Below are positions 1 to 64,000 of a stretch of 64,000 bases of DNA, one piece after another. Position 1 is the first letter of the stretch. Each line of letters starts with the position of its first letter. The translations under genes and the position numbers were made by a program. The DNA lies in assembly GCA_002841865.1 (NCBI GenBank), contig PHBD01000032.1:1-64000 (forward strand), in the 5' to 3' direction. This DNA is from Deltaproteobacteria bacterium HGW-Deltaproteobacteria-19 (GTDB lineage Bacteria > Desulfobacterota > Syntrophia > Syntrophales > PHBD01). The notes under the pieces are model-generated. The model saw nothing but the letters and a program-made list of their open reading frames with translations. It ran no database searches and was not told where the DNA came from.

Positions 1-100
1 GGTACAGAAGTGGTACCGGGATGCGAAGATCCTGGAGCTGTACGAGGGGACGAAGGAAGCGGAGATCATGACCATCGGTCGGTATCTCCAGACGAGATAA
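1..100 (+). CDS. Acyl-CoA dehydrogenase, C-terminal end (partial)
   Basis: The window opens inside a gene; the reading frame starting at base 2 gives 32 residues before a TAA at 98-100. The residues RDAKILELYEGTKEAEIM match the C-terminal signature of acyl-CoA dehydrogenases, in which the Glu of YEGT is the usual catalytic base and the segment helps bind FAD at the subunit interface. Only this tail is visible, so substrate class cannot be judged. The following flavoprotein gene starts 76 bases downstream on the same strand. Confidence 0.8.
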   Translation, partial: VQKWYRDAKILELYEGTKEAEIMTIGRYLQTR

Positions 101-138
101 GGATAACCGCAAAAGTGGTTGTTTTGTTTGAGGAATAG

Positions 139-164
139 CCCCTCTCCCCGTCCGGGGAGGGGGG
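139..164. other. GC-rich hairpin between two genes
   Basis: An 11-bp stem (139-149 with 154-164, one G-U pair) with a 4-base loop lies between the acyl-CoA dehydrogenase stop and the next start. It has no T-run, so it is a weak terminator candidate or an mRNA-processing hairpin rather than a clear intrinsic terminator. Confidence 0.35.
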
Positions 165-176
165 TCCGATTAAGGC

Positions 177-1229
177 ATGAGGAGTCAGGCTGTGAAGACG
201 AAGATAACGGAGCTTTTTGGAATTCAGTATCCCATTCTGCTGTCCGGCATGAGCTGGATCAGCACACCGAAAATGGTAGCGGCCGTTTCCAACGCCGGAG
301 GGCTTGGCATTCTGGCCACTGGAGCGCTGGGGGGGGAAGAAACCCGGAAGGCCATCCGGGAGATCCGGACGCTTACGGACAAACCCTTTGGTGCGAACGC
401 CTCCCTGCTGTTTCCGGGGGCGATGGAAAACGCCAAGATTCTTCTGGAGGAGAAGGTCCCGGTCATCAATTTCGCCCTCGGCAAAGGAGACTGGATCGTC
501 AAGCGTGCCCATGAATACGGCGGCAAGGTGGTCGCCACGGTGGTCAATGCGCGCCATGCCCTGCGAGCGCAGGATTATGGGTCCGACGGCGTCATCGCCA
601 CGGGGAACGAGGCGGCAGCCCATGGTGAGGAGGTCACGTCCCTGGTCCTGGTGCCGAGCCTGGCGGATGTTCTGAAGATTCCCGTCATCGCCGCCGGCGG
701 CTTTGCCGACGGAAGGGGACTGGCAGCCGCACTGGCCCTGGGGGCCGAAGGGATCGCCATGGGGACGCGGCTGATGAACACGAAGGAAAGCCCGCTCCAT
801 GCAAATTTCAAAAAGCTGTCCGTAGAGAAAGACGTCTATGACACGGTCTTCTCCAAGCGGATCGACGGCATCTATTGCCGCGTTATGGACACGGATGCGG
901 CGCGCCAGCAGGCAAAGAAGGGATTGGACTGGGTATCGGCGTTTTTCAGCTCCCAGGATATCGCCCGGCAGATCAAGGTGCCATTTTTCAAGCTGTTCCT
1001 TGGCGTTCTTGCTTCCGGATACGGCAATGCCAAGCAGCTGGCCTACATGGCCAACGCCTTCCGGTTCTTCAAGGCGGCGACGGAAGACGGCGACGTGGAG
1101 AAGGGAATTCTTCCCATCGGCCAGAACACGGGATTGATTCACGACGAGCCGACGGTGGCGGAACTCTTCGAGCGCATGGTCGCGGAAGCGAAGGCCGTGC
1201 AGGAGAAGATGGCTCGACAGGTGGCCTGA
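177..1229 (+). CDS. Nitronate monooxygenase / FabK-like FMN oxidoreductase
   Basis: 350 residues, a TIM-barrel FMN protein of the 2-nitropropane dioxygenase / enoyl-ACP reductase II (FabK) superfamily. The family N-terminal pattern is seen in YPILLSGMSW and SNAGGLGILATG (about residues 18-48). The glycine-rich FMN-phosphate segments are at GSDGVIATGNEAAAHG (135-150), which carries the conserved His, and VIAAGGFADGRG (170-181). Members oxidise nitronates or reduce enoyl thioesters; next to an acyl-CoA dehydrogenase an enoyl-thioester role is possible but unproven. The ATG at 177 is the first in frame; there is no strong Shine-Dalgarno. Confidence 0.8.
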   Translation: MRSQAVKTKITELFGIQYPILLSGMSWISTPKMVAAVSNAGGLGILATGALGGEETRKAIREIRTLTDKPFGANASLLFPGAMENAKILLEEKVPVINFALGKGDWIVKRAHEYGGKVVATVVNARHALRAQDYGSDGVIATGNEAAAHGEEVTSLVLVPSLADVLKIPVIAAGGFADGRGLAAALALGAEGIAMGTRLMNTKESPLHANFKKLSVEKDVYDTVFSKRIDGIYCRVMDTDAARQQAKKGLDWVSAFFSSQDIARQIKVPFFKLFLGVLASGYGNAKQLAYMANAFRFFKAATEDGDVEKGILPIGQNTGLIHDEPTVAELFERMVAEAKAVQEKMARQVA

Positions 1230-1252
1230 GACAGGCCCTGAGACAGGCAAAG

Positions 1253-1288
1253 CCAGGCCCCCCTCCCGGGTTCGAGAGGGGGGCCTGG
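1253..1288. terminator. Bidirectional hairpin between convergent genes
   Basis: A perfect 13-bp stem (1253-1265 with 1276-1288) with a 10-base loop sits between the convergent flavoprotein gene and rpe. T-runs on both sides are poor, so termination would rest mainly on stem strength. Position and symmetry fit a shared terminator. Confidence 0.65.
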
Positions 1289-1307
1289 TTGCATCCCGAG
1301 ATCATAT

Positions 1308-1961
1308 TCAGCCTGCGGCTTCTTTCAGAAGCCGGATCTTTTCTCCATAATCAGAACCGCCGAAAACGGCGGCCCCGGCCACGAAGACCCCGGCTCCGGC
1401 CGCGGAAACCTGCCCGATGTTCTCCGGTGTGATTCCGCCGTCCACCTCCAGAATGATCCGGGGAGCAATCCGGTCGATCATCTCCCTCGCCTTCTGGATC
1501 TTCGGAATCATGCTTTTGATGAACTTCTGCCCGCCGAATCCGGGGTTGACCGTCATAATCAGAAGCAGATCCACATCCGGGAGAATCTCTTCCACCAGGG
1601 CCAGAGGGGTCGCCGGATTGATGGAAACCCCGGGGCTGATCCCCTTCTCCCGGATCTGGGACAGGGTCCGGTGCAGGTGGCGGGAGGCCTCGGCATGGAT
1701 CGTCAGGAAGTCGCTGCCCGCTGCGGCAAACGCGCCGATGTAGCGTTCCGGCTCCTCGATCATCAGGTGGACATCGAAGGGAAGCTTCGTGCATTTCCTC
1801 AGGTGTCCGACCACGGCAGGCCCGATGGTGATGTTCGGCACGAAACGGCCGTCCATCACGTCGATGTGGATCCAGTCTGCTCCGGCCCGCTCCACGGCGG
1901 CGATTTCTTCTCCAAGCCTGCTGAAGTCCGCGGACAGGATTGAGGGGGCGATGCGTTTCAC
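1308..1961 (-). CDS. rpe: Ribulose-phosphate 3-epimerase
   Basis: 217 residues, the usual Rpe length. It interconverts D-ribulose 5-phosphate and D-xylulose 5-phosphate in the pentose phosphate pathway in the cytoplasm. Family motifs are complete: APSILSADF at the N-terminus, HIDVMDGRFVPN with a metal-binding His and catalytic Asp, DVHLMIEEPERYI, MTVNPGFGGQKFI (phosphate loop) and LEVDGGI with the second catalytic Asp. The start codon is the ATG directly preceding KRIAPSIL. A TTGACA/TATGGA promoter lies 30-58 bases upstream, divergent from waaA. Confidence 0.95.
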   Translation of the reverse strand: MKRIAPSILSADFSRLGEEIAAVERAGADWIHIDVMDGRFVPNITIGPAVVGHLRKCTKLPFDVHLMIEEPERYIGAFAAAGSDFLTIHAEASRHLHRTLSQIREKGISPGVSINPATPLALVEEILPDVDLLLIMTVNPGFGGQKFIKSMIPKIQKAREMIDRIAPRIILEVDGGITPENIGQVSAAGAGVFVAGAAVFGGSDYGEKIRLLKEAAG

Positions 1962-1990
1962 GGAATATCCTCCCGAGTTTGTCTGTCGGT

Positions 1991-2019
1991 TCCATACACA
2001 ATTGGCATCCCCCTGTCAA
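1991..2019 (-). promoter_or_regulatory. Sigma-70 promoter of rpe
   Basis: On the minus strand TTGACA (2014-2019) is followed after 17 bases by TATGGA (1991-1996), placing a start site about 25 bases before the rpe ATG. Confidence 0.6.
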
Positions 2020-2101
2020 TTCAGGGCATTCTTCCTTTGACCCAGCCGCGCCCCTGCGGATGGTCGGTCAGTCCGGAATGCATGGGCTGGGCTGATTGGC
2101 C

Positions 2102-2130
2102 TTGACAGGCACCTGGAAAAGAACCAAGAT
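2102..2130 (+). promoter_or_regulatory. Possible promoter of waaA
   Basis: TTGACA at 2102-2107 is perfect, but the hexamer 17 bases on, CAAGAT, matches the -10 consensus at only three positions. No better -10 was seen in the 220-base gap between rpe and waaA. Confidence 0.35.
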
Positions 2131-2185
2131 CCTCGCCGCATCCCCGGTCCCCGGGGGGCTGAATCCTTTTCGCAACGGGGAGTTC

Positions 2186-3484
2186 ATGTTTTTTTTATAC
2201 AACCTTCTGATGTTTGTCGCAGGCCTCTTTGCGATTCCCTACTACGCCATCAAGATGTGGACGACCGGGAAGTACAGGAAAAGCCTGACGCGGAAGTTCG
2301 GTTACACCGAACCCCGGTTTTTCGAAGAATTGGAAGGAAACCCCCGGATCTGGATCCATGCCGTTTCCGTCGGGGAGGTAACCGCCGCCGCTCCCATCGT
2401 GGCGTCCCTGCGGGAGCACTATCCCGGCGCCTGCCTGGTTTTCTCAACAAGCACGGAGACGGGTCAGGATATGGCCCGGCGTATGGTCAAAGAGGCATCG
2501 GCGTTTCTTTACTATCCCCTCGACATCCCGCGGGTCATCCGGAAGATGCTCGACGGAGTCCGCCCGGATGTTTACATCATGGTGGAAACGGAACTATGGC
2601 CGAATTTCCTGCGGATCTGCAGGGAACGGGGGGTGCGGACCCTGATGGTGAACGGCCGCCTTTCGCCGAGATCGTTCCGGGGGTATCGTCTGACGCGTTT
2701 CTTCTGGAAGCCCCTTCTGAACAACGTTGCGGATGTGGGAGTTATCTCCGCTGCGGATGCCCGACGGCTTGTGGAACTGGGGCTCCCAAGAGAGCGGGTG
2801 CATGTCCTGGGTAATGCAAAGTACGACGGGCTGGCCGCCAACGCCTCGCCGGTACATCACCAGGAGACGCTCAAGAAACTGAACTTCAGCGGATCGGAAG
2901 AGGTGCTGGTGGCGGGTAGCACCCACGAGGGAGAGGAATCGGTCGTCCTTTCGACCTATCGCCGCCTCCTGGAGATTCATCCGGATTTCAAGCTGGTCCT
3001 CGTTCCCCGACATGTCGAGCGCGCACAGGCGGTGCTTTCGCTGGTACGTGCGGCCGGCTTCGACGATGTGATCACCCTTTCGGAAATCCAGAAAGGTCGC
3101 TCACGGCAAACCGAACGGATTGTACTCGTGGATGTCATCGGGGAACTGTTCAAGCTTTACAGCGTGGCCACTGTCGTGTACTGCGGCGGCAGCCTTGTCC
3201 CGAAGGGAGGCCAGAATATCCTGGAGCCCGCTGCATGGGGCAAGGTCGTCTTTTACGGACCCTCCATGGATGATTTCCTGGAGGAAAGGTCGCTCCTGGA
3301 GGAATCGGGGGCCGGTGTGACTGTAAGAAATGGTGAGGAGTTATTCGAGGGAATCGTCCGACTCCTCGATCATCCCGAGGAGATGGCCCGGCGAGGCTCC
3401 CGTGGCCGGGATACGGTCATCGCCAACATGGGGGCGGCACAGCGATATGCCGCCATGGTCCGGATTCAGCTGGAGAAGAAATAA
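2186..3484 (+). CDS. waaA: 3-deoxy-D-manno-octulosonic acid (Kdo) transferase
   Basis: 432 residues, matching the family length of about 420-430. WaaA/KdtA transfers Kdo from CMP-Kdo to lipid A precursor at the inner face of the cytoplasmic membrane. An N-terminal membrane anchor (FFLYNLLMFVAGLFAIPYY) is followed by the GT-B N-domain with WIHAVSVGEVTAA (the conserved Glu base), STSTETGQDMA and MVETELWPNF. The C-domain has VAGSTHEGEE, LVPRHVERA and the donor-site segment GGQNILEPAAWGK. The ATG at 2186 was chosen because the anchor follows it directly and GGGGAG precedes it; an upstream in-frame extension lacks family features. Its presence implies an outer membrane with LPS. Confidence 0.95.
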   Translation: MFFLYNLLMFVAGLFAIPYYAIKMWTTGKYRKSLTRKFGYTEPRFFEELEGNPRIWIHAVSVGEVTAAAPIVASLREHYPGACLVFSTSTETGQDMARRMVKEASAFLYYPLDIPRVIRKMLDGVRPDVYIMVETELWPNFLRICRERGVRTLMVNGRLSPRSFRGYRLTRFFWKPLLNNVADVGVISAADARRLVELGLPRERVHVLGNAKYDGLAANASPVHHQETLKKLNFSGSEEVLVAGSTHEGEESVVLSTYRRLLEIHPDFKLVLVPRHVERAQAVLSLVRAAGFDDVITLSEIQKGRSRQTERIVLVDVIGELFKLYSVATVVYCGGSLVPKGGQNILEPAAWGKVVFYGPSMDDFLEERSLLEESGAGVTVRNGEELFEGIVRLLDHPEEMARRGSRGRDTVIANMGAAQRYAAMVRIQLEKK

Positions 3485-3542
3485 CCGCCCGCCATCCGCG
3501 CGACCCGGCTTTCCCCTGAGTCTGCGTGCGGCCTTCCCTTTT

Positions 3543-4442
3543 CTATTCTTCAACCTTCCGCAGGTATTCTTCCCATTTGGCATCCACGTTGGCCTGAAAC
3601 TGGCGCAACTGCTCGGCATCCATCTTCCGGAACCGCCCCTGTTTCTCAAGGTAGTTGACGACAGGCAAACGATTTCCCCGCTCTGCCTGGGTCTTGCTGC
3701 GACCGGTGAAACGGAACTTCCCGTTCTCGATCTCGAACAGCGGGAACAGCCCCGTTTCCACGGCCAGCCGGCCGATTTTCACGGTATCTTTGGGCGGATA
3801 CACCCAGCCTGGCGGGCAGGGGACGTGGATGTGGATGTACCGTGTTCCCCTTATTTTCTTGGCCTTGACGAACTTGTCATACAGGTCCAGGGGATAGGAA
3901 GGAGAGGCCGTGGCGATGTAGGCAATGTTGTGGGCCTCCATGATCTTCAGAAAGTCCTTCTTGGGCTGCTGCTTCGTGAGGATCGGCGTCGTCGTCGTCA
4001 GAGCCCCCATGGGTGTCGCGCTGGAGCGCTGGGTCCCTGTGTTCATGTATCCTTCATTGTCGTAACAGACGTAGATAAAATCCGTTCCGCGCTCGGCGGC
4101 TCCGCTCAGTGCCTGAATTCCCATGTCGAAAGTCGCGCCGTCCCCGGCGATGGCCACGACGGTGATATCCGCCTTGTTGAGAGCCCTGAGCCCCGCCACC
4201 AGGCCGGATGCCGACGCAGCCGTGCTGGCGAAGGAGTTGTTGAGGGCGGGCACACAGACTGGCGTACTCGGGTAAAGGCCCTGCAGAACGCACAGACAGC
4301 AGGCCGGAAGAGTGACGATCGTGTTTTCCCGGAGCGCCTTCAGGGCGTATCGGTAGAAAAGGGACAACCCGCAGCCCTGACAGGCCCGGCTTCCCGGGAG
4401 GATGTATTCCTTGCTGTTGATCTTGAAGAGATTTTCCGGCAT
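3543..4442 (-). CDS. 2-oxoacid:ferredoxin oxidoreductase, beta subunit (PorB/VorB type)
   Basis: 299 residues. The beta subunit binds thiamine diphosphate and a proximal [4Fe-4S] cluster. Cluster cysteines are seen in CQGCG (about residue 22) and PACC (about 47-49), with another in the segment VCYDNEGYMNTG. The TPP motif runs from GDGATFDMG to NEGYMNTGTQRS. It lies last in the minus-strand order gamma-delta-alpha-beta, only 4 bases after the alpha subunit. The fold does not separate pyruvate from branched-chain 2-oxoacid enzymes. The leucine-rich leader upstream of the operon favours a branched-chain (VOR-like) role, which is an inference. Confidence 0.88.
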   Translation of the reverse strand: MPENLFKINSKEYILPGSRACQGCGLSLFYRYALKALRENTIVTLPACCLCVLQGLYPSTPVCVPALNNSFASTAASASGLVAGLRALNKADITVVAIAGDGATFDMGIQALSGAAERGTDFIYVCYDNEGYMNTGTQRSSATPMGALTTTTPILTKQQPKKDFLKIMEAHNIAYIATASPSYPLDLYDKFVKAKKIRGTRYIHIHVPCPPGWVYPPKDTVKIGRLAVETGLFPLFEIENGKFRFTGRSKTQAERGNRLPVVNYLEKQGRFRKMDAEQLRQFQANVDAKWEEYLRKVEE

Positions 4443-4446
4443 CGTC

Positions 4447-5655
4447 TCACCCCGTGATGCAGTTGAGCCAGGTCGTTTTCTTTTCCCGTCGGCCCGCTTC
4501 CAGGTCGGTCCAACACTCTGCGGCTGCAGCCTCCAGTTCGCGGGACTTCACATCCCGTCCCCCCAGGCCGGCAATGTAGTTGTATATCGCCGGCCGGATT
4601 TCCGTTCCGAACAGGGCTCCCTTGATTTCGGTACACAACGCGCCTTCGTTCCCGTAGCTGATGCTCTTTTCGAAGACAACGGCAGCTTTCGCTTTGGACA
4701 ATGATTTCCTGACCGCTTCTTTCGGAAAGGGCCGGAAGGCCCGGATGCCCGTGACGCCGGCCCTGATTCCCCGGGCGCGAAGCGCATCGGCGGCGAGGGT
4801 GGCTTCGCTGGCGAGGGACCCCATGGCGACGAGGTAAAGTTCCGCGTCTTCCGTCCGATAATCCCAGACCAGGCCGCCATGGTCCCGACCGAAACGTTTT
4901 GCAAATGCGTCGCTCGCCTCGGTTATGGCCTCGAGGGCATCCTCCAGGGCGGCCTCCAGCTTGTACCGCATCTCCATGTATCCGTCCCGGAGGACCCCTT
5001 CGCTGTCGGCCCGGCGGTTCGGGAAGAGCACGGGATTGAGGCAGCGGGGGTCATCGGGGGTGAGGATTGTGTGGGGTTTGTACGGGGGCAGGTACTCCCG
5101 CACGGCTTCCTGCTCCGCCAGCTCCACGGGCATCATGGTGTGGGAAAGGACAAAGCCGTCGTAGCAGACCATGACCGGGACATAGACCGATTCGGCAATC
5201 CGGTAAGCCTGCAGGAGCGTGTCATGGATCTCCTGGTTGTTGCGGCAGTAGAGCTGAATCCATCCCGTGTCGCGTTGGGAAAGGGAATCCTGCTGGTCGT
5301 TGAAGATCGTCCAGGGAGCCCCGACGCCCCGGTTGACGCAGCACATGACGATCGGCAGGCGTGCCCCCGCAGCCCAGTGAAGCTGCTCGTGCATGTAAAG
5401 AAGGCCGTTGGCGCTGGTGGCGGTAAAGACCCTGGCACCCACGGTGGAGGCGGAGATGCAGACGGTCAGGGCGGTATGCTCCCCTTCAACCCGGACGTAT
5501 TCGGCCTTCAACTCTCCGCTTTCGATGTACTGGGACATCATCTCCGCCAGCTGCGACTGGGGGGTGATCGGGTAGGCAGCCACAACCTGGACGTCGCAGA
5601 GCATCACGGCGGCGGCGGCCGCCGAATTGCCGGTCATGATCCGCACTTTACTCAT
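4447..5655 (-). CDS. 2-oxoacid:ferredoxin oxidoreductase, alpha subunit (PorA/VorA type)
   Basis: 402 residues, typical for the separate alpha subunit of four-subunit pyruvate/2-oxoisovalerate:ferredoxin oxidoreductases. It contains the pyrimidine-binding domain motif AYPITPQSQLAE (about residues 28-39), VEGEHTALTV with the Glu expected to activate TPP, and FTATSANGLLYMHEQL. A C-terminal domain II includes VAMGSLASEA and GIRAFRPFP. The gene overlaps the upstream delta subunit by 8 bases, showing translational coupling. Confidence 0.9.
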   Translation of the reverse strand: MSKVRIMTGNSAAAAAVMLCDVQVVAAYPITPQSQLAEMMSQYIESGELKAEYVRVEGEHTALTVCISASTVGARVFTATSANGLLYMHEQLHWAAGARLPIVMCCVNRGVGAPWTIFNDQQDSLSQRDTGWIQLYCRNNQEIHDTLLQAYRIAESVYVPVMVCYDGFVLSHTMMPVELAEQEAVREYLPPYKPHTILTPDDPRCLNPVLFPNRRADSEGVLRDGYMEMRYKLEAALEDALEAITEASDAFAKRFGRDHGGLVWDYRTEDAELYLVAMGSLASEATLAADALRARGIRAGVTGIRAFRPFPKEAVRKSLSKAKAAVVFEKSISYGNEGALCTEIKGALFGTEIRPAIYNYIAGLGGRDVKSRELEAAAAECWTDLEAGRREKKTTWLNCITG

Positions 5656-5941
5656 CGGATTGATCCTCCCTCACCATCTGAATGGCTTTGGCCGGACACT
5701 CCTCGGCGCAGATGCCGCAGCCCTTGCAGTAGTCCAGGTCGATCTCGACGGGGATGGCGGCCTTGACAACGCCCTCGGGACAGTAAAGCCAGCAGAGGAA
5801 GCACGCGGATTTCTTTTTCACCGAAGGGATGCATCGTGTCTGATCGATGACCGGGCGAAGAGTGCGCCAGTCCCCGGTTCGGCCCGCTTCTCCGATGGAG
5901 GGCTTGCACATGGCCGAAATGTTTTCGTCTCGTTTTTCCAT
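5648..5941 (-). CDS. 2-oxoacid:ferredoxin oxidoreductase, delta subunit (ferredoxin-like)
   Basis: 97 residues, the small two-cluster subunit that passes electrons to soluble ferredoxin. The second cluster site is standard (CKGCGICAEECP). The first is unusual: the four cysteines are spaced C-x9-C-x2-C-x3-C (RCIPSVKKKSACFLCWLYCP) rather than C-x2-C-x2-C-x3-C, as if seven residues had been inserted after the first Cys. The WLYCPE ending is typical of delta subunits. The gene is 78 bases after the gamma subunit and overlaps the alpha subunit. Confidence 0.85.
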   Translation of the reverse strand: MEKRDENISAMCKPSIGEAGRTGDWRTLRPVIDQTRCIPSVKKKSACFLCWLYCPEGVVKAAIPVEIDLDYCKGCGICAEECPAKAIQMVREDQSDE

Positions 5942-6019
5942 AACCGCCTCAAATTCGTGTGGGGAGTCTCCTGACCGACTCCCGGACCGCGACTTTCCGG
6001 CGACGCGAAAACTGCCGCG

Positions 6020-6583
6020 TCAGCCGGTGACGACCGTTGTTTCCTGGTAGGCCTCTGTCACCGTGGCGAAATTCCGCCGGACCGCCTCCGGGGATAATTT
6101 ATCCCCCAGCGCCTTCTCCAGGTTTTCCAGGGACACCAGACCGGTGGCCTTGGCAAAGGCCCCCAGCATGGGGGTATTGACGACCGGCGCCCCCTCCCGG
6201 ATCAGGTGATTCTTCAGGGCGATGGATGCCCCGTCCACGAGGGCTGTCCGGATTCCCTCCGGATGGGGAAACTGGTCCGGGGGCTTTGCCGTGTTGATGA
6301 TGACCATGCCTCCCGGTTTCGAGCGTCCCCAGATGTCCGCCACCTGAAACAGCGTATCATCCAGAACGACCGTGATGTCCGCCTTCTCGAGCTGGGAGAA
6401 GGTGCGGATCGGTTCCTCGGCGATCCGGGTCGATGCCGTTACGGGAGCTCCCCGGCGCTCCGGACCAAAGGTGGGAGCCGAAGTGACGCCCTTGAAACCT
6501 CCCATATAGGCCGCTTCCGCCAGCATCTGTGCTGCGATGACGACGCCCTGGCCTCCTCTTCCGTGCCAGATGATCTCGTACAT
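6020..6583 (-). CDS. 2-oxoacid:ferredoxin oxidoreductase, gamma subunit
   Basis: 187 residues from the ATG at 6583, chosen because GGGGAG lies just upstream and because MYEIIWHGRGGQGVV is the canonical family N-terminus; longer starts would run through the Shine-Dalgarno. Motifs are HGRGGQGVVIAAQMLAEAA and a later FGPERRGAPV. In four-subunit enzymes this subunit binds CoA. It is the first structural gene of the operon. A terminator-like hairpin lies about 33 bases before its start codon, preceded by the leucine-rich leader ORF and a promoter. Confidence 0.9.
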   Translation of the reverse strand: MYEIIWHGRGGQGVVIAAQMLAEAAYMGGFKGVTSAPTFGPERRGAPVTASTRIAEEPIRTFSQLEKADITVVLDDTLFQVADIWGRSKPGGMVIINTAKPPDQFPHPEGIRTALVDGASIALKNHLIREGAPVVNTPMLGAFAKATGLVSLENLEKALGDKLSPEAVRRNFATVTEAYQETTVVTG

Positions 6584-6615
6584 GCATTCTCCCCGTTGGC
6601 TGAAATGTCCGTTAC

Positions 6616-6651
6616 AAACAAAAAGGCCATGGATGGTCACCCATGGCCTTT
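6616..6651 (-). terminator. Leader terminator (putative attenuator) before the 2-oxoacid oxidoreductase operon
   Basis: On the minus strand an 11-bp perfect stem (6641-6651 with 6622-6632, 8-base loop) is followed by TTTTT-G-TTT, an intrinsic terminator. It lies after the leucine-rich leader ORF and before the gamma-subunit start, with no complete protein gene for it to terminate. The stem core is GCCATGG, also present in the trp leader terminator of this window. Confidence 0.75.
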
Positions 6652-6674
6652 AGGATCGTTTCATTGTGCTTCGG

Positions 6675-6797
6675 TCAGCACTTCCTAAAAACGATGGGCG
6701 TCGGAAGGGACCCCAAAAGGAGCAGGGGAAGGCACAATAGGAGCAGCAGACCCCTCATCAAACCCCTTGCTTTGTCCAGCCCGAATGCCATCGTCAT
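6675..6797 (-). CDS. Leucine-rich leader peptide (putative attenuator ORF)
   Basis: 40 codons starting ATG ACG ATG GCA, with GAGG 8 bases upstream. Thirteen of 40 residues are Leu. The core is GLLLLLCLPLLLLG, encoded by five consecutive Leu codons (CTG CTG CTC CTA TTG), Cys, Leu, Pro and four more (CTG CTC CTT TTG). It begins about 20 bases after a consensus promoter and its stop is 24 bases before the terminator stem, the geometry of leu/ilv leader peptides. The alternative is a small hydrophobic membrane peptide, which the terminator placement makes less likely. Confidence 0.7.
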   Translation of the reverse strand: MTMAFGLDKARGLMRGLLLLLCLPLLLLGSLPTPIVFRKC

Positions 6798-6823
6798 TGG
6801 AAAACCTCGAAAAAAGTTCGTGA

Positions 6824-6852
6824 ACTGTAAAACAAGGGATCGGGGTTGTCAA
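6824..6852 (-). promoter_or_regulatory. Sigma-70 promoter of the leucine-rich leader and oxoacid oxidoreductase operon
   Basis: On the minus strand a perfect TTGACA (6847-6852) is followed after exactly 17 bases by TACAGT (6824-6829). The inferred start near 6817 leaves a 20-base 5' leader before the leader-peptide ATG. Upstream of it toward the sigma-factor gene (6853-7147) no other clear signal was seen. Confidence 0.75.
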
Positions 6853-7147
6853 CTATGAAAATTGCATGAAGCTGCATTTCTATTGGGGATGTGACAGGCA
6901 TTTTAAGGCATCCCCCGGGCCGTGTTTCCGGCAGGGCGCCATCAGGATTTTTCCCAGTCCTGGAGGGAATGAACATCATCCCCTCTGCCATTGTCATGCA
7001 TCCGGCAACATGGTATCAATGGTTCACCAATGGGATTCGCTTGTGGGAGCCGGGGCGGCAACTATCGGGCTCCGGTATAAAGAAAGCAGGAAGCCGCGTC
7101 CGTACTGCACAGGGGAGTAATTCAGTTTCCCGGACCGGGAGGGAAGG

Positions 7148-7702
7148 GTGGACCAACGGCAGGCGAAAGACATTGTCCAACGTGTCCTGGAGGGTGATAC
7201 CAATGCCTATGCCCTTTTGGTCGATGCTTACAAAAATCCCATACTCCAGTTGGCATACCGAATGACAGGCAGCCTTCAAGATGCCGATGACCTGGCCCAG
7301 GAGGCCTTTATACGGGCCTTCCGGAACCTTCATCGCTATGATCGTGAGCGCTCGTTTTTCACATGGCTGTATACGGTTGCCATCAACGGAATCCGGAACC
7401 ACTTGAAAAAGAAGCAACGGGAGGAAGCGGGTTTCATCGAGTCGGATCGTCAGGAAGAAACAGCCGATGATGCTCCGGGAATGGAAGATCGTCTGGATGA
7501 AGCAAGAGAAGCAGAACGGTTGGAACTGACGCTGCGACGCCTCCCTGCGGACCAGCGGGAGGCCCTGATTCTCCGATTCTACCAGGGCCTGTCCCTGGAG
7601 GAGACATCGGAAATCCTCGGCATTTCCCTCAGTGCCGCCAAGATGCGGATCTATCGCGGACTGGAGAGGCTCAGGCAGCTCCTTTCCCGTCGCAAGCCAT
7701 AG
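7148..7702 (+). CDS. ECF-type RNA polymerase sigma factor
   Basis: 184 residues beginning at a GTG preceded by GGGAGGGAAGG. Region 2 covers about residues 15-90 (ADDLAQEAFIRAFRNL, then FFTWLYTVAINGIRNHL for -10 recognition). An acidic linker (about 95-125) leads to region 4 with LPADQREALILRFYQGLSLE and a helix-turn-helix (EETSEILGISLSAAKMRIYRG). No anti-sigma factor gene adjoins: the next gene is a CoA-transferase 125 bases on. Regulation by a partner protein is therefore unknown. Confidence 0.92.
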   Translation: MDQRQAKDIVQRVLEGDTNAYALLVDAYKNPILQLAYRMTGSLQDADDLAQEAFIRAFRNLHRYDRERSFFTWLYTVAINGIRNHLKKKQREEAGFIESDRQEETADDAPGMEDRLDEAREAERLELTLRRLPADQREALILRFYQGLSLEETSEILGISLSAAKMRIYRGLERLRQLLSRRKP

Positions 7703-7827
7703 GATGAATCGGTCGGATTCCCTTTCCCGCCATTTCCCCTGCCGTTGTTGCCATGAGACCGACCCCACTGTTTCTGTCGGTCAGACTCGGACAATCTGCC
7801 GTAGAAAAAGAAACGAGGAGAAAGAGA

Positions 7828-9003
7828 ATGCCTTTGCCTCTGGAAGGAACTCGGGTGCTGGACCTCTCGCAGGTGCTCCCGGGGGGGCTGTGCACCCAGA
7901 TTCTGGCGGACCTGGGGGCCGATGTGATCAAGATCGAGAATCCAAAGGGCGGCGACGGTTTTCGCAAATCACCGCCCCAGATGGGGAATACGGGAAGTTT
8001 CTTTCTTGTGATCAACCGCAACAAGCGAAGCATGACCCTCAACATGCACGAGGAAGAGGGGCGGGCGATCCTGCGGCGCATGATCCCGGAGGCCGACGTG
8101 TTCGTGGAGAACTTCCGGCCGGGAACGATGGGCCGCTGGGGATTGGATTATGAAGCAGTCCGGGAGATCAATCCCAGCCTCGTGTATTGCTCCCTGAGTG
8201 GTTTCGGCCAGGATGGCCCTTACAGCCAGAAACCCGCTCACGATCTCAACATCCTGGCGATTTCCGGAATCCTCGATCTCCTAGGGGAAAGAGGGCGGCG
8301 GCCCATCGTGCCGGCGGTCCAGATTGCCGGTGCGGGCGGTGCGATCCTGGCCGCCCTGGGCATCCTTGCCGCACTCCTCCGGCGTTCGTTGTGCGGATCC
8401 GGCCAGTACCTTGATGTATCACTGCTGGACGGCCTTTCCCCGTATCTGGGCCTCATCATGTCCGAGTTTGCGGTCCGGGGATCCGCGCCGGGAAGAGGGG
8501 AGGCCAGGGTGGGTGGCGGCTATGCCTGCTACAACGTCTACGAAACGAAAGACGGCCGCTGCATCGCCCTGGGCTGCCTGGAGGAGAAGTTCTGGGAGTC
8601 CTTCTGCCGGGCGATCCGCCGCGACGATCTGGCCGGCGATCTGCTGGCGCCGCTGGATCGGCAGGCGGAGATCATCGCGGAACTCCGTACTGTTTTCCTG
8701 CAGCGGACCCGTGGGGAATGGGTGGATCTTCTGGACCGCTTCGATGTCTGCTTCTCCACGGTGAACTCCCTGGACGAGGTTCTGGACGACCCCCAGGTGC
8801 ACCACCGGGGACTCTGGTTCCGGGCTCAGCAACCTGGCAATGGTGAAATCCTCCAGCAGGCTTTTCCCATCAAGTTTTCCGGAGAGCAGCCGGGCTGGAG
8901 GACGCCGCCGCCGGCGTTGGGGGAGCATACGGATGACCTGCTGGAAAGTATGCTGATTGATGCCCCCGCAAGGACCAGCCTGAGGGATCGCGGGATCATT
9001 TGA
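7828..9003 (+). CDS. CaiB/BaiF family CoA-transferase (class III)
   Basis: 391 residues from the ATG at 7828, preceded by GAGGAG. Class III CoA-transferases and the related alpha-methylacyl-CoA racemases move CoA between carboxylic acids, or epimerise them, via a catalytic Asp. The N-terminus LEGTRVLDLSQVLPGG, the segment LGADVIKIENP, NRNKRSMTLNM and VENFRPGTMGRWGL are standard, and GFGQDGPYSQKPAHDLN includes the expected catalytic Asp. The neighbour downstream is a short-chain fatty acid transporter, consistent with activating an imported acid, but the substrate is not readable. Confidence 0.9.
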   Translation: MPLPLEGTRVLDLSQVLPGGLCTQILADLGADVIKIENPKGGDGFRKSPPQMGNTGSFFLVINRNKRSMTLNMHEEEGRAILRRMIPEADVFVENFRPGTMGRWGLDYEAVREINPSLVYCSLSGFGQDGPYSQKPAHDLNILAISGILDLLGERGRRPIVPAVQIAGAGGAILAALGILAALLRRSLCGSGQYLDVSLLDGLSPYLGLIMSEFAVRGSAPGRGEARVGGGYACYNVYETKDGRCIALGCLEEKFWESFCRAIRRDDLAGDLLAPLDRQAEIIAELRTVFLQRTRGEWVDLLDRFDVCFSTVNSLDEVLDDPQVHHRGLWFRAQQPGNGEILQQAFPIKFSGEQPGWRTPPPALGEHTDDLLESMLIDAPARTSLRDRGII

Positions 9004-9055
9004 TCGTGAACCTGCATGCCGATCGGACTCCGGAGGTGCATGCCGGCCTTTATCT

Positions 9056-9084
9056 TTGACAGATATCGGCATCTCTGATACATT
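9056..9084 (+). promoter_or_regulatory. Sigma-70 promoter upstream of the fatty acid transporter
   Basis: TTGACA (9056-9061), 17-base spacer, TACATT (9079-9084). It lies just after the CoA-transferase stop and drives a leader with a short ORF and terminator before atoE. Confidence 0.7.
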
Positions 9085-9127
9085 TCTTCGGTATCACCAT
9101 CATAAATTCATCTTGGAGGAAGTAACG

Positions 9128-9160
9128 ATGGTGTTAACAGGGGCGAACTCCAACTTCTGA
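9128..9160 (+). CDS. 10-residue leader ORF overlapping a terminator
   Basis: ATG at 9128 follows GGAGGA by 7 bases, an unusually strong ribosome site for so short a frame. It encodes MVLTGANSNF and stops at TGA 9158-9160. The last four sense codons form the 5' arm of the following terminator and the stop is in its loop, so a ribosome completing the peptide would prevent the hairpin. Function is inferred from layout only. Confidence 0.55.
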   Translation: MVLTGANSNF

Positions 9161-9182
9161 AGCGAAGTTGGAGTTTTTTTTT
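9146..9182 (+). terminator. Intrinsic terminator in the leader of the fatty acid transporter gene
   Basis: A perfect 12-bp stem (9146-9157 with 9164-9175), loop TGAAGC, followed by a run of T to 9182. It lies between a promoter (9056-9084) and atoE, so it can act as an attenuator for atoE as well as a terminator for the CoA-transferase transcript. Confidence 0.85.
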
Positions 9183-9247
9183 GGGACCCGGCCTGTTTGG
9201 GGGGGCTGTGGTGCTCACGTTCTGTTCTTTCAATAAGGAGGTGTTCT

Positions 9248-10603
9248 ATGATTCGAAGATTGGCAGGTTTCTTCACTTATTTCATGAGGCATTTCCTTCC
9301 GGATGCCTACCTGTTCGCCATTCTCCTGACCTTCCTGACCGCCATCCTGGCCCTGCTTTTTGCGGGGGCGGACTTCATGAAAGTCATTACCACCTGGGGA
9401 AAGGGCGTGTACGGAATCCTCGCCTTCACCATGCAGATGATCCTGGTCCTGGTAACGGGATACTGCCTGGCCTTGACGCCGCCCTTGAAGAAAGTCCTGG
9501 ACTGGGTGGCATCCCTGGCGACGACGCCGGTGAGAGGTGCCATGATCACCGCCTTCGTGGGAAGCTTCGGCGGATTGATCAACTGGGGATTCGGTCTCAT
9601 CATGGGCGGTTTCCTGGCCCTGGAGATCGCCCGCCGGCAGCGGAAGTCCGACTTCCCGCTCCTGATCGCCGGTGCCTACAGCGGCCTGTGCATCTGGCAC
9701 ATGGGATTTTCCGGTTCCATCCCCCTGCTCCTGGCCACGGCGAAGCATCCCCAGAATCTCGTCGAGAAGGCGACGGGACTGGTAACCCCCATATCGGATA
9801 CGATCCTGGCTCCCTGGAACCTGATCCCGGCGCTCGTCCTTCTGTTCACGATCCCCATCCTTTTCTACTTCATGCATCCCAAAGAGGAAGAGACCCAGAC
9901 GATCTCCGAGGGTAGGGTGAAGGAGCTGCTGGGAGAAACCGTCCATGTGGATAAACCGGCCAGTCCGACCCTGGCGGAGCGGGTGGACCACAGCTACATC
10001 ATCAATTTCGTCTTTGCGGCGATGGGGCTGATCTACCTTTACAGCCATTTCTCCACAAAGGGACTGGACCTGAACCTGGACATCGTCATTTTCACGTTCT
10101 TCATCCTTGGCGTGATCCTTCACGGAAAGCCCATCAATTACGTCCAGGCCATGAACCAGGCTATCCGCTCCTGCGGCGGCATCGCCCTGCAATTCCCGCT
10201 CTACGGGGGGATCATGGGCATCATGATCGGCACCGGTTTGGCCAAGATCATAGCCGGTTGGTTCGTCGCTTTCTCGACGAAGGAAACCTTCTACATGTTC
10301 CAGTTCTGGGGGGCCGGCATCATTAACGTGTTCGTGCCTTCAGGCGGCGGCCAGTGGGCCGTGCAGGGACCGATCACGGTCGAGGCGGCGAAGATGATGA
10401 ACATCGACATGGTCAAGTCGGCCATGATGGTGGCCTGGGGAGACCAGTGGACCAATGCGATCCAGCCGTTCTGGGCGCTGCCGCTCCTCGGACTGGCCGG
10501 CCTGTCAGCCAAGGACATCATGGGTTACACAACCATGGTCCTCCTGTGGATCGGTCTTGTCCTGTCCCTCTTTGCCCTCATGATCGGGTTCGGGGTCTTT
10601 TAA
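9248..10603 (+). CDS. atoE: Short-chain fatty acid transporter, AtoE family
   Basis: 451 residues, a multi-spanning inner-membrane protein of the SCFA transporter family that imports acids such as acetoacetate or butyrate. About 11-12 hydrophobic segments are visible. Family-like loops include GGLINWGFGLIMGGFLALEI, WHMGFSGSIPLLLATAKH and FVPSGGGQWAVQGPI. The ATG at 9248 has AAGGAGG 8 bases upstream; an upstream in-frame extension would lack a site. Its expression appears subject to a leader terminator. Confidence 0.9.
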   Translation: MIRRLAGFFTYFMRHFLPDAYLFAILLTFLTAILALLFAGADFMKVITTWGKGVYGILAFTMQMILVLVTGYCLALTPPLKKVLDWVASLATTPVRGAMITAFVGSFGGLINWGFGLIMGGFLALEIARRQRKSDFPLLIAGAYSGLCIWHMGFSGSIPLLLATAKHPQNLVEKATGLVTPISDTILAPWNLIPALVLLFTIPILFYFMHPKEEETQTISEGRVKELLGETVHVDKPASPTLAERVDHSYIINFVFAAMGLIYLYSHFSTKGLDLNLDIVIFTFFILGVILHGKPINYVQAMNQAIRSCGGIALQFPLYGGIMGIMIGTGLAKIIAGWFVAFSTKETFYMFQFWGAGIINVFVPSGGGQWAVQGPITVEAAKMMNIDMVKSAMMVAWGDQWTNAIQPFWALPLLGLAGLSAKDIMGYTTMVLLWIGLVLSLFALMIGFGVF

Positions 10604-10630
10604 CCAAGACAACATGCTCCGGAACATCCG

Positions 10631-10663
10631 GGGCCGCGCGGCATTGCCGTGCGGCCCTTTTTT
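10631..10663 (+). terminator. Intrinsic terminator of atoE
   Basis: An 11-bp GC-rich stem (10631-10641 with 10647-10657, one G-U), 5-base loop, then TTTTTT, 27 bases after the atoE stop. Confidence 0.9.
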
Positions 10664-10806
10664 GTGGACCGTTCACGATCGGACCGACGCCGATGCCCGG
10701 CATGAATCTTCTCCCACGCATCTTTGCGAAAATCGCGGATTGCACTGCCGCCGGGTAGGAGCACAATCAGTCCCGGATGGAAAATATGCATAGGGAGGTG
10801 ATGAAC

Positions 10807-10944
10807 ATGAAGCGGACAAAAGACAGAGCGGCATGCGAGGAGCCGCGCCTTGTCTGTGCCCGGGAACTGGTGCCGGTCAGGGACAGGGAGCATGAGAGGG
10901 ACCTTACCATAGCTGATGTGCTTGGCAGATTCATGCTGGGTTAG
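10807..10944 (+). CDS. Small hypothetical protein, 45 residues
   Basis: ATG at 10807 has a strong Shine-Dalgarno (GGGAGGTG, 8 bases upstream). The product is short, charged and Arg/Glu-rich, ending LTIADVLGRFMLG, with no signal peptide or recognised domain. It sits alone between the atoE terminator and a convergent zinc-ribbon gene. No promoter was recognised. Codon content and the ribosome site argue for expression, but length makes this uncertain. Confidence 0.45.
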   Translation: MKRTKDRAACEEPRLVCARELVPVRDREHERDLTIADVLGRFMLG

Positions 10945-11014
10945 TCGGGGATCCCGTGAAGAACGAGACCGGATCGTCGGGTGGCACATCCGGATCCGAT
11001 TCGATGAACTCTTC

Positions 11015-12298
11015 TTACAGGAACCCGCCAAAGGACAGTGCGCGCCGGTCCACTGTCAGCCCCATGGTGGCATGAACCAGTTCGTTCTGCCTGAGGACAA
11101 AGGGGTGGTAGACCAGCCGGGATTCCCCGGGGTGGATCCGCACGTCCGGCAGGCCGGCCAGGAACATCCGTTTGTTGGCCGCGATGCTGGCCATCGTGAT
11201 CGGGATGGTCTCGAAGGCCTCGCAGAGCGGCAGCGTGACCGGGTGGGCCGGGACCTTCGGCAGGTTTCCCATGGCCGTTTCGTCCGGCTGGAAGACGGTC
11301 ATTTGCCGGGCCCAGCGGATGAAGAGGGCGGGATTCACTTTAAAGGCGGGAGACCAGAAATGGACCGGTGCCGCCTCCAGGGCGGGGGTCGCTACCCTGG
11401 GGAGATTGCCCAGGCGGATCAGGTCGGCAATGGAATCCATGGGAACGCCTTCAAAGCGGGCCGACAGGCGCCAGAAGGGAAGGTAGATGAACGCTTCGGA
11501 GGGGCTCTTCAGGTAATGGAACGGGACCGGGCGAAATTCTTCTTCGTCGCAGCTCCAGGCGGAACTGCAGTTTCGGCAGGTCATGACGAGGGCGTCTCTT
11601 TCCCCCTCCATGTCCCAGCCGCAATGGGGGCAGAGGGTCGAGACGAACCGGACCTGCCAGGGGGCAGCATTGGGTAAGGTGAGCAGAGTATTCCGGGCTT
11701 CCTTCCCGCAGTCGGGAAGGGGTTTCCGGAGGATGGCGTCATGAAGGAAGTTTCCTTCCAGGTAGACTGGGGCATAAATGATGCTGACCGTTTCGCCGAT
11801 GTAGGACTGCTCGGTCAGGTGGGTCGGCCGGCCGTCGGTGTCGAAGCGGGACGCCGCCTCCCGGGGGAGGCGGCCCGTGGCCAGAAACCTGCCTTCCGTC
11901 TTGGCGCTCACGAAACGGAGCTTCATTGCCTGGGGTCGGAGGCCCAGCGAGGTCGGTGGCCCGGCCGTGTCGAGGGCGAGGATATTTGTATCGACGAAGC
12001 GATTCTGAAACTCGAGGTCGGCCATCCGGTAGGCCAGCCCTTTGAGCCGCCAATAGGGAATGAAAAGAATTCCCCTGTCCGGGAGAGGAGGAGGAATGTA
12101 ATACCGGAAAGGTCCTGCCGAGGCCAAATAGAGCTTCGTCCGGCAGTACCCGCAAAGAAAAAGGCGCTCCGTCTCGTCCAGGATGACGGGGGCTCCGCAC
12201 TGCGGGCACTGCTGCTCGATCTGCCAGGTCCTCTGGACGTTGTAAGGGCTTGAAATCATTAGGTGCAAAAAATTGGAAAAAGACTGTTTCAGGGGCAT
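11015..12298 (-). CDS. Hypothetical protein with two zinc ribbons
   Basis: About 427 residues from the first ATG (12298); a TTG at 12322 is an alternative and the Shine-Dalgarno is weak for both. Two zinc-ribbon motifs are clear: CPQCG...CGYC near the N-terminus (about residues 30-50) and CPHCG...CRNC near the middle. Repeated aromatic segments (ILFIPYWRLKGL and FIYLPFWRLSARF, each downstream of a ribbon) suggest the protein is an internal duplication of a ribbon-plus-beta domain. No enzyme motif was recognised and no function is proposed. Confidence 0.7.
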   Translation of the reverse strand: MPLKQSFSNFLHLMISSPYNVQRTWQIEQQCPQCGAPVILDETERLFLCGYCRTKLYLASAGPFRYYIPPPLPDRGILFIPYWRLKGLAYRMADLEFQNRFVDTNILALDTAGPPTSLGLRPQAMKLRFVSAKTEGRFLATGRLPREAASRFDTDGRPTHLTEQSYIGETVSIIYAPVYLEGNFLHDAILRKPLPDCGKEARNTLLTLPNAAPWQVRFVSTLCPHCGWDMEGERDALVMTCRNCSSAWSCDEEEFRPVPFHYLKSPSEAFIYLPFWRLSARFEGVPMDSIADLIRLGNLPRVATPALEAAPVHFWSPAFKVNPALFIRWARQMTVFQPDETAMGNLPKVPAHPVTLPLCEAFETIPITMASIAANKRMFLAGLPDVRIHPGESRLVYHPFVLRQNELVHATMGLTVDRRALSFGGFL

Positions 12299-12418
12299 GA
12301 AACGCACCCCAGGCGCTCCCAAAAGACACGTTTTGCAACCTACCCGAAGCCGGGAAAGAATGTAAGGAAAAAATCAGGGGGGCAGGCCCCGGCTGCCCCC
12401 CACCCCCGCAGGCTCCTC

Positions 12419-12769
12419 ATGCGTATGTTGCAAACGGTCCGAACTGCAGGAAGGACGGTGAGCCGCAAGTTCGAGGCGCTGTTCATCACGCTTGCCCCGG
12501 AAGAGGAGCTCTCGAAGCGGCGCATCCTTAAAATTTGCCTGAACATCATCGAATGAGGCGAAGGAGTCTACGGCCCGGCGCCGGCGTCCCGCCATTGCTT
12601 CGCCTGGGAACCCGACGAGTTGACGGAGATGAAATGCGCGCTCCTCACTTCCATCATCGCCCGCCCGAAAGACGGCTGGAAGCAGGACCCGCTCTCGAAC
12701 CTCCATCTCGGCTGGCGTGAGTTTCTGAAACGGATTGTCCGGAAGATGCCTTCGAAGGAGATCCCCTGA
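12419..12769 (+). pseudogene. Open frame interrupted by one TGA, probable gene remnant
   Basis: One frame reads from ATG 12419 through 45 codons to TGA at 12554-12556, then continues open for 70 codons to TGA at 12767-12769. Both parts look protein-like: the first has KFEALFITLAPEEELSKR, the second CFAWEPDELTEMKCALL, ARPKDGWKQDPLSNL and WREFLKRIVRKMPSKE. No family was recognised. There is no good ribosome site. The simplest reading is a degraded gene with a nonsense codon. Selenocysteine readthrough is possible but unsupported, as no convincing SECIS or Cys-like context was seen. The stretch 12299-12418 holds only a GC-rich hairpin. Confidence 0.4.
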
Positions 12770-12802
12770 CGGTCTGGCCGCCCGCGTCTGCCACCCGCGC
12801 CG

Positions 12803-14395
12803 TCAGCGGGCGGGGCGGAGCGACCGGATGAACTCCGCCTGGTCCCGGGGGATGTGGCTGCCGCGGTAGACGATCGCTCCGCCAGCATCGATGCCCACGA
12901 CGTGAGGCAGACCCGAGATCCCGTAGAGTTGTTCCGTCACTTTCCCGTCCCGGTCGAGAAGGATCTCGTAGGTCATCCCCATGCTTCTCTTCGACCGCTC
13001 GATGACCTCTTCGAACTGTTTGTAGTTCACGGCCAGGACGACCACGTCGTCGTTTTTCGCAGACTCGTGCAGCCGGATTACGTCCGGCACCTCCTTCATG
13101 CAGGTGACGCACCACGTCGCGAAGAACACGAGGACCACCCCTTTCCTGCCCCGGTAGCTGCTCAGTGTGAGCCGTGAGCCCGTCAGGGTTGAAAGCGTGA
13201 AGTCCGGCGCCGGCTTTCCGGCCAATCCTTTTCGGACGCCCGTCCGTTCCGAGGGCGCGGGGGGCTCTGCGGCCCCGGGTGCCGGCGGCGCTATCGCCTG
13301 ATGCTGCCGCGGAGGCGCGGCGGGGGACGCCGCTGTCGGGGCGGATTCCGGGCCAGCCGGCCGGGCGGCGGTCATCGGTCCGGTCGGAGAGGCCGCATCC
13401 CCACGCGGCGGTGTTTCCGTCTTCGCCGGGAGACCTGAGGCAGGAACGCTCCTTGCGGCTCCCTCCTGCCGAGCCCTCTTTTCCGGCGCCTCGCTCTGCG
13501 CAACGGCATCTCTTCGCTCCGACACCTGCGGTAGAGCCGTCCCGGCCTTTTCGACGGGAGCAGCCTCCGGAATGACGGCAGGCGAGGCCGGTCCGGCCGG
13601 CTCGGGAACCGCCACCGCCCCGGATCCGGCAAGCAGGCCCGTCAGGCTCGGGAAGTCCGTGTGCTGGCCGACGAAAACGAAGAGGAGCGTCGATGCCAGG
13701 ATGATCAGGAAGGCAAAGCCCTTTTGAATGGCGACCATCCAGGCGCCGGCCCGGGGCAGCATGACGAGGAAGCCCGTGAACATCCCCGCGACAAGGATCA
13801 GCGCCCCCTGCCCGAGGCCGAACAGGAACAGGAGAGCCCCTCCCTTCACGATCTGCAGCGCGTACTCGAGTCCCTGGGCCTTCTGCAGGGTCAGGGCGAT
13901 CGTTCCGAGGGCCACCGCCAGGATCGGTCCGGTGCAAGGGCCGACGATCAGGCCGCTCACCCCGCCCAGCATCAGCGCCCCCGGAATCCCCTTGCGGTCG
14001 GCCGACTTCGCCTGGAGCCCGGCGAGGAAGCGGGGAGTCGGAAAATAGAAGACATCCAGGAGAAACAGACCCATCAGCAGGAAATACAGGGCAATCCCGT
14101 AGAGGATCCAGCCGTTTCCCATGATGGAGCCGAAGGTGCCGCCCACGGCCGCCACGATTGCCCCCATGACGGCGTACACGATCGCCATGCCGATCACAAT
14201 AGAGAGGCTGAGCAGAAACACCCGCCAGCGGCTGGCACCCGCCTGGTTGCCGATGTAGCCGATCGTCAGCGGGAGAACCGGATAGGTGCAGGGTGTCAGC
14301 GAGGCGAGGACCCCGCCCGCGAACACGAAGAAGAAGACGGTGATGGAGCCCTGGCGAAAGGCCTGCTCCATGAGATGTTGAATCTGCTCGATCAT
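12803..14395 (-). CDS. CcdA/DsbD-type membrane thiol reductase fused to a TlpA-like thioredoxin
   Basis: 530 residues in three parts. Residues about 15-260 are a multi-spanning CcdA/DsbD-like domain with the paired redox cysteines in LTPCTYPVLPL (about 34-44) and GPCTGPILAV. A roughly 130-residue Pro/Ala-rich linker follows (about 265-395). The C-terminal 135 residues are a TlpA/ResA thioredoxin fold with FFATWCVTCMKEV. Such proteins carry electrons from cytoplasmic thioredoxin across the membrane to periplasmic disulfides, for example in cytochrome c maturation. The single-chain fusion would deliver them directly to its own periplasmic thioredoxin. The next minus-strand gene on its upstream side encodes another exported thioredoxin-fold protein. 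Confidence 0.88.
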   Translation of the reverse strand: MIEQIQHLMEQAFRQGSITVFFFVFAGGVLASLTPCTYPVLPLTIGYIGNQAGASRWRVFLLSLSIVIGMAIVYAVMGAIVAAVGGTFGSIMGNGWILYGIALYFLLMGLFLLDVFYFPTPRFLAGLQAKSADRKGIPGALMLGGVSGLIVGPCTGPILAVALGTIALTLQKAQGLEYALQIVKGGALLFLFGLGQGALILVAGMFTGFLVMLPRAGAWMVAIQKGFAFLIILASTLLFVFVGQHTDFPSLTGLLAGSGAVAVPEPAGPASPAVIPEAAPVEKAGTALPQVSERRDAVAQSEAPEKRARQEGAARSVPASGLPAKTETPPRGDAASPTGPMTAARPAGPESAPTAASPAAPPRQHQAIAPPAPGAAEPPAPSERTGVRKGLAGKPAPDFTLSTLTGSRLTLSSYRGRKGVVLVFFATWCVTCMKEVPDVIRLHESAKNDDVVVLAVNYKQFEEVIERSKRSMGMTYEILLDRDGKVTEQLYGISGLPHVVGIDAGGAIVYRGSHIPRDQAEFIRSLRPAR

Positions 14396-14449
14396 GACTC
14401 AATGTCTCCGCGGGGGCACGCGGGGATCAGCCCGCTCCCGCGACGGCGG

Positions 14450-15073
14450 TCACCGCCGCTGCGGCCGGAAGCCGGACAGCCGAAGGATCTCCTGGAGGAA
14501 CACTGTGGCGTCCTCAAAACCGCCCTCCTCCCAGTAGAACCTCCCAAGCGGTCCCTCTCCGCGCAGCCTCAGGCCCACGAAGGTCGGCGTGCCCCTGGCT
14601 CCGAAGCGCCCCGATATCTCCATGGACTTGTCCGGGAAAAGCGGGAAAGGCGTGTCGTATCGCTTCTGGAACATCTCCACCTCAAAGGCCGTATTCGACA
14701 CCCCGATTCCGATCATCTTGACCCTGGGGCCCTGCGGTGGCTGCTTTTCCATTTCCCTGTACAGATCATTAACCCGGCTTGCCATCCGTTGGCAATGGGG
14801 ACAGTAAAGACTGAAGATCTCGACGATCAGGACATCTGCGTCGATCTCGCCGAGACGGAAACCACCGGGGCCGGAGACGCCCAGATACGTCTTTCCCGCC
14901 TGGTCCGGCACCGGAAGCTCCATGGAAAGGAGGTCCGGCTCCGTCGCGGAGCCGGGCATCCGCGTTTCCGGGAAGGAGGAGAATCCCGTGGCGCAGTTGG
15001 CCGGGTGGTCCAGGAAGACGAACAGGGCCCAGAAAAGGACCAGCACAGAGACTTTCGCCAGGCCTGATTTCAT
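14450..15073 (-). CDS. Exported thioredoxin-fold protein (TlpA/DsbA-like)
   Basis: 207 residues. The N-terminus (MKSGLAKVSVLVLFWALFVF) is a signal peptide with a likely cleavage near NCA. The redox site is FSLYCPHCQRM (about residues 86-96): CPHC is the DsbA/TlpA-type pair, and GTPTFVGLRL later supplies the cis-Pro loop. It is followed 55 bases later by the CcdA-TlpA fusion, suggesting a shared periplasmic thiol-redox pathway with the fusion as its reductant. Confidence 0.8.
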   Translation of the reverse strand: MKSGLAKVSVLVLFWALFVFLDHPANCATGFSSFPETRMPGSATEPDLLSMELPVPDQAGKTYLGVSGPGGFRLGEIDADVLIVEIFSLYCPHCQRMASRVNDLYREMEKQPPQGPRVKMIGIGVSNTAFEVEMFQKRYDTPFPLFPDKSMEISGRFGARGTPTFVGLRLRGEGPLGRFYWEEGGFEDATVFLQEILRLSGFRPQRR

Positions 15074-15216
15074 GATTCCTCCTTTTTCCGGGAATTCTTT
15101 TGAGCGGGAGGTCCATCCGCATCCGTATCCATGTGCCGGTCAGGACCCGGACGGCAGCCGCCCTCTCTTCTTCCGGCAGCCTTCCCGCCCGGCCTTCCTG
15201 CCGCCGGACCTTGGAG

Positions 15217-15250
15217 AAAAAAAGCCCCCGGCTCGGGCCGGGGGCTTTTT
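15217..15250 (-). terminator. Intrinsic terminator after the exported protein gene
   Basis: A perfect 12-bp stem (15221-15232 with 15237-15248), loop of 4, followed on the minus strand by seven T. It lies 20 bases after the stop of the 15270-15686 gene and could also act weakly on the plus strand. Confidence 0.85.
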
Positions 15251-15269
15251 CCGATGGTCCATTTCATTG

Positions 15270-15686
15270 TTACGGACCCGACCGGGGTGTACCGAACAGC
15301 TGCTTGTAAATGTCTTCCTCCCACTCCTTCGCCCAGGCCTGCCGCCAGGACCTGTCGGCACCCATGACTTCGAGCTTCTCCGCGGCGATGGATTTCATAC
15401 TCATGTTGGCTTTTCCGGTAATCCTCGCCGTCTGATTGATGTGTCGAGCCATGATCCCTCGATCCAGGTTCGGAACGAAGTAATACTCGCCCTTCGCTGC
15501 ATCCACCAGAAGCACGAACACGTTCTCGGCCGCGATTACCGGGTCTTCCTGACCGACCGGACAAAGCTTGCCCTGGGTCACGCAGTTGAACCCCTGGATC
15601 GAACCGACGAATTGCGCCCCCACCGCATAGACCGGAGCCGCCACGATCGCCAGCGCGATCAGCATCGGTACAAAGAATCTCTTCAT
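15270..15686 (-). CDS. Small exported protein, function unknown
   Basis: 138 residues. A signal peptide (KRFFVPMLIALAIVAAPVYA) precedes a mature part of about 115 residues with two cysteines (NCVTQGKLC) and a segment KGEYYFVPNLDRGIMARHI followed by ARITGKANM, resembling a small beta-barrel fold. No enzyme motif was recognised. AAGGAGG lies 8 bases before the ATG. It has its own terminator. Confidence 0.65.
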   Translation of the reverse strand: MKRFFVPMLIALAIVAAPVYAVGAQFVGSIQGFNCVTQGKLCPVGQEDPVIAAENVFVLLVDAAKGEYYFVPNLDRGIMARHINQTARITGKANMSMKSIAAEKLEVMGADRSWRQAWAKEWEEDIYKQLFGTPRSGP

Positions 15687-15913
15687 CTTATTTTCCTCCT
15701 TTTCTTTTTTTTATGGTTCATGACCGTCTCTCAAACCGCTGCTTCGCGAAAGTCCTTGCGCACCTCCCTTCTATCGTCCCGTAACGATCAGCTGATTGGG
15801 GTCGCCTCGAATTCTGGTCCGTTCCATTCGTTTCATCGCGATTCGGCTTCCGTACGTTATGTGTCCGTCCACAACCCTTCCCGAGTTGCCGGCCTTTCGG
15901 CTTTTGCCCCGAT

Positions 15914-16210
15914 CTACCGCTCGTCCGGATCGAAGAGCGTGCTGAAGGAGATTTCGTGCTGTTCCTTCAGCAGGCTCATCGCGCCCCGCAGGACCCTGAA
16001 ACTCCTCGATTTCATGTGTTTCTTCAGATCCGCCTGACTGGCCCACTCTTCCAGGAGGCAAAGTCTGTTTTCGTCCTCCACGTTCTGCCAGAGATCGCAT
16101 CGCCTGCACCCCTGTTCGGTCCGGATCGACTCGATCAGGGACATCAGCGTCTGCGTGAGCTCCCGGTGCTTGTCCGGACTGATGTGCATGCGTACGATCG
16201 TTGTAATCAT
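15914..16210 (-). CDS. Antibiotic biosynthesis monooxygenase (ABM) domain protein
   Basis: 98 residues, a ferredoxin-like alpha/beta ABM fold related to YgiN quinol monooxygenase. Typical features are the first strand ITTIVRMHI, the helix RELTQTLMSLIESIRTEQGC, DLWQNVEDENRLCLLEEWAS and HMKSRSFRVL. Such proteins act on quinols or polyketides without cofactor, or serve in heme handling. ATG 16210 is preferred over GTG 16216. A sigma-54-like element lies immediately upstream, next to a sigma-54-dependent regulator gene. Confidence 0.75.
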   Translation of the reverse strand: MITTIVRMHISPDKHRELTQTLMSLIESIRTEQGCRRCDLWQNVEDENRLCLLEEWASQADLKKHMKSRSFRVLRGAMSLLKEQHEISFSTLFDPDER

Positions 16211-16223
16211 GACCACCCTCGGA

Positions 16224-16237
16224 GCAAGGAGTCTGCC
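16224..16237 (-). promoter_or_regulatory. Possible sigma-54 promoter
   Basis: The minus strand reads TTGGCAGACTCCTTGCT, with GG (16236-16237) and GC (16224-16225) exactly ten bases apart, close to the TGGCAC-N5-TTGC consensus. It lies between the ABM gene and a sigma-54 activator gene. The predicted start would be only 2 bases before the ABM ATG, a weakness in the assignment. Confidence 0.4.
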
Positions 16238-16432
16238 AATATTCGCGAAGTTCGGCGGTATGATGATTTATCAGTAAATACAGGTACAACCACCTCGGTG
16301 ACCTGCGTGACCCTGTTCGTCTCCCGTCGGGCCGGACCTCAGCATTTGGTGGGGCCTCACGGTATTGAGGGCACCGGCGCGGCGGAACCGTTCCGGAGAT
16401 TTGCCGCATCGGACGGATTCCGCCTTTCGGCC

Positions 16433-18439
16433 TCATGATTCCTGGCCCGGACTGGGACGCTTGATCCCCAGCTTCTGCATCCGCGCCCTCAGGGTGCTTG
16501 GGTGGAGTCCCAGGATCGCTGCCGCCCCGTCCTTGCCCTCGATGCGCCACCCCGTCTCCTGGAGGATCATGAGCATCTGGTTTCGCTCCATCTGTTCCAG
16601 CGTCCTGGCGCTGGAGGAGAGCGGTGAGGACAGGAGCTCGAGCTTGTCCGCCAGCTGCAGGACCGGGCCTTCGCACAGGATCACCGAGCGCTCGATGATG
16701 CTCTCCAGTTCCCGCACGTTACCGGGCCAGGGATAATCCTGGAGAGCGTTCATGGTCTCCTTCTTGATCGACGTGATCTGTTTGCCCAGTTTCTTGGCGT
16801 AGCGCTCCACGAAGGTATGGACGAGAATCGGAATGTCCTCCTTTCGCTGGCGAAGAGGCGGGATCGTGATGGGGAATACGTTCAGCCGATAGTAGAGGTC
16901 CTGCCGGAACCGCCCCTTCCTTACCTCTTCCTCGAGATTGCGGTTCGTCGTCGCGATGATTCTCACGTCGACCTTGATGGTGGCGGGAGACCCGAGGCGC
17001 TCGAATTCCTGGTGCTGGATGACTCGAAGCAGTTTTGCCTGCGCTTCCATCGGCAGTTCGCCGAGCTCGTCCAGGCACAGGGTGGAGCCGTTGGCGAACT
17101 CGAAGCGTCCGATCTGACGCGTGTCGGCTCCGGTAAATGCCCCTTTTTCGCGTCCGAAAAGCTCGCTTTCGATCAGGTTTGGCGGCAGGGCCGCGCAGTT
17201 CACAGTAATGAGAGGGCGGTCCTTGCGGCGGCTCATGTTGTGGATGGCAGCCGCGATCAGTTCCTTTCCCGTTCCGGTCTCCCCGAGGACCAGGACCGTT
17301 GTGTCCATGGGCGCCACCTGCTCCGCACGGTAGAGCACGTACTTCAGGCCGTCACTTTGTCCGAGGATGTAGTTGAAGGCATGCATCCTCTTCATTTCCT
17401 TGCGGAAAAAGATGTTCTCCGTTTCCAGTCGATCTTTCAGCGCCTTGATCTCGGCCAGAGCCGTCTGGAGCTCCATGGTCCTCTCCTGGACCCGCTGCTC
17501 CAGTTCGTTGTAGGTCTTCTGCAGGCCTTCCTCGACGGATTTGCGCTCCCGTATGTCCCGGATATGGCACTGGACGACCTCCTGACGGCCGGCCTGGTAG
17601 AGGCTGCAGACCATCTCGACGGCGACGGGGTCCCCTTCCCTCCGGGCCAGCGGCAGATCGTCGTATCGTGCGTATTTCTTCGTCCGGAGCTCGGCGAAGG
17701 TCTTCCTCGAAGCGCCGGCATCCTCCAGGAGGCCGATTTCCCAGACGGTCATCCGGAGCAGCTCCTTCAGTGAGAAGCCGGTCAGTTCCAGCAGGAACGG
17801 ATTCGCGTCGATGATCCCGCCCGTGTCGGCGTTCACGATCAGGATCCCGTCCTTGGCTGTCTCGAAAAGACGGCGGTAGCGGGTCTCGGAGGTCCTCAGC
17901 GACTCCTCGATGCTCTTGCGCTTGGTCATGTCCTCGACGGCCAGGAGGATCCGGTCGGTGCCCCTTCCATTGTGGTTGATCCTCCGGGCGTTGAGGAGCA
18001 TGTGCATCGGACCGATATTCGGGAAGGTGTGGTTGAGTTCGAAGTCGTGAAGCGTGTGGCCCTCGGGAATGATTCTTTCGAGGACTTCCCGCAGCTCCGG
18101 GATGTTCCAGGCCTGGTTCCCGATTTCGTAGAAGGATCGGCCGTCCGTCTCGTCGGCCGATACCTGGAACGTCTCGTAAAAGGAGCGGTTCGCCGAGTCG
18201 ATTTGGAGGTCCGGGGTCAGGACAAGGAGGGGCTCACGGATGGTTTCCAGGATCCCTGCGGTGTACTGCTCGAACTTGCGCTGATGCTCAGCCCGGCTGT
18301 CCGTTTCATGCCCGGCGCCCAAGGCGTCGTTCGCGTCCCTCAGGCATCGGTCGGTCTCGTCGAGCCGTGCACGCAGACCGTCCATCTGCTTGAGCAGTTC
18401 GTGTATCTTCTTCTCCTGCGTCTGATTTTCGGGGTCCAT
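16433..18439 (-). CDS. Sigma-54-dependent transcriptional regulator with PAS domains
   Basis: 668 residues from ATG 18439 (a GTG at 18487 would add 16). An N-terminal coiled coil (about 1-55) is followed by two PAS domains (about 65-180 and 190-300), a second coiled coil (about 305-355), then the AAA+ domain with GETGTGKE (Walker A), GAFTGA (sigma-54 contact) and CLDELGELP (Walker B). A C-terminal Fis-type helix ends [15 protein letters not shown]. There is no receiver domain, so a small-molecule or redox signal through PAS is expected. Targets are unknown; the nearest candidate is the sigma-54-like site at 16224-16237. Confidence 0.93.
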
Positions 18440-18470
18440 GAGGCGCCATCCCGAGTGTGAGGAAAGACCG

Positions 18471-18797
18471 TTACGCTTCACGGACACGGTCCCACAGAGG
18501 CACCCGTGCGTCCATCGGTGGAATGCCCGGAAGAACTGCCGATTGTTCTGATTTCCCTCTCAGGGATTGCGGGAGGGGGGGACAGGAAATGGGACTGCAA
18601 CGGGAGGCGGAGCGCTCGCAGGCAGGGCACTCCGCCCGGTTCCATCCGATGTCGACGACCCGGATCTCGAAGATGAGGTTGCGGCCCGCCCGCGGATGGT
18701 TTCCGTCGACTGTCACCGGGTGGTCCTCGATCTTGACGACGCGCCCCACCAATTCGCTCCCGTCGGCCAGCGTGAATGCGACTTTCGCTGAACGCAC
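18471..18797 (-). pseudogene. FKBP/SlyD-type peptidyl-prolyl isomerase, C-terminal remnant
   Basis: The frame carries the C-terminal FKBP-domain signature of SlyD/SlpA-like isomerases: KVAFTLADGSELVGRVV and then HPVTVDGNHPRAGRNLIFE followed by IRVVDI. The N-terminal half of the FKBP domain is absent: within a few bases upstream the sequence is already the superoxide dismutase 3' end. The only start candidate is a GTG at 18797 without a ribosome site. Beyond the signature the frame runs into unrelated sequence overlapping the regulator start. This looks like a remnant left by a deletion. Confidence 0.65.
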
Positions 18798-18832
18798 GAC
18801 CGGCGCGCGGCCCTTCCGGGCCGAGCCCTCCC

Positions 18833-19576
18833 TCAGGCACCGAGGCACTGGGACGCAAACGGCCAGTTGACCAGGTGGTCGAGGACGGCCCGGACATATT
18901 CGGCGCGCCGGTTCTGGTAGTCCAGATAATAGGAGTGCTCCCAGACGTCGATGACCAGGAGCGGCGTCATGCCCATGGTCAGGGGCGTGTCCGCATTGGC
19001 CGTCTTCACGACCCGCAGCCGGCCGCCGTCCAAGGCCAGCCAGGCCCAGCCGCTCCCGAACTGTCCCAGCGCTGCCTCCGTCCAGGCCTTCCTGCATCCC
19101 TCCAGGCTGCCGAAGGAAGACTCGATCCGCCGCAGCAGCGGGGCCGGCGGTACGCCCCCTCCTCCGGGAGTCAGGCTGCGCCAGTAGAGATCGTGGTTCG
19201 AGGCCTGAGCGGCATTGTTGAACAGGGATGCCGTCTCCGACCGTCCGGCGGAAGCTTTGACGATCTCTTCGAGGGGCCTGCCGGCGAACTCCGTGCCTGC
19301 GATCATGCGGTTGACGTTGTCGACGTACGCCTGGTGATGCTTCCCGTGATGGAACTCAAGGGTTCTCACTGAAACGTAGGGCTCCAGAGCCGTGATGGAG
19401 AAGGGCAGGGGCGGCAGCCGGACGGTCTCGGAGGCCCGTGCCTTCCCCGGGAAACCGCCGAGAAGCACCAGCAGCGCGACGGCAGCGGAGCCACGCAGGA
19501 AATCGCGCCGGCTGCGTGAGGCGGGCCCGACGGCTCCCTCGGGCACATCGAAAAACAGGATCTCCTCTCCTCTCAT
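18833..19576 (-). CDS. sod: Superoxide dismutase, Fe-type, exported
   Basis: 247 residues from ATG 19576, preceded by GAGGAGGG. An N-terminal Tat-type signal (SRRDFLRGSAAVALLVLLGG, about residues 22-41) indicates export of a folded, metal-loaded enzyme. The SOD fold is complete with metal ligands in LEFHHGKHHQ, SNHDLYW and DVWEHSYYLDY. The Gln in NNAAQASNHD is at the position typical of Fe- rather than Mn-enzymes. Genes for UspA and WrbA precede it on the same strand, together suggesting an oxygen or redox-stress group in an anaerobe. Confidence 0.92.
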   Translation of the reverse strand: MRGEEILFFDVPEGAVGPASRSRRDFLRGSAAVALLVLLGGFPGKARASETVRLPPLPFSITALEPYVSVRTLEFHHGKHHQAYVDNVNRMIAGTEFAGRPLEEIVKASAGRSETASLFNNAAQASNHDLYWRSLTPGGGGVPPAPLLRRIESSFGSLEGCRKAWTEAALGQFGSGWAWLALDGGRLRVVKTANADTPLTMGMTPLLVIDVWEHSYYLDYQNRRAEYVRAVLDHLVNWPFASQCLGA

Positions 19577-19623
19577 GCCTTCCCTCCTCTCGAATCGGTA
19601 GTGCCCGCCCGCAACGGTCCCGC

Positions 19624-20070
19624 TCACCGGACCACGAGCACCTCGCAGCCTGCATTTCGGACGACCCGCTCCGCCACGCTCCCGATGAGGCTCTTCAGGA
19701 GACCCGTCCTGCCGTGGGAGCCCATCACGATCAGATCGATCCCCAGGTCCTTCTGCTCCTGGAGGATTGTCTCGACCGGCAGCCCTTTTTGGATGTCGTA
19801 AGCGATCTGGACCTTCCCGCCGGAAGCGATTGCCTTCACTTCCTCGTCCAGACGCTCTTTCGAAGTCTTGATGGCCGCATTCTCAAGAGAAGCCACCTGC
19901 TCGAACGGAAGACAGTAGTCGACCGCACACTGCTGCAGCCCCTCGTCATACACATGAAGAAGAAAGATCTTTGACTTGTACTGCTCCGCGATCGCCACCG
20001 CCTCCTTGAGAGCCTTGTCGGCGTGCTCTGAGAAATCTGTCGGCACTAAAATGTTCTTGGGCGCAAACAT
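19624..20070 (-). CDS. Universal stress protein, UspA family
   Basis: 148 residues, a single Usp domain. The N-terminal strand NILVPTDFSEHADKAL and the C-terminal nucleotide-binding motif VMGSHGRTGLLKSLIGSVAE (G-x2-G-x9-G-S type) are both present, so ATP binding is likely. It lies between wrbA and the superoxide dismutase gene on the same strand. GAAAGGAGAAAAACC precedes the ATG. Confidence 0.9.
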   Translation of the reverse strand: MFAPKNILVPTDFSEHADKALKEAVAIAEQYKSKIFLLHVYDEGLQQCAVDYCLPFEQVASLENAAIKTSKERLDEEVKAIASGGKVQIAYDIQKGLPVETILQEQKDLGIDLIVMGSHGRTGLLKSLIGSVAERVVRNAGCEVLVVR

Positions 20071-20147
20071 GGTTTTTCTCCTTTCTTTCCGCCATCAAGA
20101 GGACTTATGCCCGGAAACGGTAACGTCAACGACCGGACCGCACGGCT

Positions 20148-20759
20148 TCACCCGGCAAGTTTCGCCGCGATCTCGGCCACATGTCTTCCCTGGTACCGGG
20201 CACCGTCGAGTTCGTTCTCCGACGGCAACCGCTCACCCTTCCCTCCGGCAATGGTCGAAGCGCCGTAGGGCGAGCAGCCGGTGATCTCGTCCATCCGCGT
20301 CTGGCCCGTGAACGAGTAAGGCAGGCCGACGACAATCATGCCCAAGTGGAGGAGTGTCGTGTGAAGACCCAGAATCGTCGATTCCTGGCCGCCGTGCTGG
20401 GTGGCACTGCTCGTGAAGACGCTCCCGACCTTTCCCACCAGCGACCCCTTCGACCAGAGGCTTCCCGTTCCGTCGAGAAACTGCCTCATCTGGCCGCAGA
20501 CAGTCCCGTATCGGGTCGGGGCGCCGAAGATGACGGCGGCCGCCCGAGGCAGTTCCTCCACGGTGCAGACGGGAATGTGCACCTGCTTCTGCTGGGCCTC
20601 GAAAGCGCCCATTTTCCGAAGGACTTCTTCCGGGAGCGTCTCTGGTACGCGGCGCAGCTCGACATCCGCCCCGCTCACGCCCTTCGCGCCTTCCACGACG
20701 GCTTCGGCCATTCGGTGGATGTGCCCGTACGATGAATAATACACGACCAGGATCTTCAT
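20148..20759 (-). CDS. wrbA: NAD(P)H:quinone oxidoreductase, WrbA family
   Basis: 203 residues, the normal WrbA length. It is a flavodoxin-like FMN protein that reduces quinones by two electrons and so avoids semiquinone and superoxide formation. The FMN-phosphate loop is [14 protein letters not shown], and the isoalloxazine-binding loops are [19 protein letters not shown] and [11 protein letters not shown]. It lies between korB and uspA, 102 bases after korB. Confidence 0.95.
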
Positions 20760-20861
20760 CTGCTTCCTCCTTTCGCTCGAGAATGGTTGTTCTCCGCGGA
20801 TTCTCCCCGTCCGTTTATGCCGGAGGCACCGGCGGCTTTCGTGGGCCCCGAAGCCCCTCTG

Positions 20862-21689
20862 TCACCGCATCATCACACAGGGCAGCCCCAGCTGGTTGCG
20901 GATGTCCTCGTCGGTGATCCTCTCTCCGTAAAGGGTCTTTCCCGTCCGGCACTCCGCCTCTTCGTTGCGGTACAGGACGCCGATGGGAATCCGGTCGCCC
21001 CACACGGCGGCGGTCTTCATGGCCTGGAACAGGCCTGTCCTCGGCTTCCTCAGCCGGTAGACCCGATCGCCGTACCACTCGTAGGTGTTGGTCCTGTTGA
21101 AGCTGACGCAGGGCTGGAGAATGTCCACGACGGATGTCCCCCGGAAGAGGATCGCCTCGCGGATCAGGTCCTTCAGGTGGCTCTTCTCGCCGGCGTATCC
21201 CCGGGCCACGAACGGCGCCCCCATCGAGAGGGCCAGGAGCACCGGATTGAGGGGCAGGTTCCGGTTCCCCTCCGGATCAAGGGAATTCACGGTGCCGGGA
21301 TCGGTGGTCGGTGATGTCTGGCCCTTGGTCAGGGCGTAGACCTGATTGTCCGACACGAGAATCGTGATGTCGAGCCGCCTGCGGATGGTCTGAATGAAAT
21401 GGTTGCCGCCTTCCCCGTAGTGGCACCCGTCTCCGGAGTAGGCGATCACCGTCAGGTCCGGCCTGGCCAGCTTGATCCCCACTGCCAGCGGCAGAGAGCG
21501 TCCGTGGAGTCCGTTGAAGAAGTTGACGTCGATGTAGTGTGGCATCTTCGCCGCCTGCCCGATGCCGGAGGTCAAGACGATGTCCTTTCGCGGGACGGGC
21601 AGCTCCCGGATCGCCTTCTCAAGCGCGTCGCGGATGGCGAAGTTACCGCAGCCCGGGCACCAGGCGATATCGGATCGTGCGGTCGTCAT
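20862..21689 (-). CDS. korB: 2-oxoacid:ferredoxin oxidoreductase, beta subunit (KorB type)
   Basis: 275 residues. Binds TPP and a [4Fe-4S] cluster: WCPGCGNFAIRDAL (about residues 10-24) gives two cluster cysteines, and the TPP motif is YSGDGCHYGEGGNH followed by SDNQVYALTKGQTSPTT, diagnostic of the two-subunit class that includes 2-oxoglutarate enzymes. It overlaps korA by 4 bases. Substrate is not resolved; neighbouring ETF and acyl-CoA dehydrogenase genes hint at oxidation of an amino-acid-derived 2-oxoacid to its acyl-CoA. Confidence 0.9.
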   Translation of the reverse strand: MTTARSDIAWCPGCGNFAIRDALEKAIRELPVPRKDIVLTSGIGQAAKMPHYIDVNFFNGLHGRSLPLAVGIKLARPDLTVIAYSGDGCHYGEGGNHFIQTIRRRLDITILVSDNQVYALTKGQTSPTTDPGTVNSLDPEGNRNLPLNPVLLALSMGAPFVARGYAGEKSHLKDLIREAILFRGTSVVDILQPCVSFNRTNTYEWYGDRVYRLRKPRTGLFQAMKTAAVWGDRIPIGVLYRNEEAECRTGKTLYGERITDEDIRNQLGLPCVMMR

Positions 21690-23323
21690 CGGTCACCTCC
21701 GGTCACGATGCGTCTGAGGGACCGGCACAGTTCACCCACTGTGAAGCATTCCCCGTTGTATTTCAGGACGGACTCGGACACCTCGATCCCGAGCTCTCGC
21801 TTCAGGAGCGCTGCGAACTGTCCGCCGGCGTTGTTTTCCACCGAAACGAGCCTGCGCGACTTCAAGCCGTGGGGCGCGATCATCTCCGCCGTCAGCGGGT
21901 AGACCTGCCCGAAATGGAGGCCGGCGAGCCGGATCCCTTCCCCGCCCAGCCTCTCCACCGCCTCCTGGAGGATAAGCCGGTTGGAGCCCCAGCAGAGGAC
22001 AAGGGTGTCCGCTTCTCCGTTCCCGAACAATGTCGGCGGGACAGCGGCGTTCCTCAGGAGGTCGCGCCTGCCGAAGCGCTTGTCCACCATCCGCGTCCGG
22101 AGTTCCAGATCCTCCGTGATCTTCCCCTCCTCGTCATGCTCGTCGGAGTCGACCCGCACCAGGGAGTCCGAAAGCCCAGGGAAGGCGAGAGGAGAGATGC
22201 CGTCCTCCGTCAGCCGGTATCTCCGGTAGGCGGCGTCCGCCGCGGGCGGCTCACGGAACCTCGGCTCGAGGGCAAGGGCCTCCTCCACGACCTGGACGGA
22301 GTCGGCGAAATACTGGTCCGTCAAGAGAAAGACGGGGATCTGGAAACGATCGGCCAGATCGAAACTGTCCCTTGCCAGCCGGATCGCCTCGTTGATCGAC
22401 CCCGGCGCGAAGACGATCCGTGCGAACTCGCCGTGGCCGGCGTGAACGACGAAGTTGAGGTCCGCCTGTTCCGTCCGGGTCGGCAATCCTGTTGCAGGAC
22501 CGGGCCTCTGGGCGAGGACGATCACGATCGGCGTCTCCGTCATCCCCGCCAGGGAGACGCCCTCCTGCATGAGGGCGAAGCCGCCGCCGGACGTGGCGAC
22601 CATGGCCCGGACACCCGCATACGACGCCCCCAGGGCCATGTTGACGGCGGATATCTCGTCTTCCGCCTGCTCGAAGTGCACGGGGGCGGACCGCGCCGCC
22701 ATGCTGAAATGGTGCATGATTGAAGTCGCCGGCGTCATCGGGTAGCCTGCCATGAACTGGCATCCCCCCAGGATTGCGCCAAGCGCCAGCGCTTGGTTTC
22801 CGTCCAGCCGGCAGCCCGTGCCGGCTCTCGGCGGAATGGCAAAGTGGCCCGCAAAGTTCCAGCGTTCGGCGAACGATCGGCCCCGCTTCAGGAGTTCCCG
22901 GCGCTCCTCGCCCGACGCGTTTGCGACCCGGTCGGAATCCGCGCCGATGACGGAGAGGAGGAAGCCCACGAGGACGGAGTTCGAGGCGACGACGCTTCCG
23001 AAGGCGGACCGGGCTTCGCTTTCGATTTCCCGGGTCATTTCGCGGGAAAGGTAGATGCCTCCCTCCCGAAGGTTCGGCCGGTGGCGCCTCTCGGTTTCAC
23101 CGTCCAGGGCCATGATCATGTCCCAGGGATATCCGCTGAGGGCGTGGACCGGGTGATCGGCGATGCGGATCATGTGAAAGTTGTGGCCGCCCCGGACCCT
23201 GGACATGTAATTCTTGGTGGCGAAGAAGTGATAGCCGAGGGCCGCCAGCATCTCCGTCGCTTCCAGCTCGACGGAAAAGGCGCCCTGTCCGGCTTCTCCG
23301 CCAATGACAACGCTGAAATCCAT
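21686..23323 (-). CDS. korA: 2-oxoacid:ferredoxin oxidoreductase, alpha subunit with fused gamma domain (KorA type)
   Basis: 545 residues. The N-terminal about 180 residues are the gamma/CoA-binding domain (GGEAGQGAFSVELEATEMLA). The alpha part follows with GGCQFMAGYPMTPATSIMHH and EQAEDEISAVNMALGASYAG, carrying the TPP-activating Glu region, then MATSGGGF-like and TGLPTRTEQADL segments. A C-terminal domain contains LVLCWGSNRLILQEAV. The gamma-alpha fusion and partner korB distinguish this enzyme from the four-subunit one at 3.5-6.6 kb. Confidence 0.9.
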   Translation of the reverse strand: MDFSVVIGGEAGQGAFSVELEATEMLAALGYHFFATKNYMSRVRGGHNFHMIRIADHPVHALSGYPWDMIMALDGETERRHRPNLREGGIYLSREMTREIESEARSAFGSVVASNSVLVGFLLSVIGADSDRVANASGEERRELLKRGRSFAERWNFAGHFAIPPRAGTGCRLDGNQALALGAILGGCQFMAGYPMTPATSIMHHFSMAARSAPVHFEQAEDEISAVNMALGASYAGVRAMVATSGGGFALMQEGVSLAGMTETPIVIVLAQRPGPATGLPTRTEQADLNFVVHAGHGEFARIVFAPGSINEAIRLARDSFDLADRFQIPVFLLTDQYFADSVQVVEEALALEPRFREPPAADAAYRRYRLTEDGISPLAFPGLSDSLVRVDSDEHDEEGKITEDLELRTRMVDKRFGRRDLLRNAAVPPTLFGNGEADTLVLCWGSNRLILQEAVERLGGEGIRLAGLHFGQVYPLTAEMIAPHGLKSRRLVSVENNAGGQFAALLKRELGIEVSESVLKYNGECFTVGELCRSLRRIVTGGDR

Positions 23324-23370
23324 GATGGGACCTCCCTCCGGGCTATTCCCCGCAGTCAGGCCGCATTCCG

Positions 23371-24615
23371 TCAGGAACGCGTCAGGACGGCCTCGGCGGC
23401 CTCGGCACCGAAGCCGGGCGTAACCGCCAGTCTCTTCTTGAACTCATCGATCAGGGCCGGAATCACCGCGAAGAGGTCGCCGACGATCCCGTAATTTGCG
23501 ACCTGGAAGATCGGGGCGTCCGGATTCTTGTTGATGGCGACGATGACCCGGGACGTCTTCATCCCCGCCAGGTGCTGGATCGCGCCGGAGATGCCGCAGG
23601 CGATATACAGGTCCGGCCGAACGGTGCGGCCTGTCTGCCCCACTTGGTGGGCATAGGAGATCCAGCCGGCGTCCACGGCTGAGCGGGACGCCCCGACCGC
23701 ACCTCCCAGCATATCCGCGAGGCGGCGGATCGGCTCGAACCCCGCCGCGCTTCCGACGCCCCTCCCCCCGGCCACGATGACCTTCGCGTTGGCCAGGTGG
23801 ACCGTTTCCGTTTCCTCCGTGAAGCCGACAACCCGGGTCGGGACCTTCTCTTCCGGAAGCGCGGGGGCGACCCGGACGATCTGCCCCTGCCGGGTCCGGT
23901 CCGGTATCGGCAACTCGAAGACGTGGTGCCGGACGGTAGCCATCTGCGGACGGTAGTCCCGGCACAGGATCGTGGCCATGATATTCCCGCCGAAGGCCGG
24001 CCGCGTCTGGAGCAGGAGCCCCGTGTCCGCATCGATGTCAAGTCCGGTGCAGTCCGCCGTGAGCCCCGTGTGGAGATCCGCCGCCATCGCGCCCGCCAGG
24101 TCGCGTCCGCGGGCGCTGGCACCCAGAAGAAAGATTTCCGGCATGTGTTCCCGGACGAGCCCGAGGAGTGTCCCGGCATAGGGGATCGTCCGGTACGATT
24201 CGAACAGCGGATCGTCCGCCAGAAACACGTGGTCGGCCCCGTAGGAAACTGCTTCGCCAGCGATGTGCTCTACGTTGCGGCCCAGCACGCAAGCCGTGAG
24301 AGCCGTGCCGCGGGTGTCCGCGAGTCTCCGCCCCTGCCCGAGCATTTCCGCGGAGACTTCGCACATCCTCCCATGGAACTGCTCGATCCAGACCCAGACA
24401 CCCCGGTAGGCCGACAAGCGCTCCGCGTCGCCTCCCGAGAGCCTGGGGATCAGAAGCGCCATGACCGGGCAGGCGTCGATGCAGGCCCCGCAGGCGGTGC
24501 ATTTCTCGTTCACGACGACGACGTCATCCACGAGATCGAGCGCACCGTAGGGACAGGCATCGATGCAGGCCCCGCACCCGAGGCATTTTTCCTTGTCGAT
24601 CTTCAGAAGCCCCAT
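23371..24615 (-). CDS. etfA: Electron transfer flavoprotein alpha subunit with N-terminal ferredoxin domain
   Basis: 414 residues, about 80 longer than ordinary EtfA. Residues 1-65 form a two-cluster ferredoxin: [15 protein letters not shown] and [15 protein letters not shown]. The remainder is EtfA with the C-terminal FAD-binding signature [37 protein letters not shown] and [13 protein letters not shown] shuttles electrons from acyl-CoA dehydrogenases; the attached iron-sulfur domain suggests electron exchange with a ferredoxin or membrane oxidoreductase. The gene lies between etfB and korA on the same strand. Confidence 0.93.
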
Positions 24616-24752
24616 TCGTATCCCCGCAAGCCACCTCTCTTTTCATCCCCGGAGGGAGCGCGGCACAGCCCCTGCCGGTCCCGCCGGAGCGGCGATTCTT
24701 CCGAACGGGATGCCCCGGCTCCGCAGCGGTTCGCGGACCCGTTCGCGATCGA

Positions 24753-25553
24753 CTAGAGCACGTGTTCGGCGAGAAGCCGATCCGCCAGGAGCGACGCCGC
24801 GGCCTCGACGCGCTCCCCGCTGAAGATCTCCGGACTCCCCTTCCGTCCGGGGGGGCTGAAAATCCTCACAACCTGCGTGGGACTGCCGGACAATCCCAGA
24901 TTGGCGGGATCGGCGCCCGGGAGGTCGGAGGCCTTCCACGTCCGGATCCCGACCCGGAACGAACGGCGCAGGTCATAGAGCGTCGCGGCCCGCGGCTGGT
25001 TGATGTCCTTCACCACCGTCAGGAGGGCGGGAAGATTTCCTTCCGCGAGCTCGCGCCCTTCCTCCAGGAGGCGCTCTACGACGATTTTGCCCGCCTCCGG
25101 ATCGAGGGAATGGATGCGGAACACATAGGTCAGCGGAGTGAGGCCCAGCTGCCGGGCGATTCCCGGCCCGACCTGCCCCGTGTCCCCGTCGATGGCCTGT
25201 TTTCCGCACAGGACCACGTCGCAGGCGCCCAGTTTCCGGATCGCCAGCGCCAGTGTGTACGATGTCGCCCAGGAGTCGGAACCCGCAAAGGCCCTGTCTG
25301 AGAGTAGAATGCCCTCGTCGACGCCCATCCCCATGGCCTCTCGAAGGGCCTCCGCGGCCTGCGGCGGCCCCATGGAAATCGCCGTGACCCTGCCGCCGAA
25401 CTCCTCCCGGAGGCGGACCCCCTCCTCGATGGCGTACAGGTCGAAGGGGTTGACGATGTTCGGGATGCCCTCGCGGATCAGTGTGTTCGTCTCGGGGTCG
25501 ATCCGGACATCCGCCGTGTTGGGCACCTGTTTCAGGCAGACGATGATGTTCAT
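24753..25553 (-). CDS. etfB: Electron transfer flavoprotein beta subunit
   Basis: 266 residues from ATG 25553, which begins the canonical MNIIVCLKQVPNTADVRID. Other signatures are NPFDLYAIEEGVRLRE, CGKQAIDGDTGQVGPGIARQ (nucleotide-binding loop) and LPALLTVVKDINQPR, the region that recognises dehydrogenase partners. The 137-base gap before etfA has no gene. Longer starts would run into the DJ-1-like gene. It forms the FAD/nucleotide-binding heterodimer with EtfA. Confidence 0.95.
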   Translation of the reverse strand: MNIIVCLKQVPNTADVRIDPETNTLIREGIPNIVNPFDLYAIEEGVRLREEFGGRVTAISMGPPQAAEALREAMGMGVDEGILLSDRAFAGSDSWATSYTLALAIRKLGACDVVLCGKQAIDGDTGQVGPGIARQLGLTPLTYVFRIHSLDPEAGKIVVERLLEEGRELAEGNLPALLTVVKDINQPRAATLYDLRRSFRVGIRTWKASDLPGADPANLGLSGSPTQVVRIFSPPGRKGSPEIFSGERVEAAASLLADRLLAEHVL

Positions 25554-25575
25554 GCAGACCCTCTCCCCGGCCGCA

Positions 25576-26097
25576 CTATTCCAGGAGGGCGGCGATGATC
25601 TCCCGGCAGAAGGCGGGGAGATCGTCGGGCTTCCGGGATGTGATGATCGTCCCGTCGCGGACGACGGGCTCATCCACCCACTCTGCGCCCGCATGGATCA
25701 TGTCGTCCTTCATGCTGAAGAAACTGGTGACTCTGCGGCCGCGAATAATGTCCGCCGACGCCAGCATCCAGCCTGCATGACAGATGGTCGCCACCACCTT
25801 GCCCCGCGCATGGGCCTCCCTCACGAGCCTCACCATCGGCGGATGCCGTCGCATGAGGTCCGGCGAGTAGCCGCCCGGAACAATCACGGCGTCGCAGTCA
25901 CCGACATCGATTCCGGCCGCCGCCTCGTCCGCGGTTACCTCCATGCCCCGTTCGCTCCGGTAGGTCCGTCCCTTCTCCGGCCCGACGGTGACGACGCGGG
26001 CGCCGGCCTCGCGCATGCGGATCAACGGGTACCACAGCTCCAGGATCTGGTAGCGGTCCTCCACAAGGATGATGATCTTTTTTCCCTTCAATTCCAT
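25576..26097 (-). CDS. DJ-1/PfpI family protein
   Basis: 173 residues from ATG 26097 (preceded by GGGGGG). The fold signature includes KIIILVEDRYQILELWYPLI with the conserved Glu, DAVIVPGGYSPDLMRRHPP and the nucleophile elbow VVATICHAGWML with Cys-His, as in PfpI-type proteases and deglycase-like proteins. It sits inside the acyl-CoA dehydrogenase/ETF gene row, 22 bases before etfB, so it is probably co-transcribed. A protein or metabolite repair role is the family expectation. Confidence 0.88.
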   Translation of the reverse strand: MELKGKKIIILVEDRYQILELWYPLIRMREAGARVVTVGPEKGRTYRSERGMEVTADEAAAGIDVGDCDAVIVPGGYSPDLMRRHPPMVRLVREAHARGKVVATICHAGWMLASADIIRGRRVTSFFSMKDDMIHAGAEWVDEPVVRDGTIITSRKPDDLPAFCREIIAALLE

Positions 26098-26163
26098 GAA
26101 CCCCCCCCATCCACTCTCGAAGACTCCGCGCATCCTGCGGCCGGCGGCCGGCCGGTCCGCTCT

Positions 26164-27507
26164 TCATCTTTGCCCCGGGACGACCTTCTTGAAGGCCGAG
26201 GCGGGGAAGAAACAGTAGGGACAGGATTCCGGAGGCTCCCTGCCCACGTGGACGTTGCCGCATACCCGGCAGCGCCACAGGAAGACGCCCTCTCCCGCCT
26301 CGTCCTCCCCGGGGGGCGGGATCCCCGTGACGGGCAGATCGTGCAGCGACGGCATCACGGGCCGGTAGGAACCGAGCACCGTCGCGGCGAGGATGAGCCG
26401 CTGGATCTCGCTGGTACCCTCGTAGATCTTGAGCAGCCGGACGTCGCGCAGCAGCTTCTCCATCGGGAACATTCTCGTGTATCCATATCCCCCCATGATC
26501 TGCATCGCGTCGTCCACGATCTGCCAGGCGGCTTCGGTGGCAAACATCTTCGAAATGGCGGACGATGTCGTGGCATCCATGCCGGAATCCACCTCCCAGG
26601 CGGATTTCCAGGTCAGGAGGCGCGCCGTCTCCAGTTTCTGGTACATCTCCGCAAGACGGAACTGCGTGTTCTGGAAGCCGCTCAGGGCTGTTCCGAAGGC
26701 CTGGCGCTTCCTGGCGTAGTCCAGGGCGAACTCCATGGCGCTGCGGGCCGCGCCGACGGCGAGGGCGCCGATGGCCGGACGGGTCCGGGTGAAGGTCTTC
26801 ATGGCAAGGACAAACCCCTTGCCCGGCGGGGCCAGGACGTTCTTTCCCGGCACGAAGACGTCCCGGAAATGGATGCCCGTCGTGTTCGACGCCCGCTGGC
26901 CCAGCTTCGGGATGGGGGCACTCCGGGTAACGCCGTCCCAGTCCAGGTGCGCGAGAAACCCCCCGATGCCCTCGTGGCCCTTCTCCGGATCGGTGGTGGC
27001 GAAGACGCTGATGTAGTCGGCGATGCCGCCGTTCGTCACCCAGTACTTCGTTCCGTTGAGGACATACCCGCCTCCCTGTTCGGTGACGCGGCAGCGCAGA
27101 CTCGCGACGTCCGAGCCCATCGTCGGCTCCGACGTCGCGAAGCAGATCCATTTCGCTTCCCTTGCCAGTTCCGAAAGATAGTGTTGCTTGAGGGGTTCGT
27201 TCCTGGAGAGGACCAGAGGAGTCAGCCCGAGGGAGTTGTCGAAGATCGAAGTCGCGACCCCGGAGCACGCCGCGGCCACCTCCTCCACCATGAGGACCAT
27301 CTCAAGGAGGCCGTACCCCTTGCCGCCGTATTCGCGGGGCACGCCTGCGCTGCTGATCCCCTCCTCAAAGGCTTTTCTCAGGAGGGACAGCGGAAGCTCG
27401 TCCCGTGCGTCGCCGGGCCAGGCCAGGGGCAGGACTTCCCTCAATGCGAAATCCCGCGCCTTTCTCTGGATGTCCACCTGTTCCGGAGTCAGATCGAAGC
27501 CCAGCAT
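26164..27507 (-). CDS. Acyl-CoA dehydrogenase with C-terminal rubredoxin-like domain
   Basis: 447 residues. About 1-385 is a complete acyl-CoA dehydrogenase: FATSEPTMGSDVASLRC, YWVTNGGIADY, RTRPAIGALAVGAARSAME, QIMGGYGYTRMFPMEKLLRD and LKIYEGTSEIQRL with the catalytic Glu. The last 40 residues add a metal-binding domain with WRCRVCGNVHVGREPPESCP and YC, i.e. CxxCG...CPxC, as in rubrerythrin or rubredoxin tails. The fusion suggests an iron site able to accept electrons or interact with ETF. It heads the row ACD-DJ1-etfB-etfA-korAB. Confidence 0.92.
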   Translation of the reverse strand: MLGFDLTPEQVDIQRKARDFALREVLPLAWPGDARDELPLSLLRKAFEEGISSAGVPREYGGKGYGLLEMVLMVEEVAAACSGVATSIFDNSLGLTPLVLSRNEPLKQHYLSELAREAKWICFATSEPTMGSDVASLRCRVTEQGGGYVLNGTKYWVTNGGIADYISVFATTDPEKGHEGIGGFLAHLDWDGVTRSAPIPKLGQRASNTTGIHFRDVFVPGKNVLAPPGKGFVLAMKTFTRTRPAIGALAVGAARSAMEFALDYARKRQAFGTALSGFQNTQFRLAEMYQKLETARLLTWKSAWEVDSGMDATTSSAISKMFATEAAWQIVDDAMQIMGGYGYTRMFPMEKLLRDVRLLKIYEGTSEIQRLILAATVLGSYRPVMPSLHDLPVTGIPPPGEDEAGEGVFLWRCRVCGNVHVGREPPESCPYCFFPASAFKKVVPGQR

Positions 27508-27539
27508 GAATCACCTCCAGGGTCGGGAATCAGGATGCG

Positions 27540-27580
27540 GAGAGGGTGTTCCCCATGCCCGTTGGGGGGCCCTCTCCCTG
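27540..27580. other. Imperfect hairpin upstream of the acyl-CoA dehydrogenase
   Basis: GGAGAGGG and CCCTCTCC arms flank an inner imperfect stem. It lies 33-73 bases before the dehydrogenase start on the minus strand, inside the otherwise featureless gap 27508-27744. No convincing promoter was found there. Confidence 0.3.
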
Positions 27581-27744
27581 TGCCGAGTGAGGAGTGGATT
27601 GGATTGCTTTGCCTGACCTGCAGAGTGATGCTTTCGGGCTGGATTCTCAATCGGGGATGGACGGGTTTGGGATCGGGGCAACCCTGATATGGAGCGTCGA
27701 AAAGGATGAGGGGAGTGCCGCAGCGGAACAGCTGCGGTTGCGGC

Positions 27745-28011
27745 TCAGCGATTGGTGATCGTCAGGTGGACGAAGGCGGCGCGCTGCCGGTCCATGACGG
27801 CCATTCCGAAGGTCTTAAGGGCAAACCGGTTCCGGATACGCGTGACGAGCACGCTGTTGACGCAGTATCCCTGCTCGTCCCCCTGGACCAGGAACTTCCG
27901 GACGTTCTCCTTGTGCCGGCCGTCTATTCCCTGGACGACGGCACACCCGTCCGCACCCCAGGCGAACCGAGCAGATTCCGCAGTCGGTAAGCCCCTGATC
28001 TTTAGGGCATT
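27745..28011 (-). pseudogene. Small coding frame without a start codon, probably frameshifted
   Basis: The minus strand holds 88 protein-like codons ending TGA at 27745-27747, including GIDGRHKENVRKFLVQGDEQ and RNRFALKTFGMAVMDRQRAA. The frame has no ATG, GTG or TTG before codon 40 and is closed by an upstream stop at about 28012. A second minus frame starts at GTG 28015 with CPKDQGLTDCGIC. A one-base shift near 27945 would join this Cys-containing start to the long frame. It follows the SPFH gene on the same strand. Family not recognised. Confidence 0.45.
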
Positions 28012-28037
28012 TCACGTCATCTTGTTCGGTCTGCCGG

Positions 28038-29165
28038 TTAGATCCGCTCGCCGCAGGCGTTGCAGAAAGAAGAGCCCGGCAGGTTTTCCGTCCCGCAGGC
28101 TCCGCACTTCTTCATCGACGGCTTTTCGTCCGCCGGCTTGCCGCAGCCCGGGCAGAACCGGCCCTGGGGGGGGATGTCCCCGCCGCAGGACGCGCACTTC
28201 TTGTAAAGCAGGAGCGGTTGGCCGCAGAAAGAGCAGAACTTGGCCCCTTTCGGCACGGGCTGGCGGCAGCCGGGACAGGAAGGGGCGGCCTCAGCCGCGC
28301 CCGCACCCGCCGTTCCGCCGGGCCGGAAAGCATCGGCGAACATGGCGGGCATCATGAATCCCATCCCCATGCCCAGGGCCGAGCCGGTTTCCCCCTGGTT
28401 CGCGGCGGCGCTTTCCAGGGCCATGGCGGCCTTCATCTTGAGCAGCTTGTTCAGGTCGTCGAATACACCCAGTTTGCTCTTGTCGTCGATGGCCTTCTGA
28501 ACCTCCGGCGGGGGCGTGATGGAGTTGATGTAAAGGTCCAGGAGCCCCAGCCCGAACTGCGACAGGTCTTCCTGGAGGAGCTGCTTGAGTCCCGCCGACA
28601 TCTCGTCGTACTTCGCCGGCAGATTGAAGATGGTGTCGATCTGCTCTCCCATGTAGTCGTTGAACCGCGAGACGATGACCCGGTTCAGGTATTCCTCCAA
28701 ATCCTCCGTCCCGAAGGAAGCCTTCGTTCCCACCAGGCTGTTGATGAACAGGACCGGCTGCAGGATCCGGATATTGAAGATGCCAAAGGCCCGCAGGCGG
28801 ATCAGGCCGAGTTCGGAGTCGCGGAAGGCCACGGGATCCCGGGTCCCCCATTTCAGGTTCGGGAAGACCTTCATGTTGGCTATGTAGACCTCGGCCCGGA
28901 GCGGGCTGGTCATTCCCCAGGGTGCGCTCAAGATCTTCGTCAGGATCGGGATGTTCATCGTCTTGAGGGTGTGCCGTCCCGGTCCCAGGGCGTCCACGGC
29001 CTTGCCGTTGTAGAAGAAGACCGCCGCCTGGCTCTCCCGGACCGTCAACTGGGCCCCCCACTTGATCTCCCCCGAGCCTTCCTGGGGGATGCGGTGTACC
29101 AGTTCCTGCCCCGAATCGTCGAACCACTCGATGACTTCCAGAAAGACGATGTTGTTCGTACCCAT
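28038..29165 (-). CDS. SPFH-domain protein with C-terminal zinc ribbons
   Basis: 375 residues from ATG 29165, preceded by GGGGAGG. The N-terminal about 270 residues are an SPFH/band-7-like domain of the YdjI/virion-core type (FLEVIEWFDDSGQELVHRIP; QAAVFFYNGKAVDALGPGRH). A Gly/Met/Ala-rich stretch then leads to three zinc-ribbon pairs: CPGC...CSFCG, CASCGG...CPGCG, CGACG...CNACG. No membrane segment is apparent. Family members are thought to form oligomeric membrane-associated scaffolds. A strong promoter lies about 60 bases upstream, divergent from the HD-domain gene. Confidence 0.88.
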   Translation of the reverse strand: MGTNNIVFLEVIEWFDDSGQELVHRIPQEGSGEIKWGAQLTVRESQAAVFFYNGKAVDALGPGRHTLKTMNIPILTKILSAPWGMTSPLRAEVYIANMKVFPNLKWGTRDPVAFRDSELGLIRLRAFGIFNIRILQPVLFINSLVGTKASFGTEDLEEYLNRVIVSRFNDYMGEQIDTIFNLPAKYDEMSAGLKQLLQEDLSQFGLGLLDLYINSITPPPEVQKAIDDKSKLGVFDDLNKLLKMKAAMALESAAANQGETGSALGMGMGFMMPAMFADAFRPGGTAGAGAAEAAPSCPGCRQPVPKGAKFCSFCGQPLLLYKKCASCGGDIPPQGRFCPGCGKPADEKPSMKKCGACGTENLPGSSFCNACGERI

Positions 29166-29223
29166 GGAAACCTCCCCGACATCGATTGACACCAGCCCCG
29201 GAATGGCGACCCGGACGGCGCTG

Positions 29224-29252
29224 ATGATAGGGAGCCCCCCGAAATCTGTCAA
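29224..29252 (-). promoter_or_regulatory. Sigma-70 promoter of the SPFH gene
   Basis: On the minus strand TTGACA (29247-29252), 17-base spacer, TATCAT (29224-29229): one of the best promoters in the window. Confidence 0.75.
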
Positions 29253-29293
29253 GAACAAAAGGGTTTGGCCGTTTGAACTTTCACCCGGAATGG

Positions 29294-29299
29294 TATAAT
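29294..29299 (+). promoter_or_regulatory. -10 element of the HD-domain gene
   Basis: A perfect TATAAT lies 10 bases before ATG 29309. The -35 is poor (TTGAAC with a 15-base spacer). If used, the transcript would start only 3-5 bases before the ATG, giving a nearly leaderless mRNA. Confidence 0.45.
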
Positions 29300-29308
29300 A
29301 GAGCGCTC

Positions 29309-30727
29309 ATGGATGCACCAGGGAACGATTCCAGCCGGGTCTACCAGGGAAAGGCCCTCATCGCCGACCCGATCTATTCGTATGCTTTCTTTACTGTGCC
29401 GACGCCGGAGGCAACCGGGGAGGCAACAGAAAAAGACTTGGTCGATACACCATGGCTCCAGAGGCTGCGACGGATCTATCAGCTCCAGAGTGCCCGCTGG
29501 GTCTATCCCTCGGCGGAGCACACCCGGTTCCAGCACTCCCTGGGGACCATGCACAATGCCGGCGAATTCGCCCGGCACCTTTATCCCAGCCTGAAGAACG
29601 TCTGCGCCGATGTCCCGAGCCTGCCCTTCGTAGAGGAGCTCCTCCGCCTGGGGGGCCTCCTTCATGATGTCGGCCACGGTCCCTACGGGCATTTCTTCGA
29701 TGATCATTACCTGTCACGCTTCGGCCTGACCCATGAGGACCTCGGCGGGCTGATCATCACGCGCCGGCTCGGCCGGATCATCGCCCGCATCCGGCGAAGC
29801 CCCGAGGGGCCTTTCGCACCGGGCGAGCGGCTCAATCCGGGCGATGTGGCCTTCCTGATCAAGAGACCATCCCGCTTCGACGCCCGCAGGCCTCTTTGGC
29901 TTCGCTTCCTCCGCCAGCTCTTTTCGGGAATCTACACGGTGGACAATCTCGACTATGTCCAGCGGGATGCCTACATGACGGGCTTTTCCCTGGACATGGT
30001 CGACATGGACCGGCTTCGCTTCTACACCTTCTTCACCGAAGACGGACTGACCCTTCACAAGGCGGGTGTCACTGCCCTGAGCCGCTTCGTCAACGCCCGT
30101 CTGAACCTCTACACGAACGTCTATTTCCACCGCACGACCCGGGCGCTGGATCTTCATCTCCAGGAAGTCTTTCGGGAGACCCTGGATCTCATTCTGACGG
30201 GCAGCCCGGCGGAAGACCTGGACGGGTATCTGACCTGCGACGAATGGCGGCTTTTCCAGGAAGTTCTATCTTGGTTGGGCTGTGGAGACCGGAAGAAGGA
30301 GCGCCTGGCCCGCCAATGGCAGCGATTCCATAACCGGCAGCTGAAGTGGAAAATGGCCTACTCGACAGAGATCCCTGTGGATCGGCTCCAGCGGGGTACT
30401 CAGTTCTCCAGCGCCGCCCACTTTGAGGAGCGGATCCGTTCTTTTCTGCCGAAGCCCCTGCGGAGACTGTCCTTCCGGGTCGACCTGGCGACTCAGGATC
30501 CCCGTCCCCTCAACCCCATGGCGGAGACGGAGAAGCGCATCCTGATCTTCGATCCGGTGACGGGACGGACCTCTGCTGAGCCGCTCAGGGAGATCTACCG
30601 GTTCATCCCCGCCCGGGTGGTCCATTTCCGCGTTTTTGCGCTGAACCACCTCCATGACCGATCCCTGTCAGAGGCCGCGGAAAAGGCCCTCGAAGTGATC
30701 GAGGAAGCGTCCGCCACCAACGTATGA
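29309..30727 (+). CDS. HD-domain phosphohydrolase
   Basis: 472 residues from ATG 29309; an in-frame TTG at 29273 is less likely because it overlaps the -10 element. It belongs to the dGTPase-like/YdhJ class of HD proteins. The metal site is seen in SAEHTRFQHSLGTMHNAG (first His), LGGLLHDVGHGPYGHFF (HD pair and following His) and VDNLDYVQRDAYMTG (last Asp). Substrates in this family are dNTPs or other nucleotides. The stop codon overlaps the nrdD start (ATGA), so a link with deoxynucleotide supply is plausible. Confidence 0.88.
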   Translation: MDAPGNDSSRVYQGKALIADPIYSYAFFTVPTPEATGEATEKDLVDTPWLQRLRRIYQLQSARWVYPSAEHTRFQHSLGTMHNAGEFARHLYPSLKNVCADVPSLPFVEELLRLGGLLHDVGHGPYGHFFDDHYLSRFGLTHEDLGGLIITRRLGRIIARIRRSPEGPFAPGERLNPGDVAFLIKRPSRFDARRPLWLRFLRQLFSGIYTVDNLDYVQRDAYMTGFSLDMVDMDRLRFYTFFTEDGLTLHKAGVTALSRFVNARLNLYTNVYFHRTTRALDLHLQEVFRETLDLILTGSPAEDLDGYLTCDEWRLFQEVLSWLGCGDRKKERLARQWQRFHNRQLKWKMAYSTEIPVDRLQRGTQFSSAAHFEERIRSFLPKPLRRLSFRVDLATQDPRPLNPMAETEKRILIFDPVTGRTSAEPLREIYRFIPARVVHFRVFALNHLHDRSLSEAAEKALEVIEEASATNV

Positions 30728-32731
30728 TGCCCCGACCCCCCTCCGAAACGACCGATATCACGCTTTTCGTCCGGACTTCCGGCGAGGAGATCGCCCGCTG
30801 GAGCCGCCAGCGCATCGTCGACGCCCTGATGCGGGAGACCGACATCGACCGTGAAACAGCGGATGCCGTGAGCCGGGAGGTGGAAAAACAGATCGTCGCG
30901 TCGGGTATCGCCGTCCTGACCGCTTCCCTGATCCGGGAACTGGTGGACGCAAAGCTCATCGAACGGGGCCTGGAGCAGGCGAGGAAGATGCATGCCCGTC
31001 TCGGGTTCCCCCTGTACGACGTGCGGCAGCTCATTTCCCACGAGAACAAGGAAAACGCGAATATCCCCCACGGCCCGGAGGGAACCAACCTCCTCCTGGC
31101 TGAGGGTGTCAAACGGGAATACGCCCTTCATGAGGTTTTTCCCCAGGAGGTCGGAGATGCCCATGCCGCCGGGGACATCCACCTCCACGGCCTCGGCTCC
31201 ATTGACCGGCCCTACAGCGCCTGCCTTACCCTGGAGCACCTCAAGAAAGCGGGGCTTTGTCTCCCCCATTCTCTGAACGCTGCCAAACCGGCGAAACATC
31301 CGGAAGTCCTTCTGGCCCACATGGTCCGATTCAGTACGGTCCTTCAGGGACACTTCGCTGCCATGGTGGCGTGGGACGGCATCAACCTGTCCTTTGCTCC
31401 TTACCTGGCGGGAATGTCCGACCGGGAAATCCGCCAGTTCGCCCAAATGCTCGTGTATGAGTTTTCCCAACTCACCGCCGGCCGGGGCGGCCAGGCGATG
31501 TTTACGGACATTCATCTCTACTGGGATATCCCTCCGCATTTCAAGGGATTGAAGGTCATCGGACCCGGTGGAGTGGAAGGTCAGGGGGGCTATGCCGAAT
31601 GCCTGTCCGATGCCCGTCGCTTCATATCGGCCCTCCTGGAGGTTTTTCGCAGAGGAGACGCTACGGGGAGGCCTTTCGTCTTTCCCCGGCCCCTGATTCA
31701 CCTGACCGAAAGCTTTTTCCTCGATCCCCAGGGTCAATACCTTCTTGAACTGGCCTCCGAAGCGGCCGTAGAGAAGGGGAATCCCTGTTTTGTCTTTGAC
31801 CGGGGAGGGCGTCCGTCCCTGTTCGGTCCTGGCTTTCCGGATGCGGAATCCGGGGCGGGGGCTGCCCGTTCATTCCTGCTTCATAACGTTACCCTCAACC
31901 TGCCCCGCCTGGGGTATCTGGCCGGGGGGGATGACAACCGGCTGTTTGACCTGCTGGCGGACCGGATTCATCTGTCCGCTCAGGCTCATCTTCAGAAGAA
32001 GCGATACCTGGAGAGCCTGATCGGCCTGGGTGATGAAGGACCGTTGGCGTCCCTGGCCATGGCCGTGGACGGGGAACCGTTTCTGGATCTCGCCCAGTCG
32101 GTATCGCTTGTGGGCATGGTGGGTCTCCATGAACTTGTGATGCTTCACCGGGGCAAGGGACTGAACGGGTCCGAAGACGCCTGGAGGTTCGGTCTGGAGA
32201 TCGTCCGACGGCTGGAAGCCGTTACGGCGGACCTGGGAAGCCGTCTTGGAATCCCGTTGCTGGCGGGACAGACGCATGCCCCCCAGAGCCGGGCACACGG
32301 TCCGGGGGAACCTTGCCCGGGGCGAGCTGTATTATACGAACTCAACCCATCTGCCCATATCCGTTCCTGTGGATCCCTTTGAGCGGGCCCGGCTGGAAGG
32401 AACCTGCCATCCCCATCTGCCCGCTTTTCCGATCACTCAGATCTGGCTGGGGGAGGAACGGCCATCGGCGAGCTCGGTTGCCCGTTTCCTCGAACGGGTC
32501 TTCCGGGAGACGACCTGTGCCTGTATTTCCCTGTCCCCCGAGTTTACTTCCTGCCTTGACTGCTGCACCGTAGAGCGGGGACTCCAGGATGTCTGCCGGC
32601 AATGCGGTTCCGTCCGGGTTGAGCAACTAGCCCAGATCACCCAGTATTTCAGCCGCGTATCGGCCTGGAATCGGGGGAAGCGGGCGGAACTCAGGGATCG
32701 GCATCGAGGATTCATCTCTTCTTCCGGATAG
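30724..32731 (+). pseudogene. nrdD: Anaerobic (class III) ribonucleoside-triphosphate reductase, frameshifted
   Basis: The first frame runs 30724-32382 (552 residues: ATP-cone-like N-terminus with RTSGEEIARWSRQRIVDAL, then NrdD segments such as ENANIPHGPEGTN, DIHLHGLGSIDRPYS and LTAGRGGQAMFTDIHLYWD). Family similarity leaves this frame at about 32284 and continues in the +1 frame (RGELYYTNSTHLP, DPFERARLEGTCHPHLPAF) to 32731. Removing one C from the six-C run 32279-32284 restores a 668-residue protein. The zinc site CLDC...CRQC is present, but the glycyl-radical position reads ITQYF where ITGY is expected. Start overlaps the HD gene by 4 bases. No nrdG activase is adjacent. Confidence 0.75.
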
Positions 32732-32832
32732 ATTCGGACGTCATCTTCCCCAACTCCTGACAGGTCCCCTTTCACTATCCTGTTCAGACTTCCGAACTGA
32801 TACGCGTAAAGACGGGAAAGAGCCCTGCACCC

Positions 32833-32861
32833 TTGACATTGCGGGGTTCGATCCCTACATT
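32833..32861 (+). promoter_or_regulatory. Sigma-70 promoter of gmhA-grpE-dnaK
   Basis: TTGACA (32833-32838), 17-base spacer, TACATT (32856-32861), about 57 bases before the gmhA start. No CIRCE-type inverted repeat was seen nearby. Confidence 0.7.
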
Positions 32862-32917
32862 ATGCACGCTTTGGAAAGCCCGTATTTAATGATATAGAAG
32901 AATGATATAAGGTGGTT

Positions 32918-33502
32918 ATGGAAGATAACATCGTTCAGCGTTTTCGTGAAAGCGCGCATCTGAAAGATGTTTTCGTCAACGACAACCTGGGGAAAATTGT
33001 CGCGGCCGTGGTTGCGATAACCGGTGCGCTGAAGGCGGGAAACAAGATTCTGCTCTTTGGAAACGGAGGGTCCGCCGGCGATGCCCAGCATCTGGCCGGG
33101 GAATTCGTCAATCGCTTTCTGATCGAGCGACCCCCTCTGCCGGCGATCGCCCTGACGACCGATTCCTCCGTTATCACGAGCATTGCGAATGATTTCGATT
33201 TTTCAGAGATATTCAGCAAGCAGATCAGGGCCCTGGGACAGCCCGGAGACATCGCCTGGGGAATCAGTACCAGCGGAACGTCGGTCAATGTCCTCAAGGG
33301 GCTGGAAACGGCCAAGAAAATCGGGATGATCACGCTCGCCATGACGGGGCGGGATGGTGGCCCGATTGCCCGTATGGCGGATCATTCCCTGCATGTAGCT
33401 TCCAGCAGTACACCACGCATCCAGGAAGTGCACATAACGGCGGGCCATGTAATCTGTGAGATGGTGGATTATAAACTTTTTCAGAAACCGGACCTGAAGT
33501 AG
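32918..33502 (+). CDS. gmhA: Phosphoheptose isomerase (SIS domain)
   Basis: 194 residues from ATG 32918 (a GTG at 32912 is possible). GmhA converts sedoheptulose 7-phosphate to D-glycero-D-manno-heptose 7-phosphate for the LPS inner core. SIS-domain motifs are LLFGNGGSAGDAQHLAGEFV, ALTTDSSVITSIAND and GISTSGTSVNVLKGLE; EVHITAGHVICEMVD contains catalytic His and Glu positions. It precedes grpE by 36 bases and fits with waaA as LPS synthesis. Confidence 0.93.
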   Translation: MEDNIVQRFRESAHLKDVFVNDNLGKIVAAVVAITGALKAGNKILLFGNGGSAGDAQHLAGEFVNRFLIERPPLPAIALTTDSSVITSIANDFDFSEIFSKQIRALGQPGDIAWGISTSGTSVNVLKGLETAKKIGMITLAMTGRDGGPIARMADHSLHVASSSTPRIQEVHITAGHVICEMVDYKLFQKPDLK

Positions 33503-33538
33503 ACAGATTGTATCAGGACCCCGGCGGACGGATGGATA

Positions 33539-34165
33539 ATGAAGATGGTGAAGAAACCGAAGCAGGAAAAAGACGAAATGCACGGCAGGAAGGATGAAAC
33601 GGTATCCGGTGCCGAGGCTGAGATTTGTGATGCGGATTCTATCGAAGATTCGCGAGAAGTCCTAAAGGCGAAACTGCAGGAAAAGGAAATGGAAGCGGCG
33701 GAAAATTACGACAAGTACCTGCGGGCCGTGGCGGAACTGGATAATTTCAGAAAGCGAGCCGCGCGGGACAAGATGGACGCCATCAAGTACGGAAACGAAC
33801 AGATCCTGAAAGACCTGCTTCCTTTGACGGATTCCATAGACCGGGCCCTGCAGCAGTCCGAGACGTCCTGTGACTTCGAGGCCTTTCGGAAGGGCTTGGA
33901 TCTGCTGCGCTCCCAGCTGGTGGCCTGCCTGGGCCGACATGGCGTCGAGGCCATTGATTGCCTCCGCAAGCCCTTCGATCCGAACGTACACGAAGCGCTG
34001 ATGCAGGTGGCCGGAGATGGTCACGAAGAAAATGAAGTCGTGGATGAACTGGAGAAAGGATATCTGCTGAACGGCCGGCTGTTGAGGCCCGCCAAGGTGT
34101 CCGTCTGCAAACGAACCCGCGGCGAACAGACTTGTGAAGATGAAACCGTCCAAAACGGCGGCTAA
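33539..34165 (+). CDS. grpE: Nucleotide exchange factor GrpE
   Basis: 208 residues. A charged, coiled-coil N-terminal half (about 15-85, ending KYLRAVAELDNFRKRAARDK) leads to the beta-domain with DLLPLTDSIDRAL, FDPNVHEALMQV and LEKGYLLNGRLLRPAKVSV, all canonical GrpE. It releases ADP from DnaK. It lies 12 bases before dnaK and in the same run as gmhA. No HrcA or DnaJ gene adjoins and no CIRCE operator was seen. Confidence 0.95.
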   Translation: MKMVKKPKQEKDEMHGRKDETVSGAEAEICDADSIEDSREVLKAKLQEKEMEAAENYDKYLRAVAELDNFRKRAARDKMDAIKYGNEQILKDLLPLTDSIDRALQQSETSCDFEAFRKGLDLLRSQLVACLGRHGVEAIDCLRKPFDPNVHEALMQVAGDGHEENEVVDELEKGYLLNGRLLRPAKVSVCKRTRGEQTCEDETVQNGG

Positions 34166-34177
34166 GGAGGAAGGATC

Positions 34178-36100
34178 ATGGGAAAAATTATCGGAATTGA
34201 TTTGGGGACGACCAATTCGTGTGTTGCCATCATGGAAGGGGGAGACCCCGTCGTCATCGCAAACCAGGAGGGAAACCGTACCACACCGTCCGTTGTCGCG
34301 TTTACGGACAGCGGAGAACGGCTGGTTGGGCAGGTGGCCAGACGACAGGCCATCACCAATCCCGAAAACACGGTTTATGCCATCAAGCGCCTCATCGGCA
34401 GGAAGTTTTCGTCGAAAGAGGTTCAGTACGATAAGTCCATCACGGCATTCAAAATCTCGGAAGCCTCCAATGGCGACGCTCAGATATCCGTCCGGGGACG
34501 GGACTACAGTCCTGCCGAGATCTCTTCGATGGTCCTCGGAAAAATGAAACAGACGGCGGAGGACTACCTGGGCCAGAAAGTGACGGATGCGGTCATCACC
34601 GTTCCGGCCTACTTCAACGACTCCCAGCGGCAGGCGACGAAGGACGCAGGAAAGATCGCCGGGCTCAACGTCCTGCGTATCATCAATGAGCCTACGGCGG
34701 CAGCCCTTGCGTATGGCCTGGAAAAGAAGAAGGACCAGAAAATCGCGGTCTTCGATCTGGGCGGCGGCACCTTTGACATCTCGATCCTGGAGATCGGTGA
34801 CGGGGTGTTCGAGGTAAAGTCTACCAACGGGGACACACACCTGGGCGGAGAGGACTTTGACCAGAAGTTGATCGACTTCCTGGTGACGGAATTCAAGAAG
34901 GATCAGGGGATCGACCTGAGAAACGACCGGATGGCCCTTCAGCGCCTCAAAGAGGCAGCGGAGAAGGCCAAAATGGAGCTGTCCACCTCCATGGAGACGG
35001 ACATCAACCTCCCCTTCGTCACGGCAGATGCCTCGGGGCCCAAACACATGAATATCAAGCTCACCCGGGCCAAACTGGAGGCTCTCGTTGAAGACCTGAT
35101 CGAGAAGCTCGAACCTCCCTGCCGGACGGCCCTGAAGGATGCCTCCCTCACGCCGAAGGATATCGACGAAGTCATCCTCGTAGGCGGGATGACCCGCATG
35201 CCTCGGGTACAGCAGAAGGTCAAGGATATGTTCGGGAAGGAGCCCCACAAAGGGGTCAACCCGGATGAAGTCGTGGCCGTGGGGGCTGCGATCCAGGGAG
35301 GAGTCCTGGCCGGAGACGTGAAGGATGTGCTCCTGTTGGACGTGACGCCCCTGTCCCTTGGCATCGAAACCCTGGGCGGCGTCATGACAAAGCTTATCGA
35401 GAAGAATACGACCATTCCGACGAAGAAAAGCCAGGTCTTCTCGACGGCGGGGGACAATCAGACGGCCGTGACGATTCATGTTCTCCAGGGAGAGCGTCCC
35501 ATGGCGGCGGACAACCGGACCCTCGGGAATTTTGAGCTGATGGGCATCCCCGCAGCCCCGCGGGGAGTCCCGCAGGTCGAAGTCACCTTCGATATCGATG
35601 CCAACGGCATCGTCCATGTCGCGGCGAAGGACCTCGGTACAGGGAAGGAACAGAGCATCCGCATCACTGCCTCCAGCGGCCTTTCGGAAGAAGAGATCAA
35701 GCGTTTCGTCAAGGAGGCGGAACTCCACTCCGACGAAGACAAACGGAAACGCGAACTCATCGAGGCCCGGAACCACGCCGACGCCTTTGCTTACAGCGTG
35801 GAGAAGAACGTAAAGGAATTCGGTGACAAGATCGATGCCGCCGAAAAAACGCGGATCGAGGAGGCCATTGCCCGTTTGAAGAAGGCCATTGAAGGGGACG
35901 ACCTCCAGGCGATCCAATCGGCCCAGGAGGAGTTGACGACCGCTTCCCACAAGCTGGCCGAGGCCATGTACGCCAAGTCCACGGCCGGACCCGGAGCGGG
36001 AGACCCCCAGGGCGCCGGTGGAGCCGCGGGCGGATCCCAGCAGTCCTCCGGCAAGAAGGACGACGACGTCGTGGATGCCGATTTCGAGGAAGTCAAGTAG
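34178..36100 (+). CDS. dnaK: Molecular chaperone DnaK (Hsp70)
   Basis: 640 residues, full length. The ATPase domain starts [19 protein letters not shown] and contains [35 protein letters not shown] and [15 protein letters not shown]. The substrate-binding domain has [14 protein letters not shown] and [20 protein letters not shown]. The C-terminus is the Gly-rich tail ending [13 protein letters not shown], the co-chaperone-binding acidic end. AAGGAGG lies upstream of the ATG. A terminator follows 20 bases after the stop. Confidence 0.98.
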
Positions 36101-36119
36101 GCATAACCCCGCTGATTTG

Positions 36120-36159
36120 AGGCCCGGGACCGATTGGATCGACTCCCGGGCCTTTTTTT
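36120..36159 (+). terminator. Intrinsic terminator of dnaK
   Basis: A perfect 10-bp stem (36120-36129 with 36144-36153), 14-base loop, then a run of T to 36159. Confidence 0.92.
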
Positions 36160-36218
36160 GTCGACGGAGGGAATCATTTCCTGTAGCATACGATCCGTTT
36201 GAATCCGGTGGTCCATCC

Positions 36219-37436
36219 ATGAAACGCTTCCTTTTGGTTATTCTCACACTTCTTGCCCTGGTCATTGCCGTCCGGGAGGTCCCTTGTGCGGACCATCCGG
36301 TTTCCCCTGGTGTAGCTTTCGCGGCAGCAGGGCATAGTGGAACGGAAACGATCGGGGTCATCCTCCCTCTCACCGGCAAGTACGCCAACTATGGCAACCA
36401 TGTCCTGGATGCCATCCTGATGGCCTCGTCCATTCTGAACGGGACACAGCCGACCCCTCTCAGCCTTCAGATCCGGGACTCCGAGAGCCGCCCCGAAACC
36501 CTGCCCGGCCTGGTCGCGGAACTGGCGGACCGTGAGAAGGCAATTCTCATTCTCGGACCACTTGGGGAAGGAACAGAGGCGGCTCGCCTTGCCCGGGAAA
36601 AGAAAGTGCCGATACTGGTGTTTACCCAGCAGGAGGGGATCAGCAGGGACAATGCTTATATCCTGAGAGATTATCTTACAATCCGGGCCCAGATTCAGGC
36701 CCTGGCCGATTATGCCGTCACCCGGAAGGGGCTGCGGCGTTTTGCCATGCTCTATCCCGGAGACAACGGTGGCCGGGAGGCTGCAAGGCTCTTCCGGGAA
36801 GAGATAACCCGGCGCGGCGGGCGAGTCATTCGTGAGAGAACGTATGGCCGCCGTCAATCCGATTTTACGGACGAGATCCGGTCTCTGGCCGGTGTCAAAG
36901 AGGCTTACAGAAGGGAGATCGTTGAACCGGAGGGAACCATCGAGATCGCCGTTTCTCCGACCGTGGATTTCGAAGCCATTTTCTTCCCGGATTCCCTGGG
37001 ACCGGCCATGCTGGCCGCCTCGCAACTGGCCGATCTTCAGCTCCAGGGTGTTCGCATGATGGGCCTCTCTTCCTGGAACCAGACCGCCAGAGTCAGGACA
37101 GGCGGAAGTGTTATGGAAGGAGCCGTTTTCACGGATATGTTCTGCCAGAACGAACCCTCCCGAACGGTCCAGGATTTTATCGAGCGGTATTATGCGGCCA
37201 CCGGCCGGGAGCCGGGAAGCCTGGAGGCGATGGCGTATGACGGGATGACCCTTGCTGTTCGGACCATCGTGAACGAAAAACCCGGGTCCCGGGAGGAACT
37301 GCGCAGGATGATGATTGCGAACCGGGATTTCCGGGGTGTTTCCGGGAAGCTCCCCTTTGCGCCGGATGGAGAGAGCCGGAGGGTCGCCATGATTCTGAAA
37401 ATCACCCAGGGCCAGATCGTGCCGGTGAGAGAATAG
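36219..37436 (+). CDS. Periplasmic-binding-protein-like (type I) receptor family protein
   Basis: 405 residues from ATG 36219. A signal peptide (MKRFLLVILTLLALVIAVRE, cleavage near PCA) is followed by a periplasmic binding fold of the Leu/Ile/Val-binding and LpoA-like class: TIGVILPLTGKYANYGNHVL, ILGPLGEGTEAARLA, FAMLYPGDNGGREAARLF and a C-terminal lobe with AYDGMTLAVRTIV. No permease or ATPase genes adjoin, so a stand-alone sensor or cell-wall-associated role is as likely as transport. It is 10 bases from surE and probably co-transcribed. Confidence 0.82.
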   Translation: MKRFLLVILTLLALVIAVREVPCADHPVSPGVAFAAAGHSGTETIGVILPLTGKYANYGNHVLDAILMASSILNGTQPTPLSLQIRDSESRPETLPGLVAELADREKAILILGPLGEGTEAARLAREKKVPILVFTQQEGISRDNAYILRDYLTIRAQIQALADYAVTRKGLRRFAMLYPGDNGGREAARLFREEITRRGGRVIRERTYGRRQSDFTDEIRSLAGVKEAYRREIVEPEGTIEIAVSPTVDFEAIFFPDSLGPAMLAASQLADLQLQGVRMMGLSSWNQTARVRTGGSVMEGAVFTDMFCQNEPSRTVQDFIERYYAATGREPGSLEAMAYDGMTLAVRTIVNEKPGSREELRRMMIANRDFRGVSGKLPFAPDGESRRVAMILKITQGQIVPVRE

Positions 37437-37446
37437 AGGATTCCCG

Positions 37447-38247
37447 ATGAGGTTTCTGCTGACGAATGACGATGGAATCTATGCCCGGGGACTTGCCGCC
37501 CTGCAACGGGAATTGTCCCGGGACGCCGAGTGCCTCGTTGTGGCCCCGGAAGTGGAGCAGAGCGCCGTGGGGCACGCCATCACCCTCTTCCGGCCCTTGA
37601 TGGTTCGAAAGGCGAGGAAGAACGGCCGGGCCATCGGTTATGCCGTGGCGGGTACTCCGGCGGACTGCGTAAAAATCGGCATCAAGGAACTGTCCGGCGG
37701 GGCCGTAGACCTGGTGGTATCAGGCATCAACCTGGGGGCCAACGTGGGGATCAACGTCATTTATTCTGGTACGGTCTCGGCGGCCACGGAGGGGGCCATC
37801 ATGGGTGTGCCTTCGATAGCCATCTCCTTGGATTCCCACCGGGAGGCGGATTTTTCCTTTGCCGCCCGGTTTGCCCGGAAAATCTGCGGCTTTGTGCTTG
37901 CACACCCTTTGCCGAAAAACCTGTCTCTCAATGTGAATATACCGGCCCTGCCGGAAGACAAAATCAGGGGGGTGACCGTCGTTAAACAGGGGAAGGCTCG
38001 TCTCATCGAGAGCTTCGAGAAACGCGTAGATCCGCGGGATAACACCTATTACTGGCTGGCGGGAGAGACGCAGCCGGCCCCTTCGGAGGATGCCGATTCG
38101 GATATCAGCGCCCTGCGGAAGGGGTGGATCACCATCACGCCCATTCACAGCGATCTGACCCGGATGGATGTCCTGGCCGATCTGACGGCTTTGGTGCAGA
38201 GTGACCTCAACGGGTCAGGAGGACGGGAACGGGGCTCTTCCGGATGA
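37447..38247 (+). CDS. surE: 5'-nucleotidase SurE
   Basis: 266 residues, standard length. SurE is a metal-dependent phosphatase acting on nucleoside monophosphates. Signatures are RFLLTNDDGIYARGL with the metal-binding Asp pair, APEVEQSAVGHAITL, GTPADCVKIG and LVVSGINLGANVGINVIYSG. The 3' end (38207-38247) overlaps the convergent UspA gene by 41 bases. Confidence 0.96.
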   Translation: MRFLLTNDDGIYARGLAALQRELSRDAECLVVAPEVEQSAVGHAITLFRPLMVRKARKNGRAIGYAVAGTPADCVKIGIKELSGGAVDLVVSGINLGANVGINVIYSGTVSAATEGAIMGVPSIAISLDSHREADFSFAARFARKICGFVLAHPLPKNLSLNVNIPALPEDKIRGVTVVKQGKARLIESFEKRVDPRDNTYYWLAGETQPAPSEDADSDISALRKGWITITPIHSDLTRMDVLADLTALVQSDLNGSGGRERGSSG

Positions 38248-39046
38248 CGTTGCTGGTTGTGCTTCCCACCAGGAGCTCCCGGAGCCGGTTGTGGCCATAG
38301 GCCCCCATTACCAGCAGTTCGGCTGAGCCATCCTGGAGGAAGCGAAGGATTTCCCGGTCTTCCTTCCCGGTCAACTGAATGATGTCCCAATCGATGATCC
38401 AGGCATCGAGCAGCGTCTCGGCCTGTTTACAGACTCGGTCCGATACGGCGGGATCGTTCGATACCGTGACGACCGTCAGGGGCCAGGCGGCCTTTTCGGA
38501 TAGCTCGGCGGCCATTTTCAGGGCCTTGTCGGCGGGAGGACTGCCGTCATAGGCAAGGGCCATGCTTTCGATATCCCGGTATGTTGCGGGAGTGACCAGG
38601 ACCGGCTTCCCCGATTTCCGGACCACCGATTCGGCGGTTGTGCCCAGAATCGCTCCGCCCCCGAGATGGAAATGCTCTCCTCGCTGGGCCAGGATGATCC
38701 AGTCGGCCTGCCTACCCTCTTCGATGATGATCTCGTCGATGACGCCGAGGCGCTTTTTTACGTCCGGTTTCAGACCCGCTTCTTCACACCTTTGCCGAAA
38801 TCCCTTCAGAATGGAGTCCGCCTTTGTCTCCAGCGTGTTTTCCATGACCGGAAGAAACTCCTGGCACGGGGGGATGCCGATGGATCCTGAGATGTCGCTG
38901 AAGACGGGAGCCTGCAGCTGCAGAAGTTCCATGACGTGGAGTCCCGTCAGCCGGGCCTCGAGTTTCCTGGCGATGTAAATTCCGTATTCAAGAGCCGTCC
39001 GGCTGTGGGCGGAGCCGTCCGTGGCAATGAGGATGTGCTCGATCAT
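38207..39046 (-). CDS. Universal stress protein, tandem-domain UspA
   Basis: 279 residues with two Usp folds. The first begins HILIATDGSAHSRTALEYGI and carries its nucleotide loop in ILAQRGEHFHLGGGAILGTT. The second begins near SMALAYDGSPPADKALKMA and ends VMGAYGHNRLRELLVGSTTS, the G-x2-G-x9-G-S type motif. It overlaps the upstream MORN-like gene by 4 bases (co-translation) and the convergent surE 3' end by 41 bases. Confidence 0.9.
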   Translation of the reverse strand: MIEHILIATDGSAHSRTALEYGIYIARKLEARLTGLHVMELLQLQAPVFSDISGSIGIPPCQEFLPVMENTLETKADSILKGFRQRCEEAGLKPDVKKRLGVIDEIIIEEGRQADWIILAQRGEHFHLGGGAILGTTAESVVRKSGKPVLVTPATYRDIESMALAYDGSPPADKALKMAAELSEKAAWPLTVVTVSNDPAVSDRVCKQAETLLDAWIIDWDIIQLTGKEDREILRFLQDGSAELLVMGAYGHNRLRELLVGSTTSNVIRKSPVPVLLTR

Positions 39047-39756
39047 GGCTTTTCCCTCCGATTCGATTCCACGTCCTCCTCGCGGAAGGTCTCCAGGTCC
39101 CGCAGCATGTTATCCGCCTGGCGCTCCTTATCCAGCAATTCCTCCTCCGACTCCACAACCTCTTCGTCGTCGATGAGGGTTCGGATCTTTTCGCCCTTTT
39201 CGTTGAAAGACCGGAACTTCCCGGCAAGCTTTCCGTTCCGGTAGGCAGCCTGCTCCTTAACCTGTCCGTTTCGGTGATAGGCCTTGTATTCCCCTTCCCG
39301 CCTGTCGTTCTCGAAGAAGCCCTCCTCTTTCAACTGGCCTGTTTTATACCAGGATCGGTAAGGTCCGTGTAGCTTCCCGTCTTTAAACGACTCCTCCTCC
39401 TTGGCCTGTCCGTTCCGGTAGTACATCAGGTAGGGACCGTTCAGCTTGCCTGACCGATATGTTTCTTTTTCCCGGATCTGCCCGTTTTCGTACCAGCAGG
39501 TGTAGTCCCCTTCGAACCGGTCGTCCAGGAACGCAGCTCGTTCCCGAATCTGTCCTTCCCGGTAATAGGCTTCAGCCTCCCCCTGTCGCATTCCGTTCCG
39601 GAAGCTCATCCGTACCATGACCTGCCCATTGGCGTAATAGGATGCATAGTCGCCGTCGAGCTTCTTCCCGAGGAGGGTTTTCCGCTCCTTGATATGTTTG
39701 TTTTCCTCGTCGTAATAAACAACGACCTCTCGGGGAGTCTCGGCTTTCTTGGCCAT
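39043..39756 (-). CDS. MORN-variant repeat protein (YwqK family)
   Basis: 237 residues. About seven repeats of roughly 22-24 residues run from residue 30 to 185, each with a core like YYxNGQxxExxxYxxGKLxG (for example CWYENGQIREKETYRSGKLN). This is the MORN-like repeat of YwqK-type proteins. A charged tail of about 50 residues follows. There is no signal peptide. Repeats of this type form an extended beta-sheet, usually for protein binding. The gene is co-transcribed with the downstream UspA gene (4-base overlap). Confidence 0.85.
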   Translation of the reverse strand: MAKKAETPREVVVYYDEENKHIKERKTLLGKKLDGDYASYYANGQVMVRMSFRNGMRQGEAEAYYREGQIRERAAFLDDRFEGDYTCWYENGQIREKETYRSGKLNGPYLMYYRNGQAKEEESFKDGKLHGPYRSWYKTGQLKEEGFFENDRREGEYKAYHRNGQVKEQAAYRNGKLAGKFRSFNEKGEKIRTLIDDEEVVESEEELLDKERQADNMLRDLETFREEDVESNRREKP

Positions 39757-39811
39757 GAGGCGGTTTCCTCCGATTTGTTTCCGAAACAGATTCGCAGGAG
39801 AATTTCAACGA

Positions 39812-39841
39812 TCCATACCGTTGATCCCGCCTCCCTGTCAA
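39812..39841 (-). promoter_or_regulatory. Sigma-70 promoter of the MORN-repeat/uspA pair
   Basis: On the minus strand TTGACA (39836-39841), 18-base spacer, TATGGA (39812-39817), 56 bases before the start codon. Confidence 0.6.
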
Positions 39842-39891
39842 GGCGGAGCGAGGACTCAGCGCCAAGGTGGATTCGATCCGCCCCTTTCACG

Positions 39892-39920
39892 TTGACAAAC
39901 GAGGGCTCCTTTCATAGACT
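39892..39920 (+). promoter_or_regulatory. Sigma-70 promoter of the small ORF / GpsA-like gene
   Basis: TTGACA (39892-39897), 17-base spacer, TAGACT (39915-39920). The inferred start near 39927 gives a 180-base leader to the dehydrogenase gene, largely filled by a 52-codon ORF. Confidence 0.65.
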
Positions 39921-39956
39921 GACCGCCGTTTGTCATCGCATCTTCGAGGTCTTGCC

Positions 39957-40115
39957 ATGAATCGCCGTATCAGGATACGAAGCGCCCAACCCATTGTGCC
40001 GGTCATGTTCCGGGTCGTGTCCTGTATCCGCAGTAAAGCGATGGCCGTCTCTGACGATCGCGACGGCAACCCTCAAGCCCTGAAAATCCCTGGAAACGGG
40101 CACGCATGCTCCTGA
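39957..40115 (+). CDS. 52-codon upstream ORF overlapping the GpsA-like gene
   Basis: ATG 39957 is preceded by GAGG at 7 bases. The product is basic at its start (MNRRIRIRSAQPIVPVMF) and has no recognised domain. Its TGA (40113-40115) lies 10 bases inside the next gene, whose own ATG (40106) has only a weak ribosome site. This arrangement suggests that translation of the small ORF is needed for efficient translation of the dehydrogenase. Confidence 0.45.
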   Translation: MNRRIRIRSAQPIVPVMFRVVSCIRSKAMAVSDDRDGNPQALKIPGNGHACS

Positions 40116-41311
40116 CCGATCTCGATACCTCCCGCATTGCCATCATCGGACCCGGCCGTCTGGGAACATCCTTTGCCTACAAGTTCGGCCGGGACAACAA
40201 GCGCGTGACCATCTATTATCACGATGCGGCGGTCTGCAAGGCCATCAACCGGGATCATCTCAACCCCATCCATCTCACGGAGGACCTGGCACGGCGCCTG
40301 GGGAGCATGGACGAGGTTCCCCGGCTGGGCCCCAAGGTTTTTGCCACCAATGACCTGGAGCGGGTGGTGGAAGACAATGATTTCATCGTTCTGGCCCTGA
40401 CGATGAACCGGCTTCCGGACTTCCTCGATTACCTGAAGCCCATCATGGAAAGAAAAGGCGGGGATACCTGCCTCATCTCCCCCATCAAGGGCCTGGCGGC
40501 GGATCCGATCACCAAGGAACTGCTCACGCCGTCCCAGATGATCAACAACAGCCTCTACAAGCTCAAGTACAAATACGACATCGTCTGCATCGGCGGTCCC
40601 TTTTTCGATACGGACATCGCCCTCGGGAATCCCGTGTGCGTAACCGTAGCGGGAAAGAAACGGATCGCCATGCTCATCAGGGAACGCATCATCAAATTCA
40701 ACCGGCGGGAGTTGTCTTCCTATTACAACTTCGACATTGTCGGCGTTGAGGCCTGCGGCTCCCTCAAGAACATTGTAGCCAACATCAAGGGGGTCGCGGA
40801 CTGCCTGAAGCTCGGGGACTCCATCCCCGGGACCCTGTTCGCCCGATCCGGCGTCGAGATCCGATCCCTTTCGAAACTCCTGGGAGGGAGCTTCCAGGCC
40901 TTTTTCAGCCAGGCGGGCGTGGGCGACATGTATGTCACCGTTTCCTCCGAGGCGAGCAAGAATTACCGGTACGGGAAGTTATTTTACGAATTGTACTCGG
41001 GCAACCCCATCGAAACGAATCTGAAGGTCCTGGAAAAGATCGACGGTACGCCGGAGGGTCCCAACACCATTCGCAACGTCCAGAAATATCTGGAGAAGAA
41101 AAACATGTACAGCCCGCTCTTTTCCTGCGCTTACCGCATCTTCAACGAGGGGGGGAGCAAGAACGACATTCGTGAGTTGCTCATTCAGGCCTGCCAGTTC
41201 GACAAGCGAACGAAGGAATACATTGGCCCCTTCTCCCGGATCCTGTACCGGCTCATTCCGAATCTCTGGTACCGGCGCCACAAAGGCCTTCTGGGCCGTG
41301 TCGACATCTGA
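40106..41311 (+). CDS. Glycerol-3-phosphate dehydrogenase-like NAD-dependent oxidoreductase
   Basis: 401 residues. An N-terminal Rossmann motif (IAIIGPGRLGTSFAYKF) is followed by a GpsA-like substrate domain: SPIKGLAADPITKEL, VCIGGPFFDTDIALGNPVCV and VEACGSLKNIVANIKGVADC, where the Lys in GSLKN matches the catalytic Lys of glycerol-3-phosphate dehydrogenase. It is longer than GpsA (about 335) with an extra C-terminal segment (YIGPFSRILYRLIPNLW). A role in glycerophospholipid precursor synthesis is likely but not certain. Confidence 0.78.
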   Translation: MLLTDLDTSRIAIIGPGRLGTSFAYKFGRDNKRVTIYYHDAAVCKAINRDHLNPIHLTEDLARRLGSMDEVPRLGPKVFATNDLERVVEDNDFIVLALTMNRLPDFLDYLKPIMERKGGDTCLISPIKGLAADPITKELLTPSQMINNSLYKLKYKYDIVCIGGPFFDTDIALGNPVCVTVAGKKRIAMLIRERIIKFNRRELSSYYNFDIVGVEACGSLKNIVANIKGVADCLKLGDSIPGTLFARSGVEIRSLSKLLGGSFQAFFSQAGVGDMYVTVSSEASKNYRYGKLFYELYSGNPIETNLKVLEKIDGTPEGPNTIRNVQKYLEKKNMYSPLFSCAYRIFNEGGSKNDIRELLIQACQFDKRTKEYIGPFSRILYRLIPNLWYRRHKGLLGRVDI

Positions 41312-41328
41312 GAGCAGGGAAAATCCGC

Positions 41329-41358
41329 TTGACTTTCCTGATTTCCATGTGATATCCC
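41329..41358 (+). promoter_or_regulatory. Putative promoter of the trp leader
   Basis: TTGACT (41329-41334) and TATCCC (41353-41358) are 18 bases apart; GATATC two bases earlier is an alternative -10. Either start falls 20-30 bases before the leader-peptide ATG. Confidence 0.5.
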
Positions 41359-41386
41359 CCTCCCACTTTTGCAAAGAGGCGTTCTC

Positions 41387-41452
41387 ATGACCGTATGCAG
41401 GACCATGATAGTCCGGTTGTGGTGGTGGCAGGCGCACAGCGTCTGCCCCTAG
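41387..41452 (+). CDS. trpL: trp leader peptide
   Basis: A 21-codon ORF from ATG 41387 to TAG 41450-41452, with AAGAGG 7 bases upstream of the start. Codons 12-14 are three consecutive TGG (41420-41428), in the sequence RLWWWQ. Trp is the rarest residue in proteins, so a WWW run in a 21-codon ORF directly before a terminator and a tryptophan synthase gene is diagnostic of ribosome-mediated trp attenuation. The Trp codons partly form the 5' arm of the first leader hairpin. Confidence 0.88.
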   Translation: MTVCRTMIVRLWWWQAHSVCP

Positions 41453-41552
41453 CGTTCTTTGCCGAAAAGAGCCGTGGGCAGGGGATCCCTTCCCATGACT
41501 CTGATGAAACCAGAAAGAGCATGCCATGGGAAAACCCCATGGCATTTTTTTT
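41427..41552 (+). promoter_or_regulatory. trp attenuator: pause hairpin, antiterminator and terminator
   Basis: Readable pairings are: hairpin 1:2, 41427-41435 with 41439-41447 (9 bp, one G-U); region 2 (41443-41448) with 41476-41481 (CTGCCC/GGGCAG); 41491-41497 with 41525-41531 (7 bp, covering the terminator 5' arm); and the terminator 41521-41530 with 41536-41545 (10 bp, loop of 5) followed by T to 41552. A stem 41473-41478/41492-41497 competes with both antiterminator pairings. Stalling at the Trp codons would free region 2 and prevent termination. This is inferred by eye, not folded. Confidence 0.8.
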
Positions 41553-41640
41553 GCCGTGACGGGTTCTTCCCGAAGGGGCCGTAGGACTTTCCGGATGGGT
41601 GAGTCCGGGGCCGATCATCATAAAATGAAAGGAGAAAACC

Positions 41641-43002
41641 ATGGAACAGACGAAGATCCTTCTTGAAGACCGGGAGATCCCCAGGCAGTGGTACAACATC
41701 CTGGCGGACGTACCCACGCCCATGAGTCCGCCCCTCCACCCCGGAACGGGACAGCCCGTCAAGGCGGAGGACCTGGCTCCCATATTTCCGATGAACCTGA
41801 TCGAGCAGGAAGTGAGCACCGAGCGGTGGATCGACATCCCGGAGCCGGTTCTGGAGAAGTATGTTCTTTATCGCCCAAGTCCCCTGTGTCGAGCCAGAAA
41901 CTTCGAGAAGATTCTCGATGCGCCGGTAAAGATCTATTACAAATACGAGGGTGTGAGTCCTGCGGGATCCCACAAGCCCAACACCGCCATACCGCAGGCG
42001 TATTACAACAAGGTCTTCGGAATCAAACGGCTGTCCACAGAAACGGGAGCAGGCCAGTGGGGAAGCGCGCTCAGCATGGCCTGTGCAATGTTCGGCCTGG
42101 AGTGCCGGGTCTTCATGGTCCGGGTCAGTTACGAACAGAAGCCCTACCGGAGAATGATGATGCGGACCTGGGGTGCCGACTGTTTCCCCAGCCCCAGCAC
42201 CCTTACCCAGGCAGGCCGGAACGTCCTGGCGGAGCATCCTGATTCCCCCGGCAGCCTCGGCATCGCCATCAGCGAAGCCATCGAGGACGCCGTCACGAAA
42301 CCCGATTCCCGCTACTCCCTGGGGAGCGTGCTGAACCATGTCCTTCTTCACCAGTCGATCATCGGGCTGGAGGCTCAGAAACAAATGGAGAAGGCTGGTG
42401 TGTATCCCGATGTGGTCATTGGGTGCGCCGGCGGCGGAAGCAACTTTGCCGGAATCTCCACGCCGTTTCTGCGGGACAAGATCCATGGCAAACAGGTGCA
42501 TGTCATTGCGTCCGAACCGACTTCCTGCCCGACCCTCACAAGGGGGCCATTTGCTTATGATTTCGGAGATCTGGCGAAGATGACCCCGCTCCTTCCCATG
42601 TACACCCTGGGGCATGATTTCGTGCCGGCGCCGATCCATGCCGGGGGCCTCCGCTATCATGGCATGGCCCCGATTGTCAGCCACCTGGTCCGGCTCGGAC
42701 TGGTCGAGCCCCGAGGATATCACCAGTTGGAAACGTTCGAGGCGGGCGTTCAGTTTGCCCGGACAGAAGGCATCATACCGGCGCCCGAATCGAATCATGC
42801 CATCGCCGCGGTTGTGGATGAAGCCCGCCGGGCCAAGGCCGAGGGGAAGGAAAAGGTGATCCTCTTTAACCTGAGTGGCCATGGAATGGTGGACCTCGCC
42901 TCTTACGATGCATATTTCGACGGGAACCTGATTCCCTATGAATTGCCCGAAGAGGAGATCGAACGCGCGCTGAAGGCGATAGAGGGTTTCCCGAAACCCT
43001 GA
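41641..43002 (+). CDS. trpB2: Tryptophan synthase beta chain, TrpB2 type
   Basis: 453 residues, the longer TrpB2 form rather than the about 400-residue TrpB1. It joins indole and serine to make tryptophan using PLP. The PLP lysine is in [14 protein letters not shown] (about residue 115). Other motifs are [29 protein letters not shown] (phosphate-binding loop) and [12 protein letters not shown]. No trpA adjoins, as is common for TrpB2, which can act on free indole. AAAGGAG precedes the ATG. The trp-type leader immediately upstream independently supports a tryptophan biosynthetic role. Confidence 0.95.
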
Positions 43003-43042
43003 CGAGGACCGGTTTGCTTTCGATGCCTTGTCGTCCTGCAAA

Positions 43043-43075
43043 CCCGGTGGCGGCGGTACAGCCGCCGTCACCGGG
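43043..43075 (+). terminator. Strong hairpin after trpB2
   Basis: A 14-bp GC-rich stem (43043-43056 with 43062-43075, one G-U) with a 5-base loop lies 40 bases after the stop. There is no T-run, so it may stabilise the 3' end rather than terminate. Nothing else was seen in 43076-43277. Confidence 0.45.
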
Positions 43076-43277
43076 GCCGGGCCGGGCAAAAAGTCCATCG
43101 TGTCGCCGAAGGATCGATTGTCCGGACCGCGCCTGATGCAGGATGAATCCTGCACCGGCAAAACGTTCAATCCCCTTCCATTGCTCCTGTTTTATTCCGT
43201 TGCCAACCCGTCAGACATGCGGCATGATGCATTCATCGTCGACCCCGCTGCGCCGGTATGTGAGAGAAAGAGGAAAC

Positions 43278-43532
43278 ATGGTTGACCCGTCCAGAAAGCT
43301 CATCCTCCGCTGTCCCCGCCTGGGCGGGGAGGTAGACCTGACCTATTGTCTCGGGGAGTCTGCGGGGCGTCCCTGCATCCGGACCCTGCAGTGCTGGGAT
43401 GCGGTTCCACCGGTTCGGAAGCTCCTGATGGAACGCCTGCCGGAGGAGGAGATCCGGCGTCTGCTGGACCCGACGCCGCGGGATCGAATGTCGATTATCC
43501 TGGATGCGGCGGATCGAGGAAAGGGACGCTGA
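43278..43532 (+). CDS. Small cysteine-containing hypothetical protein
   Basis: 84 residues from ATG 43278, preceded by AGAGGAAAC. Four cysteines (LRCPRLGGEVDLTYC, then GRPCIRTLQC) could form a metal site. The rest is helical and charged (LLMERLPEEEIRRLL). It ends 16 bases before rarA and is probably co-transcribed. Family not recognised. Confidence 0.65.
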   Translation: MVDPSRKLILRCPRLGGEVDLTYCLGESAGRPCIRTLQCWDAVPPVRKLLMERLPEEEIRRLLDPTPRDRMSIILDAADRGKGR

Positions 43533-43548
43533 CGGTCAGGCGGGCTGA

Positions 43549-44907
43549 ATGATGGATCTTTTCGAAAGGGATGAAACCGGAATTTCCGGCCGCCCCCTGG
43601 CAGAGCGGATGAGGCCTCATACCCTGGAGCAGTACTTCGGCCAGGAGCATGTCATCGGGCCGGATACGCTTCTGAGACGGGCCATCGGTCAGGATCGCCT
43701 GTTTTCCATGATCCTCTGGGGCCCTCCCGGCTCCGGAAAGACCACCCTCGCCCGGATCCTGGCCGGGGAGACAAAATCCCATTTTATCAGCTTTTCCGCC
43801 GTGCTGTCGGGCGTGAAGGAGATCCGCGCGGTTATCGAGGAAGCGCGACGCATGAGGCAGCTCGGTCGGCAGACCATCCTTTTTGTTGACGAGATCCATC
43901 GGTTCAACAAAGCCCAGCAGGATGCGTTTCTCCCCCATGTGGAAAGCGGTCTGATCACCCTGGTCGGAGCGACGACGGAGAACCCGTCCTTCGAGGTCAT
44001 TGCCCCCCTCCTTTCCCGTTGCCGGGTCCTGGTTCTAAAGCCCCTCTTGGAAGGAAGCCTTGTCCGTCTCCTCCGGCGGGCCATCGATGATCCGGACCAG
44101 GGACTCGGGAGCATGAACCTGCAGATTGAGGACAGCGCCCTGGAGATCCTCGCCCGTTTCGCCGATGGGGATGCCCGGGCGGCCCTGAACGGCCTGGAAG
44201 CGGTGGCGGCCTTTCTCTCCTCCGAGGAGGGCGGCGACGGCGAAGCGGTCACGCCCGAACGGATCGGGCAAATCCTCCAGCGGAAGTCTCTCCTGTACGA
44301 CAAGGAGGGAGAGGAGCATTACAATCTCATCTCGGCCCTCCACAAGAGCCTTCGGGACAGCGACCCTGACGCCTCTCTCTATTGGCTGGCGCGGATGCTG
44401 GCGGCGGGCGAGGACCCTCTTTACGTAGCCCGGCGAATGATCCGCTTCGCTTCGGAAGACATCGGCAATGCCGATCCCCGGGCTTTATCCCTGGCGATTG
44501 ATGCCCTGCAGGCATACCATTTTCTGGGTTCCCCCGAGGGTGAACTGGTCCTGGCCCAAGCGGTCCTCTATCTGGCCACAGCCCCCAAGAGCAACGCCGC
44601 TTACATCGCCTTCGGGAGGATTCAGGCGGAAATTCGAAGAACGGGAAGCCTCCCGGTGCCCCTGCACATTCGAAACGCCCCCACCCGGCTCATGAAGGAT
44701 CTGGGGTATGGAGACGGATATCAGTATGCCCATGATTATGAAGATGCAGTGGTATTTCAGGAGCATCTGCCGGAAGAGCTTCAGGGGAAGCGTTTCTATA
44801 ACCCGACGGACCGGGGGTATGAAAAGATGATCGGGGAGAGGCTGGCCTGGTGGCGGAAACGGCTGCAGGAAGAGAAGGGCAGGCACAAAAAGGAAGAGGA
44901 GGCCTGA
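43549..44907 (+). CDS. rarA: Replication-associated recombination protein RarA (AAA+ ATPase)
   Basis: 452 residues. RarA/MgsA acts at stalled replication forks. AAA+ motifs are complete: LEQYFGQEHVIG near the N-terminus, WGPPGSGKTTLARILA (Walker A), ILFVDEIHRFNKAQQDAFLP (Walker B) and GATTENPSFEVIAPLLSRC (sensor 1 and arginine finger). The C-terminal half has the tetramerisation domain with HYNLISALHKSLRDSDPDA and KRFYNPTDRGYE. The stop codon lies in the loop of the following hairpin. Confidence 0.95.
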   Translation: MMDLFERDETGISGRPLAERMRPHTLEQYFGQEHVIGPDTLLRRAIGQDRLFSMILWGPPGSGKTTLARILAGETKSHFISFSAVLSGVKEIRAVIEEARRMRQLGRQTILFVDEIHRFNKAQQDAFLPHVESGLITLVGATTENPSFEVIAPLLSRCRVLVLKPLLEGSLVRLLRRAIDDPDQGLGSMNLQIEDSALEILARFADGDARAALNGLEAVAAFLSSEEGGDGEAVTPERIGQILQRKSLLYDKEGEEHYNLISALHKSLRDSDPDASLYWLARMLAAGEDPLYVARRMIRFASEDIGNADPRALSLAIDALQAYHFLGSPEGELVLAQAVLYLATAPKSNAAYIAFGRIQAEIRRTGSLPVPLHIRNAPTRLMKDLGYGDGYQYAHDYEDAVVFQEHLPEELQGKRFYNPTDRGYEKMIGERLAWWRKRLQEEKGRHKKEEEA

Positions 44908-44921
44908 TGGCCTCCTCTTCC
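44892..44921 (+). terminator. Hairpin overlapping the end of rarA
   Basis: A perfect 13-bp stem (44892-44904 with 44909-44921) whose 4-base loop contains the first bases of the rarA stop region. The sequence after it is only moderately T-rich. Between it and the kinase gene (44922-45328) lie an AT-rich stretch near 45150-45178 and the inverted repeats described separately. Confidence 0.6.
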
Positions 44922-45187
44922 GGTTGTCTTGTTGGATTGCTTTTTGAAACGCTTGCTTTGCTATCGGCCGACCCTGCCCGGTTGATCAGCCGTATTGTTT
45001 TGTTTGTTGCCCTTCTTTATTCAGGAATCGTGCCAAGGCGCATAAAATTGCATCATCATGATATTATTGCATTTGTTTTGAGTCGATCGGCCCGTAAAAA
45101 CATCCGCGGAAAACAAACCCTGTCCACCCCGCTATTCGCGCTCCAGTTTCGTTTTCTGAAATATATATAAAATTAAATGGTTAGCGA

Positions 45188-45226
45188 GGCGTGACAAAAA
45201 TTGTCACGCCATGACAAAAAATGTCT
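45188..45226. promoter_or_regulatory. Tandem inverted-repeat operator upstream of the two-component system
   Basis: A perfect repeat with 10-base arms and a 3-base centre (45188-45197 / 45201-45210, core TGACAAAAATTGTCA) is followed by a second, weaker copy (TGACAAAAAATGTCT, 45212-45226). The TGACA half-sites start 20 bases apart, about two helical turns, so they face the same side of the DNA. This suits a dimeric regulator, plausibly the NtrC-type regulator encoded downstream. Confidence 0.65.
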
Positions 45227-45235
45227 GCCTGCTGT

Positions 45236-45257
45236 CCCTTCCGATTTATCGGAAGGG
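45236..45257. repeat. Near-perfect 22-base palindrome before the sensor kinase
   Basis: CCCTTCCGAT and ATCGGAAGGG are separated by two T (arms 45236-45245 and 45248-45257). It is too tight for a full RNA stem but could form a 9-bp hairpin with a short loop, or serve as a protein site. A short T-run follows. It lies about 70 bases before the kinase start. Confidence 0.5.
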
Positions 45258-45328
45258 CTTTGGGCAGGATCTGGACTCCTGCTGATTTCCTGCCCGTCGT
45301 CGCGGTTGACTTTTCACGGGAAACTCCT

Positions 45329-47149
45329 ATGATGCGGAAAACTTCCAGAATATTTCCCGAGGAAAACGACACCGTGAAGAACCCTGGAAAAATTGTTTGG
45401 GAACACAACGCCGTCCAGGACCGCCGTTCGTTCCTGCCTCCCGTGGCCGGGCTGATTGTTTGCGGCGTTTTCATCGGTCTGATCCTGATCATGGGCCTGT
45501 TCACCCGCCAGAGCATCGATCGGACCCTGACACGGTTCATGGAGGAGCGTGCTCAGGGATTTGTCGGCGTCGTGGAGCGGCTTGCCCAGGAGAACATCGA
45601 CAACCTCAATCGGCTCGTGCAAGAACAGCGCCGTCAGGGGGGGCGGTTTACTCCGCTCTCGGAGTCGATGCTGGCTACCCAGCGCTCTTTCATGGCCTCC
45701 CTCGTCGAGATTGCCCGGGATGTGGATCGGGAATGGAAAGAGGGACGGTTGAGCAAAGCGTCTCTCGAAAAACTCGCTTCCGAACGGGGAGTCTGGCTCA
45801 TTGCCGCCCTGAATCGGGATGGCATGTCCGTTTTCTCGAGCCGGCTCCTGCCCGGGGATGCCGAACGGAACGATACGCAAGGATCCCGGCCCGTTACGCT
45901 GGAAGCCCTCAATCGCCTGTCGGAGAAGAAACGGATCTCTTTTATTGCCCTGCGGAGACCCGATGGAAGCGGGACAACCGTTATTGCCCTGGACGCTGAC
46001 ACAAACCGTTCTTTCGGCACGAAACTATCCGTGGAGCGGGCTCTCAGGGAACTGGGAAAGGGCCAGGGGCTTGTTTACCTTGTGGCGAAGGAACCGCAAG
46101 GTCGCCTGCTGGGGAGCCTGGGGAAGCAACCCGAGGCCTGGGCCGAGGGAGAGGTTCCGCTTTCCCAAATCCTTTCCGGCTCCCAGGCGATTACCAGTCG
46201 AAAGGTTACCTTTGAGGGAAAGCGGCTCTTCGACTTTACCACCCCGCTGAAACTGAACGGCCAGGTGGCGGGCTATGTCCGCGTGGGGCTCGATCGGGAC
46301 GCCGCTGACCAGATCCTGTCTGAAAACGAACGCCAGATTTTTATTTTTGCGGCCCTGGTCATGGTCATCATGCTTCTGTCAATGTGGTTTCTTTATCAGA
46401 GTCAGAACCGGCACATTACACGGATTGTCGAGATGGAGCGGCAACTGGAAAAGGCGGAGCGTCTCTCAGCCCTGGGAAAACTGGCGGCAGGCGTTGCCCA
46501 CGAGATTCGCAATCCCTTGAATGCCATCAGCATGGCCAGCCAGCGCCTGAAGCGGGAGCATGTCCCCGAGGAGGAGAGCAAGAAGGATGAATTCCAGGTC
46601 CTGACCGGCGTGATCCGGGATGAAATACGCCGTCTCAACGGAATTATCGAGGAGTTCCTCACCTTCTCCAGGAGCCGCCGGCTCGAACTTCACGATTATC
46701 CGGTATCGGAGGTTCTCCAGAAGATCGTCAACCTGATCCGGGTGGAGGCCGATGAGAAAGGAATCGCCATCGAGACCCGCTGGGGGGATCCGCCGGTCAT
46801 CGTTCCCATGGATGTGGACAAGCTCCAGCAGGCGCTCCTCAACTTCATCAAGAATGCCATGGAATCCATGGAAACCACCGGTACGCTGACTCTTGCGGTG
46901 GGCAGATCTTCCCGCGGCCGGGTGAACATCCGGGTGGCCGATACGGGATGCGGGATGACGGAAGAGCAGATCGAACAGATCTTCAATCCGGAATACACGA
47001 CCAAGGAAAAGGGGCTGGGATTGGGGCTTCCCCTGGCCCATGAGATCATCCGCGGGCACGGCGGAGAGATTCGCGTCATCAGCCGCCAGGGGGAAGGGAC
47101 CACGTTCGAAATTTATTTGCCGGCCGAGAGGGCCGGCTCCAAAGTGTGA
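45329..47149 (+). CDS. Membrane sensor histidine kinase (NtrB/ZraS-like)
   Basis: About 606 residues from ATG 45329; a GTG at 45374 with GAGG upstream is an alternative, and no start has an ideal site. A first membrane segment (VAGLIVCGVFIGLILIMGLF) precedes a roughly 270-residue periplasmic sensor region. A second segment (IFIFAALVMVIMLLSMWFLY) leads to the HisKA domain with LGKLAAGVAHEIRNPLNAIS (phospho-His) and an HATPase with NFIKNAMESM, ADTGCGMTEEQIEQIF and GLGLGLPLAHEII. The response regulator gene follows after 107 bases. Confidence 0.93.
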   Translation: MMRKTSRIFPEENDTVKNPGKIVWEHNAVQDRRSFLPPVAGLIVCGVFIGLILIMGLFTRQSIDRTLTRFMEERAQGFVGVVERLAQENIDNLNRLVQEQRRQGGRFTPLSESMLATQRSFMASLVEIARDVDREWKEGRLSKASLEKLASERGVWLIAALNRDGMSVFSSRLLPGDAERNDTQGSRPVTLEALNRLSEKKRISFIALRRPDGSGTTVIALDADTNRSFGTKLSVERALRELGKGQGLVYLVAKEPQGRLLGSLGKQPEAWAEGEVPLSQILSGSQAITSRKVTFEGKRLFDFTTPLKLNGQVAGYVRVGLDRDAADQILSENERQIFIFAALVMVIMLLSMWFLYQSQNRHITRIVEMERQLEKAERLSALGKLAAGVAHEIRNPLNAISMASQRLKREHVPEEESKKDEFQVLTGVIRDEIRRLNGIIEEFLTFSRSRRLELHDYPVSEVLQKIVNLIRVEADEKGIAIETRWGDPPVIVPMDVDKLQQALLNFIKNAMESMETTGTLTLAVGRSSRGRVNIRVADTGCGMTEEQIEQIFNPEYTTKEKGLGLGLPLAHEIIRGHGGEIRVISRQGEGTTFEIYLPAERAGSKV

Positions 47150-47256
47150 CAGGGCTGCTGAAAAGTGGCCGCCTGTAACGTTTCAGATTGTGGACAGATT
47201 GAATCTTTCCCCGATCTGACAAGCTGTACTCTATATCACGACCTAGAGGGACGGAA

Positions 47257-48621
47257 ATGAAGAACCTCAATATCCTGATCGTCGAAGACGGCCAGTCGCA
47301 GCGTCAGATGCTCCGTGATTTCCTGGACCGGGAGGGATACAGCGTAGCCGAGGCGGAAAACGGCGAGGCCGCCCTCTCCCAGGTGAAGAACCGTCATTTC
47401 GACCTGCTCCTCCTGGACTACAAGATGCCCGGCATGGACGGGATGCAGGTCCTCAAGGAGGTCAAGCGGATCAACCCCGAAATCGACGTCGTCATCGTCA
47501 CGGCTTTTGGAACCATCGAGACGGCGGTCGATGCCATGAAGGCAGGTGCCCTCGATTACATTACCAAGCCCATCGAGTTCGACGAGCTACTCCTACTGGT
47601 GGACCGGGTGGCGGAAAGACGGATCCTGATCCGGGAAAACGAGATGCTCCGCCAGGTACTCCAGCAAAAAGGGGTTACCTCGGATCAGATCATCTACTCG
47701 AGCACTGCCATGGGGGAACTCATCAACCTGGCCGGGCGAGTCGCCGCCAGCCGCGCCACCGTTCTCATCCAGGGAGAGAGCGGGACAGGGAAGGAACTGA
47801 TGGCTCGTCTGGTCCACCAGCTGAGTCCGCGGTCGGCAAAGCCGTTCATCGCCGTCAACTGCGGCGCCCTGCACGAAAATCTCCTGGAGAGCGAACTCTT
47901 CGGCCACGAGCGGGGAGCCTTCACCGGGGCTGTGGTTCGGCGCATCGGCCGGTTCGAGGAGGCCGACGGGGGGACCCTTTTCCTGGACGAGGTGGGGGAG
48001 CTTTCGCCGGCAGTTCAGGTGAAACTGCTCCGCTTTCTCCAGGAGAGGGAATTCCAGCGCCTGGGAGGAAACCAGATGCTTCGGTCGGATGTGCGGATCA
48101 TCAGCGCCACCAACCGTAACCTGGAAGTTCGCGTCCGGGAGGGTGCATTCCGGGAAGACCTGTTCTATCGCCTCAACGTGGTCGTGATGTCCGTTCCGCC
48201 GCTCCGCGACAGGAAGGATGACATTCCCGTCCTCGTGCAGCATTTCCTGTCCCACTTCGGATCCGAGAACGGAAAGGAGATCGAGGGATTAAGCCGGGAG
48301 GCCCAGGATCTGCTCATGAAATACGACTACCCGGGGAATGTCCGGGAACTGGAAAACATCTTGGAGCGGGCTGTCGTGATCGCCAGGAACTCGCTGATCA
48401 TGGCGGAAGACCTTCCCTTCCGCGATGACTGGACCGAGACCGATGAGGATGGCGCAGGAGGGGAGGGACCCCTCAAGAACGCCGTGGAGGACTTGGAGAA
48501 GCGGTTGATCCTGGAGGCTATGGAAAAGGCGGGGGGCCAGCATCTCAAGGCGGCGGAAATCCTTGGGCTGAACAAGCGGATGCTTCGGTACAAGCTGAAG
48601 AAATACGGAATCCGTGGCTGA
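47257..48621 (+). CDS. NtrC-family response regulator
   Basis: 454 residues. Receiver domain 1-120 with phospho-acceptor Asp in LLLLDYKMPGMDGMQVL and TAFGTIETAVDAMKAGALDY. The AAA+ domain has GESGTGKELMARLVHQ (Walker A), GHERGAFTGAVVRRIGRFEE (sigma-54 contact loop) and LFLDEVGELS (Walker B). A Fis-type helix-turn-helix lies at the C-terminus (KAAEILGLNKRMLRYKLKK). It activates sigma-54 promoters after phosphorylation by the upstream kinase. Targets are unknown; the tandem repeats at 45188-45226 suggest self-regulation. Confidence 0.96.
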   Translation: MKNLNILIVEDGQSQRQMLRDFLDREGYSVAEAENGEAALSQVKNRHFDLLLLDYKMPGMDGMQVLKEVKRINPEIDVVIVTAFGTIETAVDAMKAGALDYITKPIEFDELLLLVDRVAERRILIRENEMLRQVLQQKGVTSDQIIYSSTAMGELINLAGRVAASRATVLIQGESGTGKELMARLVHQLSPRSAKPFIAVNCGALHENLLESELFGHERGAFTGAVVRRIGRFEEADGGTLFLDEVGELSPAVQVKLLRFLQEREFQRLGGNQMLRSDVRIISATNRNLEVRVREGAFREDLFYRLNVVVMSVPPLRDRKDDIPVLVQHFLSHFGSENGKEIEGLSREAQDLLMKYDYPGNVRELENILERAVVIARNSLIMAEDLPFRDDWTETDEDGAGGEGPLKNAVEDLEKRLILEAMEKAGGQHLKAAEILGLNKRMLRYKLKKYGIRG

Positions 48622-48630
48622 CGTGGAGGA

Positions 48631-48954
48631 ATGCGGATGGAGGTGTTTATCCAGGTGATCACGACGGTGGAAACCCGTGAAGATGCAGAGCGGATCGCCA
48701 AGGCCATGGTGGAAAGCCGCCTCGCCGCCTGCGCCCAAGTGGCCGGGCCGATAACGAGCACCTATTGGTGGAAAGGGCGGATTGAGGAAGCGACGGAATG
48801 GCAGTGCCTCCTGAAGACGCGGGAGGACCGGTTCGAGGTGCTGGAACGGGCCATCCGGAAGATTCATCCCTACGAAGTCCCGGAAATCATTTCAATGCCT
48901 CTGGCTCAGGTGAGTCACGCCTACCGCGAGTGGCTCCGGCAGGAACTCAATTGA
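48631..48954 (+). CDS. cutA: Divalent-cation tolerance protein CutA
   Basis: 107 residues, a typical CutA1 trimer subunit. Motifs are FIQVITTVETREDAERIAKA, VESRLAACAQVAGPITSTYW, WKGRIEEATEWQCLLKT and IHPYEVPEIISMPL. A second ATG at 48637 sits at better distance from GGAGG and may be the true start. Physiological role is unclear for the family. It follows the response regulator by 9 bases. Confidence 0.95.
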   Translation: MRMEVFIQVITTVETREDAERIAKAMVESRLAACAQVAGPITSTYWWKGRIEEATEWQCLLKTREDRFEVLERAIRKIHPYEVPEIISMPLAQVSHAYREWLRQELN

Positions 48955-48962
48955 GAAACAGG

Positions 48963-49607
48963 TCAGATTTTTTGCTTCTTGACGGCCCGGGCATAGAGAG
49001 CCGGGGTCCGTAAACCGATGACACGAATTTCCTGAACCGCAAGGGAGGCTTCTTCAAGCAGCTCTCTGAGCCGGGACGGGGTGAAGAGAATCAGGCCCTC
49101 AGGGGGGGGTGGGCCGAACATTCTGTAATATCGGAGCGCCATCCAGAATGCCTCCCAGGGGGACATGCCGAAATTCGTGTAGGAAAGAGCGAGAACCAGA
49201 CCGTTTTGCCGGACCACCCGGCCTGCTTCCCGAAGGGCTCGCAACGGGTTGGGGAGGGTGTGCAGGACGTTGGCCATGACGACTGTATCGAACTGTTCGT
49301 CAGGGAAGGGGAGATCCGAGCAATCTGCTTCCTGCAACCGGACGTTCGGGAATCGCCCGAGCCGGATCATGGCTGTTTCCAGCATTTCTGCGGACAGGTC
49401 CGTCGCCAGCACCTGTGACGAGTGCTCCGCGAGGATCCGGGTGAAATACCCCGACCCGCATCCGCACTCAAGAACCTTCTGCAGCGGTTCCTCGCGGAGC
49501 AGTTCATCCGCCAGCCCCTCCCGGATGTCCCTTCCCACGACATATTCCGTGGCTCGGTCGTAGCGGCTGGCGAATCGGCCCCAGTAGGTGCCTTTCCTCG
49601 CGTGCAT
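48963..49607 (-). CDS. SAM-dependent methyltransferase (class I)
   Basis: 214 residues. Motif I is VLECGCGSGYFTRILAE, with the acidic end of strand 2 in VLATDLSAEMLETA, ADCSDLPFPDEQFDTVVMAN (motifs II-III), and LREAGRVVRQNGLVLAL. This is the ubiE/Methyltransf_11 pattern of small-molecule methyltransferases. Substrate cannot be told. GGAG lies 12 bases before the ATG. It converges with cutA, 8 bases apart. Confidence 0.85.
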   Translation of the reverse strand: MHARKGTYWGRFASRYDRATEYVVGRDIREGLADELLREEPLQKVLECGCGSGYFTRILAEHSSQVLATDLSAEMLETAMIRLGRFPNVRLQEADCSDLPFPDEQFDTVVMANVLHTLPNPLRALREAGRVVRQNGLVLALSYTNFGMSPWEAFWMALRYYRMFGPPPPEGLILFTPSRLRELLEEASLAVQEIRVIGLRTPALYARAVKKQKI

Positions 49608-49863
49608 GGCGGGCTTCTCCTTCGACGTTTCGTGTCGCCGATCTGAATCGGATGGAAAGTGAAAGGTGTCAGCCGGCTCGTTCCTGCCGTTTCAAGGTAA
49701 CACGATCAAATGGAGAAGTCCATGATACGGCAGGCATAATGACCCCGGGGAGGAGCTTCTCTTTTTCCTGTCGGGTCTTTCCCTTTTCTGGTATATGCCT
49801 CACACCGCTTCCAGATGAGTGAACAGAATTCCGGCCTCTGTGCCGAAGAACGGAGGAATGTTT

Positions 49864-50394
49864 ATGAAACGATGGTTGGTTCTTTTCCTGGTATGCATCT
49901 CCTGGATTCTCGTCCCCATTGCCATGGCGGCACAGGCTGCCCCCGTCCGGATCGGCATCATCGACACCCAGAAAATCATCAAGGATTCCAAAGCGGCCAA
50001 GGATGCCCGGGCTGTCTTTCAGAAGGAACAGGTAAAGAGGCAGGCTGCCTATGCCGCGCGAGAGAAAGAGGTCGTGAAGCTCCAGGAGGAGTTGAAGAAT
50101 CTCGATGCCACAGCACCGGCGGAACTCCGGAAAACGAAAACAGACAAGTTCAATCTCGAAGCCAAGGAATTGAAGCGGTTCAAGGACGATCTCGAAGAGG
50201 AACTCCGGCGAAAGGAAATCGAACTGACAACGAAAGTCATCCAGGATCTGAACCGCATTCTGGCGGATTTCCGAAAAAAGGAAAAGCTGACGGTGATTAT
50301 CTACAAATCCTCTGCTGCAGCCTATGACGAGGCCCTGGACATCACGGACCGGATCATAAAAATATACGACAGCCAAACGGGAAAGAAACCGTAG
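49864..50394 (+). CDS. OmpH/Skp-like periplasmic chaperone
   Basis: 176 residues from ATG 49864 (GGAGG 7 bases upstream). A signal peptide (KRWLVLFLVCISWILVPIAM, cleavage after AQA) is followed by APVRIGIIDTQKIIKDSKAA, the Skp N-terminal strand. A long charged coiled coil (about 50-140) leads to the C-terminal return strand (EKLTVIIYKSSAAAYDEALD) and DITDRIIKIYD. Skp escorts unfolded outer-membrane proteins through the periplasm. It stands alone, without the usual bamA or lpxD neighbours. Confidence 0.88.
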   Translation: MKRWLVLFLVCISWILVPIAMAAQAAPVRIGIIDTQKIIKDSKAAKDARAVFQKEQVKRQAAYAAREKEVVKLQEELKNLDATAPAELRKTKTDKFNLEAKELKRFKDDLEEELRRKEIELTTKVIQDLNRILADFRKKEKLTVIIYKSSAAAYDEALDITDRIIKIYDSQTGKKP

Positions 50395-50414
50395 CGGATT
50401 CCGGAGATATCCTG

Positions 50415-50696
50415 TTACAGCTTGTCCGTCCGGCTTCTCCCTTCCTGCCGCTCCCGGATGTGATGGTCCAGGATGGGCTGAAGGATCGAGAGGAACAGGT
50501 CCACGTCTTTACGGGCTGACTCAATCTGCCCGGGGGCCATCCGGTCCCCGAACATCTCGTGGAAATTCTCCACGATCTGTTCGAATTCTTCCTGGGCGGC
50601 CACCGATTCGCCGATATCGGTACTCATCATGCAAACCTGCAGGCAGAGCGCGGATATCTTCATCTGGGCAAGAGCTTCATACGGGTCCATGCTCAT
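50415..50696 (-). CDS. Small hypothetical protein
   Basis: 93 residues, mostly helical, with three cysteines or sulfur-rich positions in ALCLQVCMMSTDIG and a C-terminal LFLSILQPILDHHIRER helix. No signal peptide and no recognised family. GGAGGAATTCCC precedes the start on the minus strand. It lies between convergent skp and a methyltransferase gene. Confidence 0.6.
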   Translation of the reverse strand: MSMDPYEALAQMKISALCLQVCMMSTDIGESVAAQEEFEQIVENFHEMFGDRMAPGQIESARKDVDLFLSILQPILDHHIRERQEGRSRTDKL

Positions 50697-50774
50697 GGTA
50701 TGGGAATTCCTCCTGGATTCGCCGCCGCGTTCAAATCGGCGGTTCGGATGGGTGCATTGCTTACCAGAAAAGTT

Positions 50775-51554
50775 TCAGTCTGACAAACCGCCGCCTTTTC
50801 GAATGAAAAAATATCCATGGTTCTCATCCTTGCCGTCAAGGTCCCGGGACGCCTCCAGGACATACAGCCCGGCGTCGTCAAGGAGATTGCGGAAGACCTG
50901 GAAAGGAAAGGAAGTCATGGTGATCACCTGGGCGGCGTACGATCCTTCTCCTTCCTTCGTCCGGTACCGGTCCGAGCCATCGGAGTATCGAATTTGCAAA
51001 AAGGCCAAGGCGCCATCCCGGAGCAGCGTTTCCATGACCTGAAGAACCCGCATGGTATAGGCCCGGGAGGGAAAGTGCTGGAAGACGGCGATAGAGAGGA
51101 TGAAATCCACGGAGCCCGCCGGGACGGATTTAAGCACAGACTCCGGATGTTCCGCGGCGATCGGTGCGTCCCTGAAATTCCGATGCCCCAGCCGATTCAT
51201 CTGCCGGCTGCATTCCCGGAGCGTGGCGCCGGAGATATCGACACCGTAAACGCGGGAAAAGCGCTCGCAGAGAATCCGGGTCAGGGCGCCGCCGCCGCAT
51301 CCCCATTCGAGGGCCTGGGCTTCCCTCGGGGGGGATGCATGCCGGCGGAAACGGTCTTCCAGAAGGCGCTTGTGGAACTCTCCGTGTTCCATCCAACGCT
51401 CCCGTTCCCAGCGTCCGGAGCCGCACCAGTGGGACTGGTCCCGGATTCGGTCGTCATCGGCGCTCATCCGCCAGTAATGACCCGCTTCACGGTCCGGATC
51501 ATCGGACTCTGCCGTGCATGCCCGGCGGAGAGCCCGTTTCAGCCATGGTATCAT
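50775..51554 (-). CDS. SAM-dependent methyltransferase (class I)
   Basis: 259 residues. Motif I reads ALEWGCGGGALTRILCERF, with the second strand in VYGVDISGATLRECSRQMN and motif III-like GSVDFILSIAVFQHFPSRAY. An N-terminal extension of about 75 residues (HYWRMSADDDRIRDQSHWCG) precedes the fold. The layout resembles methyltransferases of glycan or lipid modification, but the substrate is not readable. It is not a close copy of the methyltransferase at 48963-49607. Confidence 0.8.
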   Translation of the reverse strand: MIPWLKRALRRACTAESDDPDREAGHYWRMSADDDRIRDQSHWCGSGRWERERWMEHGEFHKRLLEDRFRRHASPPREAQALEWGCGGGALTRILCERFSRVYGVDISGATLRECSRQMNRLGHRNFRDAPIAAEHPESVLKSVPAGSVDFILSIAVFQHFPSRAYTMRVLQVMETLLRDGALAFLQIRYSDGSDRYRTKEGEGSYAAQVITMTSFPFQVFRNLLDDAGLYVLEASRDLDGKDENHGYFFIRKGGGLSD

Positions 51555-51676
51555 GTCACCCCCTCTTTCCCGTCATGAGGCTGTAACCGATTCACGCCGG
51601 TTTCGCAACGGGTTCCGTGCAAAGTCGCCGCTGGACCGCTGGCGGACCTGGGACAGGCCGGTTTAGGCATTGTTCC

Positions 51677-51706
51677 TTGACGGCCGCAGCCGGGGAATCG
51701 TAAGAT
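51677..51706 (+). promoter_or_regulatory. Possible promoter of the coiled-coil/protease operon
   Basis: TTGACG (51677-51682), 18-base spacer, TAAGAT (51701-51706), about 150 bases before the first coiled-coil gene. The remainder of the 303-base gap 51555-51857 shows no other signal. Confidence 0.4.
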
Positions 51707-51857
51707 GGCCCTTAATGGCGCTCCCAATCCTGTACGATGGAGATATGGCCCCTTGGGCAACTTGAATGCTTCGCTCCGGCTGAATGCCCCGCTCGGTGAT
51801 CAAGGGCGGGACAGCCGGGGATGGGATGTGCGGACCGAAAGGAAACGGGGTTGAACG

Positions 51858-52112
51858 ATGATCGATGCACTCAAGGGCGAACTGGAAATGACGTACGAGG
51901 AAGTCGTGGACGTCCTGTCGCGGCGTCTGGAATCGGTCTGGGATATCCTGAAGGAGCTGCAGAAGGAATCGAACTCTCTGCGGGAAAAAATCGAGGCGAT
52001 CAAAGCGGCTGTCGGCGACCTGAGACAGTCAACCGTTCTGAGCTCTCTCGATGATGTTGAAAAGGCCCAATTCGAGACGCACTTGAGGAAAGTGGAAGAC
52101 TTGCTTGCTTGA
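51858..52112 (+). CDS. Small coiled-coil protein
   Basis: 84 residues, almost entirely heptad-patterned helix (SRRLESVWDILKELQKESNS, LREKIEAIKAAVGDLRQ). No signal peptide or membrane segment. The next gene encodes a similar coiled coil (ESISEMAEKLAERIDDIREA), and both contain an AVxDLxQ step, suggesting a distant duplication. Function unknown. First gene of a likely three-gene operon ending in an exported protease-like protein. Confidence 0.6.
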   Translation: MIDALKGELEMTYEEVVDVLSRRLESVWDILKELQKESNSLREKIEAIKAAVGDLRQSTVLSSLDDVEKAQFETHLRKVEDLLA

Positions 52113-52144
52113 ACCGGGATGGTTGGAGCCGGGGAGGCTGTTCC

Positions 52145-52348
52145 ATGATCGAGCGGCTGCAGACTCAGATCGAGTCCATTTCGGAAATGGCGGAGAAGCT
52201 GGCGGAGCGCATCGATGATATTCGGGAGGCAGTTGAGGATTTGAAGCAGATGATGTATTCCCTCAAACCGGACGACGACCAGACAGAAGAAATGGAAGAG
52301 GTTTTCGACCGGATCGAGACCCTTCTTTCCGGGACGGATCCCGAATGA
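52145..52348 (+). CDS. Small coiled-coil protein, possible paralogue of the previous gene
   Basis: 67 residues from ATG 52145 (GGGGAGG 8 bases upstream); an in-frame TTG at 52109 overlapping the preceding stop is an alternative. The product is a single amphipathic coiled coil with an acidic C-terminus. The stop overlaps the next start (ATGATGG), indicating coupled translation. Confidence 0.6.
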   Translation: MIERLQTQIESISEMAEKLAERIDDIREAVEDLKQMMYSLKPDDDQTEEMEEVFDRIETLLSGTDPE

Positions 52349-53202
52349 TGGTTCGACAGGCATTTCCGCCGGAGCAACCATCCGGCAGTAAAGGGCGATC
52401 CCGCGGAGCGGCGGGAATCATGCATTTCGGATTCCGTACGGAAATCGGTATGATTCCCTTTCCGGGCAGTGCCGGAACGACGATGGCCATTCTCCTTGCT
52501 TTCCTGCTCCTGCTGACCTTTGCAATCTCTACCCTGCCGCTCGCGCAGGCAGGCGAGATCTATCGCTACACGGCCCCCGACGGAAGCGTTCTGTACACGA
52601 ATATGCCCCTGGAGCCGGTTCAGGCCGAGCGGATTTTCCACGACCCGCCGCCCCCTTCCTCCGGGCTGGGCTTCTCCGCGCCGCCGCCGAATGCCGCATC
52701 TTCACTGAACGGCGCTCCGCAGGCAGACCGGGGTGCAAAGTCCGCAGCATCCTCCCACCTGATCGCTCATTTCCCCCTGGTGAAGCAGAAGGGACCCTGG
52801 TGCGTCGCCGCCAGCGCCGAGATGGTTCTGAAGTACTACGGCTTTCCCGGACGGCAGGACGACATCGCCTTCGGCATTTACGATAACCGGAGTACCGGCA
52901 CTACTCTGGAAACAATCTCCCGTTACATCAATCGGATCTCGGGGCTCAGGGCATGGCTCCGGGATCGGACGAGCTTTGAAATCGTCAAGCGTTGCATCGA
53001 TTCAAATGTTCCCGTGATGGTGCCCATGAAGGAACTGGGGAAGAAAGAGGGGCACCTTGCCGTAGCCATCGGGTACGACGACGGACGGCAAGTCATGACC
53101 CTGGCGGAACCCGCCACGGGGTCAACCATCCAGATCCCCTACCGGAATTTCCTGAAAATCTGGACGGGCGCCTCCGTGACGGTAACACCGACGCGGCTTT
53201 GA
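52345..53202 (+). CDS. Exported papain-like (C39-type) peptidase with DUF4124-like domain
   Basis: 285 residues if the coupled ATG 52345 is used; ATGs at 52420, 52450 and 52483 would place the signal segment (AILLAFLLLLTFAISTLPLA) closer to the N-terminus and one of them may be the real start. After the signal a short DUF4124-like beta domain (GEIYRYTAPDGSVLYTNMP) precedes a Pro-rich linker. The C39-like domain has the catalytic Cys in KGPWCVAASAEMVLKYYG, His in GHLAVAIGYDDGR and a later polar residue near AEPATGS. Substrate unknown. Confidence 0.75.
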   Translation: MMVRQAFPPEQPSGSKGRSRGAAGIMHFGFRTEIGMIPFPGSAGTTMAILLAFLLLLTFAISTLPLAQAGEIYRYTAPDGSVLYTNMPLEPVQAERIFHDPPPPSSGLGFSAPPPNAASSLNGAPQADRGAKSAASSHLIAHFPLVKQKGPWCVAASAEMVLKYYGFPGRQDDIAFGIYDNRSTGTTLETISRYINRISGLRAWLRDRTSFEIVKRCIDSNVPVMVPMKELGKKEGHLAVAIGYDDGRQVMTLAEPATGSTIQIPYRNFLKIWTGASVTVTPTRL

Positions 53203-53222
53203 AAAAAAGGCTTCGCTCCCGC

Positions 53223-54005
53223 TTAATCCTCGATGACGGCCACCGGCCGGCACCATCCGGCTGAAGCCCCCTTGATCTTGATGGGGAAGCAGCAGACGGT
53301 GAACCCATGAGGACGGCCGATTGCGGAGAGGTTGGCCATCTTTTCCATGTGGCAGTAGCCGATTTCGATGCCGGCGAAGTGGGCCTCCCACACAACCCGC
53401 GGGTCCCCCTTCTCCTGGAACTCCCTGGCCAGGAACGGCAAGGGCCTGTCCCAGCTCCAGGCATCGATGCCCACAACGCGCACGCCCTTTTCCGTGAGGA
53501 AAAGTGTGCTCTCCCGGTCCATGCCGGCTCCCTTGACGAGATACTCGGCTTTTCCCCAGGCTGTTTCCGCCCCTGTCTGGACAAGAACGATGTCCAGGGG
53601 TTTGATCTCGTAGCGGATGCGTTCCAACTCCTTCCGGACATCGGCAGCGGTGATTCTCTCTCCGTCCCCCTTGTGCCGGAAGTCCAGCAGGACCCCGTCG
53701 CTCATGCACCACTCGAGAGGGATCTCGTCGATGGTCAGAGCCGGCTTTCCCCGGTCCTGGGTGGGATGGTAGTGGTACGGTGCGTCCAGGTGGGTTCCGC
53801 TGTGAGTGGCGAGGTGGAGGAATTCGACGGCCCACCCGAGGCCGCCCGGAAGCTGGTCCTGCCGGATACCCGGGAAGAATTCGAGCATGCTGGGGGTGCC
53901 CATGGCGTGATCGATGTAGTCGATCTTGGGAATCATCATGGGTGGGTCCGAAGGAAGGCCGGACTCGATGGCAATGCTCAGGTCAACGAAACGTTTTCTG
54001 TTCAT
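53223..54005 (-). CDS. Cyclase-family metal-dependent hydrolase (kynurenine formamidase-like)
   Basis: 260 residues from ATG 54005, with GGAGGAG 7 bases upstream. The family metal motif HxGTHxDxPxH is present as HSGTHLDAPYHYHP (about residue 68-81), with a further ligand region in VLVQTGAETAWG and EAHFAGIEIGYCHMEKMANL. Members hydrolyse N-formylkynurenine, isatin or related amides. Substrate here is unknown. It lies 44 bases after the cyclase-domain gene on the same strand. Confidence 0.88.
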   Translation of the reverse strand: MNRKRFVDLSIAIESGLPSDPPMMIPKIDYIDHAMGTPSMLEFFPGIRQDQLPGGLGWAVEFLHLATHSGTHLDAPYHYHPTQDRGKPALTIDEIPLEWCMSDGVLLDFRHKGDGERITAADVRKELERIRYEIKPLDIVLVQTGAETAWGKAEYLVKGAGMDRESTLFLTEKGVRVVGIDAWSWDRPLPFLAREFQEKGDPRVVWEAHFAGIEIGYCHMEKMANLSAIGRPHGFTVCCFPIKIKGASAGWCRPVAVIED

Positions 54006-54049
54006 GGGGTCTCCTCCGCGCAACAGATTCTTCGCTTCCGTGTCAACTG

Positions 54050-55438
54050 TCATGAATCGACGGCGATGCCGCGGAAGGTGAGGCTGTGTTCCCTCCAGTT
54101 CCTTCCCTGATAGATGAAAGGGTGGAGGTGGAAACTCTTGAGGCTCCGTACGGAACCCGACGATGCAGGGAAGGCCATGTATATTGAAATGGCGCTGCCG
54201 GCTGCGATGGGCAGACCACTGGTCCCTGCCTGATACATGGTTGTCTTCTTCCCCCCTGATACGGAATAAACATTTGATACCACATGCGACTTCCCGGCCT
54301 GATCGGTGATGGTTGACTTGGTCCATCGGTAGGCCGAGTCGTAGAGGGCGATACTCTTGGCTGCTCTGGACTGATTCCTGGCCCGGATGACAAGGGTGAC
54401 ATTTTTCCCTGATGCCCTGGCATCACTCAAGGTGAAGACGATCTCATCGGCTTTCAGAGACTGGGCGTGGAATTCCCGGGTTTCCTGCTCCGTTTCGGTG
54501 GCCTTCTTCCCGTCGATAATCGAGGATGCCGATGGAGCAGGCCGTTCTTTTGCAGTCCTGGTTATGTCTGCGCCCTTGCTGGTCTGAGAAGCCTTCTTTC
54601 CTCCGGGAACCATCATCAGGATCACGACCAGGATGATCGCCAGGAGGGCTCCGCCGATCCCGAGCTGAATCTTGCGCTCCGACAAGAGGCCCGGCCTGGC
54701 CTGCTGTCCTGCCGCCGGAGTTTCTGTCTTTTCTCCGACCTCTACCTTTATCTCTGCCTGTGCCTGTGCCTCTGCTTCTTTTGTCCCGCCCGGTTCGTCC
54801 GCCATGGCCTCCGCTTGTGGCTCCTCTTCGACGATCGCGGGTTCCGGTGCGGGTGGCGCCTTCGCGGCCGGCGGGGTTACCTGGTAAATGTCGTGCTCCC
54901 GGACATGCTTGTCCGCCCGGGCGCCCAGGTATTGAAAGAGCCGGGAATAATCCTCCGACAGTCGCGATACGACATCGAAATAAGACCGTGAAACCAGCAG
55001 CTCTCCTGGGCTGGCGAAGCTCATGATGCGCTGGGCCACGTTGATGCCGTCGCCTACGAGATTGGGGTTGTCGTTGATGTCCTTGATGAGCTTGACCGGT
55101 CCCAGGTTGATGCCGATGCGGGCCTCCAGCGTCGGCGACACTTCCCGGGGAAGTCTCCGGATGGTGCCCTGAATTCCCATCGCAACGATCAGGGCGTCTT
55201 CCGGATCACTGAGAAAGCTGATAGCCGCTCCGTCGCCTGTATCGAGAACGATGCGGTCATTGACGGCTACATCCCGGATCGAATCTGCGAGAATGGTGTT
55301 GAAGTGTTCCTTGAGCCGCATCTGGTCGTCGACGGGCTTCGTCGAATAGGCCACGATGTCAATGAACACAACGCTGCAGATGAACGTCCGGTTGGGTCGA
55401 AACTTCAGTTCGTGCGGTTTTTCACTCTCAGCGCTCAT
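54050..55438 (-). CDS. Class III adenylate/guanylate cyclase-domain membrane protein
   Basis: 462 residues. An N-terminal cytoplasmic class III cyclase domain (about 15-190) has metal Asp positions in VVFIDIVAYST and LDTGDGAAISF, and GDGINVAQRIMSFA carries the transition-state Asn-Arg pair. A low-complexity acidic/Ala linker (about 190-260, AEAQAQAEIKVEVGEK) leads to one membrane segment (IGGALLAIILVVILMMV). The C-terminal 170 residues look like an extracytoplasmic beta-sandwich. Nucleotide specificity is not clear. Confidence 0.82.
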   Translation of the reverse strand: MSAESEKPHELKFRPNRTFICSVVFIDIVAYSTKPVDDQMRLKEHFNTILADSIRDVAVNDRIVLDTGDGAAISFLSDPEDALIVAMGIQGTIRRLPREVSPTLEARIGINLGPVKLIKDINDNPNLVGDGINVAQRIMSFASPGELLVSRSYFDVVSRLSEDYSRLFQYLGARADKHVREHDIYQVTPPAAKAPPAPEPAIVEEEPQAEAMADEPGGTKEAEAQAQAEIKVEVGEKTETPAAGQQARPGLLSERKIQLGIGGALLAIILVVILMMVPGGKKASQTSKGADITRTAKERPAPSASSIIDGKKATETEQETREFHAQSLKADEIVFTLSDARASGKNVTLVIRARNQSRAAKSIALYDSAYRWTKSTITDQAGKSHVVSNVYSVSGGKKTTMYQAGTSGLPIAAGSAISIYMAFPASSGSVRSLKSFHLHPFIYQGRNWREHSLTFRGIAVDS

Positions 55439-55579
55439 GGTTGCTGTTTCCCGGACTCCTCTCCGTGGACGGATTTCCTCAAGAAATCAATGTGCTGCTT
55501 TGAGTGGTCCGGGGCGCCGGCACGGCAACCGCGTCCGATTGCGGAATTGCCGTGCCGGGTGCGCCGCGCTTTGCCGCTG

Positions 55580-56818
55580 TCAGGCGGCCTTCCGCACCGG
55601 TCTCGAGTAAAGCAGGGCCAGGATGAATCCGACGATGAGGAGCCCCGCTGCAACGTACAGGGCGATTCCCTTCATCTGGGCGAACACGAGGGGGCCGACG
55701 ACTCCCGCGGCGCCCCAGGCGGTCAGCATCATCCCGTAGACCTTGCCGATGTAGCTGGGGCCGAAGGAATCCGCGGCGAAGGCCGGCATGGTGGCGAATC
55801 CGCCGCCGTAGCAGGCCAGGAGATAACAGGCGATGATCGTGAAGAGAAGCTGGCTCGATATGCCCGGAAGGACGATGTACAGGACCGCCTGGGTGACGAA
55901 CATGGTCATGAAGACGTTCTTCCGGCCGATGGCGTCGGAGAGCCAGGCCCAGAGAAGCCGGCCGAGGCCGTTGAAGATGGAGGCGACGGCCAGGATCGTT
56001 CCGCCGGCCACGGCGAGGGCGGCAGCCGGGATTCCGGGATTCGTGGCCTTCACCACGTCCTGGGCCATGGGCGAGAGTTGGGAGATGAGGCCCAGGCCGG
56101 CGGAGACGTTCAGGAACAGCATCGCCCAGAGCATCCACCACTGGCGGGTCTTGATCGCTTCGTCAAACTTGTAGGAATCCGCCGCCGAGACGCCGCCGGC
56201 TGCGGCCGGCTTGAAGCCCGCCGGCAGCCACCCCGCCGGGGGGTTCTTGTAGAACTGGGCGGCCGCGGTAACGGCGATCAGGAAGATGACGCCCCAGATG
56301 TAGAATGTGTTGGCCACGCCCATGGAGATGACCATGTCCGGGGCGATCTTGCCCATGAAGAAGGCGCCGGCGCCGAATCCCATCACGGCGAGTCCCGTAA
56401 CGAGTCCCCGCTTGTCGGGGAACCATCGGATCAGGGTTGCGATGGGCGTTACATAACCGAAGCCGTTCCCCAGGCCGGCAACAAGGCCGAAGCCCAGGTA
56501 CAGGAGCCAGATGCTGCCGATCGAGTCGGCCAGCCCGGCCATGAGTGTCCCGACGCCGAAAAGGACGCCGCCGACGGTGGCCACGAACCTGGGGCCCTTC
56601 TTATCCACCAGGGTACCGCCGAAAGCCGCTGCCAAACCGATCACACCGATGCAGATCATGAAGGTGACCTGCGTCTCCGTTTCTCCCCACCCATGGGTGT
56701 TCATCAGGGGTTTCTTGAAAACGGACCACGCGTACACCGTTCCCAGGCACAATTGCATTACGATCGCCGCGATCGCGATCCACCATCGTTTTGACTCCAG
56801 GTTTTCGTTACTCATCAT
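55580..56818 (-). CDS. OFA-family major facilitator transporter (oxalate/formate antiporter type)
   Basis: 412 residues, 12 membrane segments. It starts NLESKRWWIAIAAIVMQLCL with GTVYAWSVFKKPL, diagnostic of the OFA family; LVAGLGNGFGYVTPIATLIR and PDKRGLVTGLAVMGFGAGAF are further signatures. Substrates are small carboxylates such as oxalate, formate, lactate or pyruvate. GGGAGG is 3 bases before the ATG pair at 56818/56815. An inverted repeat lies 23-42 bases upstream. Confidence 0.9.
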   Translation of the reverse strand: MMSNENLESKRWWIAIAAIVMQLCLGTVYAWSVFKKPLMNTHGWGETETQVTFMICIGVIGLAAAFGGTLVDKKGPRFVATVGGVLFGVGTLMAGLADSIGSIWLLYLGFGLVAGLGNGFGYVTPIATLIRWFPDKRGLVTGLAVMGFGAGAFFMGKIAPDMVISMGVANTFYIWGVIFLIAVTAAAQFYKNPPAGWLPAGFKPAAAGGVSAADSYKFDEAIKTRQWWMLWAMLFLNVSAGLGLISQLSPMAQDVVKATNPGIPAAALAVAGGTILAVASIFNGLGRLLWAWLSDAIGRKNVFMTMFVTQAVLYIVLPGISSQLLFTIIACYLLACYGGGFATMPAFAADSFGPSYIGKVYGMMLTAWGAAGVVGPLVFAQMKGIALYVAAGLLIVGFILALLYSRPVRKAA

Positions 56819-56840
56819 GTCCTCCCTGGTATAATTTTCC

Positions 56841-56860
56841 GTATGGTTTGCGAACCATAC
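56841..56860. promoter_or_regulatory. Inverted repeat, probable operator of the OFA transporter
   Basis: GTATGGTT and AACCATAC flank TGCG: a perfect 8-base-arm palindrome 23 bases before the transporter start, in the position of the promoter spacer. This suits a repressor such as a GntR-type regulator, which is not encoded nearby. Confidence 0.55.
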
Positions 56861-56944
56861 CAGATTCCGTGGGAATTTGCATCGCCCGTTCCGGCATCCC
56901 GCGGGCTCACCGGCCTTTGCCTTCGGGATGAGGCCGGGCAGAAC

Positions 56945-56970
56945 AAAAAAAGCTCCCCTGGGGGAGCTTT
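56945..56970 (-). terminator. Intrinsic terminator of menA
   Basis: An AGCTCCC/GGGAGCT stem extended by A-T pairs, followed on the minus strand by seven T; 38 bases after the menA stop. Confidence 0.85.
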
Positions 56971-57007
56971 TGCCGGATCCGCTTGAACGGAGAAAGAGAA
57001 CGCTTTG

Positions 57008-57904
57008 TCACAGGACTACCTTTGTGTCCAACAGGATCGCCAGCAGGAGCAGAATCCCGAAGACCGTGTCGAACTGCGCCGTCAGGGCGTCGGCCATGTC
57101 GGGAATCTTTTTCCGGAATGTCTTCAGAAGGCTCACCGCCTTGGGGACGGAGAGGAAAATCAAGAGACCCCAGAAACTCATGACGCCCATGGCGATCATC
57201 CCGAGGACATAGGCATAGGAGAGAACGATCAGCCCCGCGAAGAGCAGGTAACTCTTCCGGCTTCCCAGCATGATGCTGATGGTCTTCACGTTCTGGCGGG
57301 CATCGTAGGTAATGTCCCGCATGTTGTTGGCGAAAAGAACCAGGGCAACCAGGACGCCGAAGGGAATCGATATGAACAGGGCCTTGCTGGAAAGGATTCC
57401 GCGTTGTACGGCATATGCCCCCTCGATCATGAGAGGGCCCCACATCATGAAGACGGCGAACTCGCCGAGGGCGCGGTACTTGAACTTGACGGGACCCGCC
57501 GTGTAGAAAACGCATGTCAGGACCCCGATGATTCCGATCCAGAGGACATGCCAGGAGCGCAGGAAAGCCGCCGTTGCCCCGATGGTGACGGTTATTGCAA
57601 GCAGGACGGCGGTCTCAACGAGAAGCTGCCGGGGGGTCAGCATCCCCGAGAGAAGCGGTTGGGGACGGTATTTGGCCGTCGGCGAATCCTCCTGATCGAC
57701 GCCGTAAAGGGTGTCACAGTAATCGTTGATGAGGTTGGCCGCGGCATGGAATGTCATGATGCCAATGGCTGTCAGGGCGAACCAGATCAAGGAAACCGAT
57801 CCCTCTTCGGCGGCGAGCAGTGTGCCCACCGATACGGAAATGAGAGACATTGTGAACGACCAGGGACGGGTAGCGATCACGTATCTTTTGATTGTCTCGA
57901 TCAT
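57008..57904 (-). CDS. menA: UbiA-family prenyltransferase, likely MenA
   Basis: 298 residues with eight to nine membrane segments. The first prenyl-diphosphate/Mg motif is NLINDYCDTLYGVDQEDSP (NDxxD type) and the second is NNMRDITYDARQNVKT. Together with ATRPWSFTMSL at the N-terminus they match 1,4-dihydroxy-2-naphthoate prenyltransferases, the membrane step of menaquinone synthesis. Other men genes are not in the window, so a different aromatic acceptor is possible. A consensus promoter lies about 40-70 bases upstream. Confidence 0.85.
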   Translation of the reverse strand: MIETIKRYVIATRPWSFTMSLISVSVGTLLAAEEGSVSLIWFALTAIGIMTFHAAANLINDYCDTLYGVDQEDSPTAKYRPQPLLSGMLTPRQLLVETAVLLAITVTIGATAAFLRSWHVLWIGIIGVLTCVFYTAGPVKFKYRALGEFAVFMMWGPLMIEGAYAVQRGILSSKALFISIPFGVLVALVLFANNMRDITYDARQNVKTISIMLGSRKSYLLFAGLIVLSYAYVLGMIAMGVMSFWGLLIFLSVPKAVSLLKTFRKKIPDMADALTAQFDTVFGILLLLAILLDTKVVL

Positions 57905-57944
57905 GTGCGGAGTCCTGCCTTTCCGGATGTTTCCACGGGAGGGG

Positions 57945-57973
57945 ACTGTAATCAGGACGGACTATCAAGTCAA
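57945..57973 (-). promoter_or_regulatory. Sigma-70 promoter of menA
   Basis: On the minus strand TTGACT (57968-57973), 17-base spacer, TACAGT (57945-57950). The -10 is identical to that of the leucine-leader promoter. Confidence 0.7.
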
Positions 57974-58215
57974 GCATTTATGGCGGGGGAGGATGTCCCT
58001 CCAACTGTTCCGGGGACGATGTCGCCGTCATCAAGGCAGGATCGGGAATATCCTGACCTGCTTCGCTTCCGCGTATCGTATCGCTGCCAGCCCTTTCCTT
58101 TTTTGCAGTCCTTTTCAGGCTATCTCTTCTGAAGCCTCCTTGTAAGCAAGCGGTTTGTTTGACGGTGCAGGTGATATTTTTATCAATTTATCTTTTTTGA
58201 AGGGCCTGCTCATTG

Positions 58216-58221
58216 TATAAT
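58216..58221 (+). promoter_or_regulatory. -10 element before the SCP2/alcohol dehydrogenase/AOR operon
   Basis: A perfect TATAAT within an AT-rich stretch, 138 bases before the SCP2-like start. The -35 position is only T-rich. Between 57974 and 58215 no other signal was identified. Confidence 0.45.
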
Positions 58222-58358
58222 AGCTTGCTTTGCATTCCATGCCCGTCAGGTGCAGACGCAAAAGAGCGGCCCGCCCTGACCGGGGACATGGCTCTCTTGC
58301 CCGTGAATGGAGGAGGTTGCCGACCACGGGGCTCTTTGCGGAACAGGAGGTGGACGGG

Positions 58359-58889
58359 ATGGAGGCGTTTCGACAGGTTGCAGCCGGGAAAAAACCTTTC
58401 CAGAGGGCGTATGTCGCTTTCATGCTCTGGTTCGTCGGCCGGGCGATTCAGGCCGCCGCCCGGGTGGACGATGAGATCGCCGCCGAATTTGAAGCCCTGC
58501 CGCCAGGGTTCACCTTTTCGCTGGTAGTTCTCCCTTCCGGCCCCTCCATGGTCATCGGCAAGGATGCGGACGGGCGGGTGCGCTATCTGGAGAGAAGCCC
58601 GGGGTCACGGAAACCGGACCTGGAGATGAAGATCAAGAGCATCGAGGCAGCCATGCTCATGTTCACGTTCCGGGAGAGCACGGCGGCCGCCACGGCGCGC
58701 AACCGCCTGATCGTGGACGGTGACATCCCCGCCGCCTGCGCCGTCGTCCGCATTCTTGATGCCGTGGAGGTCTACCTGCTGGTGAAACCCATCGCCAGGC
58801 TGGCCGTCAAGCGTTACCCCGCCTGGCCCTTGAGCCGGTTCCTGATCGGCCGGCCCCTGATCTATCTCCGGGCTGTGCTGGGGATCTGA
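58359..58889 (+). CDS. SCP2-like sterol/lipid-carrier domain protein
   Basis: 176 residues from ATG 58359, with AGGAGG 8 bases upstream. The order FTFSLVVLPSGPSMVIGKDA, RVRYLERSPGSRKPDLEMKI, then RNRLIVDGDIPAACAVVRIL resembles an SCP2 fold: a beta-sheet lipid pocket, a helix, and a Gly-Asp-containing strand. An N-terminal amphipathic helix (FQRAYVAFMLWFVGRAIQAA) is also seen. It may bind acyl chains or aldehydes for the downstream dehydrogenases. Assignment is by pattern only. Spacing to the next gene is 10 bases. Confidence 0.55.
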   Translation: MEAFRQVAAGKKPFQRAYVAFMLWFVGRAIQAAARVDDEIAAEFEALPPGFTFSLVVLPSGPSMVIGKDADGRVRYLERSPGSRKPDLEMKIKSIEAAMLMFTFRESTAAATARNRLIVDGDIPAACAVVRILDAVEVYLLVKPIARLAVKRYPAWPLSRFLIGRPLIYLRAVLGI

Positions 58890-58899
58890 GGAGAGAGCC

Positions 58900-60063
58900 A
58901 TGACGGAACCCTTTGAATTTCTGAGTCCCATCAAGATCAATTCGGGCCTGAAGGCCCTGGAGCATCTTCCTTTTGAACTGGACGCGCTGAACGCGGGAAA
59001 ACCCCTGATGCTGACGGATCAGGAGGGAATCCGGGCGGGATTGGACCGGATCGTGGAGGAGTCCTTCGGTGATTCGGGGCTTATCCTGGGGTTCTACGGC
59101 GGGATCCCGTCCGAACCCGATCTTGCCCTGGTCCGCGACCTGGCGGTTCTGTACCGGGAGCGGGGCTTCGACGCCCTCGTGGCCGTCGGATCCGGCTCCG
59201 TCATGAACATTGCAAAGATCCTGAACATTGCCGTGTCCGGTACACCCGGGGACTTGGAATCCTTCGCCGGGATCGACCGGATTCCGGGACGGCTTCACCC
59301 CTTCATCGCCGTGCCCCGCTCCGGAGGGACCGGCTACGAGACGTCGCGCTTCGCCGTTCTCGGGGACAGGACGTACTCGTCCCGCCGCCTGATGCCGGAT
59401 CTGGTCGTCGTCGACCCCCGGATGCTCGCCTCCGGAAACAGGGGTTTGCTGATTTCAGGTGCCCTCGCGTCCTGGGCGCATGCCGTCGAGGCGTATTTCA
59501 CCGCCCCGGAAAATCCCCTGGTGGAGGCGTATGCCGGCGGCGCGCTGGCCCTCCTCCGGGAAGCCCTGCTCCCGGGAATCCGCGGAACGGCGGACGAAAC
59601 CGGGCGGGTCGCCCTGGCGAACGCCGCCGTCTATGCCGCCTGCGCCTTCTCCAATGCCCCCCTCGGGCCGGCCCACGTCCTCGGTGAGGCCGTCGCGCGT
59701 GTTGCGAACATCTCGGCGGGAGCCGCCATGGGACTTCTCCTGCCTTCCGTTGCGGCCCGCCTGGCGGGTCGGGATGGACGGGACGTTTCCCGTCTTCTTC
59801 TTCCCCTGGCCGGGATGGACCGGTTTGCGGCAACGGCGGAGGAGGAGCGGAGCCGAGTCGTTCCCGCTCTTCTCGGCCGCATGCTGGCGGACGTCCTGAC
59901 GGCGGCGGGAGGACACGTCCCTCTGAATTTGAAGGAGGCGGGCCTTGCGCGGGAACGGATTCCGGATCTGGCCGGAAATACCGTGAGCGGTGAGAAATCC
60001 TGGACGGCGGAGGATTCCCGGGCCGTCATGGAAGAGGCCTGGAGCGGAAGACAAGCCGCCTGA
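58900..60063 (+). CDS. Iron-type alcohol dehydrogenase homologue lacking metal ligands
   Basis: 387 residues of the iron-containing (type III) alcohol dehydrogenase fold. Compared with the next gene its active site is degraded: the NAD loop is VAVGSGSVMNIAK rather than GGGSVMDTAK. The first ligand segment is SGALASWAHAVEAY, with the usual Asp replaced, and the second ligand segment is GPAHVLGEAVARVANISAGA, where LGH has become LGE and the PHG His is lost. Only two of the four usual metal ligands remain. It may be an inactive partner of the following enzyme or use another chemistry. Confidence 0.8.
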   Translation: MTEPFEFLSPIKINSGLKALEHLPFELDALNAGKPLMLTDQEGIRAGLDRIVEESFGDSGLILGFYGGIPSEPDLALVRDLAVLYRERGFDALVAVGSGSVMNIAKILNIAVSGTPGDLESFAGIDRIPGRLHPFIAVPRSGGTGYETSRFAVLGDRTYSSRRLMPDLVVVDPRMLASGNRGLLISGALASWAHAVEAYFTAPENPLVEAYAGGALALLREALLPGIRGTADETGRVALANAAVYAACAFSNAPLGPAHVLGEAVARVANISAGAAMGLLLPSVAARLAGRDGRDVSRLLLPLAGMDRFAATAEEERSRVVPALLGRMLADVLTAAGGHVPLNLKEAGLARERIPDLAGNTVSGEKSWTAEDSRAVMEEAWSGRQAA

Positions 60064-60083
60064 ACGGTGAAAGGAAGGAACCC

Positions 60084-61331
60084 ATGAACGTACCCGGCTA
60101 TTACGAATTCTGCTGCCGTGTGAACGTCCTGTCCGGCCACGACACACTGGAAAAGATTCCCGCTGTCCTGGCGGGATTGCGGGCCGGGAGGCCTTTCATC
60201 GTCACGGACCGGGGGGTGTCCGGCGCCGGGCTCCTGGACCTGGTCACGGATGCCATTCGCGGCAGCATCGAGATCGGGGCGATCAACGACGAAGTCCCGC
60301 CCGATTCGGATGTGAAGGTCGTCAACCGCCTGGCCGGGCTTTTCCGGGCGAGCGGCTGCGACGGTATTGTGGCCATCGGCGGCGGCTCCGTCATGGACAC
60401 GGCCAAGGGCGTGAACATCCTCGTTTCAGAGAATTCCGACAACCTCCTGGCATTTGCGGGCGCCAACGCCCTCAAGCGTCCCCTGAAACCATTCGTCGCC
60501 ATTCCCACCACGGCCGGCACGGGTTCCGAGGTGACACAGGCGGCGGTGATCAAGGACCACGAGAAATCCCTGAAACTGGCCTTTGCCAGCTATTTCCTCC
60601 TCCCCGATGCCGCCGTCCTGGACTCCCGCATGACCCTCACCCTGCCGCCCGCCCTGACGGCGTCGACGGGAATGGACGCCCTGACCCATGCCATGGAGGC
60701 CTATTTCTGCCTTGCCAAGAACCCCCTGAGCGACACCCATGCCCTGGCCGCCGTGGACCTTATCGGCCGTCATCTCCTGGACGTGGTCCGAAATCCGGGT
60801 GACCGGGAAGGAAGGCTGGCCCTCGCCAATGCGGCGACCCTGGCGGGGATTGCCTTTTCCAACTCCATGGTGGGCCTCGTGCACAACCTCGGCCATGCCA
60901 CGGGTTCTGCCTGCGGTGTTCCCCACGGCGCCTGCATGGCCATGTTCCTGCCCTACGGTCTGGAGTACAATCTCCACAAGCGGGAGGCCGTCATTGCCGA
61001 GCTGCTTCTTCCTCTGGCCGGCCCTGCGGTTTATGCCGCCACGCCGCCGGCCGGGCGGGCACTGAAGGTGATCGACCTCGTCCGGCAGATGAACGGGGAT
61101 CTCCATGGAGCCACGGGGGGGAGGCATTTCCGTTTCCTCAAGGAAGTCGTGGATCGCGACGGGAAGCCCATGGTTCCGCGGGAGAAGCTTCCAGCCGTGG
61201 TGGAGGCGGCCCGGCGCGATGGGGCCGTATTCTACAATCCCGAGGAGATGGACGCGGAAGACATGCTGATGGTCCTGGAAGCGGCCTGGGAGGGCCGTCC
61301 CCTGGACCGAAGCCGCATCAAGAAGGGGTAA
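60084..61331 (+). CDS. Iron-containing alcohol dehydrogenase
   Basis: 415 residues, complete type III alcohol dehydrogenase. NAD(P) loop VAIGGGSVMDTAKGVNILVS; PTTAGTGSEVTQAAVI; metal ligands Asp and His in TGMDALTHAMEAYF, and His in GLVHNLGHATGSACGVPHGA. It interconverts alcohols and aldehydes or ketones with NAD(P)H. It follows the degenerate homologue by 20 bases and precedes the aldehyde:ferredoxin oxidoreductase by 60, suggesting an alcohol-aldehyde-acid route. Confidence 0.92.
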   Translation: MNVPGYYEFCCRVNVLSGHDTLEKIPAVLAGLRAGRPFIVTDRGVSGAGLLDLVTDAIRGSIEIGAINDEVPPDSDVKVVNRLAGLFRASGCDGIVAIGGGSVMDTAKGVNILVSENSDNLLAFAGANALKRPLKPFVAIPTTAGTGSEVTQAAVIKDHEKSLKLAFASYFLLPDAAVLDSRMTLTLPPALTASTGMDALTHAMEAYFCLAKNPLSDTHALAAVDLIGRHLLDVVRNPGDREGRLALANAATLAGIAFSNSMVGLVHNLGHATGSACGVPHGACMAMFLPYGLEYNLHKREAVIAELLLPLAGPAVYAATPPAGRALKVIDLVRQMNGDLHGATGGRHFRFLKEVVDRDGKPMVPREKLPAVVEAARRDGAVFYNPEEMDAEDMLMVLEAAWEGRPLDRSRIKKG

Positions 61332-61391
61332 GGCCGGGGATCGCCGCGAGGCACGGCCGCCGGGCCGGGAGCAGGCAAGAAGGAGCGCCTT

Positions 61392-63368
61392 ATGAACAAG
61401 GGCTACATGGGAAAGATCCTGATGGTGGACCTGTCCCGGGGAGAAATCTCCGAAGAGGTCGTCCCCGACAATGTCTATGAGAACTATCTCTCCGGTCTCG
61501 GCCTCGGGGCCTATATCCTCTTCAACCGGATCCCCGCGGGCGCCGATCCCCTGGGGCCGGACAACATCCTCGGCTTCCTCACGGGCCTGCTCACGGGCAC
61601 GGGAACCTTCTTCTCGGGCCGGTGGATGGTGGCGGGCAAATCGCCTCTGACGGGATGCTGGGGGGACGCCAACTGCGGCGGAAACCTGTCGCCGGCCATC
61701 AAGCGGTGCGGGTACGACGGGATCTTCTTCAAGGGCATCAGCGAAAAACCCGTTTACCTCTACGTCGATTCGGGTCGGGCCGAGCTTCGGGACGCCTCTT
61801 CCCTCTGGGGCAGAGACGCGGTGGAGACGGAGGAAACCCTGCTCATGGAAGGCGGAAAGGGAGCCCGGGTGGCCTGCATCGGCCAGGCGGGGGAGAACCG
61901 CTCGCTCATCGCTGGAATCTGTAACGACAAGGGGCGCCTGGCCGCCCGGTCGGGCCTGGGCGCCGTGATGGGGTCCAAACGACTAAAGGCCCTGGTTGTG
62001 AACGGGAAGCGACGAATCCAGCCCTTCAACCGCCACGAGATCAAGCGCCTCAGTCAGTCCTGCAACCGCTGGGTCCAGTTTCAGCCGCCCCTCTTTTCAG
62101 GTCCCGCCCTGTCCCGCGTGGGGACCCTGATGAGGCTCCTCCCGACCCAGATGGCCCAGGACGGCCTGCTCTACAAGTTCTTCCTCAAAAAGTGGGGGAC
62201 CGTGAGCATGAACCAGGTGTCCATCGAGATCGGGGACTCGCCGATCAAGAACTGGAAGGGGACGAACGAGGACTTCGGGCCCGGGCGCTCACTAACCGTC
62301 AATCCGGACGCCATTACCGGCAGGGAGTTCGTCAAGTACCACTGCTACGGGTGTCCCCTGGGGTGCGGGGGAAAATGCTCCCTGCCGGGACAGAAAGGCG
62401 GGGAGACCCACAAGCCGGAGTACGAAACGGTCCTGGCCCTGGGCGGGCTCTGCATGAACGAGGATGCCGACAGCATCTTCCACATGAACGAGATGCTCAA
62501 TCGGGCCGGTATGGACACGATCTCAGCGGGAGGAACCGTGGCCTTCGCCATGGAGTGCTATGAAAAGGGGATCCTCACAAAGGAAGACACCGGTGGCCTG
62601 GAGCTGACCTGGGGAAACGCCCCGGCGATCCTCGCCCTGGTGGATAAGATGATCCGGCGCGAGGGAATCGGCGACCTCCTGGCGGATGGGACGAAAGTGG
62701 CCGCGAAAAAACTGGGGAAGGGATCGGAGGCATTCGCCATGCATGTCGGCGGGCAGGAGCCGGCCATGCACGACGGCCGCAACGACCCGGGATTCAACGT
62801 CCACTACGCCGTGGAGGCAACGCCGGGACGCCATACCATCGGCGCCCAGCTTTATTATGAAATGTTCCAGCTCTGGAAGGAGATCAAGGGGATCCCCAGG
62901 GCGAAGCCCCTCTATTCGAAAGACAGGAAATACCTGGCCGATCACGAGAAAGCGGTCATGGCGGCCGTATGCAGCAAGTACATGAACGTGGCCAACGGGG
63001 CGGGACTCTGCATGTTCGGCCTGCTCATGGGGGTGACCCGGACTCCCCTGTTCGCTTGGCTCAACGCCGCGACGGGGTGGCGGAAAACGCCCGGGCAGTA
63101 CCTGGACATCGGGGTGCGTATCCAGACCCTTAAGCAGGCCTTCAACATCAAGCACGGCGTGGACCCGCGCTCGATCCGGGTTGCCGACCGCATGCTGGGA
63201 AAACCAGCCCTTCCTGCGGGAGCGAACAAGGGCCGGACGACGGAATTGGAGACAATCAGGGGCGAATACTGGGACCAGTTCGGCTGGGATCCCGAGACGG
63301 GAGTGCCTGATCCCGAGGCTCTGGAGCGCCTGGGAATCTCGACTCCGGAAACTGGAACAGGAAGGTAG
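61392..63368 (+). CDS. aor: Tungsten-type aldehyde:ferredoxin oxidoreductase
   Basis: 658 residues. It oxidises aldehydes to acids, or reduces acids, with ferredoxin. The N-terminal domain has GYMGKILMVDLSRGEISEEV, GRWMVAGKSPLTGCWGDANC and GLGAVMGSKRLKALVV for the bis-pterin cofactor. The [4Fe-4S] site is YHCYGCPLGCGGKCSL (C-x2-C-x3-C) with a distal Cys in NVANGAGLCMFG. EYETVLALGGLCMNEDADSI is also typical. It is 3 bases from the ferredoxin gene. Among AOR subfamilies the exact substrate cannot be told. Confidence 0.93.
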   Translation: MNKGYMGKILMVDLSRGEISEEVVPDNVYENYLSGLGLGAYILFNRIPAGADPLGPDNILGFLTGLLTGTGTFFSGRWMVAGKSPLTGCWGDANCGGNLSPAIKRCGYDGIFFKGISEKPVYLYVDSGRAELRDASSLWGRDAVETEETLLMEGGKGARVACIGQAGENRSLIAGICNDKGRLAARSGLGAVMGSKRLKALVVNGKRRIQPFNRHEIKRLSQSCNRWVQFQPPLFSGPALSRVGTLMRLLPTQMAQDGLLYKFFLKKWGTVSMNQVSIEIGDSPIKNWKGTNEDFGPGRSLTVNPDAITGREFVKYHCYGCPLGCGGKCSLPGQKGGETHKPEYETVLALGGLCMNEDADSIFHMNEMLNRAGMDTISAGGTVAFAMECYEKGILTKEDTGGLELTWGNAPAILALVDKMIRREGIGDLLADGTKVAAKKLGKGSEAFAMHVGGQEPAMHDGRNDPGFNVHYAVEATPGRHTIGAQLYYEMFQLWKEIKGIPRAKPLYSKDRKYLADHEKAVMAAVCSKYMNVANGAGLCMFGLLMGVTRTPLFAWLNAATGWRKTPGQYLDIGVRIQTLKQAFNIKHGVDPRSIRVADRMLGKPALPAGANKGRTTELETIRGEYWDQFGWDPETGVPDPEALERLGISTPETGTGR

Positions 63369-63371
63369 ATC

Positions 63372-63815
63372 ATGGCATACCGGATCACGACCGAATGCAA
63401 CGGCTGCACCGCCTGCGTTCGCCTCTGCCCGACGGGGGCCATTGCGGGCGAGAGAAAGGTCCTTCACGTCATTAATCCGTCCCTGTGCATCGAGTGCGGA
63501 GCCTGCGGGCGCGTCTGTCCCCAGGAGGCGGTGCAGGACGCCTTCGGGATCGCCTGCCGGAGAATTCCGAAGCTGTCCCTGTGGCCGAAACCGGTGGTGG
63601 ACGCGAAAATCTGCGTTTCCTGCCGGATCTGCATCGAAGGCTGTCCGGCCTCCTGCCTCGCGGGTCGGATGGACGGGAGTGGGAAACACGAGATTGCCTT
63701 TCTGGCTGAACCGAAGGCGTGCATCTCTTGCGGCTTCTGCGAGGCCGACTGCCCCGTGGAGGCCATCCGCCTGGTCGTGCCCCAACAACCGGCCGTGGAG
63801 GTGAAGCCGGCCTGA
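63372..63815 (+). CDS. Polyferredoxin with four [4Fe-4S] sites (AOR partner)
   Basis: 147 residues with four complete C-x2-C-x2-C-x3-CP motifs: CNGCTACVRLCP, CIECGACGRVCP, CVSCRICIEGCP and CISCGFCEADCP, about 25-45 residues apart. This is the AorA/HycB-like electron-transfer subunit that accompanies many AORs. The gene begins 3 bases after the aor stop, so the two are surely co-translated. It likely carries electrons between the tungsten enzyme and a ferredoxin or flavoprotein. Confidence 0.93.
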   Translation: MAYRITTECNGCTACVRLCPTGAIAGERKVLHVINPSLCIECGACGRVCPQEAVQDAFGIACRRIPKLSLWPKPVVDAKICVSCRICIEGCPASCLAGRMDGSGKHEIAFLAEPKACISCGFCEADCPVEAIRLVVPQQPAVEVKPA

Positions 63816-63913
63816 AGCCGGCCGGAGCCCCTATCTCAGGAATGACGTTGGACTGGGGATTGCAGGGAAACTGGATTGGAAAACAAATAAAGGAGGAACA
63901 GGTTGGGATCGCG

Positions 63914-64000
63914 ATGAACGGAAAATTCATGAGAATGCTGATGATCGTTGCCCTGGTTATGATTTCCCCTCTTTCCGCCTTTGCCGTGACAACGGCCATC
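63914..64000 (+). CDS. Exported protein, N-terminus only (partial)
   Basis: 29 codons are visible before the window ends. The start MNGKFMRMLMIVALVMISPL followed by SAFA is a signal peptide. AGGAGG lies somewhat far upstream (about 20 bases); a second ATG at 63929 is possible. Nothing of the mature protein is seen. Confidence 0.55.
   Translation, partial: MNGKFMRMLMIVALVMISPLSAFAVTTAI

Follow-up and report, generated by a model that had tools for sequence, protein, structure and literature searches.

In the enterobacterial leuL and ilvL attenuators, a short open reading frame (ORF) of regulatory codons precedes mutually exclusive antiterminator and terminator structures, with its stop codon over region 2 of the leader RNA, and the genes controlled belong to the acetolactate and isopropylmalate pathways. 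The Staphylococcus aureus ilv-leu operon also has a leucine-rich attenuator, and its expression goes up on leucine depletion (PMC5794164). Rumen anaerobes were described decades ago as making leucine by the reductive carboxylation of isovalerate; dedicated, regulated genes for this reaction are hardly known.

We analysed a leader, and the operon that follows it, on the minus strand of a 64,000-nucleotide stretch of Syntrophales DNA (the window). The leader shares all three features with leuL and ilvL but stands before genes for a ferredoxin-linked 2-oxoacid oxidoreductase. With the S. aureus attenuator (PMC5794164) it has in common leucine codons followed by terminator and antiterminator, although the architecture is different and the S. 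aureus element controls a standard ilv-leu operon. A leader found before leuA in Syntrophales and other Desulfobacterota has the same leucine-core peptide, the same RNA (CGCCCGTCGTTTTTAGG / CCTAAAGGCCATGGG) and the same terminator; it differs in controlling leuA, in a peptide that usually ends RPSFLG.P at the stop codon whereas the oxidoreductase leader ends PSPVVFRK, and in its small hairpin, whose shape is not clearly the same. The enzyme itself resembles the pyruvate synthase PorCDAB and VorCDAB in having four subunits and in the families to which these belong (TIGR02175, TIGR02179), but its alpha, beta and gamma subunits fall below equivalog cut-offs, and conserved differences lie close to where the active site is expected. 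No prior report of this attenuator or operon was found in the open-access literature searched (subscription journals were outside its scope), an Rfam search with the leader RNA returned no similar family, whether T-box riboswitch or any other described family, and Rfam, plasmid and literature searches revealed no related element or report.

The explanation that best accounts for the whole, which we consider likely, is that a leucyl-tRNA attenuator controls a leucine-supplying enzyme; the regulatory response, the substrate and the direction of the reaction are inferred. The original prediction had called such an oxidoreductase an unusual target for an attenuator of this type, and this held, in that the mechanism is of a known kind while the controlled gene and the implied route are unusual. 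With a leucine attenuator common to leuA and a ferredoxin-linked oxidoreductase, a candidate gene set can be named and its substrate and direction predicted; the finding offers a way in which syntrophic bacteria without leuA may get leucine, and suggests an overlooked route to leucine from short branched acids. Leader RNAs can thus hint at a substrate where the sequence of the enzyme family alone does not tell.

The leader region and its alternative structures

Read along the minus strand from 6852 to 6620, the region consists of a promoter, a 40-codon ORF with 13 leucine codons, an antiterminator and a terminator, after which come the gamma, delta, alpha and beta genes. The sigma-70-type promoter (6824–6852) has TTGACA at 6852–6847, a 17-nt spacer and TACAGT at 6829–6824, matching the consensus at 10/12 positions; in a scan of positions 1–14000 it was the top promoter-like site on the minus strand, tied by one site on the plus strand. 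In a congener whose gamma subunit is 95% identical (L007), the leader is nearly intact and the boxes are kept as TTGACA and TAAAGT while the DNA upstream of the −35 box has diverged, and TTGACA-like boxes also lie 5' of many other orthologous leaders. A GAGG ribosome-binding site (6805–6808) precedes the leader peptide ORF (6675–6797; ATG at 6797, stop codon at 6677–6675), which encodes MTMAFGLDKARGLMRGLLLLLCLPLLLLGSLPTPIVFRKC. This ORF is alone among the 329 window ORFs of 25–60 amino acids in having a leucine fraction of at least 0.325, and its density of 10 leucines per 14 residues exceeds the best value, 7/14, obtained in 1000 dinucleotide shuffles of a 300-nt region. The control codons, assigned by a codon tally over 40 leaders, form the run CTG CTG CTC CTA TTG TGC CTT CCC CTG CTC CTT TTG at 6714–6749.

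Four further elements complete the leader on the same strand. Region 1 (6788–6802), the stretch around the ribosome-binding site and start codon, is able to pair with region 2 in the minimum free energy fold of the free leader. A small hairpin, TTGGGG-TCCC-TTCCGA (6701–6716), sits between the leucine codons and region 2. Region 2 (6683–6699, GCCCATCGTTTTTAGGA) is the 5' strand of the antiterminator, and region 3 (6639–6655, TCCTAAAGGCCATGGGT) is its 3' strand and includes the 5' arm of the terminator. The intrinsic terminator, AAAGGCCATGGGT..ATCCATGGCCTTT with a T-run, occupies 6620–6651, its hairpin spanning 6651–6622 with 13 pairs in our scan. The promoter, GAGG site, 40-codon ORF with 13 leucines, terminator with T-run and gamma start, all of which had been predicted from sequence alone, held at these minus-strand positions. 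The predicted antiterminator, TTTTTAGGA with TCCTAAA, held only in part: the pairing is longer, 6699–6683 being joined to 6655–6639 by 16 pairs interrupted by a single C.C mismatch, and it takes over the terminator's 5' arm in full.

Folding the window leader with and without a ribosome on the leucine codons, a check that had been proposed with the original prediction, gave the two alternative outcomes. A ribosome mask on the leucine codons, with the 3' arm of the terminator not yet made, led to the long antiterminator, and a mask at the stop codon led to the terminator only. Equilibrium folds of the complete RNA favoured the terminator every time, even with a stalled ribosome, and the choice must therefore be kinetic, as in known attenuators.

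Conservation of the leader across Syntrophales

Orthologous leaders were sought upstream of gamma genes with at least 50% identity. Most loci with enough sequence have a leucine-rich short ORF followed by a terminator, AAGGCCATGGG..CCATGGCCTTTTT, and 40 distinct orthologous leaders from across the order share a common anatomy (alignment A1). At the five core positions leucine is found in 36, 38, 37, 40 and 38 of the 40 leaders, spelled by as many as six synonymous codons. The two positions that separate core leucine codons are variable, and neither valine nor isoleucine is enriched in the core. Sequence comparison thus shows that selection acts on the amino acid while the codons exchange synonymously, and the prediction of conserved leucine runs with synonymous changes in orthologous leaders was borne out.

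The end of the ORF behaves differently. There one RNA, CGCCCGTCGTTTTTAGGA, with a conserved TTTTTAG, is read in two frames, so that some leaders (the window leader among them) end PSPVVFRK and others ARRF before the stop codon. Selection at the ORF end is therefore on the RNA and not on the peptide, which corrects the earlier reading. These observations bear on the alternative that the ORF encodes a small peptide, membrane-bound or secreted, that has a function of its own, the hairpin being merely its terminator. The peptide is possibly hydrophobic enough for a membrane segment, but the reading of one conserved RNA in two frames (VFRK or RRF at the end), the pairing of the antiterminator with the terminator arm and the free variation of the non-leucine residues all but exclude this alternative.

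The attenuator reading rests on pairings that can be followed across the alignment. The antiterminator, 16–17 bp long and in competition with the terminator, joins region 2 (GCCCGTCGTTTTTAGGA) to region 3, and 88.5% of its cells are paired. Compensatory changes occur at 95:131, 97:129 and 98:128, and compensations include GC to AU and exchanges between AU and UA. A slide of one column sharply lowers the pairing of the combined structure of small hairpin and antiterminator. The terminator is paired in 95.6% of cells, and compensations are present there as well. Mean energies were −20.7 kcal/mol for the antiterminator, −19.9 kcal/mol for the terminator and −8.3 kcal/mol with region 2 shuffled. 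RNAalifold on its own recovered the terminator and just the AGGA/TCCT pairs, a partial result that is expected because the structures are mutually exclusive.

Two other pairings are less certain. The small hairpin covaries strongly in relatives, with both sides changed in 5/6 pairs, and is weak in the window leader (−2.9 kcal/mol); that it is a pause hairpin is possible and no more than a guess. Duplexes of region 1 with region 2 averaged −16.4 kcal/mol for cognate pairs, as against −15.1 kcal/mol for non-cognate pairs (p=0.03) and −10.3 kcal/mol for shuffled ones (p=4e-9). The complementarity is thus far above shuffled with only a weak cognate preference, and the two regions may form a protector pairing in the absence of translation. 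In all 40 leaders the stop codon is positioned within −4 to +12 nt of the region 2 end; by geometry alone, a terminating ribosome would cover region 2 and one stalled on the leucine codons would not.

Not every orthologue has kept the device. Three lack a leader (L025, L034 and L035), and in four others (L021, L031, L077 and L090) the terminator is kept while the leucine ORF has decayed or been deleted; these last may have lost leucine control. Separately, approximately 100–250 extra bases with a repeat-like look lie between the terminator and the gamma start codon at L013, L021, L031, L055 and L071.

The shared leuA leader and the proposed control

A search with a covariance model (R1) built on the oxidoreductase leaders covered 149 genomes from the order, of which 144 gave matches at E<=0.01; many of the lowest matches are weak. 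A second strong class of matches, at 50–94 bits, lies directly upstream of leuA, the gene for 2-isopropylmalate synthase. The peptides of these leaders are of the kind ..LLGLALLCL..RPSFLGLP (then stop), and their RNA, GCCCGTCGTTTTTAGG / CCTAAAGGCCATGGG, is the same as in the oxidoreductase leaders. When the two sets were aligned jointly, the pair 96:130, which follows AGG, was A-U in the oxidoreductase set and U-A in nine leaders of leuA, so that a compensatory change separates the two. That the leader is also found before leuA places the oxidoreductase leader in a leucine regulon. Leaders of this kind precede leuA in other families of the phylum as well, and no R1 match was found at distant relatives of the oxidoreductase (alpha 55–61% identical, L093–L115); the simplest history, which is inferred, is an early gain of a leuA-type leader by the oxidoreductase within this order.

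Other R1 hits in the window's own genome were considered as a second leucine leader and rejected, being an aromatic leader before a DAHP synthase gene and an isolated terminator. The former (L188 1501–1644; contig C50:69151–69294) consists of an aromatic leader peptide, MAPKLNLTYWFGFYYFGPQVCLVLGRR, and a terminator directly before the DAHP synthase gene. Many relatives have similar leaders, rich in Phe, Tyr and Trp, before DAHP synthase (L218, L219, L221, L231, L233, L234, L262 and L263), and in one genome (L218 1129–1657) the aromatic leader of DAHP synthase and the leucine leader of the oxidoreductase diverge from each other, back to back. Leader peptides with Trp runs (FWWWQ) occur in relatives before a TrpB-like gene (L227 1501–1648, minus strand; L230 near 1501).

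Several lines of comparative evidence make it very likely that the leader is a ribosome-mediated transcription attenuator that reads leucine, as had been predicted by likeness to leu/ilv leaders: the leucine codons are kept synonymously, the pairings covary, the stop geometry holds in 40/40 leaders and the same device precedes leuA. The regulatory response itself is inferred. With ample charged tRNA-Leu, the ribosome would get to the leader stop codon and cover region 2 (6699–6683), whereupon region 3 would fold with the 3' arm of the terminator and transcription would end at about 6620. Under leucine shortage, the ribosome would stall on the leucine run (6749–6714) and leave region 2 free to pair with nascent region 3 before the terminator forms, and polymerase would enter the four subunit genes. 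Without translation, the leader start region might tie up region 2, and termination would then be restored. Scarcity of leucine would thus induce the enzyme, which would operate alongside leuA or in its place.

The oxidoreductase operon and its inferred substrate

The operon, all on the minus strand, comprises genes for a gamma subunit of the PorC/VorC family (6020–6583; ATG at 6583; TIGR02175, above cut-off), a ferredoxin-type delta subunit of the PorD/VorD family (5648–5941; TIGR02179, above cut-off), an alpha subunit of the PorA/VorA family (4447–5655; below every equivalog cut-off) and a beta subunit (3543–4442) whose best match is the VOR-type model PRK11864 (374 bits, cut-off 405). Family membership shows these to be the four subunits of a 2-oxoacid:ferredoxin oxidoreductase. 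Against the NCBIfam equivalogs for the pyruvate synthase PorCDAB, alpha scored 440 (cut-off 550), beta 351 (405) and gamma 156 (270), and against those for the 2-oxoisovalerate oxidoreductase VorCDAB alpha scored 388 (646) and beta 374 (405), all below; gamma, too, falls short of every pyruvate or VOR equivalog cut-off. The top score of alpha, 440 bits, is to the archaeal pyruvate synthase model PorA_Arch, and the nearest solved chains to alpha and beta are those of pyruvate:ferredoxin oxidoreductase (9bt4) and oxalate oxidoreductase. The leader-bearing clade has the signatures NRGVGAPW[ST]IFNDQQD in alpha and DNE[GA]YMNTGTQRS in beta, where pyruvate synthases have NRAVSAPINIWNDHQD and DNEAYMNTGIQRSS. 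These conserved differences, close to where the active site is expected, hint at a possible non-pyruvate substrate and are suggestive only, there being no structural model of the complex. Relatives have the same four genes, often ending against a convergent waaA, the usual downstream neighbour; a search of relatives for extra operon genes found none, and the operon contains neither an activation gene nor one for an aminotransferase.

One alternative is that the attenuator is real and the enzyme is an anabolic synthase of pyruvate, or of 2-oxoacids broadly, leucine shortage standing in for the need for amino acids derived from pyruvate. In its favour are the nearest solved chains and the PorA_Arch score just given, and the fact that leucine synthesis via leuA consumes two pyruvates and an acetyl-CoA. 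Against it, the genome encodes a separate four-subunit enzyme (contig C26) whose PorB is above the pyruvate synthase cut-off, so that the leader-controlled operon is probably not needed for pyruvate; the alpha and beta signatures differ from those of pyruvate synthases; and leucine would be an odd sole sensor of pyruvate demand. We consider this alternative unlikely.

Genome content bears on the leucine-supplying role. The window's own genome and its congener, both approximately 100% complete, contain ilvC and lack leuA; both have only a citramalate synthase, which in the former is the sole relative and scores 733 bits (cut-off 450). Among 106 genomes of at least 90% completeness, with G038 scored as operon-bearing from leaders at contig ends, the operon is present in 19/23 without leuA versus 38/83 with it (Fisher p=0.002). 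When the large family f14 is left out, the comparison becomes 19/23 versus 32/48 (p=0.26), and as the association is then not significant we take the pattern as consistent with the reading and not as proof. The idea that leuA and the operon strictly exclude each other was tested and rejected, since many genomes carry both and the operon is therefore no strict replacement; four nearly complete genomes have neither.

A second alternative, which remains possible, is that the enzyme makes 2-oxoisovalerate, a precursor of valine and leucine, from isobutyryl-CoA, or takes several branched acids. Known VOR enzymes accept several branched oxoacids, and the best match of beta is a VOR-type model. Against this, the control codons are leucine only, with no valine or isoleucine enrichment in the core, and ilvC would provide valine by the usual route whereas leuA is missing. 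A third, that the enzyme oxidises leucine-derived 2-oxoisocaproate in catabolism and the leader is not a starvation inducer, recalls the catabolic ferredoxin-linked VOR enzymes of peptide-fermenting archaea. It is very unlikely: the logic of stalling and antitermination would induce at leucine scarcity, the wrong sign for catabolism, and the same device precedes the biosynthetic leuA.

We return to a leucine-supplying enzyme, a role that is likely and is inferred without expression or enzyme data. The substrate points to leucine because the control codons are leucine only, the leader is common with leuA, and leuA is missing. For a 2-oxoacid:ferredoxin oxidoreductase, the sole direct step to the oxoacid of leucine is the carboxylation of isovaleryl-CoA. 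The reaction would be reduced ferredoxin, CO2 and isovaleryl-CoA to 2-oxoisocaproate, followed by transamination to leucine; as a dedicated leucine route this is inferred with no enzyme data, and we would not favour it over its negation. A bolder reading is that the operon encodes a novel type of enzyme dedicated to leucine formation, a ferredoxin-driven isovaleryl-CoA carboxylase (2-oxoisocaproate synthase), which in Syntrophales without leuA stands in for 2-isopropylmalate synthase and took over the leucine attenuator of leuA; for this too the case is evenly poised. The original prediction of a branched-chain enzyme run reductively is thus supported indirectly and not proven, by the leuA-type leader, a genus without leuA, a separate pyruvate synthase and signatures in the active-site region unlike those of pyruvate synthase. 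Where it left leucine or valine as products, the evidence favours leucine, because the conserved control codons are for leucine only.

A divergent CoA-transferase gene (7753–9003) and a short-chain fatty acid transporter gene (9197–10603) in the window were considered as isovalerate feeders and dropped as evidence because they are absent from relatives outside the genus in the stretches examined. Just before the transporter gene, on the plus strand at 9056–9182, lie TTGACA-17-TACATT, GGAGG, a 10-codon ORF (MVLTGANSNF) and a strong terminator with a T run, the stop codon of the ORF falling inside the terminator; this element may be another premature terminator. Elsewhere in the window, at 22082–22780 on the minus strand, a second POR_N-domain protein of the fused gamma-alpha type is encoded (L245).
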